Source: Nocardioides cavernae
Lineage (GTDB): Bacteria; Actinomycetota; Actinomycetes; Propionibacteriales; Nocardioidaceae
Assembly: GCF_016907475.1 (NCBI RefSeq)
Contig: NZ_JAFBCA010000001.1
Span: forward strand, 1,550,001-1,614,000
Direction: 5' to 3'
Length of the DNA stretch: 64,000 bases
Every line of letters begins with the position of its first letter. The first letter of the stretch is position 1. The notes beneath the pieces are model-generated. The model worked only from the letters and a program-made list of their open reading frames with translations, did no database searches and was not told where the DNA came from. Positions 1 to 64,000 of this stretch are shown in pieces. The translations under genes and the position numbers were made by a program.

Positions 1-2346
1 GCGGCGGTTGTTCTGCGCCGCGGTCAGGTAGGGGCGGTCGTCGGTGCCGGGGAGGCCGATCGCGCGGTGGTCGGCGACGAAGGCGGCGTACTGGCCACCG
101 GGACGGAAGAAGTGCTCGGGACGTCGCGGGCGCCCGAGGAAGACGTCGTCGTTGACGTAGACGAAGTGCTCGGCGAGGTCGGGCACCGCGTGCAGACGGG
201 TCTCGATCGCGTGCGAGCTGAAGGTCGGCAGCGCCGACTCCGGCAGGATCTCGCGGTGGTCGACGACCCGCACCCGGTCGTGCGTGGTGTCGAGCCACGA
301 CGGGACCTGGCCGGCGGTGACCAGGTGGATCCGTCGCACCCACGGCGCGAAGAGGTGGATGCTGCGCATCGAGTAGCGCAGCTCGTCGCGGCTGCGGTAG
401 CGCGAGGCGCCACCGGCGCGGGCGCTCGGGGTGCCGCCGAGCTCGCGGATCCGTTCGTCGCGGGCGGCGAGCCAGGCCTCGTCGTCGCCGTCGACCCACG
501 TGTAGACGACGTCGACGTCGAAGCGGCAGTCGTCGATCGTCGGCAGCGCCATCACCTCGAGGGTCGGCACCTCGACGTCCTCGACCGTGATGGTGGTGCG
601 GGGCGTGCCGGCGGGCACCCGGTCGCCGTAGCGGTTCGGGCCGGGCGCGAGCAGGTCGCCGTCAGGCGACTCCTCCCAGAACTGCACGCCGACCTCGACG
701 CCCTCCCCGAGCACGCCGTCGTGCCCGCCGCGCATCGGCCACGGCTCGAGGAAGAGCGTCGCCGTGCGGGTGCGGGCGAGCTCCTCGGTCATCACCGCGA
801 CGGTGCCGCGGCGCTCTGGCCAGCCGCGCTCGGCCGGGTCGCGCACCGACAGCCAGTCGGGCACCGACCCGGTGGCCAGCGCGGACAGGAATGCGCTGCG
901 GCGTGACGACGGGACGACCACCACGGGGTGCGGGTCGAGCCCGCGGGCCGGCACCACGAACCAGCCCTCGCCGGTCGTGGCGGCCGCGGACGTGAGCGCC
1001 CGCAGGGACGTCGTACGCGCCTGGGCCGGGGTGACGCCCGCGGCCCCGGTGGTCTCGGGCAGGTCGCCGAGCGGACCGGGGCGGAGGCCGTGCAGCACCC
1101 GGCGCGGGGCGAGCGGGTCGGCGCGGCGCGCGACCGCGGTGCGGAAGGTCGCGACCCACTGCCGGGCCAGCACCTCGCCGTCCCAGCGGTGCGAGCGCTC
1201 CAGCGCGGCGGCGCCGATGCTGCTGCGCAGGTCGTCGTCGGTGGCGATCCGGAGCATCGCGGCGGCGAGGGCCGCCTTGGACGCCGGCGGCACGAGGAGC
1301 CCGTCGACGTCGTGGGTGATCATCTCGCGTGGGCCGGACGGGCAGTCGTACGACACCGGGGGCACGCCCGCCGACATCGCCTCCTGCAGGACGAGCGGGT
1401 AGCCCTCGCCGCGGGAGGCGAGGACGGCCACGCTCGTGCGCGCCCACTCGACGGCGAGGTCATCGGTCGAGCCGGGGAGGCGGACGCGGTCCTCGAGCCC
1501 GAGCTTGCGCACCTGCGCGGCGAGGTTGTCGGCGCGGGGCCCGTCGCCCCAGATCGTGAGCGTCCAGCCCGGCAGCTGCTCGTGGATGCGCCAGAAGGCG
1601 CCGACGACGTGCTCGAACTGCTTCTCCGGCGCCAGCCGGCCGGCCGTGACGAACGTCTTCTGGTCGAGCAGGGAGCGCGGCTGCGGGTGCGAGGGCAGCG
1701 GGTTGGGGATGACCTGCAGCTCGGGGGCGGCGCCGCCGAGGCGTCCGGCCAGCCAGCGCGACATCGACTCCGTCAGCGAGACGACGACGTCGGCCCGCGG
1801 GGCGAACTGCAGCAGCGCGCCGAGGTCGTTGACCCGGCTCGAGGAGGCCCGGTGCTCCTGGTGCACCAGCGCGACGTCGGCGGGGGCGAGCTGGGCGACC
1901 ACCGCCAGCAGCTCCGGTGTGGTGGTGACGAGGACGTCGGCCTCGATGCTGCCGAGCGCCTCGCGCAGGGCGGCGTCGGTGAGGGCGTTGTAGAGGGCGT
2001 CCCAGCTGCGCGGCACGATCGTGGACTCGCGCTCGGCGAGCTCGGCCGGGTGGTCGCCGGAGACCGCGACGGAACGCTCGGGGCGTACGTCGACGAGGTA
2101 GGTGACCTCGAGGCCGTCGGCCAGCGGGTAGTGGGTCGCGTCGCCGCTGCGCGTGACGCTGAGGATGCGGACGCGGTGACCCTCGCCGAGGCCGAGGAGG
2201 GCGTTGGCCTGCTCGATCCCGGAGCGGGCGGTGCCGCCCATCCCGTCGGCGTTGAAGAGGACGTAGACGACGTCGAGCGGCCCGTCGCGGCGCGCTCGGC
2301 GCATGGCGGAGCGCACCTTCCCACCGAGCCTGTCGGTCAGTGCCAC
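1..2346 (-). CDS. GT4 glycosyltransferase fused to Stealth-family phosphotransferase (C-terminus cut by window edge)
   Basis: 782 codons are visible and the reading frame is still open at base 1. The N-terminal ~400 residues look like a GT-B/GT4 glycosyltransferase: IPNPLPSHPQ near residue 215 and the donor-site segment PLVLQEAMSAGVPPVSY near 313-330. Downstream lie Stealth signatures: CR1 DVDVVYTWVDGDDEAWL near 605, a CR2-like stretch RYRSRDELRYSMRSIHLFAP near 650, and NDDVFLGRP near 730. Stealth proteins transfer hexose-1-phosphate in capsule and teichoic-acid-like polymers (family knowledge). The GTG start at 2346 has GAGGA about 5 nt upstream; a -10 TAGGAT lies at 2388-2383. Divergent from the sulfotransferase. 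The acceptor and the polymer are unknown. Confidence 0.85.
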   Translation of the reverse strand, partial: MALTDRLGGKVRSAMRRARRDGPLDVVYVLFNADGMGGTARSGIEQANALLGLGEGHRVRILSVTRSGDATHYPLADGLEVTYLVDVRPERSVAVSGDHPAELAERESTIVPRSWDALYNALTDAALREALGSIEADVLVTTTPELLAVVAQLAPADVALVHQEHRASSSRVNDLGALLQFAPRADVVVSLTESMSRWLAGRLGGAAPELQVIPNPLPSHPQPRSLLDQKTFVTAGRLAPEKQFEHVVGAFWRIHEQLPGWTLTIWGDGPRADNLAAQVRKLGLEDRVRLPGSTDDLAVEWARTSVAVLASRGEGYPLVLQEAMSAGVPPVSYDCPSGPREMITHDVDGLLVPPASKAALAAAMLRIATDDDLRSSIGAAALERSHRWDGEVLARQWVATFRTAVARRADPLAPRRVLHGLRPGPLGDLPETTGAAGVTPAQARTTSLRALTSAAATTGEGWFVVPARGLDPHPVVVVPSSRRSAFLSALATGSVPDWLSVRDPAERGWPERRGTVAVMTEELARTRTATLFLEPWPMRGGHDGVLGEGVEVGVQFWEESPDGDLLAPGPNRYGDRVPAGTPRTTITVEDVEVPTLEVMALPTIDDCRFDVDVVYTWVDGDDEAWLAARDERIRELGGTPSARAGGASRYRSRDELRYSMRSIHLFAPWVRRIHLVTAGQVPSWLDTTHDRVRVVDHREILPESALPTFSSHAIETRLHAVPDLAEHFVYVNDDVFLGRPRRPEHFFRPGGQYAAFVADHRAIGLPGTDDRPYLTAAQNNRR

Positions 2347-2382
2347 GTGGTCCTCAGTCCTGTCCGGGAGCGGGTTGCCACG

Positions 2383-2414
2383 ATCCTAGGGGGAGCAACA
2401 CCGGCCGATAGGGT
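2383..2414. promoter_or_regulatory. divergent promoters of Stealth and sulfotransferase genes
   Basis: On the minus strand TAGGAT (2388-2383) is a good -10 with a ~30-nt leader to GTG 2346. On the plus strand TAGGGT (2409-2414) is separated from ATG 2422 by 7 nt, so the sulfotransferase mRNA is probably leaderless. No clear -35 elements were seen. Confidence 0.45.
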
Positions 2415-2421
2415 GACCCGC

Positions 2422-3507
2422 ATGCCGACGTCCTCCACCCCGCTCGTCCTGGTGTCCGGTTCCGGGCGTAGCGGCACGAGCTCCCTCGCCGGCACCCTGA
2501 AGCGGCTCGGCCTCCACGTGCCGCAGCCCGAGGTCAAGGCGTCGGAGACCAACCCGCGCGGCTTCTACGAGCCGCAGTGGGTCATCGACTTCCACAAGCG
2601 CCACCTCAAGGAGCTCGCGCTCTTCAACATCGACAGCCGCCCGGCCGCCGTCGACATCGTCGCGCGCCACGTCGGCACCGGCGTCCCGACCGGTGAGCTG
2701 CACGAGTGGCTGTCCGGCCAGCTGGCCGAGTACGACCAGGTGGCCGACCAGATCGTGGTCAAGGATCCGCACGCGTTCTGGTTCGCCCAGGTGTGGGAGG
2801 TCGTCAGCGCCGAGCTGGGCGCCGACCTGCGCTGGCTCACCGCGCTGCGCCACCCCGCCGAGGTCGTCGGCTCCCGCGACATCGCCTACCTGTCCAGCCA
2901 GTCCGAGGAGCTGCGGCTCACCAAGGAGACGTCCAACGTCGCCGGCTGGGTGCACGCTGCACTCCTCACCGAGCAGGCCGGCCGCGGCTCCAAGCGCTCG
3001 TTCGTGAGGTACGCCGACCTCCTGGCCGACTGGCGCGCGGCGCTCACGCCCGTGCAGCAGCAGCTCGCTCTCGAGTTCAACGCCGACCTCGCCGCGACTG
3101 ACCACCACCCGGTCGACGACTTCATCGAGCCGTCGATGCGCAAGTCGCAGCTCACCTGGGACGACGTCCGCACCCCCGACTGGCTGCGCGACATGGCGGA
3201 GGAGGTCTGGCAGCTGCTCGGCGTGCTCACCACCACGCCGCACGACGTCGACACGCTCGCGCGGCTCGACGACATCCACGAGGACTACCGCACGCGCTAC
3301 GCGGACGCCGTCGCGCTCACCTTCGACCACACCAAGGCCGAGTCCACCCTCGCCGGGCGCCAGGCGCGCGACGCGCAGCGGGCGACAGTCCAGCAGCTGC
3401 GCCGCGACCTCGAGAAGGCCCGACGTGCTCCCGAGCCCACCGTCGGGGGCCGCGAGGCGGCTGCCATCCTCCGCCGCGCCGTCGTACGCCGCGTCACGCG
3501 CCGCTGA
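2422..3507 (+). CDS. PAPS-dependent sulfotransferase family protein
   Basis: 361 aa. The N-terminus has the P-loop-like 5'-phosphosulfate motif SGSGRSGTSSLAGTL (residues ~11-25). A 3'-phosphate-binding candidate, ALRHPAEVVGSR, lies at ~141-152. Both are typical of bacterial sulfotransferases that use PAPS to sulfate glycans or lipids. The C-terminal ~60 residues are Lys/Arg-rich and helical, possibly membrane-associated. ATG 2422 follows TAGGGT by 7 nt with no Shine-Dalgarno, which supports a leaderless start; the frame stays open upstream but is antisense to the Stealth gene. The neighbouring Stealth gene suggests the product modifies a surface glycan. The substrate is not predictable. Confidence 0.75.
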   Translation: MPTSSTPLVLVSGSGRSGTSSLAGTLKRLGLHVPQPEVKASETNPRGFYEPQWVIDFHKRHLKELALFNIDSRPAAVDIVARHVGTGVPTGELHEWLSGQLAEYDQVADQIVVKDPHAFWFAQVWEVVSAELGADLRWLTALRHPAEVVGSRDIAYLSSQSEELRLTKETSNVAGWVHAALLTEQAGRGSKRSFVRYADLLADWRAALTPVQQQLALEFNADLAATDHHPVDDFIEPSMRKSQLTWDDVRTPDWLRDMAEEVWQLLGVLTTTPHDVDTLARLDDIHEDYRTRYADAVALTFDHTKAESTLAGRQARDAQRATVQQLRRDLEKARRAPEPTVGGREAAAILRRAVVRRVTRR

Positions 3508-3528
3508 CCTGACAACCCCCTGGAGGGT

Positions 3529-3546
3529 CCGGCGCTCAGACGCCGG
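3529..3546. terminator. short hairpin between convergent genes
   Basis: CCGGCG (3529-3534) pairs with CGCCGG (3541-3546) around a 6-nt loop, between the sulfotransferase stop and the stop of the convergent hypothetical gene, which it overlaps. There is no T-tract. Confidence 0.35.
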
Positions 3547-4120
3547 TGACGCCCTCGCCTGAGCCGGAGGCCTGCTCGTCGAAGTTCTCGTGCTCGATCA
3601 GGTGGAGGACCGGTACGCCGAGCTTGCGGCGGGCGCGGGAGGTCCAGTCGACGTGGAAGAACTCCGCCACCACGTGGGAGCGGGTCAGGATGATCGCCTC
3701 GCGCGCGTCGACCGAGGTGACGAGCGCGGCGAGCGCGTCGACCGGCGGCTCGGACGTGACCTTGCCGGTCGCCTTCCCGCCCGCGTCGTGGATCGCGAGG
3801 AGCGTCTTCTTCAGGTCGGAGGAGGAGTTCTCCTCGCACTCGCGGCGCAGCGCCTCGATGTCGACGTCGTTCATCGCCAGGGCCGGCGCGGCCATCAGGT
3901 CACCCGCGCCGAGCGTGCCGAGCGAGGCCTCGATGCGGGCCGCGGCGTCCTCGAGCGGCAGCAGGACGTGGTAGACGACGGGGTCCTCGATCTCGGAGTG
4001 CAGCGAGCGCACCTGCTTCGCGTCCGCGGGCGTGAGGGCCTGCTCGACGAGGAGCACGACGTCGTAGGTGCCCTGCCCGTCGTGGATCGAGTCGTCGGGG
4101 ATGTCGGTGTGGTCGGTCAT
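3536..4120 (-). CDS. hypothetical protein, possible Rossmann/USP-like fold
   Basis: 194 aa, acidic, no signal peptide or membrane segment. I do not recognise a named family. The N-terminal TYDVVLLVEQAL and the C-terminal segments AIILTRSHVVAEFFHVDW and LGVPVLHLIEHE read like alternating beta strands and helices, as in universal-stress-type or other alpha/beta proteins, with DAREAIILTRS suggesting a phosphate- or nucleotide-binding strand-loop. Its ATG (4120) overlaps the stop of ligC by 4 nt, so it is probably translationally coupled to the ligase. Function unknown. Confidence 0.7.
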   Translation of the reverse strand: MTDHTDIPDDSIHDGQGTYDVVLLVEQALTPADAKQVRSLHSEIEDPVVYHVLLPLEDAAARIEASLGTLGAGDLMAAPALAMNDVDIEALRRECEENSSSDLKKTLLAIHDAGGKATGKVTSEPPVDALAALVTSVDAREAIILTRSHVVAEFFHVDWTSRARRKLGVPVLHLIEHENFDEQASGSGEGVTGV

Positions 4121-5238
4121 GACTCGCCTCCGGGGTCGGTACTGAGAATTCTAGTGAGGTCGTAGCCCGCCGGCTCGTCGAGCTGGCCGTAGCCGCAGCC
4201 CTCCGGGTCGCGGTCGGGGCGCCACCTCTTGAAGTGGGCGGTGTGCCGGAACCGCCGACCCTCCATGTGGTCGTACTTCACCTCCAGCACCCGCTCGGGG
4301 CGCAGGGCGGTGAACCCGAGGTCCTTGCCGGCGCTCCACCGGCTCTGGGTGCCGGGGACGCGGTCGGGGTTGGCGGTGAGGAACTCGTTCCACCGGCCCC
4401 ACGGGTGGTCGGCGATGTCGCAGACCAGCGGCTGCAGCTCGTGCCAGAGCTCGGCGCGCCGCGTGGCGGTGAAGCTGGCCGAGACGCCGATGTGCTGCAG
4501 CTCGCCGTCGTCGTCGTACAGGCCGAGGAGGAGCGAGCCGATCAGTGGCTCCTCGGGGGTCGAGGTCTTGTGCTCGCGGTAGCCGGCGAGGACGACGTCG
4601 GCCGTGCGCTCGTGCTTGATCTTGAGCATGGTGCGCTTGTTGGGCTCGTACGCCGACCCGAGTGGCTTGGCGACGACGCCGTCGAGCCCCGCGCCCTCGA
4701 ACTCCTCGAACCACCGCTCCGCCTCGGCGGGGTCCTCGGTGGTGCGGGTGAGGAAGCACGGTCCGCTGCCGTCGAGGTGGCCGAGCGCCTCGACCAGCGC
4801 GGCGCGGCGCTCGGAGAGCCGGCGGTCCATGAAGGACTCGTCGCCGAGCGCCAGCAGGTCGAAGGCGACGAAGCCTGCGGGTGTCTCGACCGAGAGCTTG
4901 TCGACCCGGCTCGCGGCGGGGTGGATCCGCTCCTGGAGGGTCTCGAACTCCAGCCGCCACCCGTCCGGGCCCTGCAGACCGACGAAGATCTCTCCGTCGA
5001 GCACGATGCGCTCGGGCAGCTGGCGGCGTACGGCCTCGACGACCTCGGGGAAGTAGCGGGTGAGCGGCTTGGTGTTGCGGCTGGCGAGCTCGACCTCGTC
5101 GCCGTCCTTGAAGACCAGGCAGCGGAAGCCGTCCCACTTGGGCTCGAAGCTCAGGCCGCCGTGCTTCGCCGGGTCGGGGACGCCGCTCACGCTCTTGGCG
5201 AGCATCGGCTGCACCGGCGGCATCACGGGAAGGTCCAC
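4117..5238 (-). CDS. ligC: ATP-dependent DNA ligase, LigC type
   Basis: 373 aa. Motif I is EPKWDGFRCL with the adenylated lysine at residue 34; further nucleotidyltransferase motifs are LDGEIFV (~80), AFDLLAL (~125), LDGVVAKPL (~180) and LKIKHERTADVVLAG (~206). An OB-fold domain follows. Its N-terminus (MDLPVMPPVQPMLAKS) and length match mycobacterial LigC, a ligase able to seal nicks with ribonucleotides and implicated in base-excision and accessory repair (family knowledge). No polymerase or nuclease domain is fused, unlike LigD. The GTG start lies 6 nt after TAGGCT (5250-5245) with no SD, so the mRNA is probably leaderless. Confidence 0.92.
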   Translation of the reverse strand: MDLPVMPPVQPMLAKSVSGVPDPAKHGGLSFEPKWDGFRCLVFKDGDEVELASRNTKPLTRYFPEVVEAVRRQLPERIVLDGEIFVGLQGPDGWRLEFETLQERIHPAASRVDKLSVETPAGFVAFDLLALGDESFMDRRLSERRAALVEALGHLDGSGPCFLTRTTEDPAEAERWFEEFEGAGLDGVVAKPLGSAYEPNKRTMLKIKHERTADVVLAGYREHKTSTPEEPLIGSLLLGLYDDDGELQHIGVSASFTATRRAELWHELQPLVCDIADHPWGRWNEFLTANPDRVPGTQSRWSAGKDLGFTALRPERVLEVKYDHMEGRRFRHTAHFKRWRPDRDPEGCGYGQLDEPAGYDLTRILSTDPGGES

Positions 5239-5244
5239 ACCGCG

Positions 5245-5250
5245 AGCCTA
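5245..5250 (-). promoter_or_regulatory. -10 element of ligC
   Basis: TAGGCT on the minus strand is separated by 6 nt from the ligC GTG at 5238, placing +1 on or next to the start codon. Typical actinobacterial leaderless promoter geometry. Confidence 0.5.
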
Positions 5251-5315
5251 GTGGGGCGCGCCGCGCTTCTCCCGCGGCCCACGACGCGCGGTGTGGCGCG
5301 GCCCGCTGGGCGCCG

Positions 5316-6017
5316 CTACTCGTCGCCGGTGAGGGAGAACGAGCGCAGCCGGTCGCCGGCGAACCACGCCCCGACGACCGTCACGACGAGGCTGGCGATG
5401 ATCGCGTAGCCCAGGTTGGCGGGGTCCGGCAGGGCGCTGGAGATCTCGTGGCCGATGCGCAGGCCCCACTGGCCGATGCTCAGCCAGGCGATGCCGCTGA
5501 ACAGGTTGCCGAGCAGGCTCTCCCAGATCAGCACGAACATCAGCGACGCGATGACGGCGTGCCGGGTGACCGCGGAGATCGCGAGGAAGAGCGCGGAGTA
5601 CGCCGTCCCCGCGACGACGGCACCGACGAACAACGCCATCGCCCGGGTGCTGTCGCCGGTGATGAGGGCGGCGACGAGGATCGGCAGGGCCCCGGCGGCC
5701 AGGGTGGCGCCGAGCGCCACCAGCCACTTGCTGATCGCGATGCCGTAGCGATTCACCGGCTTGGAGAGCAGGTAGACGATCGAGCCGTCGTCGACCTCGG
5801 GGCCGAGGACCGAGGACGCCGCGAGGATCGCGACGAGCGGGAGCACGAGCGGGTAGCCGAGGTTGGGCAGCACCTCGTAGGCCGCGTCGCCGTCGACGAG
5901 CGCCGTGACGAGCGCGACCAGGCCGATGAGCAGCACCGGGAAGGCGAGCAGCAGGAAGAAGCGGCGTCGGCCCAGCAGTGCCTGCAGAGCGAGCTTGGCA
6001 ATGGTCGTGTTGATCAT
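5316..6017 (-). CDS. ABC-2 type exporter permease
   Basis: 233 aa with about six hydrophobic segments, starting with FFLLLAFPVLLIGLVALVTAL and including PLVLPLVAILAASSVLG and the last segment YAIIASLVVTVVGAWFAGD. It lacks a nucleotide-binding domain, as expected for an ABC-2 (DrrB/NatB-like) membrane subunit. Its ATG overlaps the stop of the upstream ATPase gene by 4 nt, so they form a pair. Last gene of a four-gene operon on the minus strand. Substrate unknown. Confidence 0.85.
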   Translation of the reverse strand: MINTTIAKLALQALLGRRRFFLLLAFPVLLIGLVALVTALVDGDAAYEVLPNLGYPLVLPLVAILAASSVLGPEVDDGSIVYLLSKPVNRYGIAISKWLVALGATLAAGALPILVAALITGDSTRAMALFVGAVVAGTAYSALFLAISAVTRHAVIASLMFVLIWESLLGNLFSGIAWLSIGQWGLRIGHEISSALPDPANLGYAIIASLVVTVVGAWFAGDRLRSFSLTGDE

Positions 6018-6925
6018 CGGGCCACCAGGTAGGCGAAGACGCTCTCCAGCGACTCGTCGCTGGGGGAGAGCTCGAACAGGGTCACGTCGTGCTGCCGGGC
6101 CAGCCGGGGGAGGTCCACCGCGAAGCTGCCGAGGTCACCGACCTGGACGTCGAGCTGGTCGCCTCGCAGGCTGACCGCGCGCACCGACTCCTGCGCCATC
6201 AGCACGGAGGCGAGGCTGCGGTTGTCGCTCGACTGGACGGCGTACTGCACCGGCCGGTCGGTCATCAGGCGGCGGATCGCGCCGAAGTCGCCGGAGGCGG
6301 CGTGCCGGCCGGAGACGACGACCTCGATGTGGCGGGCGAGCCGCTCGACCTCCTCGAGGATGTGGGAGCTGAAGAGCACCGTGCGCCCTTCGTCACCGAG
6401 CCGCCGCAGGAGGTCCATCAGGTGCATCCGCTGGCGCGGGTCGACGCCGTTGAACGGCTCGTCGAGCAGCAGGACGGTCGGGTCGTGGACCAGCGCCGCC
6501 GCGATCTTGATGCGCTGCCGCATGCCCTTGGAGTAGGTGTCGAGGCGTCGGCCTGCCGGCTCGACCATGTCGACCACCTCGAGGATCCGCTCAGTGGCGG
6601 CGGCTGCTTCGCGCAGTCGGTGCAGGTCGGCGTTGGCGCGGACGAACTGGCGACCGGTGAGGTAGCCGAAGCTCAGCTCGCGCTCGGGCACGAGGCCGAT
6701 CTGGCGGTAGGTCTCGGTGTTGCGCCAGACCGGCTGGCCATCGAGCGTCACGTGGCCGGCGGACGGGGCGAGGAAGCCCGACATCATCGCCATCAGCGTG
6801 GTCTTGCCCGCGCCGTTGGGGCCCAGCAGGCCGGTCACGCCGGGGCCGATGGACAGCGAGACGTCGTTGACCGCGACGACGTTGCCGAACCAGCGCGACG
6901 CGGAGTCGAGGACGAGGGTGCTCAT
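6014..6925 (-). CDS. ABC exporter ATP-binding protein (partner of downstream permease)
   Basis: 303 aa. Walker A GPNGAGKTT at residues 35-43, ABC signature YSKGMRQRIKIA near 135, Walker B TVLLLDEPFNG near 158 and the switch histidine in LFSSHILEEVERL. The signature has SKGMRQR, as often seen in ABC-2 drug/antibiotic exporters. A ~100-residue C-terminal extension follows the nucleotide-binding domain. ATG 6925 overlaps the preceding permease stop by 4 nt. Powers export through the 5316-6017 permease. Confidence 0.9.
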   Translation of the reverse strand: MSTLVLDSASRWFGNVVAVNDVSLSIGPGVTGLLGPNGAGKTTLMAMMSGFLAPSAGHVTLDGQPVWRNTETYRQIGLVPERELSFGYLTGRQFVRANADLHRLREAAAATERILEVVDMVEPAGRRLDTYSKGMRQRIKIAAALVHDPTVLLLDEPFNGVDPRQRMHLMDLLRRLGDEGRTVLFSSHILEEVERLARHIEVVVSGRHAASGDFGAIRRLMTDRPVQYAVQSSDNRSLASVLMAQESVRAVSLRGDQLDVQVGDLGSFAVDLPRLARQHDVTLFELSPSDESLESVFAYLVAR

Positions 6926-7818
6926 CGCGAACCCACCTTCCGGAAGCGGGCGACCAGGCCGAGCAGGCAGGCGGCAGCGAGCAGCACCGCCACGATGGCG
7001 TACGCCGGCACCCACGCGCCGTCGACCGGCACCGGGGTGTCGACACCGGCGTCCCAGGCGTTGGCGAGGCCGTTGTAGAGGGACCACGGTGAGAGCAGGC
7101 CGACGCCGACCGACACCGACTCGCTGTCGCCCTCGTAGTAGGCGATGTTCTGCATCACGGTGACGATGCCGGTGAGGACGATGAGCGCCATCACCGAACC
7201 GACGACGGCGAAGCCACGCCGCAGGGACACCGACGAGATGAGCCCGCTGACGCCGGCGACCATCAGGGCGAGCAGGACCTGCAGCGCGATCGCCTTGAGC
7301 ACGGAGGTCGTCTGGTCGCTCTTGTCGAGCCCCGACAACATCGCGCCCGCGAAGAGCACCACGGTCGGGATGGCGGTGAAGAGGAAGATCGCGAGCGTCA
7401 GGGACATCCACCGGACGAGCGCGAAGACCGGTGCCGCCAGAGGGCGGGCGAGGTAGAGCACGATCGAGCGGTGGCGCAGGTCGCGGGAGAACAGCACCGG
7501 CGCCTGCGAGGCGGCGAAGAGGCTCACGAGCAGCTGGGTCTGGTTCGTGTAGTCGGCGTAGGACACCGGGAGCTCGCCGAGGCCGGTGAGCACGACGACG
7601 CCGACGACGATCGTGGCCGGCAGGAGCGACATGGCGAGCAGGAGGAACGGCATCACCTTCGACTTGCCCGACCGGCCCAGGCCGTAGGCGTGGCGCAGGC
7701 CGGTGACGAAGAGGGTGCGGGCGATCGCCGGGGTGCCCTCACGGACGCCGTCGAAGTGGCGGTAGCCGAGGTCGTGGATGACGCCGGGACGACCGGCGTC
7801 GGGTGAGAGGTCAGACAC
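6922..7818 (-). CDS. ABC-2 type exporter permease
   Basis: 298 aa. After a soluble N-terminal ~50 residues (DLGYRHFDGVREG) there are about six hydrophobic segments, among them VMPFLLLAMSLLPATIVVGVV and AYAIVAVLLAAACLLGLVARF. Starts with GTG at 7818 and overlaps the upstream ATPase gene by 8 nt, so it is the partner of the 7811-8755 ATPase. The two ATPase-permease pairs are consecutive and may build one heteromeric exporter or two related ones. Confidence 0.85.
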   Translation of the reverse strand: MSDLSPDAGRPGVIHDLGYRHFDGVREGTPAIARTLFVTGLRHAYGLGRSGKSKVMPFLLLAMSLLPATIVVGVVVLTGLGELPVSYADYTNQTQLLVSLFAASQAPVLFSRDLRHRSIVLYLARPLAAPVFALVRWMSLTLAIFLFTAIPTVVLFAGAMLSGLDKSDQTTSVLKAIALQVLLALMVAGVSGLISSVSLRRGFAVVGSVMALIVLTGIVTVMQNIAYYEGDSESVSVGVGLLSPWSLYNGLANAWDAGVDTPVPVDGAWVPAYAIVAVLLAAACLLGLVARFRKVGSR

Positions 7819-8755
7819 GGGTGCCTCCTTCGAGGAAGACGTCCTCGAGGTGGCGCCGGTCGGGCTGCAGGCGCATCAGGCCCAGGCCGAGGTCGGCGGC
7901 GACGTCGCGGATCAGGTCGTGGACGGCCCCGCCCTCGGCGAGCTCCGGCGGAGGCGGGTCGATCGCGACCATCGCCCCGCGGGGACGACACGTGAGCCCG
8001 CGCTGGGCGAGCGCCTCGCCGAGCCGGTCGCGCTCGGCCTCGGTGCCGACCACCTCGACCAGCAGGCTGCCGGTCCGCTGCAGGAAGTCGCCGGTGGCGC
8101 TGCTCCGCAGCAGGTGGCCGCCGTCGAGGACGATGACGTGGTCGCTGACCTGCTCGAGCTCGCCGAGCAGGTGGGAGGTGACGAGGACGGCGATGCCGAA
8201 GTCGCTGCCAATGCGCTGCACGAGCCGCAGCATGTCGGTGCGGGCGGCGGGGTCGAGGCCGTTGGTCGGCTCGTCGAGGAAGACCAGCCGCGGGTCGTGG
8301 GCCAGCGCCTGGGCGAGCTTGGCGCGCTGCTTCATGCCGGTGGAGTAGCCGCCCATCGGCCGGTAGCGCTCCTCGTCGAGGCCGACGTGGCGCAGCACGT
8401 CGGCGGCGCGCTCGCGGGCCGCTGATGCCCCCAGGCCCGACATCCGCGCCATGTGGACGACGAAGTCGCTGGCGCTGACGTCGGGTGGCAGGCAGTCGTG
8501 CTCGGGCATGTAGCCGACGAGCCGCCGGATCTCCTGGCTCTCCTGCTCGATGTCGTGGCCGAGCACGCGTGCGTGCCCGCCCGTGGGCTCGAGCAGCCCG
8601 AGCAGGATCTTGATGAGCGTCGACTTGCCTGCGCCGTTGGCGCCGACGAGTCCCGTCACACCCTCGCCGACGTCGACCGTGAGGTCGGTCAGCGCGTGGA
8701 CCGTTCCGTAGTGCTTGGTGAGGCCGGCGGTCGAGATGACCGGCGGGTGCCCCAT
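7811..8755 (-). CDS. ABC exporter ATP-binding protein
   Basis: 314 aa from ATG 8755. Walker A GANGAGKST at 38-46, signature YSTGMKQRAKLAQAL, Walker B LVFLDEPTNGLDP and H-loop VTSHLLGE. First gene of the exporter operon. Start choice: ATG 8755 has GGGGGA 5 nt upstream. An in-frame GTG at 8770 sits 7 nt after TAGCGT (8783-8778), so a leaderless GTG start with 5 extra residues is an alternative. The C-terminal ~90 residues are a regulatory or dimerisation extension. Confidence 0.9.
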   Translation of the reverse strand: MGHPPVISTAGLTKHYGTVHALTDLTVDVGEGVTGLVGANGAGKSTLIKILLGLLEPTGGHARVLGHDIEQESQEIRRLVGYMPEHDCLPPDVSASDFVVHMARMSGLGASAARERAADVLRHVGLDEERYRPMGGYSTGMKQRAKLAQALAHDPRLVFLDEPTNGLDPAARTDMLRLVQRIGSDFGIAVLVTSHLLGELEQVSDHVIVLDGGHLLRSSATGDFLQRTGSLLVEVVGTEAERDRLGEALAQRGLTCRPRGAMVAIDPPPPELAEGGAVHDLIRDVAADLGLGLMRLQPDRRHLEDVFLEGGTRV

Positions 8756-8777
8756 GAGTTCCCCCGTCACGACCGCC

Positions 8778-8819
8778 ACGCTAGCGGGGGCGGGGCCATC
8801 CGGCATCAGGGATGGCCCC
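8778..8819 (-). promoter_or_regulatory. promoter and operator-like dyad of the ABC exporter operon
   Basis: -10 TAGCGT at 8783-8778 (minus strand). Just upstream is a perfect dyad: GGGGCCATCC (8792-8801), an 8-nt gap, and GGATGGCCCC (8810-8819). It covers the expected -35 position, so a repressor or activator bound there could gate RNA polymerase. The binding protein is unknown; no regulator gene is adjacent. Confidence 0.45.
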
Positions 8820-8986
8820 GATCCGTGTGGAGGTGTCGTGAAGATCGGCTGGTCGGGTCGCCTGCGTCATGCGATGCCGTACGCATGGGTGCGGGTCCGT
8901 ATGACGCTCAGCCTCACACCTGGGGCGGGACGTCATGGCGCGCGGTCGTCGGGGCGACCGGTGGGCATGACGTCCTGACTCGGCTC

Positions 8987-9281
8987 TAGGCTTGGCGGCA
9001 CATATCCCCGGTTGGCCTGCCGGGCATTGGCAGCCCCGCCCGAGGCGGGCCCTAGGCTTGGGCACCTATCCCCGGTTGGCCTGCCGGGCATTGGCAGCCC
9101 CGCCCGAGGCGGGCCCTAGGCTTGGGCACCTATCCCCGGTTGGCCTGCCGGGCATTGGCAGCCCCGCCCGAGGCGGGCCCTAGGCTTGGGCACCTATCCC
9201 CGGTTGGCCTGCCGGGCATTGGCAGCCCCGCCCGAGGCGGGCCCTAGGCTTGGGCACCTATCCCCGGTTGGTCTGCCGGCA
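8987..9281 (+). repeat. 64-bp tandem repeat array leading into a tRNA-Gln-like gene
   Basis: Four identical 64-bp units occupy 9003-9066, 9067-9130, 9131-9194 and 9195-9258. A fifth partial copy (9259-9279, one mismatch at 9272) forms the 5' end of the tRNA-like gene. Each unit contains the tRNA-like 5' sequence TATCCCCGGTTGG, an inverted repeat CTGCC-GGGCATT-GGCAG, an inverted repeat CCCGCC-CGA-GGCGGG, and TAGGCT. TAGGCT occurs at 8987, 9053, 9117, 9181 and 9245; the last is 16 bp before the tRNA 5' end, the normal place for a -10 box. Thus promoter plus tRNA 5' end appear to be multiplied. The stretch 8820-8986 before the array shows no supported feature. Confidence 0.9.
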
Positions 9282-9339
9282 GGGCCCGCCTGACTTTGAA
9301 TCAGGACTAGCGACGTAGGTTCGACTCCTACCCGGGGAG
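9261..9339 (+). tRNA. tRNA-Gln(UUG)-like gene with atypical D-arm and variable loop
   Basis: Acceptor TCCCCGG (9261-9267) pairs perfectly with CCGGGGA (9332-9338), followed by discriminator G9339 and no encoded CCA. Anticodon stem CCTGA/TCAGG is perfect, with loop CTTTGAA, anticodon TTG at 9296-9298. T-stem GTAGG/CCTAC is perfect around TTCGACT. Oddities: the D-stem (GGTC/GGCC) is weak, no A14 equivalent is evident, two bases rather than one separate the D-stem from the anticodon stem, and the variable region (9306-9314) has 9 nt. TAGGCT at 9245 is the probable -10. It ends one base before the stop codon of the convergent adhP gene. Confidence 0.75.
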
Positions 9340-10347
9340 CTACATCTCGAACACCAGGCGGGCAGGCACCTCGCCGGCGAGCACCTCCTCGAAGCAGGCG
9401 TTGACGTCCTCGAGGCGACGGCTCTCGGTCACGACCCGCGTCAGGCCGCGGGCGTGGAGGTCGAAGCACTCGGCGAGGTCGTTGCGGGTGCCGACGAGCG
9501 AGCCGATCACCGAGATGCCCTTGAGCACGGTCTCGAAGACCGGTAGCTCGAGCCGGTCGTCGGCCGGGAGGCCGACGAGCACCAGGCGGCCGTTGGGGTT
9601 GAGGGCGGCGTGGGCGGCGCGCATCGCGGCCGGCGAGGGCACCGTCACGAGGGCGACGTCGACGCCGCCGATCGCCTCGAGCTCGGCCTGCTGGTCACCG
9701 CGGGCGTCGACCACGTGGTCGGCGCCGAGGTCCTTGGCCAGCTGCAGCTTCTCGTCGTGCACGTCGACCGCGACCGTCCGGGAGCCGAAGACGCGGGCGT
9801 ACTGCAGGCCCAGGTGCCCGAGGCCGCCGATGCCGACGACCATCGCGGTCTCGCCCGGCTGCGGCGCAGCGACCTTCAGCCCCTTGTACGTCGTCACGCC
9901 GGCGCAGGTCAGCGGCGCGGCGTCGCGCGAGGTCACCGCGTCGGGCACGGGCACGACGTGGCTGGCCCAGGCGACGGCGTACTCGGCGTAGCCGCCGTCC
10001 ATCGTGTAGCCCATGTAGGCGGGGCTGGTGCAGTAGGTCTCCCAGCCTGCGACGCAGTAGCGGCAGTGGCCGCAGGCGTGCCCCAGCCAGGGGAGCGCGA
10101 CGCGCTGACCGATCGTGACCGGGAGGTCACCCTCGCCCACGGCCTCGACGACACCGACACCTTCGTGGCCCGGGATGAGCTGGTCCTTGGGCTTGACCGG
10201 CCACTCCCCGCGCGCGGCGTGGATGTCGGTGTGGCACAACCCGCAGGTCTGGATCTTCACCAGCACCTGGCCGGGACCGGGTTCCGGGACCGGGACGTCA
10301 CGGATCTCCAGCGGAGCTCCGAGCGTGGGGACGACGGCTGCCTTCAT
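9340..10347 (-). CDS. adhP: zinc-dependent alcohol dehydrogenase
   Basis: 335 aa, medium-chain dehydrogenase of the AdhP type. Catalytic zinc ligands C38 and H61 (GHEGVG), structural zinc cysteines C92, C95, C98 and C106, and NAD-binding GIGGLGHLG near 170. Oxidises or reduces primary alcohols and aldehydes with NAD(H) in the cytoplasm (family knowledge). Two consecutive ATGs exist; the second (10347) is 6 nt from GGAG and gives the usual MKAAVV start, while the first (10350) is only 3 nt away. The start overlaps the stop of the DUF4389-type gene. Confidence 0.9.
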   Translation of the reverse strand: MKAAVVPTLGAPLEIRDVPVPEPGPGQVLVKIQTCGLCHTDIHAARGEWPVKPKDQLIPGHEGVGVVEAVGEGDLPVTIGQRVALPWLGHACGHCRYCVAGWETYCTSPAYMGYTMDGGYAEYAVAWASHVVPVPDAVTSRDAAPLTCAGVTTYKGLKVAAPQPGETAMVVGIGGLGHLGLQYARVFGSRTVAVDVHDEKLQLAKDLGADHVVDARGDQQAELEAIGGVDVALVTVPSPAAMRAAHAALNPNGRLVLVGLPADDRLELPVFETVLKGISVIGSLVGTRNDLAECFDLHARGLTRVVTESRRLEDVNACFEEVLAGEVPARLVFEM

Positions 10348-11807
10348 CATTCTCTCCTCGATGCGTTGCGGACGGGTACGGCGATGAGCAGGGCGCCGGC
10401 CAGCAGGGTCAGGCCGGCGAGGACGAAGAGGACCGCGATCACGGCGTTGACCACCGGGAGCTCGGCCCCGGTGGAGACGTCGGCCGAGACGCCGCTGGTG
10501 CCGTCCTCGCGCATCAGCACGACGGTCCAGTCGCCGTCCCGGAGGTCCCAGGTGAGCGTGGCGTCGGTGCCGGTCGCCTGCGCCACCCAGAAGGTCTGGT
10601 CGGTGGGACCGGTCGCGGGCGCGCCCCCGTCGGTGGTGTCCAGGACGGCATGGCCGGCCCGGAACTCGCTCAGGGTGTCGCGGGAGACGTCGCCGAGGTA
10701 GCCCTCGACGTCGGACGTCGCGGCGACGCCGACGAAGAGCGGTTCGCCGGTGTCGGCCCGGGCGCGGATCCGGACCTCGCCCAGCCACATCGACGGCACC
10801 CAGGAGGGTGCTCCCTCCGTGTCGACCTTCGCGTCCTCGGACGTGATGGCGAACGTGTCGCTGTCGAGCGCCGTCGTGGGGGTCATCAGGAAGCCGTCGT
10901 CACGCTCGGTCGCGCCGATCAGGGCCAGGGTGCCGCCGGCCCCTGCGAACGCGAGGCCCATCAGCACGAGCAGGGAGCCGACCACCGCGGAGACGACCCG
11001 GCCGGCCGTCCAGCCGCTGCGGCCGCCGGGGGTGCCGGGGCCGCCGGGACGCGCGTACTGGGACATCGCCGGGGACGCCGTTGGGGGAGGTGTCGGGGGA
11101 GGCGTCCCGGCCGCCGGGTCGACCGGTGGGAGCACAGCGGCGTGTGGTTCGTGGCCCCCCATGTCGAGGCGGAAGGGCGGGTACTGGTCGGTCATCAGCG
11201 AGACGTAGCCGGCGACGCGCAGCACCCAGCGGTTGATCCCCAGGACCAGGTCGAAGACCTGCTGGGGGTAGCGGCCGGTGAACAGCAGCACGACCCCCGC
11301 GACCAGGACGAGCACGCCGAGCAGGCTGATGCTGATCCAGGTCTTGTCGCCGGCGCCGCCCACGCCGTACGCCACCCCGCCGACGAAGAGCGCGATGATC
11401 AGGAAGTGGGGGATGGCCAGCAGCCACCACTTCACCAGCACCAGTCCGCGCGAGAGCCGCTCGGGGTAGTCGACGGACAGGTGCGCGGGGTAGTCCGGCA
11501 CCTCCGCGAGCGTGAACGGCGGGTAGCGGTCGGTGCCGAGCGTGTAGCAGTAGTAGGAGACGCGCCAGCTCCAGCGCATCACGCCTACGTTGAAGTCGAA
11601 CATCGCGCGGGGATAGCGGCCCGTGAACAGGATCGCGAAGAACGCCATCACGCTCAGCACCGCGAAGCCCAGCCACAGGAAGGCGAGCACCACGTAGTGG
11701 GGGATGGCGAGCAGCCATTTCACCAGCCACAGTCCCCGGCTCAGGCCGGGGTCGAGGTCGGCGTCGACGTGCACCGGGTACGTCGGGGGAGCGATCGAGG
11801 TGGTCAT
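10347..11807 (-). CDS. DUF4389-type multi-pass membrane protein
   Basis: 486 aa. Two similar N-terminal units, each with paired hydrophobic helices and the repeated pattern GLxLVKWxLAIPHxxxxxxL, FTGRYP and TDRYPPF/TDQYPPF: residues ~20-110 and ~125-230. This is characteristic of the DUF4389 family. A Pro-rich linker (~240-280) and a further membrane segment (VVGSLLVLMGLAFAGAGG) lead to an extracytoplasmic beta-rich domain, then a last membrane helix AVLFVLAGLTLLAGALLIAVP. Good SD (AAGGA, 6 nt). Role unknown; operon with adhP by overlap. Confidence 0.75.
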   Translation of the reverse strand: MTTSIAPPTYPVHVDADLDPGLSRGLWLVKWLLAIPHYVVLAFLWLGFAVLSVMAFFAILFTGRYPRAMFDFNVGVMRWSWRVSYYCYTLGTDRYPPFTLAEVPDYPAHLSVDYPERLSRGLVLVKWWLLAIPHFLIIALFVGGVAYGVGGAGDKTWISISLLGVLVLVAGVVLLFTGRYPQQVFDLVLGINRWVLRVAGYVSLMTDQYPPFRLDMGGHEPHAAVLPPVDPAAGTPPPTPPPTASPAMSQYARPGGPGTPGGRSGWTAGRVVSAVVGSLLVLMGLAFAGAGGTLALIGATERDDGFLMTPTTALDSDTFAITSEDAKVDTEGAPSWVPSMWLGEVRIRARADTGEPLFVGVAATSDVEGYLGDVSRDTLSEFRAGHAVLDTTDGGAPATGPTDQTFWVAQATGTDATLTWDLRDGDWTVVLMREDGTSGVSADVSTGAELPVVNAVIAVLFVLAGLTLLAGALLIAVPVRNASRRE

Positions 11808-12011
11808 GACGAATCCTTCCTCCGCGGCGCCCGGGCCAGTGCGTGACGAGGCCCGGGGAGCCGCTTTCCTCCCTTCGATCGTCCCGCCGTGGGGAGGATG
11901 CGGGGAGGGCCGAACGGCACCTGTTCCCGGCACCTGCCCGGGACCTACGACCCTGTTGGGTGCCGGGCAGGGGAGTGAGACTCGAACCCCCAGGACCCAG
12001 GAGGCCCCCCA

Positions 12012-12299
12012 GTGATGACCAGTGCGCCAGCCCCACGCCCGCTCGACTCCGTCCGGGTGGTGGTCGAGGACGTCCCCGAGCTCGACGACCTGGTGCGGGA
12101 GGCCGCGCACCGCGCGTTGGAGTCCGACCGTGCGCTCGAGCTCGTCGAGGCGGCCGTCCCCCTGCGCGACCACGCCGCCCGGGCGCGGGTGATCCGGTGC
12201 ATGGACGAGGCGCTGGAGGTGGCGCGCCGCGCCGCGCCCGGCGTCCCGGTCCGCGTGGGCGTCCCGATCGAGCTGCCCCTGCCACGCCACTCCCGGTGA
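12012..12299 (+). CDS. small hypothetical protein upstream of treT
   Basis: 95 aa, mostly charged helix, no membrane segment or known motif that I recognise. GTG 12012 has AGGAGG 7 nt upstream; the next codon is ATG 12015, a slightly more distant alternative. Its stop overlaps the GTG start of treT (GTGA), so translation is coupled and a role tied to TreT is likely, though unproven. The 204-bp gap 11808-12011 that separates it from the divergent membrane protein gene shows no other gene. Confidence 0.65.
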   Translation: MMTSAPAPRPLDSVRVVVEDVPELDDLVREAAHRALESDRALELVEAAVPLRDHAARARVIRCMDEALEVARRAAPGVPVRVGVPIELPLPRHSR

Positions 12300-13648
12300 G
12301 CGGGGTCGCGGAGGTCATCGTCCAGCCGGTGCCCCTGCAGCGGCTCGACACCCTCCTCACGCCTGACCGCATCGATCGGCTCGAGGCGTACGTCGCCGCG
12401 GCTCGGCGGCTGCTCGAGGGACGCGTCGTGTGGAACGTCAACTCGACCGCGCGCGGTGGCGGGGTCGCGGAGATGCTGCACACGCTCGTGGCCTACGCGG
12501 CCGGCACCGGGGTCGACATCCGCTGGCTGGTGGTGGGCGGTGAGCCCGAGTTCTTCGCCGTCACGAAGCGGATCCACAACAGGTTGCACGGCGTCCCCGG
12601 CGACGCCGGCAGGCTCGACGCCACCGCGCGGGCGACGTACGACGCCACGCTGGCGCGGCAGCGCGAGGAGGTGGTCGCCCGGGTCCAGCCCCGTGACGTG
12701 GTCCTCCTCCACGACCCGCAGACGGCCGGGCTCGCCCGTGCCCTGCGTGAGCGCGGCGCACTCGTGGTGTGGCGCTGCCACGTCGGCCTGGACGAGCACA
12801 ACGAGTGGACGCGGGAGGCGTGGGGCTTCCTGCGGGAGCTGGTCGAGCCGGCGCAGGCCTGCATCTTCTCGCGGGAGTCGTTCGCGCCCGACTGGGTCGA
12901 CCGGCGGTGGCTGCGGGTGATCCCGCCCTCCCTCGACCCGTTCAGCCCCAAGAACACGGACCTCGACCCTGGAGAGGTCGAGGCCCTCGTGCACCGGGAG
13001 GGACTGGTGGTCGAGGGAGCACCGCTGCCCACGGACCGCCGGGCCGTGCTCCAGGTCAGCCGCTGGGACCGGCTCAAGGACATGGCAGGGGTCCTCGACG
13101 CCTTCGCCGAGCACCTCGATGAGCTGCCGCCCGACGTGCACCTGGTGCTGGCAGGCCCCGCGACCGACGGCGTCGCCGACGACCCCGAGGCCGCCGCCGT
13201 GCTGGCGGAGTGCCGGGAGCAGTGGCACTCGCTCCCCGCGCAGGTCCGCGACCGGAGCCACCTCGTGTGCGTGCCGATGGACGACCTCGACGACAACGCG
13301 CGGGTCGTCAACGCGCTGCAGCGCTGGTCGACAGTCGTGGTCCAGAAGAGCCTCGCCGAGGGGTTCGGCCTCACCGTCACCGAGCCGATGTGGAAGGGCA
13401 GGCCCGTGGTGGCCTCGGCGGTGGGCGGGATCCGCGACCAGGTGGAGGACGGCGTGAGTGGCGTCCTCCTCGACGACCCGCGCGACGGCGCCGCGCTGGT
13501 GGCTGCGCTGTCGGGCCTGCTGGGCGATGCCGACCGGCGCCGCGAGATGGGCCGTGCCGCCCACCTCCGCGTCCGCGACCACTACCTCGCCGACCGACAC
13601 CTCATCCAGTACGCCGAGCTCTTCGCGCAGCTGGTGGGGGAGACGTGA
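12296..13648 (+). CDS. treT: trehalose synthase, glycosyltransferring (TreT), GT4
   Basis: 450 aa. N-terminal VPLQRLDTLL, RVVWNVNSTARGGGVAEML (~43-61), EFFAVTKRIHNRLHG and HDPQTAGLA fit the TreT branch of GT4, which couples NDP-glucose to glucose to form trehalose (family knowledge). The C-terminal Rossmann domain carries the donor motif QKSLAEGFGLTVTEPMWKG with the EX7E glutamates. GTG 12296 overlaps the preceding small gene. The stop at 13646-13648 is immediately adjacent to the stop of the convergent SulP gene (13649), leaving no terminator space. Confidence 0.85.
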   Translation: MSGVAEVIVQPVPLQRLDTLLTPDRIDRLEAYVAAARRLLEGRVVWNVNSTARGGGVAEMLHTLVAYAAGTGVDIRWLVVGGEPEFFAVTKRIHNRLHGVPGDAGRLDATARATYDATLARQREEVVARVQPRDVVLLHDPQTAGLARALRERGALVVWRCHVGLDEHNEWTREAWGFLRELVEPAQACIFSRESFAPDWVDRRWLRVIPPSLDPFSPKNTDLDPGEVEALVHREGLVVEGAPLPTDRRAVLQVSRWDRLKDMAGVLDAFAEHLDELPPDVHLVLAGPATDGVADDPEAAAVLAECREQWHSLPAQVRDRSHLVCVPMDDLDDNARVVNALQRWSTVVVQKSLAEGFGLTVTEPMWKGRPVVASAVGGIRDQVEDGVSGVLLDDPRDGAALVAALSGLLGDADRRREMGRAAHLRVRDHYLADRHLIQYAELFAQLVGET

Positions 13649-15313
13649 TCACTCCCGGCCGGTGGCCGCTCGGAACGCCTCGAGCGCGGTCGGCAGGGTC
13701 GGGAAGATGTGCTCGTCCCCGATCCGCTCCAGCACCCCGCTCGGCTGCAGGACGGTGCGCGGGTCCTGCTTGAGCCGGGCCAGCGCCAGCACGACACCCT
13801 CCGCCTCGAGCTCGGCGCGCAGCGTCTCGAGGGCGTCGGCGCCGGTGAGGTCGACCTCGCCCATCGCCTCGAAGTTGAGCAGCACCCACTGGGGGTCGTA
13901 CGCCGCCACCGACTCGCGCACCCGGGAGAGGAAGTTCTCGGCGTTGGCGAAGAACAGCGGCGCGTCGTAGCGGTAGACGAGCAGCCCGGGCACGGGTGCG
14001 GCGTCGGCGTAGTCGTCGACGTCGTGCATGCCGGCGACGTCGGGGACGAGTCCCTCGACCGCGTCGTGGGGGCGCGCCACCCGGCGGAGCACGTCGACGA
14101 GCGACAGGCTGACGGCGACCAGCACGCCCTCGAGCACGCCGAGCACGAGCACGCCGAAGGTCGTGGCCAGCGCGATCAGCAGCTCGGTCCGCCGGTAGCG
14201 CGCGATCCGCGCGAACTCCCCGACGTCGATGAGCCGCAGGCCGGCGTAGACGACCACCGCGGCCAGGGCCGCGTCGGGGAAGCGCGCGAGCACGGGGCGC
14301 AGCGCGACGACCAGCACCAGCGCGGCTCCCAGCGTGGACAGCCCGGCCCAGCGGGACCTGCCGCCGACGGCGTCGACGATCGCCGTACGGCTGCCAGAGC
14401 TGCTGACCGGGAAGCCGTGCACCACGCCGGCCGCGAGGTTGGCGGTGCCCAGGGCGAGCAGCTCGCGCCGGGCGTCGACCCGGTCGCCGTGCCGGGTGGC
14501 GAACGCGCGAGCCGTCAGCACGTTGTCGGTGAAGCCGACCACGGCGATGGCCAGGGCCGTGGTCAGCAGCGCCCACGACCCCAGCGACGTGACGGACGGC
14601 AGGCCGAGGGTCGGCAGCGCGAACGGCAGCCCCCCGACGACCCCGACGCCGTCGTCGGGCAGCCCGGCGAGGCTGACCACGAGGGTCGCGAGGAGCATCC
14701 CGACCAGCGGCACCGGTCCGGTCGGCCACAGCCGGGCGCCCAGCAGCAGCACGGCGAGCGTGCCGAGGCACACCGCGAGGGTCGGTGCGTGGATCGCCGA
14801 CGGGTGCTGCACGAGCCACCAGGCCTCCGCCAGGGGGTCGCCGTCGGGGATGTCGGCGCCCGTCGCACGACCCACCTGCGACAGGATCATCAGACCGGCG
14901 ATCCCGGCCATGTAGCCCACCAGGACCGGCTTGGAGAGCAGGTCGGCGAGGAAGCCGAGCCCGCCGGCCCAGGCGAGCAGGCACACGGCGCCGACCGCGA
15001 GCGCGAGCAGCGCGGCGGTGTCCTGCGCGGACTCGCCCGGCACGGTGATGGCCGCCAGGGCGGCGCCGGTCATCAGGGCGGTCGTCGACTCCGGACCCAC
15101 GGACAGCTGGGGGGACGACCCGAGGAGGAAGTAGACCGCCAGCGCCACGAAGGCGGCCCACAGGCCCGCGGCCGGCGGCACCCGCGCCAGTCCGGCGTAC
15201 GCCAGCACCTGGGGCACCAGGTAGGCCGCCACGGTGATGCCCGCGACGACGTCGCGCTGCAGCGCACGCCGCCCGGGTGGCCGCAGGCCCTCCCGCCAGG
15301 TCGTCGCGCTCAT
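13649..15313 (-). CDS. SulP-family anion transporter with STAS domain
   Basis: 554 aa. About 10-12 hydrophobic segments in residues 20-420, including the SulP entrance VVAGITVAAYLVPQVLAYA and SVGPESTTALMTG, followed by a cytoplasmic STAS domain (~430-550; WVLLNFEAMGEVDLTGADALE). SulP proteins carry sulfate, bicarbonate or other small anions across the inner membrane. ATG 15313 overlaps the stop of the upstream gene by 4 nt. The substrate cannot be read from sequence. Confidence 0.88.
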   Translation of the reverse strand: MSATTWREGLRPPGRRALQRDVVAGITVAAYLVPQVLAYAGLARVPPAAGLWAAFVALAVYFLLGSSPQLSVGPESTTALMTGAALAAITVPGESAQDTAALLALAVGAVCLLAWAGGLGFLADLLSKPVLVGYMAGIAGLMILSQVGRATGADIPDGDPLAEAWWLVQHPSAIHAPTLAVCLGTLAVLLLGARLWPTGPVPLVGMLLATLVVSLAGLPDDGVGVVGGLPFALPTLGLPSVTSLGSWALLTTALAIAVVGFTDNVLTARAFATRHGDRVDARRELLALGTANLAAGVVHGFPVSSSGSRTAIVDAVGGRSRWAGLSTLGAALVLVVALRPVLARFPDAALAAVVVYAGLRLIDVGEFARIARYRRTELLIALATTFGVLVLGVLEGVLVAVSLSLVDVLRRVARPHDAVEGLVPDVAGMHDVDDYADAAPVPGLLVYRYDAPLFFANAENFLSRVRESVAAYDPQWVLLNFEAMGEVDLTGADALETLRAELEAEGVVLALARLKQDPRTVLQPSGVLERIGDEHIFPTLPTALEAFRAATGRE

Positions 15314-15906
15314 CGCGACCCGGCCACCAGGCCGGCGTCCCACCCCGGCGCCCGACCGCCGGCGGGCGGGCCCACCCGGGACAGGTCGTGGCCACTGCGG
15401 ACGAGGAGCCACGACGTGAGCGAGTTGGAGTTCCACATGTCGCCGGTGTGCTGCTCGTCCAGCGCCCAGGTGGCGGTGCGGAAGTGCGGCGCCAGGGCCA
15501 GCACCCGTTCCGCGTGCCCGGCGTCCTGGCTCATCCGCACGGGGCTGTCCACCGCCTCGTCGACATCGGGGATCCGGCCGCCCGGCCAGCACCGCACCTC
15601 GTAGCGGAACCAGCGGGACCGGCCGAGCCACCTCAGGCCGACCGGCCCCTCGGCGACCACGCCCCGCTCCGGCTCCGGCGTGTTCCAGACCGGCGCCATC
15701 TCGATGACCCACCGGTCGGGGCCGAGGCGGACCTCCAGCGCGGAGTGGTAGAGGTCGGCGGCGCGCCGGTGCTCGCGGCGAGCGACCAGCGCCTCGAAGA
15801 CCCGTCCGTTCAGCCGCACGCACCTCCCGCCCGCGCCCAGTGGGAGCCAGTACAGGTCCACCCACGACACGTCGTCACCGCCGCGCAGGGGCGTGCTGCC
15901 GGTCAT
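15310..15906 (-). CDS. uncharacterised protein cotranscribed with SulP transporter
   Basis: 198 aa, rich in Trp and Arg, no signal peptide or membrane helix. Motif-like stretches are SWVDLYWLPLGAGGRCVRLNGR, DLYHSALEVRLGPDRWVIEM and WFRYEVRCWPGGRIPD; I recognise no catalytic family with confidence. DLYHSALEV...VIEM superficially resembles permuted papain-like (NlpC/LRAT-like) strands, but a catalytic Cys-His arrangement is not evident. Strong SD (GAGGAGG) before ATG 15906; overlaps sulP by 4 nt, so the two are coupled. Divergent from glmU. Confidence 0.7.
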   Translation of the reverse strand: MTGSTPLRGGDDVSWVDLYWLPLGAGGRCVRLNGRVFEALVARREHRRAADLYHSALEVRLGPDRWVIEMAPVWNTPEPERGVVAEGPVGLRWLGRSRWFRYEVRCWPGGRIPDVDEAVDSPVRMSQDAGHAERVLALAPHFRTATWALDEQHTGDMWNSNSLTSWLLVRSGHDLSRVGPPAGGRAPGWDAGLVAGSR

Positions 15907-15997
15907 GGCTTCCTCCTCGGCGCCAGTCGACCGCGCACCGGCAACGCCCCGGTAGGGCCCAACGTCCCGCGCTTCCCGTGGCCGGAGCGACCGGTGA

Positions 15998-16003
15998 CAC
16001 ACT
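15998..16003 (+). promoter_or_regulatory. candidate -10 of glmU (leaderless)
   Basis: CACACT (a TAnnnT variant) ends 6 nt before the glmU ATG and there is no Shine-Dalgarno sequence, consistent with a leaderless transcript. Confidence 0.35.
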
Positions 16004-16009
16004 GCGGCC

Positions 16010-17446
16010 ATGGACAACCTCACCGTCATCGTCCTTGCCGCCGGCGGCGGCACCCGCATGAAGTCGAAGACCATGAAGGTGCTGCACCCGATCGGCGGGC
16101 GCTCCATGATCGGCCACGTGCTCCACGCCGTGCAGGCCGTGGAGCCGACCAGCGTCGTCGCGGTGGTCGGCCACCAGCGCGAGCAGGTGGGCCCGCACAT
16201 CACGGAGCTGGTGCCGTCGGCGGTGCTCGCGGTCCAGGAGACCCAGGACGGCACGGGGCACGCCGTACGCGTCGCGATGGAGGCGTCCGGCACGACGACC
16301 GGCACCGTGATCGTGGCGGCCGGCGACACCCCGCTGCTCGAGGGGGAGTCGCTCCGCGCGTTCGCTGAGGAGCACCACGCCGCGCAGCGGGCGGTGAGCA
16401 TCCTGAGCGGCCGGCTGGCCGACCCGTTCGGCTACGGCCGGATCGTGCGCAACCACGAGGGTGACGTCGAGGCGATCGTCGAGGAGAAGGACGCGACGCC
16501 CGAGCAGCGCGAGATCGACGAGATCAGCTCCGGCATCCTCGCCTTCGACGCGGAGTTCCTGGTCTCGGCGCTGGCCCGCATCACCAACGACAACGCCAAG
16601 GGCGAGTACTACCTCACCGACGCCGTCGGCCTGGCGCGCGAGGACGGGCTGACCGTCGGCGCCCACCTCATCGACGACGTCGCCCAGACCGCGGGCGCCA
16701 ACGACCGCGCCCAGCTGGCCGAGCTCGGCCGCGAGCTCAACCGCCGCATCGTCACCCGCTGGATGAAGGACGGCGTGACGGTCATGGACCCGGCGACCAC
16801 GTGGATCGAGGCCGACGTGGTGCTGGAGCCCGACGCCACGATCCTCCCCGGCACGCAGCTGCTCGGTGCGACCGTCGTGCGCGAGGACGCCGTGGTCGGG
16901 CCCGACACGACGCTGAAGGACTGCGAGGTCGGCGCCGGCGCGCGCGTCGTACGCACCCACGGCGAGCTCGCCGTCATCGGCGACCAGGCCTCGGTCGGCC
17001 CGTTCGCCTACCTCCGGCCCGGCACGCAGCTCGGGGTCAAGGGCAAGATCGGCACCTTCGTCGAGACCAAGAACTCCACCATCGGCGACGGCGCCAAGGT
17101 GCCGCACCTGTCCTACGTCGGCGACGCCGAGATCGGCGAGGGCACCAACATCGGGGCCGGCACGATCTTCGCCAACTACGACGGGGTGGCCAAGCACCGC
17201 ACGGTCGTCGGGCGCCACGCCAGGACCGGCTCCAACAACACCTTCGTCGCGCCGGTCGAGATCGGCGACGGCGCGGGCACCGCCGGCGGCACCGTCGTAC
17301 GCCGCAACGTCCCGGCCGGCGCGCTGGCGGTCAGCAGCGCCCCGCAGCGCAACCTCGAGGGCTGGTCGGAGTCGAAGCGGCCCGGGACCGCGCAGGCCGA
17401 GGCCGCGCGAACGGCGCGTGAACAGCAGGAGACGCCCGACCAGTGA
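16010..17446 (+). CDS. glmU: bifunctional GlcNAc-1-P uridyltransferase / GlcN-1-P acetyltransferase
   Basis: 478 aa, normal length. N-terminal uridyltransferase domain has LAAGGGTRMKSKTMKVLHPI (from residue 9); the C-terminal left-handed beta-helix (from ~260) has hexapeptide repeats such as IGTFVETKNSTIGDGAKVPH and AGTIFANYDG. It makes UDP-GlcNAc from GlcN-1-P, feeding peptidoglycan and also the polysaccharide locus downstream. Followed by prs as in many actinobacteria; a weak AGCCT/AGGCT hairpin (17505-17521) lies between them. Confidence 0.97.
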   Translation: MDNLTVIVLAAGGGTRMKSKTMKVLHPIGGRSMIGHVLHAVQAVEPTSVVAVVGHQREQVGPHITELVPSAVLAVQETQDGTGHAVRVAMEASGTTTGTVIVAAGDTPLLEGESLRAFAEEHHAAQRAVSILSGRLADPFGYGRIVRNHEGDVEAIVEEKDATPEQREIDEISSGILAFDAEFLVSALARITNDNAKGEYYLTDAVGLAREDGLTVGAHLIDDVAQTAGANDRAQLAELGRELNRRIVTRWMKDGVTVMDPATTWIEADVVLEPDATILPGTQLLGATVVREDAVVGPDTTLKDCEVGAGARVVRTHGELAVIGDQASVGPFAYLRPGTQLGVKGKIGTFVETKNSTIGDGAKVPHLSYVGDAEIGEGTNIGAGTIFANYDGVAKHRTVVGRHARTGSNNTFVAPVEIGDGAGTAGGTVVRRNVPAGALAVSSAPQRNLEGWSESKRPGTAQAEAARTAREQQETPDQ

Positions 17447-17548
17447 CCCCGGGGTTGGTGGTGGCCGGGATGTGGGTCAGACTTCTGTCCAGCACCTCCG
17501 AACGAGCCTTCCCCCGAGGCTGACCAGGACAGCGAGGAGTCGCGTCGC

Positions 17549-18529
17549 GTGACCGGAATGAAGCGGACCACCGAGAAGAACCTGATGGTCTTCAGCGGCC
17601 GGGCGCACCCCGACCTCGCCACGGAGGTCGTCGACCTCCTCGAGTGCGGGCTGGTGCCCCAGGACGCGCGGGCGTTCGCCAACGGCGAGCTCTACGTGCG
17701 CTACGAGGAGTCCGTGCGCGGCTGCGACGCCTTCGTGCTCCAGAGCCACACCGCTCCGATCAACGAGTGGATCATGGAGCACCTGATCATGGTCGACGCG
17801 CTCAAGCGGGCGTCGGCCAAGCGGATCACGGTGGTCATGCCGTTCTACGGCTACGCCCGCCAGGACAAGAAGCACCGCGGCCGCGAGCCGATCTCGGCCC
17901 GCCTGGTCGCTGACCTGTTCAAGACCGCCGGCGCCGACCGGCTGATCACCGTCGACCTGCACGCCGACCAGATCCAGGGCTTCTTCGACGGTCCCGTCGA
18001 CCACCTGATGGCGCTGCCGATCCTCACCGACTACGTCAAGCAGAAGTACGGCGACCAGCAGCTCGCCGTCGTCTCGCCGGACGCCGGCCGGATCAAGGTC
18101 GCTGAGCGGTGGTCGGCCCGCCTCGGCGGCGTACCCCTGGCCTTCATCCACAAGACCCGCAGGATCGACGTCGCCAACGAGGTCGTCGCCAACCGGGTCG
18201 TCGGTGATGTCGAGGGCAAGATCTGCATCCTGACCGACGACATGATCGACACTGGCGGCACGATCGTGAAGGCCGCCGAGGCGTGCGTGGCGGCTGGTGC
18301 CGCCGGCGTGATCATCGCCGCGACCCACCCGATCCTGTCCGAACCCGCCGTCGACCAGCTCAAGAACTCCTCCGCCATGGAGGTCGTGGTCACCAACACG
18401 CTCCCCGTGCCGCCGGAGAAGCAGTTCGACAAACTCACCACCCTCTCGATCGCCCCGCTCATCGCCCGGGCGATCCGCGAGGTCTTCGAGGACGGGTCCG
18501 TGACCTCGATGTTCGACGGCCACGCGTAG
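17549..18529 (+). CDS. prs: ribose-phosphate pyrophosphokinase (PRPP synthetase)
   Basis: 326 aa, class I PRPP synthetase. The catalytic region has YGYARQDKKHRGREPISARL and the divalent-cation loop TVDLHADQIQGFF; the PRPP loop is ILTDDMIDTGGTI. Converts ribose-5-P and ATP to PRPP for nucleotide, His, Trp and NAD synthesis. GTG 17549 has GAGGAG 9 nt upstream; ATG 17558 is an in-frame alternative. A strong hairpin follows at 18570-18611. Confidence 0.96.
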   Translation: MTGMKRTTEKNLMVFSGRAHPDLATEVVDLLECGLVPQDARAFANGELYVRYEESVRGCDAFVLQSHTAPINEWIMEHLIMVDALKRASAKRITVVMPFYGYARQDKKHRGREPISARLVADLFKTAGADRLITVDLHADQIQGFFDGPVDHLMALPILTDYVKQKYGDQQLAVVSPDAGRIKVAERWSARLGGVPLAFIHKTRRIDVANEVVANRVVGDVEGKICILTDDMIDTGGTIVKAAEACVAAGAAGVIIAATHPILSEPAVDQLKNSSAMEVVVTNTLPVPPEKQFDKLTTLSIAPLIARAIREVFEDGSVTSMFDGHA

Positions 18530-18569
18530 GGACCCTGGGAGAGCGAGCGGGCGCGACTTCGCACCCGGG

Positions 18570-18611
18570 TTTCACACTTGTCGGCTCGGATCTCGGCAGA
18601 CAAGTGTGAAA
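18570..18611. terminator. bidirectional terminator between prs and pepN
   Basis: Perfect 13-bp inverted repeat, TTTCACACTTGTC (18570-18582) and GACAAGTGTGAAA (18599-18611), around a 16-nt loop, lying between two convergent stops. A/T at the stem base gives short A and T runs for both directions. Confidence 0.75.
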
Positions 18612-18642
18612 GTCACCGGATATCCGGGGACTTCAGAAGCGG

Positions 18643-21060
18643 CTACAGCGTCCGGTCGAGGTCGTCGAGGGAGTCGTTCCACGAGCGGGCGAGGACGGTC
18701 GGCACGTCGCCCTCGAGGGCGGCCGCGACCGCGGTGCGCAGCTCACGGCGTACGTCGACCGGGAGCGGCAGCAGGGGGAACGCGTCGCCGATCACGTCGC
18801 CCATCGCCTGGCCGGATCGCCGGGCGAGGGCGAGGCCGTCGGTGACGTAGCGCTCGAGGTAGGGGCGGACGAGGTCGGCCTGGTCCCAGCCCCAGAAGCC
18901 GCTGCCGACGGCGTCGAACTCGTGGCTGCCCAGCTCGCCGCCCATGAGCTGCGCCCAGGCGGCTGCCTTGGCGTCCGGAGTGGGTACGACGGCGCGCGCG
19001 GCGAGCGCGGCGTGGTGGCCGGAGACCGACTTGTCGCGCTGCTCCTCAGGGCCGATCCACGAGTCGTCGCCCAGCTCGGCGAGCCGCTGCACGGCTGCCC
19101 AGCGGACGTTCTGGTCGACGTCGTCGCGGCCGAGCCAGTCGACGAGGAAGTCGCGGTCCGCGCTGATCCGGGCGAGCACGCGCGACGCACCGGCGGCGAG
19201 CGCCGGGTCGCCGCCCTCGACGGCGCCGCGGGCGATGTCGGCGATGACGGCGAGGTGGCCGGCGGCCTCCTCGGGCGAGGCGTAGCGCCGGGTGATCGAC
19301 TGCAGCGCCCGCATCACGCCCTCGAAGACGAGCGGGTGGGTCTCCGGGCGCAGGTGGGTGTCGGCCAGCGCGACGACGTCGCCGACCGGGACGACCTGCG
19401 ACTCGCAGAGGTCGACCGCGGTCCACCACAGCATCGCGCGGGTGAGCTGCGACTCGATCGAGGAGAGTCCGCCGGTGATCGCGGCCCACGACTGCTCGTC
19501 GGGGCGGATCACCGCGAAGGTCTCGTCGCCGGAGTTGGGCACGACGACCCGGCCGGCGAAGTCCTCCAGCCGCACCGGCTCGTCGCCGAGGTGCACGTCG
19601 CGGGAGTCCACGAGCCGCATCGCGTCGTCGTACGCCGACACGGTGATGCGGTGCGACCGCGAGCCCTCGCGGGTGAGGACGGGCACGCCGTCGTCGCGGG
19701 TGACCTGCAGGGTGTCGAAGCCGGTCGAGCGCAGCCACGCCTCGGCCCAGCCGCGCACGTCCTTGTCGGTGGCGGAGTCGAGCGAGTCGAGGAACGCGGC
19801 CAGGTCGGCGTTGCCGAACGCATGCGCGGTGAGGTGCTTGTTGACCCCGGCGAGGAAGTCCTCGTCACCGAGCCAGTGACCGAGCTGCGACAGGGCGGCG
19901 TTGCCCTTGGCATAGGTGATCATGTCGAAGTTGGCGAACGCCGTGTCGACGTCGACGATCTTGTCGGTGTCCTCGGCGATCGGGTGCGTCGAGCGTCGCC
20001 GGTCGGCGCGGTAGCCCGCCGGCTTGCGGGTGATGGCGGCCGAGGTCCAGGCGTCGGTGTAGCCGGCTGCGACGCCCGCCACGTCGTAGCCCATGAAGTC
20101 GGCGAAGGACTCGTTGAGCCACGAGTCCTCCCACCACTTCATCGTGACCAGGTCGCCGAACCACATGTGGGCCATCTCGTGGGCGATCGTCGAGGCGAGC
20201 CACTCGCGCTCGAGCTCGGTGGGCGTGCCCTGCGTGAGCGCCTGGTCGCGGAAGACCACGCACCCGGGGAACTCCATCGCGCCCCAGTTGAGGCCGGGCG
20301 CGAAGACCTGCTGGTAGTCGGCGTAGGGGTACTCCGGCTCGAAGATCGTCGTGTAGTGCTGGAAGCAGGCGCTGGTGATGCGCTTGAGCTCGTCGGCGTC
20401 GCGCTGCAGCTCGCGGCCCTGCGACGCCCGCGCGTGCCAGCCGAACGGCAGCGTCCCACCGGGCGCGGGGGCGTACGGCTCGTCCCACGTCACCGAGACC
20501 CACGGGCCGCCGACGAGGGTGAAGAGGTACGACGAGAACGGCGGGGTGGTGCCGAAGGTCCAGGTGTCGCTGCTCTCGCCGGCCGTGCGCCCCTCGAGCG
20601 GGCCGTTGCCGAGCACCGTCCAGTGCGACGGCGCGGTGACGGTCAGGGTGAACGTCGACTTGATGTCGGGCTGGTCGAAGCAGGGGACGACCTTCTGCGC
20701 GATGTCCATCGACGTGTGGGCGCAGACGTAGCGCTCGCCGTCGGCCGGGTCGATCGTCACGGTCATGCCGTCGCCGTCGGTGACGTAGGGCATCCGTGCG
20801 GTGACGCGCACGGTGTTGGAGGCGGCCAGGTCGGTCAGCGCGATCCGCCCGTCGGAGTACGACGCCGGCCCGCCGTCGAGGGTGACGTCGGTGCCGCCGT
20901 TGAGCTCGAGGAACGTCGAGGCCCCCGGCTGCGTGCAGCCGAAGGAGATCGTCGCCTCGACGCCGAAGTCCTCGGTCGAGGTCAGGTCGAGGTGGAGCTG
21001 GGTGTGGACGTCGGTCAGCAGGACGGCGCGCTCGCGCGCCTCGGGGAGCATCAGGGGCAC
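18643..21060 (-). CDS. pepN: aminopeptidase N (M1 metallopeptidase)
   Basis: 805 aa. Zinc motif HEMAH at 294-298 with the downstream ligand in WLNESFADFMGY, and an ERAP/ENPEP-like C-terminal helical domain (~500-805). Substrate-binding region includes the GAMEN-like WGAMEFPG. Cytosolic removal of N-terminal residues from peptides. Sits between prs and rplY on the opposite strand, an insertion into an otherwise conserved actinobacterial gene order. No strong SD before ATG 21060; the second ATG codon (MPLM) gives an alternative start. Confidence 0.93.
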   Translation of the reverse strand: MPLMLPEARERAVLLTDVHTQLHLDLTSTEDFGVEATISFGCTQPGASTFLELNGGTDVTLDGGPASYSDGRIALTDLAASNTVRVTARMPYVTDGDGMTVTIDPADGERYVCAHTSMDIAQKVVPCFDQPDIKSTFTLTVTAPSHWTVLGNGPLEGRTAGESSDTWTFGTTPPFSSYLFTLVGGPWVSVTWDEPYAPAPGGTLPFGWHARASQGRELQRDADELKRITSACFQHYTTIFEPEYPYADYQQVFAPGLNWGAMEFPGCVVFRDQALTQGTPTELEREWLASTIAHEMAHMWFGDLVTMKWWEDSWLNESFADFMGYDVAGVAAGYTDAWTSAAITRKPAGYRADRRRSTHPIAEDTDKIVDVDTAFANFDMITYAKGNAALSQLGHWLGDEDFLAGVNKHLTAHAFGNADLAAFLDSLDSATDKDVRGWAEAWLRSTGFDTLQVTRDDGVPVLTREGSRSHRITVSAYDDAMRLVDSRDVHLGDEPVRLEDFAGRVVVPNSGDETFAVIRPDEQSWAAITGGLSSIESQLTRAMLWWTAVDLCESQVVPVGDVVALADTHLRPETHPLVFEGVMRALQSITRRYASPEEAAGHLAVIADIARGAVEGGDPALAAGASRVLARISADRDFLVDWLGRDDVDQNVRWAAVQRLAELGDDSWIGPEEQRDKSVSGHHAALAARAVVPTPDAKAAAWAQLMGGELGSHEFDAVGSGFWGWDQADLVRPYLERYVTDGLALARRSGQAMGDVIGDAFPLLPLPVDVRRELRTAVAAALEGDVPTVLARSWNDSLDDLDRTL

Positions 21061-21127
21061 CGGGACACCCTAGTGAGCGGCCCATGGGCGGCGCCTCCGA
21101 CTTCGGTTCCCGCGACGCTCGCCGCGA

Positions 21128-21257
21128 TTCGACCTCGCACCCACCCCGGGACTAGGGTTCTCGGGTTGCCTCGGCGAGGGAGCCCGCACGTCAGGACTCC
21201 GTGATCGACTGGGCCGGACCGCATCACTGCGCCGCGCCCCCGATCCGGAGCGCGGCG
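21128..21257 (+). promoter_or_regulatory. candidate promoter and leader hairpin of rplY
   Basis: TAGGGT at 21153-21158 is a good -10 and TTCGAC at 21128-21133 a possible -35 (19-bp spacing). The leader contains CGCCGCGC (21230-21237) and GCGCGGCG (21250-21257) around a 12-nt loop. The hairpin lies well before the SD and could be regulatory; no known RNA family was recognised. The 250-bp gap 21061-21310 shows nothing else. Confidence 0.35.
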
Positions 21258-21313
21258 TTCGTCGTCTCCGGCCCGAGGCCCCCACGACCCCCAACCGACG
21301 TACGGAGAACATG

Positions 21314-22000
21314 ATGTCTGCCCCCGAGAAGATCGCCGCCGAGAGCCGCACCGAGTTCGGCAAGGGCGCTGCCCGCCGGATCCGCCGCGAGGACAAGATC
21401 CCCGCCGTCATCTACGGCCACGGCAACGACCCGGTCCACGTCATCCTGCCCGGCCACCAGACGATGATGGCCCTCAAGCACGGCGGCGCCAACGCGCTCC
21501 TCGCGCTCGACGTCGCGGGCTCCGAGCAGCTCGCCCTCACCAAGGATGTGCAGATCGACCCGATCCGCCGCCTGATCGAGCACATCGACTTCGTCGCGGT
21601 GAAGCGCGGCGAGAAGGTCACCGTCGACGTACCCGTGCACGTCGTGGGCGACGCCGCCTCGGAGACGCTGGTCGTCACCGAGAACGCCGTCGTGTCCGTC
21701 GAGGCCGAGGCCACCCACATCCCCGAGTTCTTCGAGGTCTCCGTCGAGGGCGCCGCTGCCGGCACCCAGATCCTGGCCAAGGACCTCAACCTCCCGTCCG
21801 GCACGACCCTGCTGGCCGACGAGGAGCTCCTCATCGTCAACGTGACCGAGCAGATCTCCGCCGAGGCCCTTGAGGCCGAGCTGGAGGAGGCCGAGGCCGA
21901 GGCCGGCATCGAGCACGAGGTCTCCGACGCCGAGATCGCCGATGCCCAGGTAGAGGCCATCGCCGAGGACGCCGCTGCCGAGGGCACCGACTCCGAGTGA
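21314..22000 (+). CDS. rplY: 50S ribosomal protein L25 / general stress protein Ctc
   Basis: 228 aa, the long Ctc form: N-terminal 5S-rRNA-binding L25 domain ([25 protein letters not shown], with residues split over the first ~95) plus the TL5 beta-barrel and a Glu/Ala-rich acidic tail. Binds 5S rRNA in the large subunit. Two consecutive ATGs at 21311 and 21314; GGAG is 6 nt before the second, preferred here. Followed by a strong hairpin and then pth, the usual rplY-pth pairing. Confidence 0.95.
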
Positions 22001-22032
22001 CGACGCGGCGCGTCCTCGCGCCGTGACACCGT

Positions 22033-22080
22033 CGAGTCGGCGCATCCTGACGCACCTCGCGTGCAGGATGCGCCGACTCG
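22033..22080 (+). terminator. long perfect hairpin between rplY and pth
   Basis: CGAGTCGGCGCATCCTG (22033-22049) and CAGGATGCGCCGACTCG (22064-22080) form a perfect 17-bp stem; the 14-nt loop has a further ACGC/GCGT pairing. No T-tract. It probably ends rplY transcription, though it may also attenuate read-through into pth. Confidence 0.65.
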
Positions 22081-22121
22081 TCGCCATTTCGGCGTCAGCA
22101 CGCGCCGACCCGACTGATTGG

Positions 22122-22724
22122 ATGACGACCGTGAGCGACGCACCGACCTCCGACGTGTGGCTGGTCGTCGGTCTCGGCAACCCCGGTCCGACCTACGCCG
22201 GGCACCGGCACAACGTCGGCTACCTCGTCACCGACGAGCTGGCCTCCCGGATGGGATCGCCCTTCCGCTCCCACAAGTCGGGTCGCGCCGACGTCGTCGA
22301 GGGCCGGCTGTCCCTGGGCGGGCCCCGCGTGGTGCTCGCCCGCGGCCGCGGCTACATGAACGAGTCCGGCGGCCCGGTCAAGGCGCTCGCCACGTTCTAC
22401 AAGATCGACCCGGCGCACATCATCGCCATCCACGACGAGCTCGACATCCCCTTCGGCACGCTGCGGGTCAAGCTCGGCGGCGGCGACAACGGCCACAACG
22501 GGCTCAAGTCCATGCGGTCCTCGCTCGGCACCGGCGACTTCCACCGCGTCCGCGCCGGCATCGGCCGACCGCCGGGCCGTCAGGACGTCGCCGACTTCGT
22601 GCTGTCCGGCTACTCGACCGTCGAGCGCAAGGAGCTGCCGTTCCAGGTCTCCGACGCCGCCGACGCCGTCGAGTCGCTCATCACCGACGGCCTCGAGCAG
22701 ACCCAGCAGCGCTTCAACTCCTGA
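22122..22724 (+). CDS. pth: peptidyl-tRNA hydrolase
   Basis: 200 aa. [20 protein letters not shown] contains the catalytic His and the conserved Asn; [19 protein letters not shown] and [11 protein letters not shown] are the other family motifs. Recycles tRNA from peptidyl-tRNA that drops off ribosomes. ATG 22122 gives the expected length; the frame continues upstream through the hairpin region but that part has no family similarity. GTG 22131 is an alternative. Confidence 0.95.
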
Positions 22725-22729
22725 ACCGT

Positions 22730-22772
22730 CCCCCGTTTGGGGCATGAGGTCCGGCCCGCCAACGCCTAGCGT
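22730..22772 (+). promoter_or_regulatory. AT-centred box plus -10 upstream of the LCP-like gene
   Basis: Box CCCCC-GTTT-GGGG (22730-22742) lies 6 nt after the pth stop. -10 TAGCGT at 22767-22772, so the box centre is near -43 from the predicted +1 (~22779). First of nine similar sites in the polysaccharide locus. Confidence 0.5.
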
Positions 22773-22800
22773 CGGCAGCACGGACGGACGGGGGACTTCG

Positions 22801-23502
22801 ATGGCACGGGCCACGAGCCGGCGCCCGCGGCTGCGCCGCCTGCTGGCGGTCGCCACGCTGCTGGGCGTGCTCGGGCTCGCCGCCGCACTGGTCCTCAACC
22901 TCAGCCTGACCGGCCGGATGGGCCGCATCGACGGCGCCTTCGACGGCCTGGGCGACCGCCCACCACCGGCGCCCGGCGAGACGATCCTGATGGTCGGCAC
23001 GCGACCCGGCGGTGGTGAGGACGTGTCCTGGCTGCACGGTGACCAGTCCGTCGAGGCGGTCATGCTCGTCGAGGTCCACCCCGACGGACGCAGCGCACGG
23101 GTGGAGTCGGTGCCGATGCCGTACGACGACCGCGTCGGGCTGGGCCCCCGGCCGGCGAGCGCGTCGGTGGCAGCGGTCGAGTCGACGGTCGGCCGCCGGG
23201 TCGACCACGTGATGGCGATCGACTGGCAGACCTTCGCCACGCTCGCCGCCGAGAACGACGTGGACGCCGCCTACCGCTACGGCTCGGCCCCCGTCGTCCA
23301 GCACGACTACCTGCGCCTCGTGCTCGAGGGCACGCTCCACGCCGAGCTGCGCAAGCAGCCCCTCGCCCTCTACCGCGCCCTGCGCACGACCGCCTCCGGC
23401 GTCGCGATCGACGACACCTGGACCGTCGCGGAGCTCGACCTCCTGGTGCTCCACCTGCGCGACCTCCGCTCGGCCGACATCAGCTTCGCCGCCGCCGGGT
23501 AG
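22801..23502 (+). CDS. degenerate LytR-CpsA-Psr (LCP)-like membrane protein
   Basis: 233 aa. N-terminal Arg-rich cytoplasmic stretch, a membrane helix (LLAVATLLGVLGLAAALVLNL, spanning ~15-38), then an extracytoplasmic domain with LCP-like strands: TILMVGTRPG, SVEAVMLVEVHPDGRSARVE and the C-terminal TWTVAELDLLVLHLRDLRSAD. LCP enzymes attach undecaprenyl-linked glycopolymers to peptidoglycan. The usual Arg of the SIPRD motif is missing (here VPMPYDD) and the domain is short, so it may be catalytically dead or divergent. ATG 22801 has GGGGGA 5 nt upstream. Confidence 0.6.
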   Translation: MARATSRRPRLRRLLAVATLLGVLGLAAALVLNLSLTGRMGRIDGAFDGLGDRPPPAPGETILMVGTRPGGGEDVSWLHGDQSVEAVMLVEVHPDGRSARVESVPMPYDDRVGLGPRPASASVAAVESTVGRRVDHVMAIDWQTFATLAAENDVDAAYRYGSAPVVQHDYLRLVLEGTLHAELRKQPLALYRALRTTASGVAIDDTWTVAELDLLVLHLRDLRSADISFAAAG

Positions 23503-23506
23503 GGCT

Positions 23507-23566
23507 CCCCAAAATGGGCGAAAGCCCCCGTGGGCGGTCCGACCGAGCGGTCGCAGTCCACAAGAT
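23507..23566 (+). promoter_or_regulatory. AT-centred box plus -10 of the sugar-biosynthesis operon
   Basis: Box CCCC-AAAAT-GGG (23507-23518); -10-like CAAGAT at 23561-23566 puts the box centre near -60. Shares AAATGRGCGAAAGCC with the site at 63042. Confidence 0.45.
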
Positions 23567-23613
23567 CGGAGCGTGACGGGCGTGGGGCCCGGCACGCGAG
23601 TCGGGGGAGTGAG

Positions 23614-24453
23614 ATGGCTGTCGCCAGCGTCGTCATACCCGCCCACAACGAGGCGGCCACCATCGGTCGAAACCTGCGGGCGTTGCGCGAAGGCACCGGA
23701 GCCGACCTCGACGTGGTCGTCGTGTGCAACGGCTGCACCGACCGCACCGCCGACGTTGCCCGTGCCGCCGACCCGAGCGCCCGCGTCATCGAGATCCCGC
23801 AACCCTCGAAGATCGAGGCCGTACGGGTCGGCAACGCCGCCACCGACGTGTTCCCGCGCATCCACCTCGACGCCGACATCGAGCTCGACGGCGCGGCCGC
23901 TCTCCGGCTCATCGAGCCGATCACCCGCGACGAGGTCCTCGCCACCGCCCCGCGACGCGACGTCCCGCGCACGGGGTGCTCGCGCTGGGTGCGGTGGTAC
24001 TACGACGTCTGGGAGGCGCTGCCCCAGGTGGAGTCCGGCCTGTTCGGCCGCGGGGTCGTCGTCCTGTCCGAGCAGGGGCAGGCGCGGGTCACCGCGCTCC
24101 CACGGATGATGAGCGACGACCTCGGCATGTCCGACTCGTTCAGCAGCGAGGAGCGCCGGGTGGTGCCCAGCGCTGTCGCCGTCGTGCACCCGCCGCGCAC
24201 CGTCCGCGACCTCGTACGCCGCCGCATCCGCATCGCGACGGGCAACGCCCAGGCCGGCCAGCTCGGCGTACGACGCCCCGGCTCGCGCACCAGCGCGCGC
24301 ACGCTGGCCGGCCTGGCCGTCACCCGGCCCGGCCTGGCCCTCCGACTCCCGGTGTTCGTGGCAGTCCACGTCGCCGCCCGGCTCGGCGCCCGGGGGGCGC
24401 TGAGGTCCGGGGACTTCACCACCTGGCAACGAGACGAAAGCTCACGCACATGA
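23614..24453 (+). CDS. family 2 glycosyltransferase
   Basis: 279 aa. GT-A fold: SVVIPAHNEAATIGRNL at the N-terminus, VVVVCNGCTDRTAD (~35-48) and the metal-binding HLDADIEL (~85-92). The C-terminal ~60 residues are hydrophobic or basic and may be membrane-attached. Transfers a sugar from a nucleotide donor to a lipid or glycan acceptor, probably in repeat-unit assembly. GGGGGAG SD before ATG 23614. First gene of a tightly overlapped seven-plus-gene operon (to 31198). Confidence 0.85.
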   Translation: MAVASVVIPAHNEAATIGRNLRALREGTGADLDVVVVCNGCTDRTADVARAADPSARVIEIPQPSKIEAVRVGNAATDVFPRIHLDADIELDGAAALRLIEPITRDEVLATAPRRDVPRTGCSRWVRWYYDVWEALPQVESGLFGRGVVVLSEQGQARVTALPRMMSDDLGMSDSFSSEERRVVPSAVAVVHPPRTVRDLVRRRIRIATGNAQAGQLGVRRPGSRTSARTLAGLAVTRPGLALRLPVFVAVHVAARLGARGALRSGDFTTWQRDESSRT

Positions 24454-25079
24454 CCTCACTGTCCAACGCGCGTCCCGGGTCCCGGGACCGCGCCCTCGTC
24501 GCTCCCACTGCGACCGTCGAGGACGGCGCCCGCGTCGGTCCCGGCGCACAGGTGTGGGACCAGACCGTCGTGCGCTCGGGGGCGCAGGTCGGCGACGGCA
24601 CGATCCTCGGGCGCGGGGTCTACGTCGGCCCGGGAGTACGCATCGGGGAGCGGTGCAAGGTGCAGAACCAGGCGCTGGTCTACGAGCCGGCCGTCCTGGG
24701 CAACGGCGTCTTCATCGGCCCGGCGGTCGTGCTGACCAACGACACCTACCCGCGGGCGGTGACGACCGACGGCCGGCGCAAGGGCGCCGAGGACTGGGAG
24801 CCCGTCGGGGTGACCATCGAGGAGGGAGCGTCCGTCGGGGCGCGTGCGGTGTGCGTCGCCCCGGTGCGGATCGGCCGGTGGGCCAGTGTGGGGGCGGGCT
24901 CGGTCGTGACGCGCGACGTGCCGGACCACGCGCTCGTCGTCGGCTCGCCCGCGAGGCGGATCGGCTGGGTGGGCCGCAGCGGCGTCCCGCTCGTCTCTGA
25001 CAACCGTGACCGGTGGATCTGCCCGGTCACCGGAGAGGTCTACGTGGAGGCCGCTGGCCGACTGGAGGAAGCACGATGA
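24450..25079 (+). CDS. WbpD-like N-acetyltransferase (hexapeptide repeat)
   Basis: 209 aa. Left-handed beta-helix with many hexapeptide turns (VGPGAQVWDQTVVRSGAQVG, KVQNQALVYEPAVLGNGVFI), FTN-like VVLTNDTYPRA and the closing VVGSPARRIGWVG. It closely follows WbpD/WlbB, which acetylates the 3-amino group of UDP-2-acetamido-3-amino-glucuronate (family knowledge). Paired in the operon with WbpB-like (25076) and WbpE-like (29067) enzymes, supporting a 2,3-diamino sugar pathway. ATG overlaps the upstream stop by 4 nt. Confidence 0.8.
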   Translation: MTSLSNARPGSRDRALVAPTATVEDGARVGPGAQVWDQTVVRSGAQVGDGTILGRGVYVGPGVRIGERCKVQNQALVYEPAVLGNGVFIGPAVVLTNDTYPRAVTTDGRRKGAEDWEPVGVTIEEGASVGARAVCVAPVRIGRWASVGAGSVVTRDVPDHALVVGSPARRIGWVGRSGVPLVSDNRDRWICPVTGEVYVEAAGRLEEAR

Positions 25080-26194
25080 GCACCCGCACCACCGGCCCGC
25101 TGGGCATCGCCGTCATCGGCGCCGGCTACTGGGGCCCCAACCTGGTCCGCAACTTCGGGGCGTCCCCCGACTGGAACCTCGAGCTGGTCTGCGACCTCGA
25201 CCTCGAGCGGGCGCGCCGCGTCGCCGGTCCGCACGTCGAGGTCACCGACAGCGTGGAGCGGGTGCTCGACGACCCGCGGATCGACGCGGTCGCCATCGCC
25301 ACCCCGGCCCGTACGCACCACGGTCTGGCGCTGCAGGCGCTGAGCGCGGGCAAGCACGTGCTCGTCGAGAAGCCGCTGGCGGACAGCGTCTCCCGCGGAC
25401 GCACGATGGTGGACCTGGCGGACGCGCAGGGCCTGGTCCTGATGACCGACCACACCTACTGCTACACGCCGGCCGTGCAGAAGATGCGCGAGCTGGTGGG
25501 CAGCGGCGAGCTGGGCCAGGTGCACTTCGTGGACTCGGTCCGGATCAACCTCGGGCTGGTGCAGCCCGACATCGACGTGCTCTGGGACCTGGCGCCGCAC
25601 GACCTCGCGATCCTCGACTTCGTGCTGCCGGGGGGTCTTCCGACCACGGGCATCGGCGCGACCGGCGCCGACCCCATCGGCGCCGGCCGCGCCTGCGTCG
25701 GCCACCTGACCCTGCCGCTGCCGGACGACGGCCTCGCGCACGTGCACGTCAACTGGCTGAGCCCGACCAAGATCCGCCAGATGGTGATCGGCGGGTCGCG
25801 CCGCACGCTCGTGTGGGACGACCTCAACCCGCAGCAGCGGCTCAGCATCTACGACCGCGGGGTCGACCTCGCCCGCACCTCGGTCGCCGGCGCCGACCGC
25901 GCCGCCTCCTCTGTCTCCTACCGGCTGGGCGACACCTGGTCCCCGGCGCTGCCCGAGCGCGAGGCCCTCGGGTCGATGGTCGGCGAGTTCGCCGCAGCCA
26001 TCCACGAGGGCCGCCCGGCGCTGACCGACGGCCGGTCCGGGCTGCGCGTCCTCGAGGTGCTCGAGGCCGCCTCGCAGCGGCTGGTCGCGCGTCCGGAGAC
26101 GTCGTACGACGCCGCGGTGCCGGCGGGGCCGCCGCCAGTGCCCCGCCAGGGTGGCGCCGCCACGAGCGAGCCCGTGATGGAGGGCGTCCGATGA
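25076..26194 (+). CDS. Gfo/Idh/MocA oxidoreductase (WbpB-like)
   Basis: 372 aa. N-terminal Rossmann fold VIGAGYWGPNLVRNFG (~13-28) and the family signature LVEKPLADS (~102), followed by the alpha/beta substrate domain. By context a UDP-GlcNAcA 3-dehydrogenase (WbpB/WlbA role) producing the 3-keto intermediate for transamination, though other sugar oxidations are possible. ATG overlaps the preceding stop. The dehydrogenase that would make UDP-GlcNAcA (WbpA) is not in the window. Confidence 0.8.
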   Translation: MSTRTTGPLGIAVIGAGYWGPNLVRNFGASPDWNLELVCDLDLERARRVAGPHVEVTDSVERVLDDPRIDAVAIATPARTHHGLALQALSAGKHVLVEKPLADSVSRGRTMVDLADAQGLVLMTDHTYCYTPAVQKMRELVGSGELGQVHFVDSVRINLGLVQPDIDVLWDLAPHDLAILDFVLPGGLPTTGIGATGADPIGAGRACVGHLTLPLPDDGLAHVHVNWLSPTKIRQMVIGGSRRTLVWDDLNPQQRLSIYDRGVDLARTSVAGADRAASSVSYRLGDTWSPALPEREALGSMVGEFAAAIHEGRPALTDGRSGLRVLEVLEAASQRLVARPETSYDAAVPAGPPPVPRQGGAATSEPVMEGVR

Positions 26195-27198
26195 CCGCCC
26201 TGGCCGGCGCGACCGCGCTGGTGACCGGCGGTGCCGGCACGATCGGGTCGACGCTCGTCGACCAGCTCTTCGACGCCGGGGCCGCCCAGGTGCGGGTCCT
26301 CGACAACTTCGTCCGCGGACGCGAGGCCAACCTCGGCGACGCCCTCGGGCGCGACGGGGCCGACCTCGTCCTGGTGCGCGGCGACATCCGCGATCGCGAC
26401 CTGGTGCACGACCTGACCAGCGGTTGCGACGTCGTCTTCCACCAGGCCGCGATCCGGATCACCCAGTGCGCCGAGGAGCCCCGGCTGGCCCTGGAGGTGC
26501 TCGTCGACGGGACCTTCAACGTCGTCGAGGCAGCCGCGTCGGCACCGGGCGTCGACAAGCTGGTCGCCGCGTCGTCGGCGTCGGTCTACGGCCTCGCCGA
26601 GGAGTTCCCGACCCCGGAGCACCAGCACCCCTACGACAACGACACGTTCTACGGCGCCGCCAAGACCTTCAACGAGGGGATGCTGCGCAGCTTCCGGGCG
26701 ATGAACGGCCTGGACTACGTCGCCCTGCGCTACTTCAACGTCTACGGCCCGCGGATGGACGTGCACGGCCTCTACACCGAGGTCCTGGTCCGGTGGATGG
26801 AGCGCATCGACGACGGCCTGCCGCCGCTGATCTTCGGCGACGGGCGCCAGACCATGGACTTCGTCTTCACCACCGACATCGCGCGCGCCAACGTGCTCGC
26901 GGCGTCCTCCGGCGTGGTCGAGGGCGTCTACAACGTCGCCCGCGGCGAGGAGACCAGCCTGCTGGGTCTCGCCGAGGCCCTGCTGCGGGTGATGGGCTCC
27001 GACCTGCCCGTCGAGCACGGCCCCGAGCGCGGCGTCAACGGCGTCGTACGACGCCTCGCCGACACGTGCGCGGCCGAGCGCGACCTCGGCTTCGTCGCGA
27101 CCACGGGACTCGAGGACGGCCTGCGCCAGCTCGTGGAGTGGTGGCGCCCCCAGCGCGAGCAGATCGCCGCGGGACGCTCCGTGGCGGTGTCGCGATGA
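26191..27198 (+). CDS. NAD-dependent epimerase/dehydratase (extended SDR)
   Basis: 335 aa. NAD motif TGGAGTIGS (~10-18), catalytic triad candidates with SSASVYG and YGAAK, and FNVYGPRMDVHGLYTEVL as in nucleotide-sugar 4-epimerases or 4,6-dehydratase relatives. Probably epimerises an intermediate of the amino-sugar pathway. Overlaps both neighbours by 4 nt. The exact substrate (UDP-GlcNAc, UDP-GlcNAcA or a deoxysugar) is not predictable. Confidence 0.82.
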   Translation: MTALAGATALVTGGAGTIGSTLVDQLFDAGAAQVRVLDNFVRGREANLGDALGRDGADLVLVRGDIRDRDLVHDLTSGCDVVFHQAAIRITQCAEEPRLALEVLVDGTFNVVEAAASAPGVDKLVAASSASVYGLAEEFPTPEHQHPYDNDTFYGAAKTFNEGMLRSFRAMNGLDYVALRYFNVYGPRMDVHGLYTEVLVRWMERIDDGLPPLIFGDGRQTMDFVFTTDIARANVLAASSGVVEGVYNVARGEETSLLGLAEALLRVMGSDLPVEHGPERGVNGVVRRLADTCAAERDLGFVATTGLEDGLRQLVEWWRPQREQIAAGRSVAVSR

Positions 27199-28358
27199 GC
27201 CTCGACCACCTGGCTGAGCAGCAGCTCACCCGCATCAACGTGATGCAGCCGTGGCTCGGCGAGGAGGAGGTGGCCGCCGTCTCCGAGGTGCTGCGCTCCG
27301 GCTGGGTGGCCCAGGGGCCGCGGGTGGCGCAGTTCGAGGCCGCCTTCGCCGAGTCCCAGCAGGTCGCGCACGCGGTGGCGCTGAGCAGCTGCACGACCGC
27401 GCTGCACCTCGCTCTGGTCGTCGCCGGCATCGGCCCCGGGGACGAGGTCGTCGTGCCGTCGTTCTCCTTCGTCGCCACCACCAACGCGCCGACCTACGTC
27501 GGGGCCACGCCGGTCTTCGCCGACGTCGACCCCGTCACCGGCAACCTCACGCCAGCCACGATCGCCACGGTGGTCACCCCGCGGACGCGCGCGGTGATCG
27601 CCGTGGACCAGGGCGGCGTCCCGCTCGACCTGCGGGCGATCCGCGCCTGGTGCGACCCCCTCGGCATCACGGTGGTGGAGGACGCGGCCTGTGCCGCCGG
27701 GTCCACCGCGCACGGCCGCCCGGTCGGGTCGGAGGCGGAGATCGCCACCTGGTCCTTCCACCCCCGCAAGCTGCTCACCACCGGCGAGGGCGGCATGCTC
27801 ACCACGTCGCGCGCCGACTGGGCCGCTCGCGCCCGTCGGCTGCGCGAGCACGCGATGAGCGTCTCCGCCGCCGATCGGCACGCGAGCGTCCTGGCGCCGC
27901 CGGAGAGCTTCGACGAGGTCGGCTTCAACTTCCGGATGACCGACCTGCAGGCGGCGGTCGGGCTGATCCAGCTCGGCCGGCTCCCCGAGATGGTGGCGCG
28001 TCGCCGCGAGCTCGCTGCGAGGTACGCCGACGCGGTGGCGGGTCTTCCCGGTCTGCGCCTCGTGGGGGACCCCAGCTGGGGCACCACCAACTACCAGTCC
28101 TGCTGGCTCGAGGTCCTGCCCGAGCACCCGATGGGCCGCGAGCAGATGATGGAGCACCTCGCCGCCGCCGGCATCTCGGCGCGCCGCGGGATCATGTCCG
28201 CCCACCGCCAGCCGGCGCACGCCGGGCTCGCCCACGGGCCCCTCCCGGTCACCGAGCGACTGACCGACGCGACGCTGGTGCTGCCGCTGTTCCACCAGAT
28301 GACCGACGCCGAGCACCAGCGCGTGTGCGACGCGCTCGGATCGGCGTGGCGACCGTGA
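27195..28358 (+). CDS. DegT/DnrJ/EryC1 sugar aminotransferase
   Basis: 387 aa. PLP-dependent sugar aminotransferase: HAVALSSCTTALHLAL, VVEDAACAAGS and the Schiff-base Lys192 in SFHPRKLLTTGEGG. Transfers an amino group from Glu to a keto-sugar nucleotide. It is followed directly by a NeuD/PglD-like acetyltransferase, a pairing seen in 4-acetamido-sugar (perosamine or bacillosamine) synthesis, so C4 amination is plausible. Overlaps the epimerase by 4 nt. Confidence 0.88.
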   Translation: MSLDHLAEQQLTRINVMQPWLGEEEVAAVSEVLRSGWVAQGPRVAQFEAAFAESQQVAHAVALSSCTTALHLALVVAGIGPGDEVVVPSFSFVATTNAPTYVGATPVFADVDPVTGNLTPATIATVVTPRTRAVIAVDQGGVPLDLRAIRAWCDPLGITVVEDAACAAGSTAHGRPVGSEAEIATWSFHPRKLLTTGEGGMLTTSRADWAARARRLREHAMSVSAADRHASVLAPPESFDEVGFNFRMTDLQAAVGLIQLGRLPEMVARRRELAARYADAVAGLPGLRLVGDPSWGTTNYQSCWLEVLPEHPMGREQMMEHLAAAGISARRGIMSAHRQPAHAGLAHGPLPVTERLTDATLVLPLFHQMTDAEHQRVCDALGSAWRP

Positions 28359-28999
28359 GCGGGCTGGTCCTCGTCGGCGCCAGCGGGCTGGCCCGGGAGG
28401 CGACCGCGGTCGCCGTCCTGGTCCAGCACGACGGCCCGGTCCAGGTCGTCGACGACGACCCCGCCCGGTGGGGCACCCTGCACGGCCTCGCGCCGGTGCT
28501 CGGCGGCGTCGACCTGGTCACCGGGCTGGTCGACCACGAGGTGGTCCTCACCCTCGGCAAGGGCCGGCTCCGCCGGCGGGTCGCGACGCGCCTCGCCATG
28601 GTCGGCCTCGACGCCTCGCGCTACGCCAACCTGCTGCACCCGCGGCTGGTGCTGCCGGGCAGCTGCCACATCGGTCGGGGCTCGATCGCCCTGGACGGCG
28701 TGGTGCTGACCGCCGACGTCGAGGTCGGTGAGCACGTGGTCCTGATGCCCCACGTGACCCTCACGCACGGGTGCACCGTCGCCGACTTCGCCACCCTCTG
28801 CGCAGGGGTCTCCCTCGGCGGTGACGTCGAGATCGGCGAGGCCGCCTACATCGGCATGAACGCCTCCGTGCGCGAGGGCGTGCGCATCGGTGCCGACGCC
28901 ACCGTCGGGATGGGCTCGGTGGTCCTCGACGACGTCCCCGCAGGAGAGACCTGGGTGGGAGTGCCCGCCCGACCGATCCGGACAGGAGTCCACGCATGA
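28355..28999 (+). CDS. NeuD/PglD-family sugar O/N-acetyltransferase
   Basis: 214 aa. N-terminal nucleotide-binding VLVGASGLAREATAVA (~5-20) and a C-terminal hexapeptide helix with the family signature VLMPHVTLTHGCTVADFATL and ISLG-like VSLGGDVEIG. The His of PHVTLTHG is the likely catalytic base. Acetylates amino-sugar nucleotides; partner of the DegT enzyme upstream. GTG 28355 makes the usual 4-nt overlap (GTGA); GTG 28346 is an alternative. Confidence 0.82.
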   Translation: MSGLVLVGASGLAREATAVAVLVQHDGPVQVVDDDPARWGTLHGLAPVLGGVDLVTGLVDHEVVLTLGKGRLRRRVATRLAMVGLDASRYANLLHPRLVLPGSCHIGRGSIALDGVVLTADVEVGEHVVLMPHVTLTHGCTVADFATLCAGVSLGGDVEIGEAAYIGMNASVREGVRIGADATVGMGSVVLDDVPAGETWVGVPARPIRTGVHA

Positions 29000-29070
29000 G
29001 CACCCCAGCAAATCCCTTCCTTCCCCCGCTTCGCTCCTCCACTCAGCGATTCGCCGGGGACCCCGCATGA
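28996..29070 (+). CDS. 24-codon ORF bridging two operon genes
   Basis: ATG 28996 overlaps the acetyltransferase stop and its TGA (29068-29070) overlaps the next ATG at 29067, so it occupies the space between two genes with 4-nt couplings at both ends. The encoded peptide begins MSTP, and ATGAG[C/T]ACCCC is repeated at 28996 and 29067. It may be a remnant duplicated start region, a translational relay, or a real micropeptide. No function known. Confidence 0.35.
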   Translation: MSTPANPFLPPLRSSTQRFAGDPA

Positions 29071-30200
29071 GTACCCCGAAGAGCACCACCGTCCCCTTCG
29101 TCGACCTCGCCTCGCAGCACGCCGAGATCGCGGCCGAGGTGGAGGCGGGGATCGCCGCGGTCTTCGCGGCCACGTCGTTCGTCGACGGCCCGCCCGTCGC
29201 GGACTTCGAGCACCAGTACGCCTCGTTCGTCGACGTCGACCACTGCGTCGGGGTCGCCAACGGCACCGACGCGCTGGAGCTCGCGCTGCGGGCGGCGGGG
29301 GTCGGGCCGGAGGGCGAGGTCGTCATCCCGGCCAACACCTTCATCGCCACCGCCGAGGCGGTCTCGCGGATCGGCGCCGTGCCGGTGCTCGTGGACTGCG
29401 ACGACGAGCGCCTCCTCATCGACCCCGACCTGGTGGAGGGCGCGATCACCGACCGCACCCAGGCCGTCGTGGCCGTCCACCTCTTCGGCCAGCTGGCGCC
29501 CATGGAGCGGCTCGCGCAGGTCTGCGGTGACGCGGGCGTGCCCCTCGTCGAGGACGCCGCGCAGTCCCAGGGCGCCCGGCTCGGCGGCCGTGGCGCGGGC
29601 GCGCTCGGCACCGTCGCGGCGACCAGCTTCTATCCCGGCAAGAACCTCGGCGCCGCAGGCGACGCCGGCGCCGTCACCACCGACGACGCGACCATCGCCG
29701 CCGAGGTGCGCCGCCTGCGCAACCACGGGTCGTCGACCCGCTACGTGCACGACGTCATCGGCATGAACTCCCGGCTCGACACCGTGCAGGCGGTCTACCT
29801 GCGGGCCAAGCTCGACCGGCTCGAGAAGTGGAACGAGCTGCGGGTCCGCGCGGCCGTCCGCTACGACCGACTGCTGGCCGACGTGCCCGGCGTACGCCGC
29901 CCGCTGCTCGGCGCGGACGGGCAGCACGTGTGGCACCTCTACGTGGTCCGGGTCGCCGAGCGGGACCGGGTCCTGGCGGAGCTGGGCCGGGCCGGGGTGG
30001 GTGCGGGCATCCACTACCCCTACCCGGTGCACCTGACCGGCGCCTACGCCCACCTGGGTCTGGGGCGCGGGACCGCGCCCGTCGCGGAGACCGCGGCCGG
30101 CGAGATCCTGTCGCTGCCGATGCACCCGCACCTGACCGAGGCCCAGCAGGACCGGGTGGTCGAGGTGCTCGCCGATGCGGTCGCGGGTGGCCGCTCGTGA
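29067..30200 (+). CDS. WbpE-like DegT/DnrJ/EryC1 aminotransferase
   Basis: 377 aa. Strong WbpE pattern: VPFVDLASQHAEI at the N-terminus, VANGTDALELAL, PANTFIATAEAVSRIGA, VVEDAAQSQGA-type VEDAAQSQGA and Lys192 in SFYPGKNLGAAGDAG, ending LPMHPHLTEAQQD. WbpE aminates the 3-keto form of UDP-GlcNAcA. With the WbpB- and WbpD-like genes upstream it would give UDP-2,3-diacetamido-glucuronate. Its start is coupled to the 24-codon ORF. Confidence 0.87.
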   Translation: MSTPKSTTVPFVDLASQHAEIAAEVEAGIAAVFAATSFVDGPPVADFEHQYASFVDVDHCVGVANGTDALELALRAAGVGPEGEVVIPANTFIATAEAVSRIGAVPVLVDCDDERLLIDPDLVEGAITDRTQAVVAVHLFGQLAPMERLAQVCGDAGVPLVEDAAQSQGARLGGRGAGALGTVAATSFYPGKNLGAAGDAGAVTTDDATIAAEVRRLRNHGSSTRYVHDVIGMNSRLDTVQAVYLRAKLDRLEKWNELRVRAAVRYDRLLADVPGVRRPLLGADGQHVWHLYVVRVAERDRVLAELGRAGVGAGIHYPYPVHLTGAYAHLGLGRGTAPVAETAAGEILSLPMHPHLTEAQQDRVVEVLADAVAGGRS

Positions 30201-31198
30201 CCACCCTGCTCGTCGCCAACGACGGCGGCCACCTGATGCAGCTGCACACCCTGCGGCCTCGGCTCGGCGTGGGCGACGACGTGGTGTGGGTGACGCCCCG
30301 CACGCCGCAGACCGAGTCGCTGCTCGCGGGGCAGCGGGTCCACTGGGCGCTGCCGTGCCCGCCCCGGGACACCCGGGCGCTGGCCCGCAACGCCCTCGCG
30401 TGTCGCAAGCTCTTCGCCGTCCACGACGTGTCACTGGTCGTCAGCACCGGCGCGGCCCTCGCCCTCGCGGTGCTGCCGCAGGCGCGGTTGCGCGGCATCG
30501 AGACGGTCTACATCGAGAGCGCCACCCGGTTGGACGCCCCGTCGCTGTCGGGCCGCGCCCTCGCGATGGTGCCGGGCATCACGACCTTCAGCCAGTCCAG
30601 CGCCCTGGCGCGGGGCCACTGGCAGTTCCTCGCCTCGCCGTGGGAGCTGTACGAGACGGCCCCGACCGCCGAGCGCCCGGTGCGGTCGATGGTGGTGAGC
30701 CTCGGCACGCAGGACGGCTACGGCTTCCGCCGGCTCCTCGACCGACTGGTGCCCCTCGTGCCGGAGGACGCAGAGGTGCTGTGGCAGACCGGCGGCACCG
30801 ACGTCACCGGCCTCGGGATCGACGGCCGCGAGCGCGTGCCGTCCGAGGAGATGGCGGCCGCGATCCGGGCTGCCGACGTCGTGGTGGCGCACGCCGGGAC
30901 CGGCATCGCGCTGATGGCCCTGGAGAACGGCAAGTGCCCCATCCTGGTGCCCCGGCGCGCGATGCACGGTGAGCACGTCGACGACCACCAGCTCACGATC
31001 GCCCTCGAGCTCGCCCTGCGGGACCTGTGTGTCTCGCGCGACGCCGACAGCCTCAAGGCACGCGACCTCGTGGCTGCCGCGAGCCGGACCGTCACCAAGG
31101 TGAGCGACCCCCCGCCGCTGCACATCAGCGGGGTGCGGATCCCGCGCCAGCGCCGCCGGACGACCGTGGGACCTGGTGCCGTGGCAGCCGAGCTCTGA
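30197..31198 (+). CDS. Alg14/Alg13-like (MurG-related) glycosyltransferase, single chain
   Basis: 333 aa. The N-terminal half resembles Alg14/EpsE-type (NDGGHLMQLHTL, VSTGAALALAVLP, ETVYIESATRL) and the C-terminal half Alg13 (VVSLGTQDGYGF, VVAHAGTGIALMALENGKCPILVPRR). Bacterial homologues are often two genes; here they are one. Transfers a sugar to an undecaprenyl-linked precursor. GTG 30197 overlaps the upstream stop. Last gene of the operon. Confidence 0.82.
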   Translation: MTTLLVANDGGHLMQLHTLRPRLGVGDDVVWVTPRTPQTESLLAGQRVHWALPCPPRDTRALARNALACRKLFAVHDVSLVVSTGAALALAVLPQARLRGIETVYIESATRLDAPSLSGRALAMVPGITTFSQSSALARGHWQFLASPWELYETAPTAERPVRSMVVSLGTQDGYGFRRLLDRLVPLVPEDAEVLWQTGGTDVTGLGIDGRERVPSEEMAAAIRAADVVVAHAGTGIALMALENGKCPILVPRRAMHGEHVDDHQLTIALELALRDLCVSRDADSLKARDLVAAASRTVTKVSDPPPLHISGVRIPRQRRRTTVGPGAVAAEL

Positions 31199-31206
31199 CG
31201 TCGTAT

Positions 31207-31263
31207 TCCAAATGGGGGATATCGGCCCCCTCGCCCCCCGCAATCGGCGCGGCGACAACAGGA
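31207..31263 (+). promoter_or_regulatory. AT-centred box plus -10 upstream of the giant secreted protein
   Basis: Box CC-AAAT-GGGGG (31207-31217); -10-like CAGGAT at 31258-31263 places the box centre near -59. Confidence 0.45.
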
Positions 31264-31309
31264 TCATGACCGTGGCGCCCCGTGGCGCACCGTGAAGGGT
31301 GGGGTGGAG

Positions 31310-34300
31310 ATGACCAGCGCAGCTGGGAACCGAAGGCGAGGTCTCGAGCGTTCGTGGACGGTGAAGGTCGTGGTGCTCGCGCTGGTGGCTGCACTCAGCG
31401 CACTCGCAGGCCCGCTCCTGCTGGGGGGACCTGCGCCGGCGAACGCGGCTGATCTCTGCGCCCCCGGCGGCAACAAGATCGCGTGCGAGAACTCCAAGCC
31501 GGGCACCGACTCCGACGTGTGGGAGATCAGCGGCGCCGGCGACCCCGAGATCCAAGGCTTCGCGACCGACATCTCGGTCAACGTCGGTCAGCGCATCGAC
31601 TTCAAGATCGACACCGACGCGTCGGCGTACACCATCGACATCTACCGGATGGGTTACTACCAGGGCCTCGGCGCCCGCAAGATCACCTCGGTGACGCCGA
31701 GCGCACGACTTCCGCAGAACCAGCCGACGTGCATCACCGACCTCCAGACCGACCTCTACGACTGCGGCAACTGGGGCGTCTCGGCGTCATGGAACGTGCC
31801 CTCCACCGCGGTCTCGGGCGTCTACATCGCCCACATCAAGCGCTCCACCGGCGACGGCAGCCACATCACCTTCATCGTGCGCGACGACGCCAGCACCTCC
31901 GACGTGGTCTTCCAGACCGCCGATCCGACGTGGCAGGCCTACAACACCTACGGCGGTGCCTACTTCTACGGCGGCGGCGCCCACGGCCGTGCCTACAAGA
32001 TCAGCTACAACCGTCCGGTCCTCACCCGCGGCCGCGAGAACGGGCGAGACTTCTTCATGTCCGCCGAGTACGCCATGGTCCGCTTCATGGAGCGCAACGG
32101 CTACGACGTCTCCTACATCGCTGGCGTCGACTCGGACCGTCACGGCAACCTAATCCGGAACCACAAGGTGTTCCTGTCCGTCGGCCACGACGAGTACTGG
32201 AGCAAGGCCCAGCGGGCCAACATGGAGGCCGCCCGCGACGCCGGCGTCCACCTTCAGTTCTTGGCCGGGAACGAGGGCTACTGGAAGACCCGCTACCAGC
32301 CCTCCATCGACGGCTCGAACACCGCCTACCGCACGCTCACCTCCTACAAGGAGACGTGGAGCAACGCCAAGATCGACCCCGATGCCGAGTGGACGGGCAC
32401 GTTCCGCGACCCGCGCTTCGCCCCGCCCAGCCGTGGCGCCGGCGTACCGGAGAACGCGCTGATCGGCACCCAGTACCAGGTCAACTTCAGTGACCTTGCC
32501 GTCCAGGTGAGTGCTGCCGAGGGCAAGCTGCGGCTCTGGCGCAACACGCCACTGGCCACGATGTCCAGCGGCACCGCCACGCTGGCGCCGCACACGGTCG
32601 GCTACGAGTCCAACGAGGACGTCGACAACGGGCACAGGCCCGACGGGCTGGTCCGGCTGTCGACGACCACCGGCGCCGTGCCCGAATATCTCCGCGACTT
32701 CGGCAACACCGTCACCGCCGGCACGACCCGGCACAACCTGACGATGTACAAGGCCCCGAGCGGGGCGCTGGTGTTCAGCGCCGGCTCGGTCCAGTGGACC
32801 TGGGGTCTCGATGCGGTGCACGACTCCGCCTACGCGCCTGCTCCGGCCGACGCACGCATGCAGCAGGCTCAGGTCAACCTGTTCGCCGACATGGGGGTCC
32901 AGCCGAGCACGTTGATGGCCGGTCTCGTGACGTCCGCGAAGTCGACCGACACCGCCGGTCCCACGGTCACGATCACCGGTCCGGCCGCGGGCGTCAACCA
33001 GGCCAACGGGCAGTCGGTCACCGTCTCGGGCAGCGCCGCTGACGCCGGTGGTGGCCGGGTCGCCGGCGTGGAGGTCTCCACCGACGGCGGCGAGTCGTGG
33101 AGCGCCGCCACCGGCACCACGTCCTGGTCCTACACCTTCCTTCAGCGCGGGCTGGGCAGCACACCGATCCGCGTGCGTGCGATGGACGACTCGGCCAACA
33201 TCGGCGCCGTCGCGACCCGTTCGTTCAACGCGCAATGCCCCTGCAGCATCTTCGGCGCTGAGGTGCCGAAGATCGGTGCGGCCGACGACCCGTACGCCGT
33301 GGAGCTCGGGGTGCGTTTCGTCCCCCTGGCCGACGGCTTCGTCACCGGCGTCCGTTTCTACAAGGGCGCCGGCAACGGCGGTACGCACGTCGGTTCGCTC
33401 TGGTCGAGCGCGGGCGAGCGGCTGAGCCAGGCGACCTTCACCAACGAGTCGGCCACAGGGTGGCAGACCGTGACGTTCCCGACCCCGGTCGCCGTCGCCG
33501 CCGGTCAGCCCTACGTCGCCTCCTACACGGCACCTCAGGGCAACTACGCCCTCGAGTCGTGGGGCTTCTCGGCTGGTTCGCGAGAGACGGGCGCGCTGAT
33601 GGTGCAGGGTGGCTACGGCGCCCCTGCCGGTGGTGTCTTCGCCAACCCGGGACAGTTCCCCTCCCAGTCGCACCAGAACGCCAACTACTACGTCGACGTT
33701 CTCTTCACCACTACCGATTCCTCTGCGCTGATCGGGCTCAACCAGGCACCTCTCCCGGGCGCCTCGAGCGTGCCGACGGGCTCGACGGTGAGTGCGCGCT
33801 ACTCCAAGCCGCTCGCGGCCGGGACCGCCGCCCTGACGCTGAAGGACTCCAACGGCGCGACGGTGGCCGGGAGCACGGCCTACGACGCCGCCACGCGGAC
33901 AGTGACGTTCACGCCCAGCTCGCCGCTGGCGGGCTTCGTGAAGTACACCGCGAAGATCACCGGCACCGACACGTCGGGCAACCCGGTCTCCTCCGGTGAC
34001 ACGTGGTCGTTCACGACGGTGAAGCCGCCGAACCCGCCGGGCGTGTGCCCGTGCACGTTGTTCGACGACTCGCTCGTTCCCGCCGTCTACGAGGCGGCGG
34101 ACCGGGATGCGGTGACGCTGGGCGTCCGCGTCACCCCGGACACCAACGGTCAGGTGACCGGCATCCGGTTCTACAAGGGCGTCAACAACACCGGAAGCCA
34201 CACGGGCACCCTGTGGGCCGCGGACGGCACGGTGCTGGCCACCGGTACCTTCACCGACGAGTCGACGACGGGCTGGCAGACGCTGACCTTCGCGACGCCG

Positions 34301-36073
34301 GTGACTGTGCGCAAGGACACCGCGTACGTCGCGTCCTACCGCACGACCGTGGGTCGCTACTCCGCCACTCCGGGCGCCTTCGCGGCCGCCGACGTGTCGC
34401 GGCCCCCGCTGCGGGTGACCTCGACGGCAGGCGCGTACACCTACGGCACCGGCTTCCCGATCAACTCGACGTCGACCAGCTACCTCGTGGACGTGGTGTT
34501 CGAGAAGGTGCCCCCGACGATCGCCGTTGCGAGCCGCATGCCGGCGCCGGGAGCCATCGGCGTGCCACGCGGCACCACGGTCCGCGTCGGCCTCACCGCC
34601 CCGGTCGCACCTGGCTGGTCACTCGGGATCACCGCCAACGGCTCCGCCGTCACGGGCACGGCCTCGCTCAGCGGTGACGGCACGTCGCTGGTGTGGACGC
34701 CGTCAACGCTGCTGCCGCCCGACACCGATGTCACCGTGACCTTGTCCAGCGCGGTCTCCCAGGATGGCGCCACGCTCCCCACCCAGACATGGACGTTCCG
34801 GACCAGGGGGCCGGAGACCGTGGACCAGCAGACCCTCTTCGGGGACACCGTGCCCCGGATCGAGTCGGCGGATGACGGTGCACCGGTGGAGCTCGGGGTC
34901 GTCCTGGAGCCCAGCCGCAACGGCTTCGTCACCGCGATCCGCTTCTACAAGGGGCCCGGCAACGGTGGCACCCACACCGGCTCGCTGTGGAGCGCCACCG
35001 GTACCCGCCTGGCCGAGGTGACGTTCACGGACGAGACGTCCTCCGGCTGGCAGACGGCCGTGCTGTCGACGCCTGTCGCCGTCCAGGCAGGACAGCGGTA
35101 CGTCGCCTCCTATCTCGCGCCGGCCGGCCACTACTCCTACACGCCGGACTTCTTCACCGGACCGTGGACCACCGGTGATCTCACGGCCCCGGCTGCCGGA
35201 AACGGGCGCTACCTGTACGGCGCGGCAGGCGGCTTCCCGACGTACTCGTGGGGCAGCGCGAACTACTTCGTCGACGTCGTCTTCCAGCGCACGCCGCCCA
35301 CCATCGCCGTCCAGACGCGCACGCCCGAACCGGGGGCGACCGGAGTGACGGTCACGACGAAACCCTCGATCATGCTCTCGGCGCCCCTGGCATCCGGCTG
35401 GACGATGGGCGTTGAGCGCGCCGGGACTGCCGTGGCCGGTGACGCGGCCCTCGACGGCGACGGGTCGACGCTCACCTTCACCCCGACCAGCTCACTACTG
35501 CCCGACACGGACTACACGGTCACCCTCTCGGGCGCGACCTCCACTGAGGGTGCGGTGCTCCCGACGCAGACGTGGACCTTCCGCACGGCCGCCGTCGTGT
35601 CGACCTCGCTCCTCGAAGGAGTCGTGCCGACCGTGCCGTCAGTGAACGACCCCGACCCGGTCGAGCTCGGCACCGTGTTCACGCCGTCGCAGAACGGCAC
35701 CGTCACGGCCGTGAAGTTCTACAAGGGCGCCGGCAACACCGGCACCCACACCGGTTCGGTGTGGAGCACCGATGGCACGCGACTGGGTCAGGTGACCTTC
35801 ACCGGCGAGAGCGCGAGCGGATGGCAGACCGCCGCCTTCGCGACGCCCGTGCCGGTCACGGCCGGGACGCCGTACGTAGTGTCCTACTACGCACCGAATG
35901 GGCACTACTCCGCCACACCGGCCTACTTCGCCACTCCTCGGACCGTCGGCCCGCTGACGGCACCAGCCGGGGACAACGGCCGGTACCGCTACGGGGCGGG
36001 CGGCGGGTTGCCGAACGGGTCGTGGAACTCCACCAACTACTTCGTCGACGTCGTGTTCGCGGCATCGCCCTAG
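31310..36073 (+). CDS. secreted DMFase-like protein with Big_5 and four DUF4082 repeats
   Basis: 1587 aa. Signal peptide (VKVVVLALVAALSALAGPLL, cleavage near ANA-AD, ~45). Residues ~55-530 resemble the C-terminal domain of N,N-dimethylformamidase beta subunit (IYRMGYYQGLGARKI, FLSVGHDEYWSK, FLAGNEGYWKTRY). Then an Ig-like segment (TVTITGPAAGVNQANGQS), followed by DUF4082 domains (each with GVRFYKG..N.GTH.GSLW and GWQT..F) alternating with Big_5 Ig domains. Likely a cell-surface or extracellular protein of the locus; catalysis unproven. ATG 31310 lies close to a GGTGGAG stretch; GTG 31292 is an alternative. Heads a unit running to 39995. Confidence 0.85.
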   Translation: MTSAAGNRRRGLERSWTVKVVVLALVAALSALAGPLLLGGPAPANAADLCAPGGNKIACENSKPGTDSDVWEISGAGDPEIQGFATDISVNVGQRIDFKIDTDASAYTIDIYRMGYYQGLGARKITSVTPSARLPQNQPTCITDLQTDLYDCGNWGVSASWNVPSTAVSGVYIAHIKRSTGDGSHITFIVRDDASTSDVVFQTADPTWQAYNTYGGAYFYGGGAHGRAYKISYNRPVLTRGRENGRDFFMSAEYAMVRFMERNGYDVSYIAGVDSDRHGNLIRNHKVFLSVGHDEYWSKAQRANMEAARDAGVHLQFLAGNEGYWKTRYQPSIDGSNTAYRTLTSYKETWSNAKIDPDAEWTGTFRDPRFAPPSRGAGVPENALIGTQYQVNFSDLAVQVSAAEGKLRLWRNTPLATMSSGTATLAPHTVGYESNEDVDNGHRPDGLVRLSTTTGAVPEYLRDFGNTVTAGTTRHNLTMYKAPSGALVFSAGSVQWTWGLDAVHDSAYAPAPADARMQQAQVNLFADMGVQPSTLMAGLVTSAKSTDTAGPTVTITGPAAGVNQANGQSVTVSGSAADAGGGRVAGVEVSTDGGESWSAATGTTSWSYTFLQRGLGSTPIRVRAMDDSANIGAVATRSFNAQCPCSIFGAEVPKIGAADDPYAVELGVRFVPLADGFVTGVRFYKGAGNGGTHVGSLWSSAGERLSQATFTNESATGWQTVTFPTPVAVAAGQPYVASYTAPQGNYALESWGFSAGSRETGALMVQGGYGAPAGGVFANPGQFPSQSHQNANYYVDVLFTTTDSSALIGLNQAPLPGASSVPTGSTVSARYSKPLAAGTAALTLKDSNGATVAGSTAYDAATRTVTFTPSSPLAGFVKYTAKITGTDTSGNPVSSGDTWSFTTVKPPNPPGVCPCTLFDDSLVPAVYEAADRDAVTLGVRVTPDTNGQVTGIRFYKGVNNTGSHTGTLWAADGTVLATGTFTDESTTGWQTLTFATPVTVRKDTAYVASYRTTVGRYSATPGAFAAADVSRPPLRVTSTAGAYTYGTGFPINSTSTSYLVDVVFEKVPPTIAVASRMPAPGAIGVPRGTTVRVGLTAPVAPGWSLGITANGSAVTGTASLSGDGTSLVWTPSTLLPPDTDVTVTLSSAVSQDGATLPTQTWTFRTRGPETVDQQTLFGDTVPRIESADDGAPVELGVVLEPSRNGFVTAIRFYKGPGNGGTHTGSLWSATGTRLAEVTFTDETSSGWQTAVLSTPVAVQAGQRYVASYLAPAGHYSYTPDFFTGPWTTGDLTAPAAGNGRYLYGAAGGFPTYSWGSANYFVDVVFQRTPPTIAVQTRTPEPGATGVTVTTKPSIMLSAPLASGWTMGVERAGTAVAGDAALDGDGSTLTFTPTSSLLPDTDYTVTLSGATSTEGAVLPTQTWTFRTAAVVSTSLLEGVVPTVPSVNDPDPVELGTVFTPSQNGTVTAVKFYKGAGNTGTHTGSVWSTDGTRLGQVTFTGESASGWQTAAFATPVPVTAGTPYVVSYYAPNGHYSATPAYFATPRTVGPLTAPAGDNGRYRYGAGGGLPNGSWNSTNYFVDVVFAASP
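33238..36066 (+). repeat. four DUF4082 repeats separated by Big_5 domains (within CDS)
   Basis: Intragenic protein-level repeats: DUF4082 copies at roughly 33238-33708, 34045-34505, 34825-35285 and 35605-36066. Each has an FYKG core, GSLW/GTLW/GSVW, a GWQT motif and a terminal YxVDVxF strand. Big_5 domains (SGDTWSFTT-type ends; LPTQTWTFRT) fill the gaps. DNA identity is moderate, so these are old duplications. Confidence 0.75.
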
Positions 36074-36087
36074 GAGGACGGAAGCAC

Positions 36088-38865
36088 ATGACGGTGCAGG
36101 GGGCGCCGCCGACGGCTGTCGGAGCAGAACCGCACGCCGGGGGGCCGGAGCAGCGGACCGACGCACAGGCACTGCGCCGCGACATCGGCCGCGGTGTGGT
36201 CTGGGCAGCGGCCGGCAACATCCTGATGCGGATCGGCGGCATCAGCGTCACCGCCGTGGTGGCGAGGATCCTGTCACCCGAGGAGTTCGGCGTCTTCGCC
36301 ATCGCCCTCGCCGTCTTCGTCGTGGTGACCAGCCTGGCCGAGCTCGGGATGGCGTCAGCGGTGGCCCGCTCGGTCCTGGAGCCCGACGACATCGCCGGCA
36401 CCGTCACGTCCATCTCGCTGATCGTCAGCACGGGTCTGGCGATCCTGATGGCCCTCTCGGCCGGCCCCCTCGCGACGGTGCTCGGCATGCCGGAGGCGGC
36501 CGGTCCGATCCGCGTGATGTCGATCTGCCTGGTGCTGACCGGCATCTTCGCCGTCCCGGGAGCCCAGCTCGTGCGCAACTTCCGGCAGGACCGGATCCTC
36601 CTGGGCACCGTCGCCGGATTCGTTCCGGCCAACGTGGTGCTCATCGTGATGGCCCTGGCCGGACAGGAGGCGATGGCGTTCTCGTGGTCGCGCGTCGTCG
36701 GCCAGGTCGTCACCGGACTCGTCTTCGTGGCCTGCGTCAACCGGCGCTACCGGCCCCAGTGGCGGCGCGAGCTGGTCGGTCCGCTTCTCCGCTTCGGCCT
36801 GCCGCTGTCGCTGGCGAACCTCATCAACTGGACCTTGCTGAACGCCGACTACCTCGTCATGGGCCGCATGCTGAGCGCCGAGCAGATCGGCGTCTACATG
36901 ATCGCCTTCACCGTGGCCAACTGGTCCACCGCCGTGCTGGGCTCGGTCCTCAACGGGGTCGTGCTGCCCGCCTTCGGCCGGGTCAGCCACGACACGGAGC
37001 GATTGGTGGAGTCGCTCGTGTCCGCCACGCGGCTGGTGGGACTCGTCGCCCTCCCGATGTTAGCGACCACCGTGGCCCTCGCCCCAGGACTGGTCCGCAC
37101 GGTCTTCGGCGAGACGTGGGCCGGAGCAGCGCCCGTGCTGGCGGTCCTGGCCGTCTACGGCGTCGCCTTCGCCTTCACCCTCCTCTACGTCAACCTGCTG
37201 GTCGCCATCGGTGCGACGACCAAGCTCCTCGTGGTGCAGGTCGCCTGGGTGAGCGCCCTGGTGCCAGCCATGGTCTGGGGCATCCAGATCGGGGGTCTGG
37301 TCGGGGCTGCATGGGCACACGTGGCCGTCGTGCTCGTGGTCTCGCTCCCCGGCTACCTGTGGGCCCTGCGTTCCCAGCTGGGTCCGCTGCCGGCCGCGCT
37401 CGGGACGACGCTGTTGCGGCCAGCTGGCGCGGCCGCACTGGCGGGCGGGTCCGCCTGGATCGTGGACCGGTGGATCGGCGGCGTCGTGCTCGGCTTCCTC
37501 GCTGGAGGCGTCGTGGCGGTGGTGGTCTACCTCGTCGCGGCCTGGTCGATGATCGAGCAGGACCTACCGGAGGTGGGGAGGTTGGTGCGCAAGGTGCTCC
37601 CTCGCCGACGGTGGTTCGCGCCTCTTGACGCGTCGGAGCGCCCGCTCCGCGTGGGGATCGTCCTGGAAGGGCTCGCGCTGGGCGGGTGTCCGATCAACGC
37701 CATCGACCTTGCACGCACGCTCCGCGCGCGCGGTCACCACGTGGTCGTCATCGCGGTGGATGAGGTGGTGCAGGTCTCGGTGTTGCCCTACGCCGAGGCG
37801 GCCGGGTTCGACGTCGTACGCATTCCGGTCGGCGGCGGCCTGTTCCGGCGCGCGCGCCACCTGCGTCGTGAGGCACGCCGTCACGACCTCGACGTCCTCC
37901 ACGTGTTCGCGGCCTGGTTGGGTCGCAGCGCGGTCCTCGCCTGCGGCCCGAGTCGCCGCCGCGCGGTCGTCGTGCTCAACTGGTTGATGGACAGCGAGTT
38001 CACCACCACGGGTCGTACGTCCCTGGTGGTGGGGACCGGCAGCTTGTACGCGGACGCGCTCGACCGGCACGGCCCTCGCTCGTACCTCCTCGAACCGCCG
38101 GTCGACCTGGCCCGTGACCGGCCCGACCAAGAGGCGGCGAGGGTGTTCCGCCGTGTCCACGACCTCGCTACCGACGACATCCTCCTGGTGCTCGTCGGAC
38201 GAGTCGACGTGCTGACGGCCGCCCAACAGGATCACGGAGTCGCGAAGCTGCCCGGGATCCTGCTCGCGATGGATGCGCTCCTCGAGCGCGACGACCCGTC
38301 GCTGCGCCTCGTCGTGGTCGGCGACGGCAGCGGGATGGCGCAGGTGCGCGAGCGTGCTGAGCAGGTCAACGCCTCGCTGGGCCGGTCGGCCGTGGTCCTC
38401 ACCGGTGCGCTGGCCGACCCCCACCCGGCCTACGCGGCCGCCGACATCGGCCTGGGGATGGGCGGGTCGGCTCTGCGCATGATGGCGCACGCCAAGCCTC
38501 TGGTGGTGCTGGGTGCCGCCGGCTTCAGCCAGCTCTGCTCGCCCGCTACCGTGGACCAGTTCCTCGGCGACGGCTACTACGGCACGCGGGCCCCGGGTCG
38601 GCCGGTGGCCGAGCTCCTCGGCCATCTCGACGCCCTGGCCGACCCGGTCGCTCGGTGCCGGTTGGGAGACTGGGGCCTCGACTTCGTGACCGAGAGGTAC
38701 GGGCTGGAGGCCGGGGCCGATCGCCTGGAGACGATCTATCGCGACAGCCTGGCCCACGACGACTCGTGGTTCGAGCGTCTCGGTGACATGGGACATCTCG
38801 CCGGGCGGAGCCTCCTCGGCAGCCTCAAGCGGCGGCTCGCGCAGAGGCTGCGGGCGCGGTCGTGA
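36088..38865 (+). CDS. flippase (Wzx/MATE-like) fused to a GT4-like glycosyltransferase
   Basis: 925 aa in one frame. Residues ~30-500 contain 12-14 hydrophobic segments with GRGVVWAAAGNILMRIGGIS and VARILSPEEFGVFAIALAVF typical of polysaccharide flippases (MviN/MATE superfamily). From ~512 a soluble GT-B-like domain begins (RVGIVLEGLALGGCPINAID, donor-side AAADIGLGMGGSALRMMAH, VDQFLGDGYYG). Such domains are normally separate proteins. AGGAGG precedes ATG 36088 by 10 nt. No internal start with a good SD is evident at the junction. Could couple export with glycosylation. Confidence 0.85.
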   Translation: MTVQGAPPTAVGAEPHAGGPEQRTDAQALRRDIGRGVVWAAAGNILMRIGGISVTAVVARILSPEEFGVFAIALAVFVVVTSLAELGMASAVARSVLEPDDIAGTVTSISLIVSTGLAILMALSAGPLATVLGMPEAAGPIRVMSICLVLTGIFAVPGAQLVRNFRQDRILLGTVAGFVPANVVLIVMALAGQEAMAFSWSRVVGQVVTGLVFVACVNRRYRPQWRRELVGPLLRFGLPLSLANLINWTLLNADYLVMGRMLSAEQIGVYMIAFTVANWSTAVLGSVLNGVVLPAFGRVSHDTERLVESLVSATRLVGLVALPMLATTVALAPGLVRTVFGETWAGAAPVLAVLAVYGVAFAFTLLYVNLLVAIGATTKLLVVQVAWVSALVPAMVWGIQIGGLVGAAWAHVAVVLVVSLPGYLWALRSQLGPLPAALGTTLLRPAGAAALAGGSAWIVDRWIGGVVLGFLAGGVVAVVVYLVAAWSMIEQDLPEVGRLVRKVLPRRRWFAPLDASERPLRVGIVLEGLALGGCPINAIDLARTLRARGHHVVVIAVDEVVQVSVLPYAEAAGFDVVRIPVGGGLFRRARHLRREARRHDLDVLHVFAAWLGRSAVLACGPSRRRAVVVLNWLMDSEFTTTGRTSLVVGTGSLYADALDRHGPRSYLLEPPVDLARDRPDQEAARVFRRVHDLATDDILLVLVGRVDVLTAAQQDHGVAKLPGILLAMDALLERDDPSLRLVVVGDGSGMAQVRERAEQVNASLGRSAVVLTGALADPHPAYAAADIGLGMGGSALRMMAHAKPLVVLGAAGFSQLCSPATVDQFLGDGYYGTRAPGRPVAELLGHLDALADPVARCRLGDWGLDFVTERYGLEAGADRLETIYRDSLAHDDSWFERLGDMGHLAGRSLLGSLKRRLAQRLRARS

Positions 38866-39995
38866 CCAGGGTGCTGCTGGTCTCGCACGAGGCCTCACTC
38901 ACAGGTGCCCCGCGTATCGCGGCACTCGTCGGTCGAGTCCTCGTCGGCCGAGGGTGCCAGGTTCACATCCTTCTACAAAGACCTGGTCCCCTGAGCGGCG
39001 CGTTCGCCGAGGTCGCACCCACCCGGGTCATGCCGTTCTGGCGCGTCTTGCGGTGGTTGTGGGCCCACCCCGGTGTCCTCCGGTCCCGCGCTGCCGCCCT
39101 TTTCGAGCTCCTGACTGCTGTGGTCATCGTCGCGCTGCGACGTCCCGACCTGGTCTACGTGAACTCGAGCTCGGCAGCTGCTTTCGTGCGTGCCGCGCGG
39201 CTCCTCGGCCGCCGCTCGGTGCTGCATGTCCACGAGTCCGGGCCTGTGCTGAGCCACTTCCTCGCGCGAGTCGGCATCGAGGACCTGACACAGATGGGCG
39301 TTCGACTCGTCGCGTGCTCGCCGAGCGTGGCGGACGATCTCGCACTGCGGGGGACGCCACCCGATGACATCGTGCTCATCCCGTCCATTCCTGACGCTGA
39401 TCGCGTGTTGGCGGGTGCGAGAGCCAGCACGTCGGACGCATCGAAGGCCATCGTCGTCGGCTGCTGTGGTGCCGTCGAACGCCGAAAAGGGGTTGATCTC
39501 TGGCTGGCTGCGGCAGAGGAGCTGGTCCGGGCGCTACCTCCGGGACGAGTGCGCTTCGTCTGGGTGGGCGCTGGAGAACCTCCCCGAGAGGCAGCGACCT
39601 GGCCCTGGGTGACGTTCACCGGGCCGATGGACGATCCATCGAGCGCGATGGCCGACTTCGACATCATGACGTTGCCCTCGCGGGACGACCCGTTCCCGCT
39701 GGTGGTGATGGAGGCGATGCTCCTCGGCAAGCCGGTCGTTGCGTTCGACGTCGGAGGGGTGGCGCACCAGCTCGGTGACACGGGACTCGTGGTCGAGGCG
39801 GGCGATGTCTCTTCGTTCGCCCAGCAGCTGCGGCGACTCGTCGACGACGAGGCGCTACGGGTACGGCTCGGGGAGCTGGCCGCGGCCCGTGCGCGATCGC
39901 TCTTCTCCTGGGAGAAGTTCGAGGCAGGAGTCACTGTCATGCTCGAGGACGCGCCACCCCGGCCGGTCAACGCGAGCGGACCGACTCCTGAGTGA
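38862..39995 (+). CDS. GT4 glycosyltransferase
   Basis: 377 aa. GT-B enzyme with RVLLVSHEASLTGAPRIAAL at the N-terminus, HVHESGPVLSHF, and GCCGAVERRKGVDLWLAAAEEL plus the donor-site TLPSRDDPFPLVVMEAMLLGKPVVA near the C-terminal domain. Retaining sugar transfer from nucleotide sugars. GTG 38862 overlaps the flippase-GT stop. Its last 29 bases overlap the stop region of the convergent wzy-like gene. Somewhat lower GC than its neighbours. Confidence 0.87.
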   Translation: MTRVLLVSHEASLTGAPRIAALVGRVLVGRGCQVHILLQRPGPLSGAFAEVAPTRVMPFWRVLRWLWAHPGVLRSRAAALFELLTAVVIVALRRPDLVYVNSSSAAAFVRAARLLGRRSVLHVHESGPVLSHFLARVGIEDLTQMGVRLVACSPSVADDLALRGTPPDDIVLIPSIPDADRVLAGARASTSDASKAIVVGCCGAVERRKGVDLWLAAAEELVRALPPGRVRFVWVGAGEPPREAATWPWVTFTGPMDDPSSAMADFDIMTLPSRDDPFPLVVMEAMLLGKPVVAFDVGGVAHQLGDTGLVVEAGDVSSFAQQLRRLVDDEALRVRLGELAAARARSLFSWEKFEAGVTVMLEDAPPRPVNASGPTPE

Positions 39996-41280
39996 TGCGT
40001 TGCATCGCGCCGGCGAGGCCGATGAAGAGGAAGAGGCACCCCGCCGTCTGGGGGAAGGCGAACGCGTCGAAGAACGCCAACCCGAACCCGCCGGCCGCGA
40101 CGGAGGCGAGCACGGCCTGGGCGTACTGCGCGTGCTCCTCGCGGCCGCCCTCGAGCTGGAGGGTCCTGCGGGCCGTCCGGGCGCTGACCAGGCCGCACAC
40201 GATGAGCGCGAGGAGCGACACGAGGCCGAGGAGACCGGCCTCGATCGTCATGCCGAGGTAGGCATTGTCGAGGATCCAGTACTTCGGCAGGAACGTGCCG
40301 AATCCCTTCCCGACGAGGGGGGACTCGGCGATGAACGCGCCGGCGATGTCGTAGCTGCCGGTCCGCGAGGAAATGCTCGGGTCCTGGTCGGCGTTGGAGA
40401 ACAAACCCTGGATCGCACCGAGCAATCCCGGGACGGTGACGTACAGGACCGTGCTGACGACAGCCAGGAAACCCAGCGCACGGAGCCGCTGCTGCAGGTT
40501 CCAGGACAGGGCGAGCACGATCGCACCCGCCAGCGCGCAGATGTAGGCCGAGCGTGACATGGAGAAGAAGATCGAGGCGATCATCGCGACCAGCATCGCG
40601 CGGAACAGCCACCGGAAGCGTGACTGCACGGAGGCGCACACCGTGACGAGGGGGAGGGCCATCCCGAGCACGACGCCGTACTCGATCGGGCTCATCGACG
40701 TCCCGCTCGGCCGGATGCGACCGGAGCGCGTGCCGAGCGTCCACCCCTCGGTCCCTGCGGTGAGACCGGGGATCCGGATGCGGTCGACGAAGAGCTCACC
40801 CGTGACGTACTGCGCCAGGCCGAGCAGGGCGACCAGTCCCGCGGCGAACGCCAGCCTGCGGAGGACGACCACGAGTCGGTCGAAGTCGCTGATCCCGTCA
40901 CAGGCGAGCAGCACGACCCCGGCCAGGCTGATCAGCCGCAGCAGGCCCGAGTCGGCCGTGCTGATCTCGTCGCCGGGCAGCGGTCCGGCCATGGCGTGGG
41001 CGTAGGCCACCAGCAACACCAGGACCATGCCGAGCATCGCCGCCCGGACGGTCCGGGCGCGTCCGTCGGATGGCTCCGAGCGACGGACCGTGTGCCACGC
41101 CCAGTAGAGGAAGACGCCGATGCCGAACAGGGTGGCGGGGCTGCCGGCGCTCCCCAGGGCGCTGACGACCATCGGGGAGGGGATGAACCACAGCAGGCAG
41201 ACGTAGACGGTCACGAGCGCGGCGGCGTCGATCCCGCCGCTGCGGGCGACGCCGATGCGCTCCGGGGCCGCGAGCGTCAC
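39967..41280 (-). CDS. O-antigen ligase/polymerase-like membrane protein (Wzy-like)
   Basis: 437 aa with about 10-12 hydrophobic segments (VTVYVCLLWFIPSPMVVSAL, LFRAMLVAMIASIFFSMSRS, GLLGLVSLLALIVCGLVSA) and a large extracytoplasmic loop typical of the Wzy_C/O-Antigen_lig superfamily, including SGTSMSPIEYGVVLG and GKGFGTFLPKYW. Polymerises repeat units on undecaprenyl diphosphate outside the membrane. GTG 41280 overlaps the Wzz-like stop; overlaps 29 nt with the convergent GT4 3' end. Last gene of the minus-strand operon from 45168. Confidence 0.8.
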   Translation of the reverse strand: MTLAAPERIGVARSGGIDAAALVTVYVCLLWFIPSPMVVSALGSAGSPATLFGIGVFLYWAWHTVRRSEPSDGRARTVRAAMLGMVLVLLVAYAHAMAGPLPGDEISTADSGLLRLISLAGVVLLACDGISDFDRLVVVLRRLAFAAGLVALLGLAQYVTGELFVDRIRIPGLTAGTEGWTLGTRSGRIRPSGTSMSPIEYGVVLGMALPLVTVCASVQSRFRWLFRAMLVAMIASIFFSMSRSAYICALAGAIVLALSWNLQQRLRALGFLAVVSTVLYVTVPGLLGAIQGLFSNADQDPSISSRTGSYDIAGAFIAESPLVGKGFGTFLPKYWILDNAYLGMTIEAGLLGLVSLLALIVCGLVSARTARRTLQLEGGREEHAQYAQAVLASVAAGGFGLAFFDAFAFPQTAGCLFLFIGLAGAMQRITQESVRSR

Positions 41281-42080
41281 GATGCCTCGCCGCGCTGGTC
41301 ACGCCTCCCGCGCCGCTTGAGCAGGCGTGCTGTCACCTCGACCTGGGCGGCGCGGTCGGGGTCGCGTCCGTCAGGGGCTGGCGCGTCCACGTGGACGGGG
41401 TGCAGCGAGACAGGGGCCGACGCCCCGGCGTCGTCATCGGCGACCGTGTCCTCCGGGCTGGGACTGCGTCGGCCGGTGAGCCATCCGTCGACGAGGGCGA
41501 TCAGGAGCAGGCCCAGCCCGCCAAGGCCCGCCATGGTCATCAGCGCCGACCGGATCATCGCCTTTTTCGTGGTCGCGGGCACCTCGTCACGGGTGAGCAC
41601 CACCGACGTCACCTGCTCGCCGGCCGGGAGGTCCAGCTCGCTCTGCATCTTCTCCAGCTCCACCGGGACGCGGTCGGTGAGCGTCTTCAGGGCTTCGATG
41701 GCCACGTCGGGTGCGGGTGCCTCCACCGTGAACACGATGATCGGCGCGCTGTTGGTGAAGTCGGGCGTGATCTCGAACGTCGTACCGGTGGGGTAGGTCT
41801 CGCCGAAGGTGTCCGCGATCTTCTTGGACGTCAACGCCCGCACCACCACGTCGCGGGCCTGGCTGACCCCACCCAGGACGAGGTAGGGGTTCGCCTGCGT
41901 CATCGCTCCCGTCGGGTCCTGGGCCTGGGCGGGCGGGAAGACCAGGACGGTGGCCGTCGCCTCGTAGGTCTCTCCTGTGCGCTGCGCGACGAGGAGCGTC
42001 GCCCCGAGGGTCAGCACCGCCAGGGCGAGGACGAGGTACCAGCGGCGGCGCAACGATCGCCACACGACCCGCATCTCCAT
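41277..42080 (-). CDS. Wzz/YveK-like chain-length determinant
   Basis: 267 aa. Membrane helices near both ends of the periplasmic region (YLVLALAVLTLGATLLVA ~15-32; MTMAGLGGLGLLLIALVDG ~180-198) and a soluble segment between. A basic/acidic cytoplasmic tail follows; there is no Walker ATPase or tyrosine cluster, so it is a Wzz without a fused BY-kinase. Sets polymer length with the Wzy-like neighbour. Good SD (GGGAGAG) before ATG 42080. Confidence 0.72.
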   Translation of the reverse strand: MEMRVVWRSLRRRWYLVLALAVLTLGATLLVAQRTGETYEATATVLVFPPAQAQDPTGAMTQANPYLVLGGVSQARDVVVRALTSKKIADTFGETYPTGTTFEITPDFTNSAPIIVFTVEAPAPDVAIEALKTLTDRVPVELEKMQSELDLPAGEQVTSVVLTRDEVPATTKKAMIRSALMTMAGLGGLGLLLIALVDGWLTGRRSPSPEDTVADDDAGASAPVSLHPVHVDAPAPDGRDPDRAAQVEVTARLLKRRGRRDQRGEAS

Positions 42081-42101
42081 GGCTGCTCTCCCGCCCCTGG
42101 C

Positions 42102-42380
42102 TCAGCCGCCGGTGCGGCGGTCGTCGATGAAGTCGGTCAGGGTGCCCACGCTCTCGAACACCTCGCCGGTGAAGTCCTCGTCCTCGATGACGATGTCGAA
42201 GCGGTCCTCGAGGGCGGCCGCCAGCTCGACCACCCCGAGCGAGTCGAGCTCCGGGAGCTCGCCGAAGAGCCGCGTGCCACGGTTGATCGACTCCGCGCGG
42301 TCCTCGATGCCGAGGGTGCGGGTGAGCACCTCGACCACTCCGGGGAGCGTGTCGGCGAGCGTGTGTGCAGGCTGGGTCAT
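42102..42380 (-). CDS. acyl carrier protein (first of two)
   Basis: 92 aa. DSL motif with phosphopantetheine-accepting Ser47 (ELPELDSLGVVELAAALE). Four-helix ACP pattern and acidic. Sits between a Wzz-like gene and a PLP decarboxylase whose stop it overlaps, with an AMP-forming ligase upstream. This trio (carrier, ligase, decarboxylase) resembles BtrI/BtrJ/BtrK. Needs modification by a PPTase such as the AcpS at 51412. Confidence 0.9.
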   Translation of the reverse strand: MTQPAHTLADTLPGVVEVLTRTLGIEDRAESINRGTRLFGELPELDSLGVVELAAALEDRFDIVIEDEDFTGEVFESVGTLTDFIDDRRTGG

Positions 42381-43603
42381 ACGAGGACCTCCGAAGGTGA
42401 GGGGTGGCCGAGGAACGCGGTGGGGCTGGCCGTGAGGCCGTAGGCGCCGGCCTGGAAGACGACGACGAGGTCGCCGACCTCCGTGCCGGGCAGGTCGACC
42501 TCGTCGCCGAGCAGGTCGAGCGGCGTGCACAGGCAGCCGACCACCGTGACGGGTCCGGTGGGCTCGTCGAGGGCTCGGGTGGCGAGGGCCAGCGGGTAGT
42601 TGCGCCGGATGACCTGGCCGAAGTTGCCGGAGGCGGCCAGCTGGTGGTGCATTCCGCCGTCGACGACGGCGTAGCTGCGCCCGCGCGACTCCTTCACGTC
42701 GACGACGCGGGTCACGTAGACGCCCGCCTCGCCCACGAGGAACCGGCCGAGCTCCATGACGACGGTGGCGTCCGGCAGCGCCGGCGCGAGCCGCCCGTCG
42801 ACGAGCTCGGACAGCCGTCGACCGACGGCGTCGAGGTCGAGGCGCTCGTCCTTCTCGAAGTAGGGGATGCCGAAGCCGCCGCCAAGGTTGACGTACTCCA
42901 CGGTGCCGGGCACGTGCTCCGCGAGCTCGAGGACGAGCTCGACGGTGCGCTCCTGCGCCTCGCCGAGGATCGCAGCGCTGAGGTTTTGCGACCCCGCGAA
43001 GACGTGGTAGCCGACGACGTCGACGTCGTGGTCGCTCACCTCGCCGAGCAGGGAGGGGACGGCCTCGGCGTCGACCCCGAACTGCTGGGGGCCACCGCCC
43101 ATCCGCATGCCCGAGCCCTTGACGGCGAACGGCGGGTTGACGCGTACGGCGGCGCGCGGGCGCAGGGCGAGCTCCTTGCCGGTGCGCACGAGGCGCTGCA
43201 GCTCGGTGCGCGACTCGACCTCGATCGTGACGCCCGAGGCCACGGCCCGTCGCAGCTCGGCGTCGGTCTTGCCGGGCCCGGCGAAGCTGATCGCGCTCGG
43301 GGCCTGTCCGGTGTCGAGCGCCACGGCGAGCTCGCCGGCGGAGGCGACGTCGAGGTGGTCGACCAGGCCCGCGAGGTGCTGGACGACGGCCGGCATCGGG
43401 TTCGCCTTGACCGCGTAGCCGAGCGACACCCGCTCGGGGAGCGCGGCCTTCACGGCGGCGACGCGCTCGGTGATCATCGCGCGGTCGTAGGCGAAGAACG
43501 GCGTCGATCCGACCCGTTCGGCCAGGCGGTCGACCGGCATCCCGCCGACCAGGAGCGTGCCGTCGACGGTGCCGTGCGCCGTCACGTGGTCGGAAGTCCT
43601 CAT
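42377..43603 (-). CDS. PLP-dependent decarboxylase (fold type III)
   Basis: 408 aa. Alanine-racemase/DAPDC-like: Lys66 in YAVKANP binds PLP, HVFAGSQNL and GGGFGIPY bind phosphate, and the C-terminal CLCTPLDLL gives the catalytic cysteine. It closely follows the exosortase-associated decarboxylase subfamily found with an AMP ligase and ACP. Probably decarboxylates an ACP-bound or free amino acid. Overlaps the ACP start by 4 nt and the ligase stop by 4 nt. Confidence 0.88.
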   Translation of the reverse strand: MRTSDHVTAHGTVDGTLLVGGMPVDRLAERVGSTPFFAYDRAMITERVAAVKAALPERVSLGYAVKANPMPAVVQHLAGLVDHLDVASAGELAVALDTGQAPSAISFAGPGKTDAELRRAVASGVTIEVESRTELQRLVRTGKELALRPRAAVRVNPPFAVKGSGMRMGGGPQQFGVDAEAVPSLLGEVSDHDVDVVGYHVFAGSQNLSAAILGEAQERTVELVLELAEHVPGTVEYVNLGGGFGIPYFEKDERLDLDAVGRRLSELVDGRLAPALPDATVVMELGRFLVGEAGVYVTRVVDVKESRGRSYAVVDGGMHHQLAASGNFGQVIRRNYPLALATRALDEPTGPVTVVGCLCTPLDLLGDEVDLPGTEVGDLVVVFQAGAYGLTASPTAFLGHPSPSEVLV

Positions 43604-45168
43604 GCGGTCAGCTCCTCGCGCAGCAGCACCCGGTCGAACTTCCCGTTGGGCGAGCGAGGGAGCTCGGTGCGTACGACGATCTCCGCCGGCACCATGTAGC
43701 GGGGCAGCTGCCGGCGGAAGACCGCGAGCAGCGCGTCAGGCTCGAACCCCTCGACCGCGGGGCTGACGACGACCACGACCCGGTGCCCGAGGGCCTCGTC
43801 CGGGAGGCCGAGCGCGGCCGCGTCGCGGACCAGGCCGCTGTCGTAGGCGACCTCCTCGATCTCGGTCGGGCTCACCCGGTAGCCGGAGGTCTTGATCATG
43901 TCGTCGGTGCGGCCGACGAAGTAGAGGAAGCCGTCCTCGTCGGTGACGACGCGATCGCCGGACCACACGGCCAGCTCGGGCGCGCGCCAGTCGGGGCCAC
44001 CCGGGATGGGGCGGAACCGCTCGGCGGTGCGGGCGGCGTCGCCCCAGTAGCCCTGGGCAACGAGCGCTCCGCGGTGGACCAGCTCGCCCTCCTCGCCGGG
44101 CCCGCACGGCGTGCCGTCGGGCTGCAGGACGAGGATCTCGGCGTCCGGGATGGCCTTGCCGATGGAGTCGGGGCGGCGGTCGACCTCGGACGGGTCGAGG
44201 TAGGTCGAGCGGAACGCCTCGGTGAGGCCGTACATCAGGAACGGGCTGGCCTGCGGGAAGATCTCGCGCAGCCGGGTGAGGGTCGACCGGGGCATCCGGC
44301 CGCCCGTGTTGGCGAAGTAGCGCAGCGAGGCGGTGGCCTCCGCAGGCCAGTCGGCGGAGGCGAGCTGGATCCACAGCGGAGGGACGCAGGTGAGGCCGGT
44401 GACGCCGTGGCGCGCGCAGAGGCGTACGACGTCGCGAGCCAGGAGGTAGTTGACGAGCACGACGTGGGCGCCCGCGGCGAACGCAGTCGTGACCTGGCTC
44501 AGCCCGGCGTCGAAGCTCAACGGGAGCGCGGCCAGGATGACGTCGTCGCCGTCGTTGCCGAGGTAGGTCGAGACGCTCTCGGCGCCCACCAGCAGGTTGC
44601 GGTGCGACAGCACGACGCCCTTGGGGCGGCCGGTGCTGCCGGACGTGTAGAGGATCGCGGCGGTGTCGGCGTCGATCGCCCGGCTCGCGGACGGCGGGTC
44701 GACCACGTCGTCCAGGAGGGCGGACAGGGCGTGCACGCGCACCTCGTCCTCGTCGGGGACGGCGCCCGGATCGGCGTCGACGAGCAGCACGTGTGCGAGC
44801 TCGCGGCAGCCCTTGGCGTCCTCGCGCACCGACTCCCAGCGCTGGTGCGTCGTGATGAGCACCCGCACGTCGCAGTCGCCGAGGATGTAGGCCACCTGGG
44901 AGCCCTTGAGTGCCGGGTTGACCGGCACGAACACGCCACCTGCGACGGAGGCGCCGAAGATCCCCCCGACGGTCTCGGGTCGCTTGTCGAGGTAGATCGC
45001 CACGCGTTCCCCACGCGCGACGCCGAGGTCCGACAGGACGGCGCCCGTGCGGGACGCCAGGTCCCAGGCGGAGGTGTAGTCGAGCGTGACCTCCTGGTGG
45101 CTCAGGGCCGGACGGTCGCCGAACCGGACGGCGCCCTCCTCGAGCAGGTGGTGAAGCTGCGTCCGCAT
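43600..45168 (-). CDS. AMP-forming acyl/aminoacyl-CoA-type ligase
   Basis: 522 aa of the ANL superfamily. ATP loop ILYTSGSTGRPKGVVLSH (~170-187), YGLTEAFRSTYL, GDRVVTDEDGFLYFVGRTDDM and the C-terminal catalytic lysine in SPNGKFDR. It resembles the exosortase A-associated acyl-CoA ligases and, by context, may load an amino or carboxylic acid onto the ACP at 42102. GAGGGGG 10 nt before ATG 45168. First gene of the minus operon to 39967; promoter box at 45305. Confidence 0.88.
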   Translation of the reverse strand: MRTQLHHLLEEGAVRFGDRPALSHQEVTLDYTSAWDLASRTGAVLSDLGVARGERVAIYLDKRPETVGGIFGASVAGGVFVPVNPALKGSQVAYILGDCDVRVLITTHQRWESVREDAKGCRELAHVLLVDADPGAVPDEDEVRVHALSALLDDVVDPPSASRAIDADTAAILYTSGSTGRPKGVVLSHRNLLVGAESVSTYLGNDGDDVILAALPLSFDAGLSQVTTAFAAGAHVVLVNYLLARDVVRLCARHGVTGLTCVPPLWIQLASADWPAEATASLRYFANTGGRMPRSTLTRLREIFPQASPFLMYGLTEAFRSTYLDPSEVDRRPDSIGKAIPDAEILVLQPDGTPCGPGEEGELVHRGALVAQGYWGDAARTAERFRPIPGGPDWRAPELAVWSGDRVVTDEDGFLYFVGRTDDMIKTSGYRVSPTEIEEVAYDSGLVRDAAALGLPDEALGHRVVVVVSPAVEGFEPDALLAVFRRQLPRYMVPAEIVVRTELPRSPNGKFDRVLLREELTA

Positions 45169-45257
45169 CAGGTCAGTGCCCCCTCGTTCTGTGGCCGGAG
45201 CCGCCCCCCGGCGACCGGCTGCGGGGCGACGAATACCCACTCGTCGTCCCACGGACC

Positions 45258-45316
45258 ACGCTACGGACGCGCGGCCTCGGCGCGGACCGCTCCGGGGCGG
45301 AGTACCGGATTTGGGG
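45258..45316 (-). promoter_or_regulatory. AT-centred box plus -10 of the ligase operon, inside the upstream gene's 3' end
   Basis: Minus-strand box CCCC-AAAT-CCGG (45316-45305) and -10 TAGCGT (45263-45258). Box centre near -59 to predicted +1 ~45251. The box lies in the last codons of the upstream glycosyltransferase. Confidence 0.45.
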
Positions 45317-46256
45317 TAGCGAGGTCGAGCCACGCGGGACCGCGAGGGGCGCGCAGCAGGCCGGGTCGGACGAGCACCCGTACGGCGGCCCGGGCGATCG
45401 CGTCGCCCCGGGCGGCGCGGCTCGACTCGCGCAGGACCAGCGCAAGCCAGTAGAGCGCCGTCCGCGGCCGGGACGCCAGCCGCGAGAAGAGCCGCAGGCG
45501 GTTGGCGGTGAGGAGCGCCCACAACCGTGGCGACGTGCCGGAGTCGCCCTCGAGGTGGACGGCGCCAGCGCCGGCCACGTAGCGCACGCCGAAGCCGTGT
45601 GTCCCGGACCGGAGGTGGAACTCGGTCTCCTCGGAGTAGAGGAAGTAGGACTCGTCCCAGGGCCCGCATGCGTCCAGGCAGGCGCGGCTGACCAGCTGCG
45701 TGGACCCCTCGGCCCAGTCGGGCGACGCGTCACTCGTGTAGCGCTCCGGATCACTCACCACCTCGCCCGTGAGCGGCCACCGGCCGGCGAGGGTGGCGCC
45801 GACGAAGGCGTCGGCGAAGGCCCGCAGCAGCGTCGGCCGCCGGCGCATCGAGTGGATGAGCGCCCCGTCGCCGTCGGTGAGCCGCGGCACCACGATCCCG
45901 ATGCCGGGCAGGTCGAGCGCCGCCACCAGCGTGGGCAGGCAACCCGGCTGGAGGCGCACGTCGGGGTTGAGGACGAGCACCGCCGGTGAGTCCGGGGCGA
46001 CGGCGACAGCGGCGTTGACGCCTGCCGCGTAGCCGGCGTTGCGTCCCGTCTGCACGACCGTGGCCTCGGGGCACAGGCGCTGCACCACCGCGACGGTGTC
46101 GTCCGTCGAGTCGTTGTCCACCACGACGAGGCGCCAGGGCACGTCACCGGCGCCCTCGGGCAGTGACTCCACCAGGCCGGGAAGCACGTCGGCGCTGTTG
46201 AAGGTCACCACCGCGATCGTCACCGGGTTCTCCGGGGTGCTCGTGGGGGTGCTCAT
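45261..46256 (-). CDS. rhamnosyl-type family 2 glycosyltransferase
   Basis: 331 aa. GT-A: TIAVVTFNSADVLPGLVESL (~13-32), VVVDNDSTDD (DDS-like), GYAAGVNAAV, and the metal-binding VLVLNPDVRL (~98); later GWAEGS/DWAEGS and DESYFLYSEETEFHLRS. Pattern of rhamnosyltransferase-like GT2 enzymes of O-antigen clusters. ATG 46256 has GGAGG 7 nt upstream and overlaps the Wzz-like stop. Last gene of the operon from 51207. Confidence 0.87.
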   Translation of the reverse strand: MSTPTSTPENPVTIAVVTFNSADVLPGLVESLPEGAGDVPWRLVVVDNDSTDDTVAVVQRLCPEATVVQTGRNAGYAAGVNAAVAVAPDSPAVLVLNPDVRLQPGCLPTLVAALDLPGIGIVVPRLTDGDGALIHSMRRRPTLLRAFADAFVGATLAGRWPLTGEVVSDPERYTSDASPDWAEGSTQLVSRACLDACGPWDESYFLYSEETEFHLRSGTHGFGVRYVAGAGAVHLEGDSGTSPRLWALLTANRLRLFSRLASRPRTALYWLALVLRESSRAARGDAIARAAVRVLVRPGLLRAPRGPAWLDLATPNPVLRPGAVRAEAARP

Positions 46257-46966
46257 GCCATCGCCTCCGCCGACCGGGCACGCCGACGCACCAGGGGCCG
46301 CCTCGCGGGCGCAGCCGCCGTGGCGCCAGCGGGGCGGCGGCGCGGGCGCCAGCGCTCCAGCCAGAACACCACGACCGCGGTGAGCGCGATGCCCGTGAGG
46401 CCGGTCGCGCCGAGCGCGCGGGACCTGCTGCCCGCCATGGGGTAGACGACCGGGTCCGCCGAGGAGGGGACCGCGTGGACCCGGAGCCGCGGGTGCACCG
46501 CTCTCTCGTCCTGACGTTCGGCCAGCACCTGCTCCACCAGCTGCACCGTCTCGCGGGCAGCGTCCTGCACCGTCTGCGCGTCGGGACCGGCCACCTGCAC
46601 GTCGAGGTGGTGTGCGGGGAAGGCCGGCCGCCACTGCGTGCCGAGGTTGGGCACCCGCACCTGGACCCCGTCACGCTGCCCCATCCCGACGATCGTGGCG
46701 ACGACGTCACCCGTCAGGAGGGGGCCGTGACCGGCGTTGATGTCGTTGGCCACCACACCGGCCATTGGCTGCAGTCCGTACAGCGGATTGTCCAGCAGGT
46801 TCCCGTTCCGCACCCCCTGAGGCCCGACGAGCACGATGTTGTACTGCGTGAAGAACACCGGCGCCTGGCGCTGCACCACCGCGAATGCCCCGACCGTGAG
46901 CACGGCGCCGAGCACCACGACGTACCAGCGTCGCAGGGCGGCAGCGAGGAAGTCGCGTGCGGTCAT
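46253..46966 (-). CDS. second Wzz/YveK-like protein
   Basis: 237 aa. N-terminal membrane helix (YVVVLGAVLTVGAFAVVQ, ~15-32), a periplasmic domain, and a second helix (ATGLTGIALTAVVVFWLERW, ~185-204) followed by a very basic C-terminus. No kinase domain. A second chain-length-like protein in the same locus as 41277-42080; they may form a hetero-oligomer or serve two polymers. Followed by GT2 with 4-nt overlap. Confidence 0.65.
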   Translation of the reverse strand: MTARDFLAAALRRWYVVVLGAVLTVGAFAVVQRQAPVFFTQYNIVLVGPQGVRNGNLLDNPLYGLQPMAGVVANDINAGHGPLLTGDVVATIVGMGQRDGVQVRVPNLGTQWRPAFPAHHLDVQVAGPDAQTVQDAARETVQLVEQVLAERQDERAVHPRLRVHAVPSSADPVVYPMAGSRSRALGATGLTGIALTAVVVFWLERWRPRRRPAGATAAAPARRPLVRRRARSAEAMA

Positions 46967-47003
46967 GTCGCCCGGCTGGTGGTGCGGTCGTCCATCGGGT
47001 GGA

Positions 47004-48014
47004 TCATCCGATCTCCTGCACGGGCTCGACCAGCTGCGGCGGCAGGTGCAGGTACGCGGTCGTCTTGCGCTTCTGGTCGATGTCGCCGTAGACGCGCTCG
47101 ACCTGGGCGGTCGTGAGGCCGGTGGACTCGGCGACCTGCTCGATCGGGCGGCCCGTGTTCTTGCCGTGCAGGCAGAGGTCCATCAGGTTCCACGGCAGGG
47201 AGAAGTAGAACTCCTCCTGCGACTGCGGCAGCGAGTAGGTGTCGGTGGTCGACGGCCGCGTCCGGACCTGCTCGGGGACGCCGAGGAAGTCCGCGAGCGC
47301 GTAGACCTGGGTCTTGTAGAGGTGGGCGATCGGCTTCACGTCGGCCGCCCCGTCGCCGAGCTTCACGAAGAAGCCCTGGTCGTACTCCAGGCGGTTGGGC
47401 GTGCCGGTGACGACGTAGTTGAGCCGGTCGGCGTGGTAGTACTCCGTCATCCGGCGGGCCCGCTGCTTGAAGTTCGTCGCCGCCACGATGCCGAGGTAGG
47501 ACTCGGTCGTCAGCCGGTGGCGGGTCGTGGTGCCGTCGGGCGCCTGCACGACCACGGAGTAGAGGCGCAGGCTCTCGGACTCCACGACGCTCGGCAGCAC
47601 GATCTTGGACTTGTGGTCAGGACCGTAGTCGGGGCACACCATCCGGATCGCGTCGTCGCGGCGTTCGTAGCAGCGGACCGCCTCGAGCACGGGGGTGATG
47701 TCCTCCACGACCGAGTCGATGCCGAGCGAGTCGGAGACGAGCGTGCTGAATGCGAGCGTGTCCTCGGAGGAGTCCCGCTCGGGCATGTGCAGGCCGAAGA
47801 CCCGGTCCTTGCCGATCGCGGCGACGCACAGTGCGGCGACCACGCTGGAGTCGATGCCACCGGACAGGGCGACGATCGCCCCCTTGCGGCGGGCGCGGGT
47901 GAGGTAGCCGCGCAGCGAGGCGCTGATCCGTGCGACCTCCGCCTCGACGTCGATCGCGAGCACGTCGGTGTCGCCCTGGCTGTCGATCTGGCTGTCGCTC
48001 CGGACGGTGGTCAT
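47004..48014 (-). CDS. nadE: NadE-like (glutaminase-free) ATP-dependent amidoligase
   Basis: 336 aa. PP-loop SGGIDSS (~51), TNFKQRARRM, YVVTGTPNRLEYDQGFFVKLGDG and LYKTQVYALADFLGVP match NH3-dependent NAD+ synthetases. There is an insertion of about 50 residues after the PP-loop half (~105-165) and no glutaminase domain, whereas actinobacteria normally use a long glutamine-dependent NadE. Being flanked by AsnB, an ACP and a polysaccharide gene, it is probably recruited to amidate a carrier-bound or sugar carboxylate. True NAD synthase activity remains possible. Overlaps asnB by 4 nt. Confidence 0.75.
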   Translation of the reverse strand: MTTVRSDSQIDSQGDTDVLAIDVEAEVARISASLRGYLTRARRKGAIVALSGGIDSSVVAALCVAAIGKDRVFGLHMPERDSSEDTLAFSTLVSDSLGIDSVVEDITPVLEAVRCYERRDDAIRMVCPDYGPDHKSKIVLPSVVESESLRLYSVVVQAPDGTTTRHRLTTESYLGIVAATNFKQRARRMTEYYHADRLNYVVTGTPNRLEYDQGFFVKLGDGAADVKPIAHLYKTQVYALADFLGVPEQVRTRPSTTDTYSLPQSQEEFYFSLPWNLMDLCLHGKNTGRPIEQVAESTGLTTAQVERVYGDIDQKRKTTAYLHLPPQLVEPVQEIG

Positions 48015-50002
48015 GCGCTGCTCCTCACGTGCTGGACCCGGTCGATGACGGTCATCGGCTCGGGTGGTGCGTCGTCGCTCGCCGACCCCGCGTCGACGAC
48101 GAGCTGCTGGTGGAGCAGCTGGGTCGAGACGACCGCGAGCAGGCGCATGTTGTCGGTGTTCCCCGCCCGTACGCCGCCGGTGCGGGCGGCCTTGGCGATC
48201 AGGCCGGCAACCGGCCGCGGGGCGAAGACCCCCGCCGCGGCGAGGGCCGCGGGCGAGGTGACCTCGGTCAGCCACTCCGGCGGCGGGCCGCTGAAGAAGC
48301 TGGCGGTGTCGGGGGAGCGGTAGGGCTGCTTGGGCCTGCGGCGGATCTGCTCGGGGACGAGGTCCTCGAAGGCGATCTTGAGCAGGTGCTTCTCGTCGAG
48401 CCCGCACAGCTTGTGGCGCGCCGGGAGCCGGTTGGCGAGCTCGACGACCTCCTTGTCGAGGAACGGGAAGCGTCCCTCCACCGAGTTGGCCATCAGCATC
48501 CGGTCGCCCTGGCTGGACAGGATGTAGCCCGGCAGGAGCGTGGTCATCTCCAACCACTGGGCGCGTGAGAGCGGGTCCCAGCCGTCGCTGCCGGCCGGCA
48601 TCCGCGACACCACGTCGGGGCCGCGGTCGAGCTCGGCCCGGAGGTCGGGGGTCAGCAGCGCCTTGACCGCACTGGTGGAGGCCCACCGCGGACGATGGGA
48701 GATGGCGGGGTCGTCGGCGTCGAGGTCCTGGCCGAAGAAGCTGCGCGCGAAGGCCGGGGCGGTGCCGGGACTGCGCGCCATCCACGGGTAGAGCAGCTCG
48801 ACCGCGCGGTCGCGGGTGGCCGAGCCGGGGTCGCGGGCCCAGAAGGCGCGCACCCGGCCCTCCCGGAAGATGTCGTAGCCACCGAGCACCTCGTCGGCGC
48901 CCTCACCCGTCACCACGACCTTGTAGCCGTTGTCCCGCACCAGCCGCGACAGCAGGAACAGCGGCGCGGGCGCGGTGCGAAGCACGGGAGTCTCGGTGTG
49001 CCGCACCACGTCGGGGAAGACGTCGGCGACGTCGGCGGGGGAGACGGTGATCTCCTCGTGCTGGGCGCCGAGCTCGGCCACCATCTTCTGCTGGTGGACC
49101 CCTTCGTCGTACTCCGCGTCGGTGAACCTCAACGAGAAGGTGTGCAGCGGCGCCTCGGTGTACCTCGCGATCACCGCGGCCGTGATCGAGGAGTCGATGC
49201 CTCCGGAGAGGTAGGCGCCGACGGGTACGTCGCTGCGCACGAAGCGGAGCCGTGCCGCCTCGACGAGGCGCTCGCGCAGCTCGGCGGCATTGGCCTCGAT
49301 GTCCTGCCCCGGCTCGGCGTCCCGGTCGGGGAAGTCGATGCTCCAGTAGGGGTGGCGCCGGAAGCCGTCGCGGTCCAGCACCGCGACGTGGCCGGGCTCG
49401 AGCTGCTCGATGCCGGCGAACACCGTGCGGGGGGCCACCGTCGACCAGTAGGTCAGCACCTCGTCGAGCCCGATGGGGTCGAAGGCACGCGGCAGGGCCG
49501 GATCGGCCATCAGCGCCTTGACCTCGGAGGCGAAGGCGATCCTCTGCCGGTCACGGGTGAAGAAGAGCGGGCGCACGCCGAGGCGGTCGCGCGAGAGCAC
49601 GAGCCGGTGCTCGCGCGAGTCCCACAGGGCCAGGGCCCACTGCCCGTTGAAGCGGGTGAAGCACTGCTCGCCCCACTCCTCCCAGGCGTGCACGACGACC
49701 TCGGTGTCGCTCGCGGTGCGGAAGCGGTGGCCGCAGCGGCGCAGCTCCTCACCCAGCTCGACGTAGTTGAAGATCTCGCCGTTGAACGAGATCCACAGGG
49801 TCTCGTCCTCGTTGCACAGCGGCTGCGCACCGCCCTCGGTGTCGATGATCGCCAGCCGCGTGTGCCCGAGCGCGGCGTGCTCGTCGCGGTAGAGGCCGCT
49901 TCCGTCCGGACCTCGGTGGCGCAGCCGCCCGATCATCCGGGTCACGAGCTCCCGGTCCGGCGGTGGGCCGTCGAGGGCGACGACGCCGCAGATGCCGCAC
50001 AT
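48011..50002 (-). CDS. asnB: AsnB-type glutamine amidotransferase
   Basis: 663 aa. Catalytic Cys2 (MCGICGVV), class II glutaminase domain (~1-210: RHRGPDGSG, GHTRLAIID, FNGEIFNY) and C-terminal PP-loop synthetase (GAYLSGGIDSS ~258, TGEGADEVLGGYD). Either makes Asn, or, as in exosortase/polysaccharide-associated AsnB paralogues, amidates a carboxyl of a sugar or carrier-bound acid. Starts 1 nt overlapping the stop of the acyltransferase (TGATG) and is followed by nadE-like. Context favours the modification role. Confidence 0.85.
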   Translation of the reverse strand: MCGICGVVALDGPPPDRELVTRMIGRLRHRGPDGSGLYRDEHAALGHTRLAIIDTEGGAQPLCNEDETLWISFNGEIFNYVELGEELRRCGHRFRTASDTEVVVHAWEEWGEQCFTRFNGQWALALWDSREHRLVLSRDRLGVRPLFFTRDRQRIAFASEVKALMADPALPRAFDPIGLDEVLTYWSTVAPRTVFAGIEQLEPGHVAVLDRDGFRRHPYWSIDFPDRDAEPGQDIEANAAELRERLVEAARLRFVRSDVPVGAYLSGGIDSSITAAVIARYTEAPLHTFSLRFTDAEYDEGVHQQKMVAELGAQHEEITVSPADVADVFPDVVRHTETPVLRTAPAPLFLLSRLVRDNGYKVVVTGEGADEVLGGYDIFREGRVRAFWARDPGSATRDRAVELLYPWMARSPGTAPAFARSFFGQDLDADDPAISHRPRWASTSAVKALLTPDLRAELDRGPDVVSRMPAGSDGWDPLSRAQWLEMTTLLPGYILSSQGDRMLMANSVEGRFPFLDKEVVELANRLPARHKLCGLDEKHLLKIAFEDLVPEQIRRRPKQPYRSPDTASFFSGPPPEWLTEVTSPAALAAAGVFAPRPVAGLIAKAARTGGVRAGNTDNMRLLAVVSTQLLHQQLVVDAGSASDDAPPEPMTVIDRVQHVRSSA

Positions 50003-50913
50003 CAGGCCGACCCGCCGGCCCGGGCGAGCACCGCGCGCATGCCCTCGGCGGTGCCGAGGAGGTCGGGGTCGATCTGCTCCTCGCGGAGCACGACGTGGAA
50101 GACGTCCTCCAGGAAGATCGCCGCCTTCACCGCCTCGAGGTGCCGGTCCCCGGACGGGTCGCGCAGGCGCGCGTACTCGGCCAGCGCACGGTCCACGTGA
50201 GCGGGATCTGGCCCCTGGGCCTGAGCCTGCTCCGCCGCGGGCGCGGGCGCGGGCTCCGGCTCGGGAGCTGCGGCCGTCGGGGCCGGCGCCCGGCGTACGC
50301 GGTAGTTGAGCATCGCGGAGTTGTCGTAGTCGGAGGCGATGACGCGACCCGGGTTGCCGGCGACCAGCGCCCGTGCGGGTACGTCGCGCGAGACGACGCT
50401 GCCGGCGGAGATCGTGGCCCCGTCGCCGATCGTCACGTCGCCGGTGATCGTCGCGCCGGGACCGATCCACACGTCGTTGCCCAGACGGGGGACACCCTGG
50501 TTGCCCGAGGCGACCCGCTGACCGATCGTCACGTTGTGGTGCAGCACGCAGTTGTCACCGATGACCGCCGGCCCGATGAACACGCCGGTGTGGTGCATCA
50601 GGAGCAGGCCGGGGCCGATCTGCGCACGGGGGTCGATGTCGGCGTGGTGGATGTTCATCACCCGCCGGTGCCAGAAAGCGGCGAAGACCCGCGCCGGCAG
50701 ACCCTTGATCCGGTGCTCGGCGTGGTACTGCCGGGTGGCACGGTCGAAGCGGTAGCTCGCGACCACCCGGAAGTCGGCGTTCCACATCCACAGCCGCAGA
50801 CGCTGCGACGGGCCGCGGCGGCCCTCCGAAACGATCGTGTAGTACTTGTCGACGTCCGTGCGGAACGGACGGACGTCCGGGTCCTCGTCGACCCGGTCGT
50901 GGACTTCCCCCAT
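50002..50913 (-). CDS. serine acetyltransferase-like hexapeptide acyltransferase with C-terminal pseudo-ACP
   Basis: 303 aa. Residues ~60-200: left-handed beta-helix of the CysE type (VMNIHHADIDPRAQIGPG, LLMHHTGVFIG, VTIGQRVASGNQGVP, VVSRDVPARALVAGNPGRVI). After an Ala/Pro/Glu linker (~210-240) a ~60-residue C-terminal domain aligns with ACP helices II-III (GDRHLEAVKAAIFLEDVFHV), but the attachment Ser is replaced by His. It could dock the ligase, PPTase or ACP. GGAGAG SD before ATG 50913. Immediately downstream of the second ACP gene. Confidence 0.8.
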   Translation of the reverse strand: MGEVHDRVDEDPDVRPFRTDVDKYYTIVSEGRRGPSQRLRLWMWNADFRVVASYRFDRATRQYHAEHRIKGLPARVFAAFWHRRVMNIHHADIDPRAQIGPGLLLMHHTGVFIGPAVIGDNCVLHHNVTIGQRVASGNQGVPRLGNDVWIGPGATITGDVTIGDGATISAGSVVSRDVPARALVAGNPGRVIASDYDNSAMLNYRVRRAPAPTAAAPEPEPAPAPAAEQAQAQGPDPAHVDRALAEYARLRDPSGDRHLEAVKAAIFLEDVFHVVLREEQIDPDLLGTAEGMRAVLARAGGSA

Positions 50914-50937
50914 GAGTGCTCTCCGAAGCTGTAGGCC

Positions 50938-51207
50938 TCAGCCCACGGTCTGTTCGGCGAGGGTCTTGGACGCGACGAACCTCGTGAGGCCGCCCACGCT
51001 CCCGAGGTTCTCGAAGACCGTCTCGGACTCGCCGACGACGATCCCGAAGTGGTCCTCGAGGAACTCGATCAGCTCGAGGACGCCCGTGGAGTCCACGATG
51101 CCCTCCTCGAGCAGGGACGCCTCGTCGTCGGGCAACCTGTCGTGGTCGCCGAAGAGGTAGTTGTCGCCGATGAACTCTCGGAGCTCGTTCCTGATCTGGT
51201 CGTGCAC
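50938..51207 (-). CDS. acyl carrier protein (second)
   Basis: 89 aa. DST motif with Ser40 (EEGIVDSTGVLELIEFLE) as the phosphopantetheine site; acidic four-helix pattern. GTG 51207 has GGAGG 5 nt upstream and is preferred over GTG 51240, which gives extra non-family residues. First gene of the operon ACP, SAT-ACP, AsnB, NadE-like, Wzz, GT2. Divergent from acpS. Confidence 0.9.
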   Translation of the reverse strand: MHDQIRNELREFIGDNYLFGDHDRLPDDEASLLEEGIVDSTGVLELIEFLEDHFGIVVGESETVFENLGSVGGLTRFVASKTLAEQTVG

Positions 51208-51305
51208 GTTCGCCTCCCCTGGCAGTGTCCGGGCCTCCACCCCAGTCGGCCCGTCACCCAGTGGAGCAGGGGCGGGGAGGGGCGGAGGCGAGTGGCGGGC
51301 ACACT

Positions 51306-51364
51306 CCCCAATAGTGGTGAGGGTGGTGGCGACGCCTCGCCCGCCCGGGTGACGTGCCTAGTGT
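51306..51364 (+). promoter_or_regulatory. AT-centred box between ACP and acpS genes, with acpS -10
   Basis: Box CCCC-AATAGT-GG (51306-51317) sits midway between the divergent starts (94 nt to acpS, 98 nt to the ACP gene). TAGTGT at 51359-51364 is the acpS -10; box centre near -60. No clear -10 was seen for the ACP side. Confidence 0.45.
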
Positions 51365-51411
51365 CGGAGCCGTGGCCGCCGCGGGGGACGGCCGGACCGA
51401 GGAGTCGTGAC

Positions 51412-51822
51412 ATGGGCGGCAGCACCCAGGTGGGGGGCACGGTCGGCACGGGCACCGACATCGTGTCGGTGGCCCGCATCGCCGCGCTCTACCGGAGCGC
51501 CGGCGACCGGTTCCTGCGGCGCTGGTTCACCGACGACGAGATCGACTACTGCACCTCGCGGGCACGTCCGGAGCTGCACCTCGCGGCCCGGATGGCGGCC
51601 AAGGAAGCGGTCCTGAAGGCGTTGCGCCCCGCCGGCGACGCCCCCCTGGCCTGGCGCTCGATCGAGATCGGCCGCGACGCCGATGGCGCGCCCAGCGTGC
51701 GCCTCGGCGGAGACGTCCGCGTGCTCGCCGCGAGACGGGGAGCCGGGTCGATCCACGTGTCGCTGTCCCACTGCGACGAGTACGCCGTCGCAGTGGCGGT
51801 CGCGGACGCCGCCGCGGGCTGA
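51412..51822 (+). CDS. acpS: holo-ACP synthase (phosphopantetheinyl transferase)
   Basis: 136 aa. AcpS-type: GTDIVSVARI with metal ligand Asp16 and RMAAKEAVLKAL with Glu65; SLSHCDEYAVAVAVA near the end is the last family block. Transfers phosphopantetheine from CoA to ACP serines. Adjacent to the ACP gene and in the polysaccharide locus, so it likely activates the locus ACPs, and perhaps the fatty-acid ACP too. GAGGAG SD before ATG 51412; a monocistronic unit. Confidence 0.92.
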   Translation: MGGSTQVGGTVGTGTDIVSVARIAALYRSAGDRFLRRWFTDDEIDYCTSRARPELHLAARMAAKEAVLKALRPAGDAPLAWRSIEIGRDADGAPSVRLGGDVRVLAARRGAGSIHVSLSHCDEYAVAVAVADAAAG

Positions 51823-51842
51823 CCGCCCGCCGGCGCGGCGTC

Positions 51843-52997
51843 TCAGCTGCGGGGCAGGCTCGCTCCGAGCGGGACGGCCGACCGCCGGGACCATTCGGCC
51901 GGCCGTTGCCGCGCGACCTGCCCGCGCACCAGCCAGACCTCGTCCCACTGCACGCCTGCGAGCCAGTCGCGGCCACTGACCTCTGGACCGAGGTCGGCGA
52001 GGTCGGACACCGCCAGCCCTGTGACCAGGACGTGCTCGGCCCGGCCGAGTGACCTCAGCGCCTCGCGCACGTGTCGCGGCGCGACGGCGGACATCACGAC
52101 TGGACGGCCGTCGCGCTCGAGGACGACGGACGCACCGGCCTCGGCGGCGAAGCCCCCGCGGCGGTCGGCGTTGAGCAGGTGGAGTGGTTGCTCACGGGAG
52201 TAGCCGAGGAGGTCCACCTCGTGCGCGATGTCGGCGAGCACGACCTGGACGCCGATCTCCGAGCGCACGCGGGCCGCGATCCGGGACTGCTGCAGCCAGC
52301 GACGTCGCCAGCCGTGGTCGCGGATGAGCGGCAGCCGGCCCCAGTCCCGGGCGCCGGGGTCCACCGTGCCGCACGTCGTGTGGATCGGGACGAGCGCCGG
52401 GTACAGGTCACCGACGTGGCGGTGCGCCTCGTCGAGGCGCGCCAGGTTCGTGGACATGCTGTTGTGGGTGATCGCCGTGTCCACGGCTCCGGCGAGCCGG
52501 CCCGCGGCCCGCACCCGCAGCGAGTACTCCACGGCGTAGGCGTGCCACGCCAGCTCCGGCTCCTCGCTGAGCGGTTCGCGGAGCAGGTCGTCGCGGCGGG
52601 CGATGAGCAGCACTTCGTCGAGCGTGTCGACGGGCACCGGGTCGGGCGCCGAGTCCCCGATCAGGATGACGCGGTCCCGCAGCCGGCCCACGGACGCGCG
52701 GTCGGCGGTGAACCCGTTGGCGCCGAGGATGCCCCAGCGCTCGTCCTCCAGCGCTGCCGCGCAGGCGGCCAGCCGGTCCAGGTCGTGCAGGTAGACGTCC
52801 TGGTGCACCAGCACCACGACGTCGTGGCTGGCCTGCCGCACGGCGTGGTTGAGCGCCGCGCCGGCCGAGGTGTGGGCGTGCTCGGTGTTGTCCACCGGCA
52901 GGTACTCCACCTCCACCGGACCGTCGTACGCCTCGATCGAGCGGTCGAGGCAGTGCCGTCTCACGGCAGCGTCGTTGTACACACATGCGATCGTCAT
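51843..52997 (-). CDS. StrF-like family 2 glycosyltransferase
   Basis: 384 aa. N-terminal MTIACVYNDAAVRRHCLDRS and EVEYLPVDNTEHAHTSAGAALN with VVVLVHQDVYLHD (DxD-like HQD ~85-95) resemble the streptomycin biosynthesis StrF/Glyco_tranf_2_5 group. The C-terminal ~150 residues are of unknown fold (DRRGGFAAEAGASVV). Probably a sugar transferase acting in the polysaccharide locus. ATG 52997 has only a GTGGGG upstream; a preceding in-frame GTG (53003) is possible. Shares the box at 53057 with the divergent beta-helix gene. Confidence 0.72.
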   Translation of the reverse strand: MTIACVYNDAAVRRHCLDRSIEAYDGPVEVEYLPVDNTEHAHTSAGAALNHAVRQASHDVVVLVHQDVYLHDLDRLAACAAALEDERWGILGANGFTADRASVGRLRDRVILIGDSAPDPVPVDTLDEVLLIARRDDLLREPLSEEPELAWHAYAVEYSLRVRAAGRLAGAVDTAITHNSMSTNLARLDEAHRHVGDLYPALVPIHTTCGTVDPGARDWGRLPLIRDHGWRRRWLQQSRIAARVRSEIGVQVVLADIAHEVDLLGYSREQPLHLLNADRRGGFAAEAGASVVLERDGRPVVMSAVAPRHVREALRSLGRAEHVLVTGLAVSDLADLGPEVSGRDWLAGVQWDEVWLVRGQVARQRPAEWSRRSAVPLGASLPRS

Positions 52998-53056
52998 CCC
53001 CACGGCGCGAGTCGACCACGGGCCGCCGGCGCCCTCCGGAGCGTGCGCCGCGACAT

Positions 53057-53097
53057 CCCCCGGTTGGGGTACGCGAGCCCTCCCCGGTCGGAACGAT
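53057..53097 (+). promoter_or_regulatory. AT-centred box plus -10-like upstream of the beta-helix gene
   Basis: Box CCCCC-GGTT-GGGG (53057-53069); -10-like AACGAT at 53092-53097 gives a centre near -41. Between divergent genes. Confidence 0.4.
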
Positions 53098-53146
53098 GAT
53101 GGAGGTCGCGATGGACGTCGCGGGGGAGACCACGGGGGAGGGGCGG

Positions 53147-54109
53147 ATGTCACGCACCTGGTCGCGCGCGGCGCTGGCTGCTGCGGTGATCCTGCTCGTG
53201 GCCGGCATCGCGCTCCTGGCGGTCCGGATGCTCGACGACGAGCCCACTGCCGCCAGCCCCCAGGACTCCGCCGCCAGCGATGCGCCGTCCGCCGGGTCCG
53301 GCTCGCCCACGCCCGACCCCTACCCGGACGCCGACAGCGCCGGCGTTCCGCCCGGCACCGAGCTCGCTCCCTACGCGGGGCCCTGCACCATCACCGAGAC
53401 GGTCATGATCTCGGCGGTGGACGCGACCGGTGTCTGTCCGGCGATCGTGGTGCAGGCGGCGGGCGTGCGGATCGAGTCCTCACGGGTCCCGCGCGTCGAG
53501 TCCACCGCCACCCAGGACGACCCGACGTACTCGGTCGAGGTGGTCGACTCCGAGGTCGTTGCAGGAAAGTGGATCGGCGGCGCGGTTTGGGGCAGCAACC
53601 TCACGGTGCTCCGGACCGACGTCACCGGTGGACAGCACAGTGTGCACTGCGGCACCAGGTGCGTGGTCGAGGACTCGTGGCTGCACGACCAGTTCAACCC
53701 ACCGGGAGAAGCGGCGCACAACAACGCCTTCATCTCCAACGGCGGCACCGACATGGTCCTGCGGCACAACACGCTCCACTGCACCGCCGAGCTCAACCCG
53801 ACGGGCGGTGGCTGCACCGCCGACCTCTCGCTGTTCGGCGACTTCGAGCCGATCAGCGACGTGCTGGTCGAGGGCAACCTCCTCAAGGCCAACGACTCGT
53901 CGGTCTCCTACTGCGCCTACGGTGGACACGCTCCGGGCAAGCCCTACCCCGACGCCACCGACGTCGTCTTCGCCGGCAACGTCTTCGAGCGCGGTGCCAA
54001 CGGGATGTGCGGCGTCTACGGGCCGATCACGTCCTTCGACCCGGCGGCCTCGGGGAACGAGTGGCGGGACAACACCTGGGACGACGGGACCGAGCTCGTG
54101 CCTGAGTGA
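53147..54109 (+). CDS. membrane-anchored parallel beta-helix protein
   Basis: 320 aa. N-terminal hydrophobic anchor or signal (AALAAAVILLVAGIALLAV, ~8-26), Ser/Pro/Asp-rich linker (~30-65), then a beta-helix-like domain rich in Asn and Gly with paired Cys (GPCTIT, HCGTRC, GGGCT, GMCGVYGP). Closely similar to the C-terminal half of the protein at 56604-58100. ATG 53147 has GGAGG 5 nt upstream; ATG 53111 (also with GGAGG) and ATG 53096/53099 are alternatives. Could be a pectate-lyase-like or carbohydrate-binding surface protein; no catalytic residues assigned. Confidence 0.72.
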   Translation: MSRTWSRAALAAAVILLVAGIALLAVRMLDDEPTAASPQDSAASDAPSAGSGSPTPDPYPDADSAGVPPGTELAPYAGPCTITETVMISAVDATGVCPAIVVQAAGVRIESSRVPRVESTATQDDPTYSVEVVDSEVVAGKWIGGAVWGSNLTVLRTDVTGGQHSVHCGTRCVVEDSWLHDQFNPPGEAAHNNAFISNGGTDMVLRHNTLHCTAELNPTGGGCTADLSLFGDFEPISDVLVEGNLLKANDSSVSYCAYGGHAPGKPYPDATDVVFAGNVFERGANGMCGVYGPITSFDPAASGNEWRDNTWDDGTELVPE

Positions 54110-54127
54110 CGGACGCGCTTCGGGCGT

Positions 54128-54179
54128 GGGGAACGGTCGGGTCCTCGGCGGGGCCCGGGGCCGACCCGACGGTTTCCCC
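54128..54179. terminator. bidirectional terminator between convergent genes
   Basis: GGGGAACGGTCGGGTC (54128-54143) pairs with GACCCGACGGTTTCCCC (54163-54179) with a minor bulge around a 19-nt GC-rich loop, between the beta-helix and deacetylase stops. Confidence 0.6.
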
Positions 54180-54216
54180 GGAACGTCGGGCCGACCACGC
54201 AGCGCGCGAGCAGGGG

Positions 54217-54876
54217 TCAGCGCAGGCGCTTGACCGTGCCGACGAGCGCGCCGCGGGCGCGTGAGGTGACCGGGGGCCGGCGGAGGACGTCGCGCTCCAC
54301 GGAGTCGACGGTGTCGCCGCAGCGGATGCTGAAGCGGGGCTGGAGCCAGCGGTCGGTGTGGGCCCAGCGGCGGTCGCTGGTCTGCACGGTGCGGTAGCCG
54401 AGCGGTCGCAGCTCGTGCAGGACGGCACGGTCGTAACGGCCGAGCGGCAGCGCGGCGTCCTGGACCCGGCTGCCGGTAACGTCCTGCAGCACGGTGCGCG
54501 CGGTGACGAACTCCTCCCGGCGGCGGGCCGGGTCGAGCCCGCGCCAGGGCCGGTGCGACATGCCGTGGTTGCCGATCGTCATGCCGGCGTCGTGCAGCTC
54601 GCGTACGTCGTCGCGGCTGAGGCTGCCCGGACGGTCCAGGCGCCCGGCGACGACGAAGAAGCTCGCGAGCAGGCCGCGCTCGCGGAGTGCCGGCAGCGCG
54701 ATCTCCACGTCCGAGGAGTTGCCGTCGTCGAAGCTGAGGCGCACGTCGGTCCGCCCGACGACCGTGTCGAGCACGCCGAGGAAGACGTCCCGGCTGATCC
54801 AGTAGGAGTCCTCGCCGGGCTCGCGTCGGCGCTGCGGCGCGCCGATGCCATGGAAGCAGACATTCACCACGCGCAT
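54217..54876 (-). CDS. polysaccharide deacetylase (CE4/NodB-like)
   Basis: 219 aa. Motif 1 LSFDDGNSSD and motif 2 IGNHGMSHRPW supply the metal-binding Asp/His/His; motif-3-like RYDRAVLHELR. Removes N-acetyl groups from hexosamine polymers such as the product of this locus or peptidoglycan. ATG 54876 is 7 nt after TACGGT (54889-54884) with no SD: leaderless. It shares a symmetric promoter region with the acyltransferase gene at 54997. Confidence 0.85.
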   Translation of the reverse strand: MRVVNVCFHGIGAPQRRREPGEDSYWISRDVFLGVLDTVVGRTDVRLSFDDGNSSDVEIALPALRERGLLASFFVVAGRLDRPGSLSRDDVRELHDAGMTIGNHGMSHRPWRGLDPARRREEFVTARTVLQDVTGSRVQDAALPLGRYDRAVLHELRPLGYRTVQTSDRRWAHTDRWLQPRFSIRCGDTVDSVERDVLRRPPVTSRARGALVGTVKRLR

Positions 54877-54883
54877 GGGTCGA

Positions 54884-54990
54884 ACCGTAGGGGCGGCCCG
54901 TTCCGCGACCTCGGCCGTCCGGCAGAGGCTCACAAAATATGGGTATGTGGCTCGGAGCGCCCGTCCGGCGCCGACCAGCCTTCCTACGGT
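54884..54990. promoter_or_regulatory. symmetric divergent leaderless promoters around one AT-centred box
   Basis: Box CAC-AAAATAT-GGG at 54931-54943. TACGGT lies 48 nt from the box centre on both sides (54889-54884 minus; 54985-54990 plus), each 6-7 nt from its ATG. Box centre is about -60 for both starts. Confidence 0.6.
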
Positions 54991-54996
54991 GGGCGT

Positions 54997-55866
54997 ATGT
55001 CAGGGGAGTCCGTGGGGGTGGACCTGGCACCGATCACCGACGACGACATCGGTGCGGTCGCCGCGTTCCTGCACCGCCACCTCAATGCGAGGTTGAGTGC
55101 CGCCGAGTGGGCGCGGTGCGCCGTGCCGCCGTGGAGCGTGGACGCTCCCAACCATGGCTTCCTGCTGCGCCAGGGCGACGACGTGGTCGGGGTCTACCTC
55201 GCCTTCTACTCCGAACGCCTGGTGGACGGCGAGCTGCGCCGGCGGTGCAACCTCGCTGCCTGGTGCGTGCTCGAGGAGCACCGCGCGCACGGCGTACGCC
55301 TCGCACGGGCGATGCTGCGCCAGCGTGACTACGACTTCGTCGACCTCTCGCCCAGCGGCAACGTGGTCGGCATCAACGAGCGCCTCGGCTTCACGAGGCT
55401 CGACACCGCCACGGCACTGGTCCCCAACCTCCCGCTGCCGTCGCGCCGGGGCGTCCGGGTGCTCACCACGCCCGAGGAGATCGACGCGGCGCTGACCGGG
55501 ACCGACCTGCAGGTCTACCGCGACCACCGTGGTGCAGCGGCCGCCCTGCACTTCGTGGTGCGGGTCGGCCAGGACTCCTGCTACGTCATCGCCCGTCGCG
55601 ACCGGCGCAAGGGCCTGCCGCTCTTCGCCTCTCTGGTCCACGTGTCCGACCCCGCCGTCCTGGCCCGGGCCGGGCACGCGCCCTACCGCCACCTGCTGCT
55701 GCGCCACCACGCGCTCGTCACCCTCGCCGAGCGACGCGTGGCGGGCCGGCCGCCGCGGCTGTCCCGGACCCAGGCCGCGCCGCGGCCGCGGATGTTCCGC
55801 AGCGCCGCCCTCGAGCCGCGCTCGGTCGACTACCTGTACAGCGAGCTGACGTGCGTGCCGTGGTGA
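54997..55866 (+). CDS. GNAT-like acyltransferase
   Basis: 289 aa. The first ~150 residues have a GNAT-like arrangement (APITDDDIGAVAAFL, GVYLAFYSERLVDGE, CVLEEHRAHGVRLARAML, SPSGNVVGINERLGF). A second, partly similar half follows (~160-260). Likely an N- or O-acyltransferase; acceptor unknown. ATG 54997 is 6 nt after TACGGT: leaderless. Followed by a methyltransferase gene whose reading frame overlaps at GTGA; a sugar or peptide modification pair is plausible. Confidence 0.6.
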   Translation: MSGESVGVDLAPITDDDIGAVAAFLHRHLNARLSAAEWARCAVPPWSVDAPNHGFLLRQGDDVVGVYLAFYSERLVDGELRRRCNLAAWCVLEEHRAHGVRLARAMLRQRDYDFVDLSPSGNVVGINERLGFTRLDTATALVPNLPLPSRRGVRVLTTPEEIDAALTGTDLQVYRDHRGAAAALHFVVRVGQDSCYVIARRDRRKGLPLFASLVHVSDPAVLARAGHAPYRHLLLRHHALVTLAERRVAGRPPRLSRTQAAPRPRMFRSAALEPRSVDYLYSELTCVPW

Positions 55867-55895
55867 GCGGCACGCCGACGACGAAGGGACCTTTC

Positions 55896-56585
55896 ATGGC
55901 GGCGAACGGCGGTGTCGCAGGACGGCTGCGGCACACCCTGGTGGACGCACCCGGATCGGCGGGAGCGCGCATGCGGGCCCGCCGCTGGGAGCTGCTGGAG
56001 CAGGCCTTCCCCGACCTGGCGACGATGTCCGTCCTGGACCTCGGCGGCACGGTGGAGTGGTGGCGGCGGGCACCCGTCAGCCCCAAGGACGTGACCGTCC
56101 TGAACCTGTTCGAGCCCGGCGACTCCGCGGACCCGTCCCTGCTCCCGGTGACCGGCGACGCCTGCCGCGCCCGCGAGGCGTTGGCGGCGGCCGGCGCCCA
56201 GACGTCGTACGACCTCGTGGTCTCCAACTCGTTGCTCGAGCACGTCGGCGGGCACGCCCAGCGGGCGGCGCTCGCCCGTGAGGTCCACGCGCTCGCGCCG
56301 CGCCACTGGGTGCAGACGCCCTACCGCTACTTCCCGCTCGAGCCGCACTGGCTGTTCCCCGGGCTGCAGTTCATGCCGATGGCCGCCCGCGCGCGACTGG
56401 CTGCCCGCTGGCCGTTGGCCCACAGCCGTCCGGAGACGCCCGAGGCCGCCATGTCCGAGGTGCAGTGGACCGAGCTCGTCGGGATCGCCGAGCTGAAGGC
56501 GTACTTCCCGGGCTCCGCCATCCACCACGAGCGCGTGGCCGGTCTGACCAAGTCGCTCGTGGCGGTGGGCGGAGGAGCCCGCTAG
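55896..56585 (+). CDS. SAM-dependent methyltransferase-like protein
   Basis: 229 aa. Class I methyltransferase motif I in SVLDLGGTVEWW (~46-57) and VVSNSLLEHVGG for motif IV. Substrate unknown; likely methylates a glycan or lipid of the locus. ATG 55896 has AAGGGA 6 nt upstream. GTG 55863, overlapping the upstream stop, is an alternative with 11 extra residues. Confidence 0.72.
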   Translation: MAANGGVAGRLRHTLVDAPGSAGARMRARRWELLEQAFPDLATMSVLDLGGTVEWWRRAPVSPKDVTVLNLFEPGDSADPSLLPVTGDACRAREALAAAGAQTSYDLVVSNSLLEHVGGHAQRAALAREVHALAPRHWVQTPYRYFPLEPHWLFPGLQFMPMAARARLAARWPLAHSRPETPEAAMSEVQWTELVGIAELKAYFPGSAIHHERVAGLTKSLVAVGGGAR

Positions 56586-56603
56586 GCCCGATCCGGATCC
56601 TGC

Positions 56604-58100
56604 CTACGGGTTGACGGCCTCACCGCTGTCCCAGACGTTGCCGGACCACTGGTTGCCCGCGGCGTTGCGGTCGAACGACGTCACCGGTCCGTAGACGCCA
56701 CACTTGCGGTTGGCGCCGCGCTCGAACACGTTGTTGGTGACCCTGACGTTCGACGCCTCGTAGGGCTTCGAGCTCGATGCGCCGCCGTAGAGGCAGTACG
56801 AGATCGAGGAGTTGTTGGCCCTCAGGTAGTTGTTGTCGATGGTGACGTCGTCGATCGGGTCGAAGTCCCCGAACAGCGACAGGTCGCCGCTGCAGCCTCC
56901 GTCGTTGCTGTTGAGGATCGCCGTGCAGTGCAGCGTGTTGTGGCGGATCACCATCGTGTGACCGCCGTTGGAGATGAACGCGTTGTTGTGGAAGCTGCCA
57001 CCGTCGGGGTTGTACTGGTCGTGCAGCCATGAGTCGGTGACCTCGCAGTTGTTGTTGCACTGGAAGCTGTGCTGACCGCCGGTCACGTCGACGCGTCGCG
57101 CGGTGATGTTGTAGCCCCAGATCCCTGCGGTGGAGACCGAGCCGGCACGCACGTCCGAGTCGGTGATGCTCACCGAGCTGTCGCCGTCGCCGTAGATCGA
57201 CCACACGCCCGGGACCAGGGACTTCTCGATGACGACGCCCGTGGTCTGGATCACCAGCGCGTCGCTGCACTTGGAGAGGACGTCCGCGCCCGAGATGGTG
57301 CGGGCCGAGGTGATCGTGCACGGACCGGTGTAGGGAGCGAGCGTCGTGCCTGCCGGTACGCCGGTGTTGTCGGGACCGGGCCACCCGCCGGGCGGCGGCG
57401 TGGTGGGCGTCGCGGTCGGGGTCGGGGCCGGGGTGGTCCCGGCGTCCGCCGGGACGAACCTCACGTCGACCCAGTAGTTGGCGTCGCCCCGGGCCTCGTG
57501 GCTCGGGAACCGCGCCTTGCTGCCGGGCCGCGTCACGCCGTTGCTGTCACCCGGGGCGCGCAGCTGGGCGTTGCTCTTGGCCTTGCTCCACCCGCCCGGC
57601 GTGGCGGCGTGGATCCCCTTGGCCCCGGTGTGCACCGAGACGACGTAGCCCTTGCCGGCGGCGAGCTTCACGCCGGAGTCGAAGCCGACCTTCTTCCAGC
57701 CCTTGCCCTTGACCGGGCCCAGCTTCGTCCGGGCCAGGACCTTGCCGCTCTTCGACCAGAGGGTGGCGGACGCGGGGGTGGAGGCCTTCGACTTGCGCGG
57801 CTTGTAGTAGCGCACGCCCACCGCCGTACCGGCGACCTTGGCCTTGAACCGCATCCCGACCTCGCGCTCGGGGCCGGTGCGGACCTCTGCGTCAGGGGTC
57901 TTGCGGGTCAGCAGCCCGACCTCGGAGGCCTTCGCCTGACGCGTTGACTCGCCGTGGGCGGACAGGGTCGGCTGCTCGACGAGCGCGAGGGCGCCGAGGA
58001 CGGCGGCCAGGACGAAGACGGGCACGAGACGACGACGGCCTCGGGACAGGACATGGCCGGACGGAGCGGCCGGTGCGGTGGGGCGCACGGGGGACGACAT
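56604..58100 (-). CDS. secreted DUF4082 plus parallel beta-helix protein
   Basis: 498 aa. Signal peptide (RLVPVFVLAAVLGALALVEQ, ~24-44), then a DUF4082-like domain (~60-215; VGVRYYKPRKSKAS, GWKKVGF, ANYWVDVRFVP), a Thr/Pro linker (~220-240) and a beta-helix (~245-498) closely similar to 53147-54109, including the order GPCTIT, TGGQHSFQC, DSWLHDQYNP, HNNAFISNGG and CGVYGPVTSFD. It links the repeat families of the two other secreted proteins. GAGG SD before ATG 58100. Confidence 0.78.
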   Translation of the reverse strand: MSSPVRPTAPAAPSGHVLSRGRRRLVPVFVLAAVLGALALVEQPTLSAHGESTRQAKASEVGLLTRKTPDAEVRTGPEREVGMRFKAKVAGTAVGVRYYKPRKSKASTPASATLWSKSGKVLARTKLGPVKGKGWKKVGFDSGVKLAAGKGYVVSVHTGAKGIHAATPGGWSKAKSNAQLRAPGDSNGVTRPGSKARFPSHEARGDANYWVDVRFVPADAGTTPAPTPTATPTTPPPGGWPGPDNTGVPAGTTLAPYTGPCTITSARTISGADVLSKCSDALVIQTTGVVIEKSLVPGVWSIYGDGDSSVSITDSDVRAGSVSTAGIWGYNITARRVDVTGGQHSFQCNNNCEVTDSWLHDQYNPDGGSFHNNAFISNGGHTMVIRHNTLHCTAILNSNDGGCSGDLSLFGDFDPIDDVTIDNNYLRANNSSISYCLYGGASSSKPYEASNVRVTNNVFERGANRKCGVYGPVTSFDRNAAGNQWSGNVWDSGEAVNP

Positions 58101-58187
58101 GAAAGAACCTCGATGGCACGGGGGCAGGGGACGAGACCGCGCGAAGGGGGGTGGGGGTCGGAACAGGGGGGTCGCGCGGTCCCCGGC

Positions 58188-58244
58188 ATCCTCCACAGGG
58201 ACCCGCGGGCCGACAAGCCAGCGGAGGAACTTCCCCAAAATGTG
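58188..58244 (-). promoter_or_regulatory. AT-centred box plus -10-like upstream of the secreted beta-helix gene
   Basis: CCCC-AAAAT-GTG on the plus strand (58233-58244); GAGGAT on the minus strand (58193-58188) is a -10-like element. Centre near -57. Confidence 0.4.
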
Positions 58245-58254
58245 CCGCTGCGGG

Positions 58255-59271
58255 CTAGCGCACCACGGTGGCCGACCACGCCTGCTCGATGAGCAGCTGC
58301 GGTGCGGCGTCGGGGGTCGTGTCGACCGCCCAGGTGTCGGTGACCCCGGGCTCGTCGGCGCGCGGCATCCCGTAGATCAGCGTGTCGTCGTCGAGCCACT
58401 CGACCTGGTCGTCGAGCCCACGTGGTCCGGCCTCGAGGAGCGTGCGCTCGCCCGTGGCGAGGTCCTGGACGGCGATCTGCCACTCGACACGACGACCCGG
58501 GTCGACGTCGACCTTGAAGGCGACGCGGGTGCCGTCCGGTGACAGCGACGGGCACTCGGCGTCCTGGGACACGGAGGTCAGCGTGCGCTCGGCGAGGTCA
58601 CCCTCGACCAGCCACGTGCGGCCACCGGTGGCGACCGTCGCGTAGAACGTGTTGTCGTCGACGAAGGTCACGCCCCAGACGTTGCGGTCGACGGGGTTGA
58701 CCTCGCGGCCGTCGACGACCAGCTGGAACTTCTCGAGGTTGCCCCACCGCTCGCCGTCACCGAACTCGTGCACCTCGGTGGCGGTGGAGAAGCCGGTCGA
58801 CATGTAGGAGTGGCCGGCCACGAAGACAGTCGTCGCCACGAGCGTGCCGTCCGGGCTGAGCCGGGTGCGGCTCGGGATGCCGGGCAGGTCGTTGCTGGCG
58901 ACCTGTTGCCAGTCGGCGTCGAGCTCCACCCCCTCGTACGACGCCGCGACGCCGTCGTTGCTGATCAGGCACGAGGCGCCGTCGGGACGGGCCGCGACCC
59001 GGTTGCAGGAGACACCGGTGAACGCGCGCGGCCCGCCCGGGTCGTCGAGCGGCACCACGGCCACGACGCCGTACTGGCTGTCGAGGCCGGTGTGGCGGAA
59101 GACGATCCGCGGGCCGTCGGTGACCTCCGCGATGGGCGTCTGCTCGGCCTCGGGCTCCGCGGCCCGCTCGGCGCGCACCTCGCGCCCCTGGTCGACGACG
59201 TAGACGGTCGCCGCGACGGCGATCGCCACCACGACCGCGATGAAGACCAGTACCCGGGCCCGGGTGCTCAC
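58255..59271 (-). CDS. membrane-anchored TolB-like beta-propeller protein
   Basis: 338 aa. N-terminal helix (VLVFIAVVVAIAVAATVYVV, ~7-26), an acidic linker, then WD40/TolB-like strands (GPRIVFRHTGLDSQYGVVAVV, SLSPDGTRVAFKVDV, SPDGTLVATTVFV). Extracytoplasmic. Role unknown. GTG 59271 overlaps the MFS stop (GTGA), so it is coupled to the transporter gene and lipoprotein upstream. Confidence 0.7.
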   Translation of the reverse strand: MSTRARVLVFIAVVVAIAVAATVYVVDQGREVRAERAAEPEAEQTPIAEVTDGPRIVFRHTGLDSQYGVVAVVPLDDPGGPRAFTGVSCNRVAARPDGASCLISNDGVAASYEGVELDADWQQVASNDLPGIPSRTRLSPDGTLVATTVFVAGHSYMSTGFSTATEVHEFGDGERWGNLEKFQLVVDGREVNPVDRNVWGVTFVDDNTFYATVATGGRTWLVEGDLAERTLTSVSQDAECPSLSPDGTRVAFKVDVDPGRRVEWQIAVQDLATGERTLLEAGPRGLDDQVEWLDDDTLIYGMPRADEPGVTDTWAVDTTPDAAPQLLIEQAWSATVVR

Positions 59272-60527
59272 GTGGTGACCGCGGCGCCGTCGAGGCGCGG
59301 GATCCGGGTGGCGGCGGCGAGGACCGCGAGCGCGAGCAGCGCGGCGACGGTCGCCATGGCGGCGGTCGGGCCGAGCAGCAGCCACAGCACGCCGAAGCCT
59401 GCCGAGGCGAGCATCCGGGCGAGCGCCACCACCGTCTGGGCGGCGGCGATGCCGCTGGACCGCGCTTGCACGGGGACCAGGCGGCCTGCGATGGCGGCGA
59501 TGACACCGTCGGTCGCGGCGTAGAAGGTGCCCAGGAGGAGCAGCGTGCCGACGGTCGCGGCGGCGGTCGAGGTCGGGAGGACCGCGCACAGGTAGGCGCC
59601 GACGAGGGCGAGGTGGCCCACGACCAGGGTGCGGGCGCGCCCCACGCGGTCGGCCAGGCGGCCGATCGGCACGGCCAGCAGCAGGTAGGCGACGTTGGTG
59701 CCGACGTAGAAGAGGGGGAACCAGGCCACGTTGACGCCGCCGTGGTCGAGCAGCGCGAGGTAGATGAACCCGTCACTGATCGTCAGCAGGCCCAGCACGC
59801 CCGCCACCGCGAGCAGCGGTCGAAGCCGTCGGTCGGTCAGGTCGCGCCACCGGAACGGCGGCGGGGTCGGCCCGCTGCTGGCGTCCCGGTCGCGCCGGGC
59901 GCGGACGTCGGGACCGAGCAGGCCGAGGAGGGCCACGCCGGCGAGGGCGAAGGCCAGCGAGACCACGAGCACGACCGAGTAGCCGTCGGGCACGACCACC
60001 AGCAGGCCGAAGGCGATGAGCGGTCCGAGCGCCGCGCCGATGGTGTCGAGCATCCGGTGCACGCCGAAGGCACGGCCGAGGTGCTCGGTGGGCGTGGCGG
60101 TGCTGATCATGGCGTCGCGGGGCGCCGTCCTGATGCCCTTGCCGATCCGGTCGGCGGTGACCACGGCGGCGATCCCGGCCGCGCCCGAGGCGAACAGCAG
60201 GAACACGCGGGCGACGGCGGAGAGCCCGTAGCCCAGGAAGGCGACCCACTTCGGGCGGTCCGAGGCGTCGGCGAGCCAGCCGCCGCCGAGGCGGACCAGC
60301 GCGCTGACACCCTGGTAGAGGCCGTCGATGAGGCCGTACGCCACTGGCGTGAGGCCGACGACCGCGGTGAGGTAGAGCGGGAGGATCGCGGAGACCGACT
60401 CCGACGACACGTCGGTCAGCAACGACACGATCCCGAGCGTGATGACGACCCGACCCACGGGGGGCCGGGTCGAGGACGAGCCGCGGGTGGTGCCGCCGGC
60501 GGGCCGGTCGCGGACGGAGATGTACAT
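59268..60527 (-). CDS. MFS transporter
   Basis: 419 aa with 11-12 hydrophobic segments; the loop motif YGLSAVARVFLLF and RIGKGIRTAPRDAMIS at 2-3 are MFS-like (GxxxDRxGRR variants: LADRVGRARTLV). Substrate unknown; may export a polysaccharide-related metabolite or drug. ATG 60527 lies 4 nt downstream of the lipoprotein stop (60532) and gives MYISVRDRP, with only weak SD. A longer start would overlap the lipoprotein gene. Confidence 0.82.
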   Translation of the reverse strand: MYISVRDRPAGGTTRGSSSTRPPVGRVVITLGIVSLLTDVSSESVSAILPLYLTAVVGLTPVAYGLIDGLYQGVSALVRLGGGWLADASDRPKWVAFLGYGLSAVARVFLLFASGAAGIAAVVTADRIGKGIRTAPRDAMISTATPTEHLGRAFGVHRMLDTIGAALGPLIAFGLLVVVPDGYSVVLVVSLAFALAGVALLGLLGPDVRARRDRDASSGPTPPPFRWRDLTDRRLRPLLAVAGVLGLLTISDGFIYLALLDHGGVNVAWFPLFYVGTNVAYLLLAVPIGRLADRVGRARTLVVGHLALVGAYLCAVLPTSTAAATVGTLLLLGTFYAATDGVIAAIAGRLVPVQARSSGIAAAQTVVALARMLASAGFGVLWLLLGPTAAMATVAALLALAVLAAATRIPRLDGAAVTT

Positions 60528-60531
60528 CGGC

Positions 60532-61320
60532 TCACCCGCCCGTGGCGCGAAGCGAGGCGTGTACGGCGTAGCTCGACCCGGATCCTCGGGGGCTGACCGT
60601 GACGGTGACGACGCTGTCACCCCGCCGGAACGAGGCCGCTTGGGACCCGGCGACGCTCGGCGGCGGCGCCGTCTCGTCCATGCCGCGACGAGCGAGGCGG
60701 GTGCGGTAGGCGATCAGGACCTGCGCCGGTGAGAGGGACGTCGTCGCCACCAGCCCGACCTGCAGGCGGTCGCCCATCGGCGAGAGGCTGCTGCTCTCGA
60801 CGCGGGCGCCCCGGGGCGGGCGCAGGGCGTCGGGGAACTGCCGCAGCAGCCGGCCCTGCGCGTTGGCGCTGCGGGGGAGAGGCGTCGTGACGAGCGGCGC
60901 GGGGTTCGTCGGCGCCAGCAGCTCCGAGAGGCTGGAGACGGGGGACTCGGGTGCTTCGGGCATCTCGAGCGCGGGCGCGGAGCCCGGTGCGGTGGTGTCC
61001 GTGCCGTCCCCGTCGGAGTCGTCACTGCTGGTGTCGGGCGAGGCGCTCGGGCTGGGCTCCGGTGACTGGCCGCTGCCGTCGACCCCGTCCGTCGCCCCGT
61101 CCGTCCCCTCGCCGGTCGACTGGTCCTTGGCCCGGTCCTTCTTCCGGCCCGGCTCCTTCGAGCCGGCTCCGGCCGACGGGGACCCGGTGGCATCCGGGGA
61201 AGCGGTCGAGGACACGGTCGGTGGCACGGCGTCCGGGGACGCCCCGTCGGCGCCGCAGCCGCCGAGGAGCAAGCAGGCCACGACGCCGATCACGGCGACC
61301 CGTACAGGTCTGGTGTTCAT
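60532..61320 (-). CDS. lipoprotein with Ser/Thr/Asp-rich linker
   Basis: 262 aa. Lipobox VACLLLGGC with the lipidated Cys22. A low-complexity linker of Asp, Ser, Thr, Gly and Pro (~25-120) precedes a globular domain (~140-262; VGLVATTSLSPAQVLIAYRTRL, SQAASFRRGDSVVTVTVSP) of unknown family. Anchored to the outer face of the membrane. ATG 61320 preferred over GTG 61338, which would put a charged stretch before the signal. Operon with the MFS and TolB-like genes. Confidence 0.78.
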   Translation of the reverse strand: MNTRPVRVAVIGVVACLLLGGCGADGASPDAVPPTVSSTASPDATGSPSAGAGSKEPGRKKDRAKDQSTGEGTDGATDGVDGSGQSPEPSPSASPDTSSDDSDGDGTDTTAPGSAPALEMPEAPESPVSSLSELLAPTNPAPLVTTPLPRSANAQGRLLRQFPDALRPPRGARVESSSLSPMGDRLQVGLVATTSLSPAQVLIAYRTRLARRGMDETAPPPSVAGSQAASFRRGDSVVTVTVSPRGSGSSYAVHASLRATGG

Positions 61321-61366
61321 CTGATGGTCGACCCCCACGGTCGTTGACGAGACGGTGCCCGCGCGG

Positions 61367-62959
61367 TCAGTATGCGCCGCGGTGACCGAGCACCGCTCGC
61401 ACTGTGCGGACGAGGATCGAGAGGTCGTGGCGCAGCGACCAGTTCTCGACGTACTTCAGGTCGAGCCGCACCGACTCGGCCCAGGTGAGGTCGGAGCGGC
61501 CCGACACCTGCCACAGGCCGGTCACGCCCGGCTTGACCACGAGCCGGCGCCGCGGGTCGACGTCGTAGCGGGCCACCTCGCACGGCAGGGCCGGGCGGGG
61601 TCCCACGAGGGACATGTCGCCGCGGACGACGTTCCACAGCTGCGGCAGCTCGTCGAGCGAGTAGCGGCGCAGCTTGCTGCCCAGCGGCGTGATCCGCGGG
61701 TCCTGCGCGATCTTGAACAGGACGCCGTCCTTCTCGTTGTCCTCGCCCATCCCGAGTCGTGCCGTCTCGGCGTCGATGCCCATCGAGCGCAGCTTCAGCA
61801 TGGTGAAGGGGATGCCGTCGCGCCCGATGCGCTCCTGGCGGAAGAACGCGGGGCCGGGGGTCTCCATCCGGATGGCCACGGCGAGGGCGGCCAGCACCGG
61901 GAGGGAGAGGACCAGCGCGACGAGCGCGAGGGTCCGCTCGACCAGGTCCTTCAGCAGCCGGCGCGGTCCCCTGAGGGTCGGCTTGCCGACGTGCAGCACG
62001 CCGAGGCCGGCGGTCGACATCACCCGGGTCCGCTGGGGCTCCACGTCGAGCAGGCCCGTGCCGAGGAAGAGCTCGGTGCCCAGGCCGGACAGGGACCAGT
62101 GGAGCCGGCGCACCTCGGCGGGCGACAGCTTCGCGCCGGGCAGCACCACCAGGGCGTCGGCGCCGTGGTCGTGGGCCGCCGTCGAGGAGGCCTGGAGGCC
62201 CACGTAGACCGGCACGTCGCCCTCCACCGGGGTCTTGGACGCACGGGTGAGGCAGGCCGCGACCACCTCGTGGGTGCCGCTCGCCCGGAGGTGTGCCACA
62301 GCCTCCCGGACGTCGCGCGGGCGGCCGGCCAGCACGACGCGCGGGAGGGGACGGCGTACGCCGGCGACGAACGGCAGGGCGCTGGCGACGGTGAAGCCGG
62401 CCACCAGCGCGGCGAGGGCCAGCGGGTCGGCGTGCCACACCAGCGGCGAGACCGCCAGGGTGAGCACGGCCGTGCGGGCGCCGGCGGCGAGGACCACGCC
62501 CAGCCGGGCGCCACGGGACTGCCCGAGCGCCTGGCGCCGGTAGCGACCCGACACGGCGAGCAGCGGCGGCCACGCCAGGGCCGTCGCGATCGCGGCGGGA
62601 AGCTCGAGCCGGCCCTGGGACACCGACACGGCGGCGAGTCCCAGCGCGAGCACGAGGTCGAGGACGAGCGCCGGCCACATCGGGGCCGGCCGGGTGGCCC
62701 TCCGCTGCGGCAGCTCCGGGACGACGGTCGCGACGACCGGCTCCGGGACGGCCGTCGGCACGAGCACGGCCGCGTCGACGAGCGGCAGGGTGGTGACCCC
62801 TCGCGGGCGGGGGATCTGCCTGTCCAGCAGGCCACCGTCCGCAGTGACGACGTCGGCCACCATGTCGGCCACCCTGTCCGCCACGTCGGTCACCGGGTTC
62901 GGTGCCACGACAGGCACCACCCCGGACACCATGTCGGTCACGACCTGCGTCATTCCCAT
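61367..62959 (-). CDS. polyprenyl glycosylphosphotransferase (priming sugar transferase)
   Basis: 530 aa. N-terminal ~100 soluble residues, 4-5 membrane helices (ALVLDLVLALGLAAVSVS, AGARTAVLTLAVSPLVW), a CoA_binding_3/Rossmann-like loop region, and the C-terminal Bac_transf domain starting at KDLVERTLALVALVLSLP with FRQERIGRDGIPFTMLKLRSM, ITPLGSKLRRYSLDELPQLWNV and LVGPRPALP. Transfers a sugar-1-phosphate to undecaprenyl phosphate to start each repeat unit (WbaP/WcaJ role). GGAGG 7 nt before ATG 62959. Confidence 0.9.
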   Translation of the reverse strand: MGMTQVVTDMVSGVVPVVAPNPVTDVADRVADMVADVVTADGGLLDRQIPRPRGVTTLPLVDAAVLVPTAVPEPVVATVVPELPQRRATRPAPMWPALVLDLVLALGLAAVSVSQGRLELPAAIATALAWPPLLAVSGRYRRQALGQSRGARLGVVLAAGARTAVLTLAVSPLVWHADPLALAALVAGFTVASALPFVAGVRRPLPRVVLAGRPRDVREAVAHLRASGTHEVVAACLTRASKTPVEGDVPVYVGLQASSTAAHDHGADALVVLPGAKLSPAEVRRLHWSLSGLGTELFLGTGLLDVEPQRTRVMSTAGLGVLHVGKPTLRGPRRLLKDLVERTLALVALVLSLPVLAALAVAIRMETPGPAFFRQERIGRDGIPFTMLKLRSMGIDAETARLGMGEDNEKDGVLFKIAQDPRITPLGSKLRRYSLDELPQLWNVVRGDMSLVGPRPALPCEVARYDVDPRRRLVVKPGVTGLWQVSGRSDLTWAESVRLDLKYVENWSLRHDLSILVRTVRAVLGHRGAY

Positions 62960-63011
62960 CAACCCCCCTCCGGGACACCGCCCAAGGCGCCCCGTTGCTG
63001 ACCTTGCAGCG

Positions 63012-63053
63012 AGCCTAGGAACGCCCACCGGGTGGGGCATGCCGCAAATGAGC
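63012..63053 (-). promoter_or_regulatory. AT-centred box plus -10 of the priming transferase gene
   Basis: Plus-strand CCGC-AAATG-AGC (63042-63053) and minus-strand -10 TAGGCT (63017-63012): centre near -42. Shares AAATGRGCGAAAGCC with the 23507 site. The rest of the 387-bp gap 62960-63346 shows only the terminator at 63247. Confidence 0.5.
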
Positions 63054-63246
63054 GAAAGCCGTGCACACCCGGGAGATACCCATTCAGAGGGATGGGCAGT
63101 TCCGGCCGGCCGGACCTACTCTCGAAGAGGTGCACCAAGCACTGGTTCGCTCTTCTCGGGCCAGCCCCGCACTGGCCGCCTCCTGGTGGCCGCTGGCGTG
63201 ACGCGGAACCCCACGCTTCGTCACCCGGAACCGATGCGAACCAGTG

Positions 63247-63279
63247 GCGGCGGTCGAGGTCCCCCTCCTCGACCGCCGC
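63247..63279 (-). terminator. strong hairpin downstream of the response regulator
   Basis: GCGGCGGTCGAGG (63247-63259) and CCTCGACCGCCGC (63267-63279) form a perfect 13-bp stem with a 7-nt loop, 68 nt beyond the stop of the minus-strand regulator gene. No T-tract. Confidence 0.65.
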
Positions 63280-63346
63280 TTCCGCGTGCACGCCGTGGCT
63301 CCCCAGCCGGCGCGTGGCTCGGCACCCGTCCGTCGAGCCGGTGGGC

Positions 63347-64000
63347 TCAGGCGCCGACCTTCCAGCCGACCTGGTTGGCCATCCCGACGGCGGCGAGCTG
63401 CGAGGAGACCTCGAGCTTGCCCAGGATCGACTTCACCTGGGTGCGGACCGTCGCCTCCGACACCACGCTGTCCTGGGCGATCGCCCGCACGGTGCGACCC
63501 TCGATGAGGGCGCCGAGCACCTGCCGCTCGCGCGGCGTGAGCAGGTCGAGGCGGCGGCGTACGTCGTCGTGGGCCTGGCGGTCGCGGGCCCAGGCCTCGA
63601 GCAACGACTCGAGCTCCTCGCGCGTGACCACCGGCAGCCCCTGGTGCAGCCGCCGCACGGTGGCGAGCGCCTGCTGGAGGGCACCGGTCTTCGACAGCAC
63701 CTTGCGTGCCCCGAGCCGCATGCACGCTCCCCAGCGCCCGACGTCGTCCGACGCCGTCAGCACCACGACGTTGGCGTTGGCCCGGGCGAGCGGCGCGACG
63801 AGGTTCATCCCGTCGCCGAACCGGCCGAGGTCGAGGTCGAGCAGGACCGTGCGGGGGTTGGCCCGCAGCGCGAGCGACCTCAGCGTGGCCATCGACCCGC
63901 CCTCGTCCGGCGGCTCCAAGCGTCGTACGTCGTAGCCCTCCAGGGAGAGGGCGAGCTCGAGCGACTCCGCGAAGAGCACGTGGTCGTCGATGATCAGGAC
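63347..64000 (-). CDS. NarL/LuxR-family response regulator (N-terminus outside window)
   Basis: 217 codons in window; the frame is open through base 64000. The visible N-terminal end is VLIIDDHVLFAESLELALSLE, the usual start of a receiver domain, so only a few residues are missing. The phosphorylatable Asp is in VLLDLDLGRFGDG (~57-60 of visible part). C-terminal LuxR helix-turn-helix: LTPRERQVLGALIEGRTVRAI and SEATVRTQVKSILGKLEVSS. A two-component transcription factor; no kinase is in the window. By position it may control the polysaccharide locus. Confidence 0.9.
   Translation of the reverse strand, partial: VLIIDDHVLFAESLELALSLEGYDVRRLEPPDEGGSMATLRSLALRANPRTVLLDLDLGRFGDGMNLVAPLARANANVVVLTASDDVGRWGACMRLGARKVLSKTGALQQALATVRRLHQGLPVVTREELESLLEAWARDRQAHDDVRRRLDLLTPRERQVLGALIEGRTVRAIAQDSVVSEATVRTQVKSILGKLEVSSQLAAVGMANQVGWKVGA

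Follow-up and report, generated by a model that had tools for sequence, protein, structure and literature searches.

What are two acyl carrier proteins (ACPs), an AMP-forming ligase and a PLP decarboxylase doing among the genes of a bacterial surface polysaccharide? The question is raised by a stretch of 64,000 nucleotides of Nocardioides cavernae (the window), for which a preliminary description had listed these proteins together with AsnB, a NadE-like protein, a hexapeptide transferase and AcpS among Wzz, Wzy and glycosyltransferase (GT) genes. All of them are found. Their setting is a Nocardioides-type exopolysaccharide locus, the genes are real, and they group into two cassettes, A and B, as follows:

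42102..42380, minus strand: ACP1, the cassette A carrier, with a DSL motif (PF00550, 30.5 bits)
42377..43603, minus strand: DEC, a fold-III PLP decarboxylase, BtrK-like (TIGR03099, 563.9 bits)
43600..45168, minus strand: LIG, an AMP-forming ligase with a VinN-like pocket, D220/T288/R320 (TIGR03098, 726 bits)
54997..55866, plus strand: GNAT, an acyltransferase of tandem-GNAT N-acyltransferase fold, the transfer enzyme proposed for cassette A
54217..54879, minus strand: PDA, a polysaccharide deacetylase (PF01522, 80 bits; SFDDG and NHxxxH motifs kept)
50938..51207, minus strand: ACP2, the cassette B carrier (PF00550, at cut-off)
50002..50913, minus strand: hexapeptide (serine-acetyltransferase-like) acyltransferase
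48011..50002, minus strand: AsnB-type glutamine-dependent amidotransferase (TIGR01536, 502 bits; Cys2 and SGGIDSS kept)
47004..48014, minus strand: NadE-like amide ligase of the PRK00876 subfamily (501 bits, cut-off 313)
51412..51822, plus strand: AcpS-type phosphopantetheinyl transferase (the genome has two ACPS matches, this one included)
45261..46256, minus strand: GT2 glycosyltransferase within the co-directional run (PF00535)
46253..46966, minus strand: second Wzz-like protein, with no family match
41277..42080, minus strand: Wzz chain-length protein (PF02706)
39967..41280, minus strand: Wzy/O-antigen-ligase-like polymerase (PF04932)
36070..38865, plus strand: flippase fused to a GT4-like domain (PF13440, 205 bits)
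25006..30200, plus strand: amino-sugar synthesis set (Gfo/Idh, LegB-like dehydratase, PseC/LegC-like DegT, NeuD/PglD acetyltransferase, second DegT)
61367..63040, minus strand: initiating exopolysaccharide sugar-phosphate transferase (TIGR03025, 327.7 bits, cut-off 295.55)

Eleven minus-strand genes, from 51207 to 39967, form one co-directional run in which 4-base overlaps join ligase to decarboxylase, decarboxylase to ACP1, AsnB to NadE, the Wzz-like gene to GT2 and Wzz to Wzy, while the hexapeptide and AsnB genes have one base in common. GNAT and PDA stand apart from LIG, at a distance of 10 kb and on separate transcripts. Within the amino-sugar set, an NCBIfam cut-off was exceeded by the NeuD model only.

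Judged from sequence, cassette A, whose core consists of LIG, DEC, ACP1, GNAT and PDA, would seem on balance to make an omega-aminoacyl group and to attach it to an amino sugar of the polymer. LIG belongs to TIGR03098 (726 bits, curated cut-off 592.35) and DEC to TIGR03099 (563.9 bits, curated cut-off 478.45), scores which are more than chance and which bear out an earlier suggested parallel to the exosortase-associated ligase and decarboxylase families. The fold of LIG is AMP-binding (PF00501), and its best single-domain PDB relative is 3wvn/3wv4, listed as VinN in the excerpted text of PMC11253843. By the alignment from which the LIG pocket is deduced, VinN D230/S299/R331 correspond to LIG D220/T288/R320, Thr288 being a different residue from Ser299 that keeps the hydroxyl. 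This D-[T/S]-R pocket is present in 80/80 named LIG loci, which are the best 80 of 575 candidates, so that frequencies among them describe close relatives only; none of the control ligase rows has it (0/14, from 13 loci). VinN F231 and K330 are not kept, the aligned residues being A221 and F319, and given these the substrate of LIG may exceed Asp in size or differ from it in kind. At locus L103 a more distant second ligase (37%) also reads D-S-R, hence the pocket is not confined to cassette A.

The vicenistatin set VinN/VinL/VinO and the AFC-BC11 set AfcQ/AfcK/AfcP likewise comprise an AMP-forming enzyme, a stand-alone carrier and a PLP decarboxylase, and the Asp and Arg of the VinN/AfcQ-type pocket are kept in LIG. 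According to excerpts on the two systems, carrier loading precedes decarboxylation both in the former (PMC11284099) and in the latter, where Asp becomes beta-Ala (PMC12186527). Their products are a macrolactam starter or a lipopeptide, whereas the trio of the window stands amid GNAT, deacetylase and polysaccharide genes.

As to DEC, its best PDB match and nearest solved relative is BtrK (240.8 bits; next 157.7), and both BtrK-type features, the PLP lysine and the CTPxD motif, are present. Among the 76 named loci with a DEC match, the motif is CTPLD in 73 and CTPND in 1, two alignments being incomplete, that is, one or the other in all 74 that are readable; the PLP lysine, Lys66, is kept in 75/75 readable loci. 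A LysA identity for DEC was rejected (249.6 bits, where the LysA model requires 297.9); the true LysA of the genome (440 bits, with the motif CEAGD where DEC has CTPxD) lies elsewhere, at G000:C1:3933163. BtrK acts, with BtrI and BtrJ, in the butirosin pathway, which employs an aminoacyl carrier and whose product, an aminoglycoside, ends on an aminosugar, whereas a polymer is proposed for the window. The BtrJ/BtrK/BtrI parallel drawn in the preliminary description stands for BtrK but not for BtrJ, an ATP-grasp enzyme and therefore the wrong model for LIG, which is AMP-binding (PF00501) and, among single-domain solved proteins, nearest to VinN. Its broader idea, carrier-bound amino-acid chemistry on behalf of the polysaccharide, is supported by the TIGR03098 and TIGR03099 scores and by the BtrK relationship.

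Cassette A is recurrent. Across 65 full-length LIG neighbourhoods, DEC is found in 63, ACP1 in 61, GNAT in 52 and PDA in 44, each of the four being found in 0/12 control neighbourhoods; the two loci devoid of DEC are L060 and L099. GNAT and PDA, which had escaped the preliminary description, thus belong to the conserved core: they occur in 52/60 and 44/60, respectively, of the full-length actinobacterial and rhizobial LIG loci, and Wzy lies near LIG in 30 of the 47 full-length actinobacterial ones. Homologues of GNAT and PDA were found in none of the five full-length exosortase-type LIG loci, for which reason the transfer step may differ there. A GNAT-like match (33%) was seen at L105, an exosortase-type locus that is not full-length. 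The carrier Ser of ACP1 is kept in 74/74 aligned homologues (86 LIG loci, duplicates included), and the DS motif is kept in both ACP1 and ACP2; the best NCBIfam model for ACP1 is AmcB (55 bits, below the cut-off of 80). The GNAT chain carries two GNAT-like domains, which makes it a tandem GNAT, and is weakly recognised by Pfam (PF00583 in 6/49 members, PF13527 in 5/49).

From these genes and motifs we would infer the reactions with their substrate and acceptor, and the transfer by GNAT, as follows. LIG would act on an acidic amino acid, Asp or Glu being the likeliest, and adenylate it at the side-chain carboxylate while Arg320 and Thr288 hold the alpha-carboxylate and Asp220 holds the amine; it would then load the residue on holo-ACP1. 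DEC would then remove the alpha-carboxylate on the carrier, leaving beta-alanyl- or 4-aminobutyryl-ACP1 (GABA thioester), and the tandem GNAT would pass the omega-aminoacyl group to an amino-sugar amine, which would either come directly from the amino-sugar genes at 25-30 kb or be uncovered by PDA; the polymer would be exported by the Wzx/Wzy machinery. Along the same line, D-alanylation of teichoic acids by the Dlt system uses an adenylation enzyme and a small carrier to equip a cell-surface polymer with an amino acid; there, transfer proceeds via a membrane MBOAT protein and without a decarboxylase, whereas the window has DEC and a proposed GNAT transfer.

TIGR03098 and TIGR03099 are described as an exosortase A system-associated pair, and yet LIG and DEC exceed their curated cut-offs in a genome without a match to the exosortase model PF09721. 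An exosortase above cut-off was found in 8 of the 30 genomes tested and in none of the 22 actinobacterial or rhizobial ones, the present genome included, which makes the label 'exosortase-associated' misleading.

Cassette B, i.e. ACP2, the hexapeptide transferase, AsnB, the NadE-like protein and usually AcpS, would be an optional carrier line beside the first, one that probably turns a carboxylate, bound to a carrier or to a sugar, into an amide. It occurs in 5/80 named LIG loci (best 80 of 575 candidates), so that, of the eight-family co-occurrence on which the preliminary description had staked its reading, the core trio recurs but the full unit with NadE, AsnB, ACP2 and hexapeptide transferase does not. 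ACP2 scores 20.8 bits against PF00550 (cut-off 20.8) and was not among the matches of the own-genome PF00550 search. AsnB exceeds the cut-off of TIGR01536 (502 bits) and, with 420.5 bits for a cut-off of 816.9, falls outside TIGR03108, the XrtA amidotransferase; the NadE-like protein belongs to the NAD(+) synthase family PRK00876 (501 bits, cut-off 313), its best PDB match being the NH3-dependent NAD synthetase 2e18. The pseudo-ACP once ascribed to the hexapeptide protein is not supported: Pfam detects no PP-binding domain, and the C-terminal tail, present only in the three Nocardioides copies and absent from the three other orthologues, is without the carrier serine.

Nor is the combination of AsnB, NadE and an ACP peculiar to this locus, for rhizobial megaplasmids carry related asnB-ACP-ligase-nadE operons, without a decarboxylase nearby; an Azospirillum version lies inside a polysaccharide locus. 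The operon on pSymB of Sinorhizobium meliloti, probably SMb20650/SMb20651, shares 49% (AsnB), 44% (ACP) and 60% (NadE) identity with cassette B, and adjoins minCDE, outside any polysaccharide locus. Unlike it, cassette B of the window, in the order ACP2, hexapeptide, AsnB, NadE, has the hexapeptide transferase and AcpS and is without a dedicated ligase beside ACP and nadE. As in the window, AsnB-type genes lie within exopolysaccharide clusters of the floc-forming Zoogloea, Aquincola and Rubrivivax, where they are asparagine synthetase genes; in the excerpted texts (PMC9012009, PMC3684757), decarboxylase, ligase and acyl carrier protein have 0 mentions each.

Could the two cassettes form one pathway, in keeping with the single module of the preliminary description, with LIG charging both carriers and with AsnB/NadE amidating, and DEC decarboxylating, successive intermediates? 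This is unlikely, even if they share a single 11-gene co-directional run and LIG is the sole ligase of its kind in the window and, within the stretch examined around each, in 4/5 of the named loci that have cassettes A and B together, whereas each of the five cassette B loci examined outside the LIG set has its own ligase. Some AsnB-like protein is also near LIG in 22/80 named loci (best 80 of 575), against 1/12 (a 28% match) for AsnB and 0/12 for the divergent AsnB family in control neighbourhoods, and an AsnB relative (29-32%) lies 5-30 kb from cassette A in four genus mates. Nevertheless, NadE occurs in only 5/80 named LIG loci (best 80 of 575), and the 20-kb neighbourhoods of the six other same-genus genomes contain no NadE, ACP2, hexapeptide or AcpS, nor AsnB at the same cut-off. 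It is very improbable that AsnB and NadE serve ordinary asparagine and NAD synthesis and are located here by accident: AsnB is indeed the only Asn_synthase match in the genome, and the NadE-like protein keeps the NAD-synthetase signature GTPNRxE..GDGxxD, but Asn_synthase is no general need, since 6 of 14 genus mates are without a match and only 4 of the other 8 have a strong one, a second NAD_synthase match (83 bits) exists elsewhere in the genome, and AsnB, NadE and ACP occur together in at least six genera.

LIG and DEC might instead work towards a secreted small molecule or a lipid, in the manner of macrolactam or butirosin pathways, their polysaccharide setting being incidental. The nearest solved relatives, BtrK and VinN (PMC11284099, in excerpt), belong to antibiotic pathways, and no GNAT or PDA homologue was found at LIG loci L060, L089, L091, L101 and L106; the frequencies of GNAT, PDA and Wzy given above nonetheless render such a role improbable. 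A small chance is likewise left to DEC acting on a free amino acid (diaminopimelate, ornithine, lysine-like), with LIG then loading the resulting amine or an unrelated acid: the LysA model still gives DEC 249.6 bits, but this is below its cut-off, the true LysA is elsewhere, and the motif is that of BtrK, not that of the genome's LysA. Moreover, by the docked AfcQ model (PMC12186527, in excerpt), Arg320 would imply a free alpha-carboxylate during LIG action.

To return to the preferred reading, in which an omega-aminoacyl group is made on ACP1 and attached to the polymer, a wider version of it is advanced tentatively: a widespread exosortase-independent cassette, moved between Actinobacteria and Rhizobiales, might decorate exopolysaccharides with carrier-made beta-alanine or GABA via the tandem GNAT, and AsnB/NadE-type amide ligases on a second carrier might be an alternative or additional line, amidating where cassette A decarboxylates, and the cell would in this way set its polymer's charge. 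The curated status of TIGR03098 and TIGR03099 is that of hypothetical equivalogs, whose names give an enzyme class but no substrate, and the pathway could explain their role; residues, neighbours and taxonomic spread give both families a concrete, cheaply testable reaction and weaken the link to protein sorting. If true, soil actinobacteria, rhizobia and sludge-type bacteria would have exopolysaccharides bearing beta-alanyl or GABA groups, which would alter charge, ion binding and flocculation, and carrier chemistry of the antibiotic type would be employed on surface polymers.

The window's genome is a single contig of 4.85 Mb and, judged by the relatives of its AMP-forming ligase (LIG), stands near Nocardioides (91% identity to the ligase from an uncultured Nocardioides). 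The preliminary description had read eight gene families between 42102 and 51822 as one carrier-protein module; the genes that it named were found at their positions, and its pseudo-ACP on the hexapeptide protein was not borne out by a Pfam domain search and a motif check. Eleven genes form a run in which six junctions overlap by 1-4 bases each, with AcpS divergent to it, and a flippase, glycosyltransferases and an initiating sugar transferase in the surroundings. The features are as follows:

51207 to 39967, minus strand: in order, acyl carrier protein ACP2, hexapeptide transferase, AsnB, NadE-like protein, Wzz-like protein, GT2, LIG, PLP decarboxylase (DEC), acyl carrier protein ACP1, Wzz and Wzy
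25-30 kb: amino-sugar set of Gfo/Idh, LegB-like dehydratase, two DegT aminotransferases and a NeuD/PglD acetyltransferase
27257-27352: tRNA predicted by ARAGORN within a DegT gene, with an anticodon of four bases, probably false
31292-36073: protein of 1593 aa that combines an N,N-dimethylformamidase-like domain with four DUF4082 and a number of Ig-like domains; 16 of 86 LIG loci, duplicates included, have relatives of it
53045-54109 and 56604-58103: a pair of secreted-looking proteins, similar to each other in their C-terminal parts; one has DUF4082, and relatives of that one occur in 26 of 86 LIG loci, duplicates included

A tblastn comparison of 22 window genes with 86 LIG neighbourhoods separated two cassettes: cassette A, comprising LIG, DEC, ACP1, a tandem GNAT and a polysaccharide deacetylase (PDA), and cassette B, comprising ACP2, the hexapeptide transferase, AsnB, the NadE-like protein and usually AcpS. 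The set of 80 named loci comprises the best of at least 575 tblastn-confirmed candidates drawn with the patterns LTCVPPLW and P[FY]LMYGLT; of L025-L030, which come from genus mates, at least three apparently duplicate L033, L051 and L062, so that duplicates enter the counts over 86 loci but not the counts over 80 or 65. Among the 65 full-length named neighbourhoods, DEC, ACP1, GNAT and PDA occur in 46, 46, 39 and 31 of the 47 actinobacterial ones and each in 13 of 13 from Rhizobiales; in the five of exosortase type, a group assigned from taxon labels and the PF09721 result, they number 4, 2, 0 and 0. None of the four was found in 12 control neighbourhoods of other acyl-CoA ligases from the same family (of 13 control loci, all but L022, whose contig has 6 kb, were extended to 20 kb). 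Of the 52 loci with GNAT, 36 have it directly upstream of LIG and in the same direction; the distance between the two in the window is 10 kb. Several Rhizobiales loci (L045, L048, L054 and others) show a compact cassette, GNAT-LIG-DEC-ACP-GT2-PDA. LIG orthologues with no GNAT or PDA homologues nearby by tblastn occur in Actinacidiphila, Amycolatopsis, Streptantibioticus and Streptomyces (L089, L091, L101, L106), possibly antibiotic-type clusters with the same ligase.

Among the 80 named loci only five have NadE (L031, L032, L063, L064, L088); each of these also carries the hexapeptide protein, AsnB and ACP2, and four of them carry AcpS. On these counts the single module of eight families was rejected, while its core of ligase, decarboxylase and ACP does recur together. 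Of 296 class genomes, 2, the window's own included, gave a NadE match with an E value of at most 1e-60; the NadE protein search gave 8000 scored candidates, 120 of them listed, without gene context. A second NAD_synthase match elsewhere in the window's genome may be the housekeeping enzyme. The DEC family exceeds its cut-off in 13 of the 296 class genomes and is therefore not general. The TIGR03098 cut-off was passed in at least 7 of 149 family genomes, a lower bound because at most nine first-look candidates were scored per genome; genome G082 has DEC above its cut-off in the class-wide scan but no ligase over the TIGR03098 cut-off in the family one.

LIG scores 726 bits against TIGR03098 (cut-off 592). 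The top rows of the PDB search belong to multi-domain peptide synthetases, whose scores are sums; the best among the single-domain chains are 3wvn and 3wv4, which head the list when only the pocket-bearing part is searched and are listed in the available text of PMC11253843 as VinN, the side-chain-activating adenylation enzyme of vicenistatin. According to the same excerpt, D230 of VinN is the amine ligand, F231 and S299 face a shortened loop, and K330/R331 lie on that loop. VinN D230/F231/S299/K330/R331 align to D220/A221/T288/F319/R320 of LIG, the loop being ungapped. The D-[T/S]-R triad, whose three residues all lie outside the search patterns, is present in 80 of 80 named loci (the best 80 of at least 575), as DATFR in 74 and DYSFR in 6; the full triad occurs in none of 14 control ligase rows (13 loci, L012-L024), L012 having the Arg alone. 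Three further, distant ligases lie within LIG loci: that of L103 has D-S-R, and those of L064 and L101 lack the triad. In the part of PMC12186527 consulted, AfcQ of AFC-BC11, a VinN-type enzyme, accepts L-Asp, and from a docked model the same Arg is argued to orient the side-chain carboxylate for activation. The butirosin ligase BtrJ was rejected as a model for LIG, which has the AMP-binding fold.

DEC reaches 564 bits against TIGR03099 (cut-off 478), and its best PDB relative is the butirosin decarboxylase BtrK (240.8 bits, the next 157.7). Its C-terminal motif, in the 76 named loci with a DEC match, reads CTPLD in 73 and CTPND in one, two partial alignments being unread; BtrK has CTPED. That DEC is a copy of LysA was rejected, as it falls below the LysA cut-off and the genome has a separate LysA with CEAGD. 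FemAB-like chains, expected for GNAT, were not among the matches listed, which excludes nothing.

In the proposed mechanism, LIG would load an amino acid on ACP1 through its side chain, DEC would carry out alpha-decarboxylation on ACP1, and GNAT would transfer the group to an amino-sugar amine. In our judgement, which is not a calculation, Asp, giving a beta-alanyl group after the VinN/AfcQ precedent, has roughly an even chance of being the substrate; Glu, giving GABA, is a tentative second choice after BtrK and the smaller A221, and some other substrate is unlikely. AfcQ makes oligo-beta-alanine by iteration, as stated in the accessible portion of PMC12186527, and iteration is possible in cassette A as well. 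The pieces are not new, and parallels to the chemistry have been published; in the open-licence literature searched, neither the use of this chemistry on a polysaccharide, nor a function for the TIGR03098/TIGR03099 pair, nor the combination of polysaccharide, beta-alanine or GABA, and carrier was found.

Cassette B probably forms an amide. The order asnB-ACP-ligase-nadE occurs in S. meliloti RCAM1115, Mesorhizobium ciceri, a Roseateles-labelled plasmid and Shinella, with no DEC-type decarboxylase annotated in the stretches read around these four operons. The S. meliloti proteins are 49% (AsnB), 44% (ACP2) and 60% (NadE) identical to those of the window. Directly before asnB, the Roseateles-labelled (L116, 3140-4216) and Shinella (L117, 3099-4208) loci encode a protein of 358-369 aa; that of Shinella has no NCBIfam match at 1e-10. 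Azospirillum ramasamyi has GT4-GT4-deacetylase-ACP-ligase-asnB-nadE-GNAT; blastp at E 0.01 finds no match between its GNAT and that of the window, and only a weak one (28% over 87 residues) between its deacetylase and PDA, hence a likeness of kind rather than close descent. The ligase pocket letters are D-Y-T-K-R in Sinorhizobium and Mesorhizobium and G-Y-A-[C/T]-R in the other three; a pocket Asp kept throughout cassette B ligases was accordingly rejected (three of five lack it), and from these letters their substrate probably differs. The S. meliloti operon is probably SMb20650/SMb20651 of pSymB, judged by the replicon and the adjacent ACP-ligase pair. SMb20650 is reported to acylate SMb20651, the carrier transcribed together with it, in E. 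coli and not to take the place of FadD (PMC7232532, seen in part); the acylation could point to a fatty acid as substrate instead of Asp.

That AsnB serves general housekeeping was rejected on the distribution of Asn_synthase in genus mates. A divergent family related to CarA/AsnB, with an LTGGxDSR motif and barely recognised by Pfam (13 of 16 members match PF00733 at E 0.1 or better), occurs at L030, L034, L037, L046, L049, L051, L053, L056, L062, L063, L067, L072, L075, L078, L090 and L096. Fifteen of the 80 named loci contain it, in most cases adjoining ACP1, against 0 of 12 controls; combined with AsnB matches the count is 22 of 80, AsnB alone occurring in 1 of 12 controls. Asparagine synthetase genes are known from exopolysaccharide clusters of floc formers (PMC9012009, PMC3684757, in the passages seen), and neither a decarboxylase nor an acyl carrier protein is mentioned in the portions available of PMC3684757, PMC9012009 and PMC9850573.

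Dependence of the window locus on an exosortase was rejected, there being no PF09721 match over the cut-off in its own genome. PF09721 exceeded the cut-off in 8 of 30 genomes, all proteobacterial outside Rhizobiales by taxon label, two of them with partial matches only (34-36 bits), but in no actinobacterial or rhizobial genome among the 22 tested, the window's own included, where one sub-threshold match was seen (L057).

In a tree of 34 hand-chosen ligases, in which long control branches were flagged, all 20 cassette A rows form one group (support 100/99) and the five cassette B ligases of rhizobial/Azospirillum type a separate one (99/96); the second ligase of the cassette B locus L064 falls outside both. 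Three rhizobial rows are nested within a set of 15 otherwise actinobacterial ligases (100/100, the inner forks being weaker), which suggests a probable transfer across phyla, between Actinobacteria and Rhizobiales.
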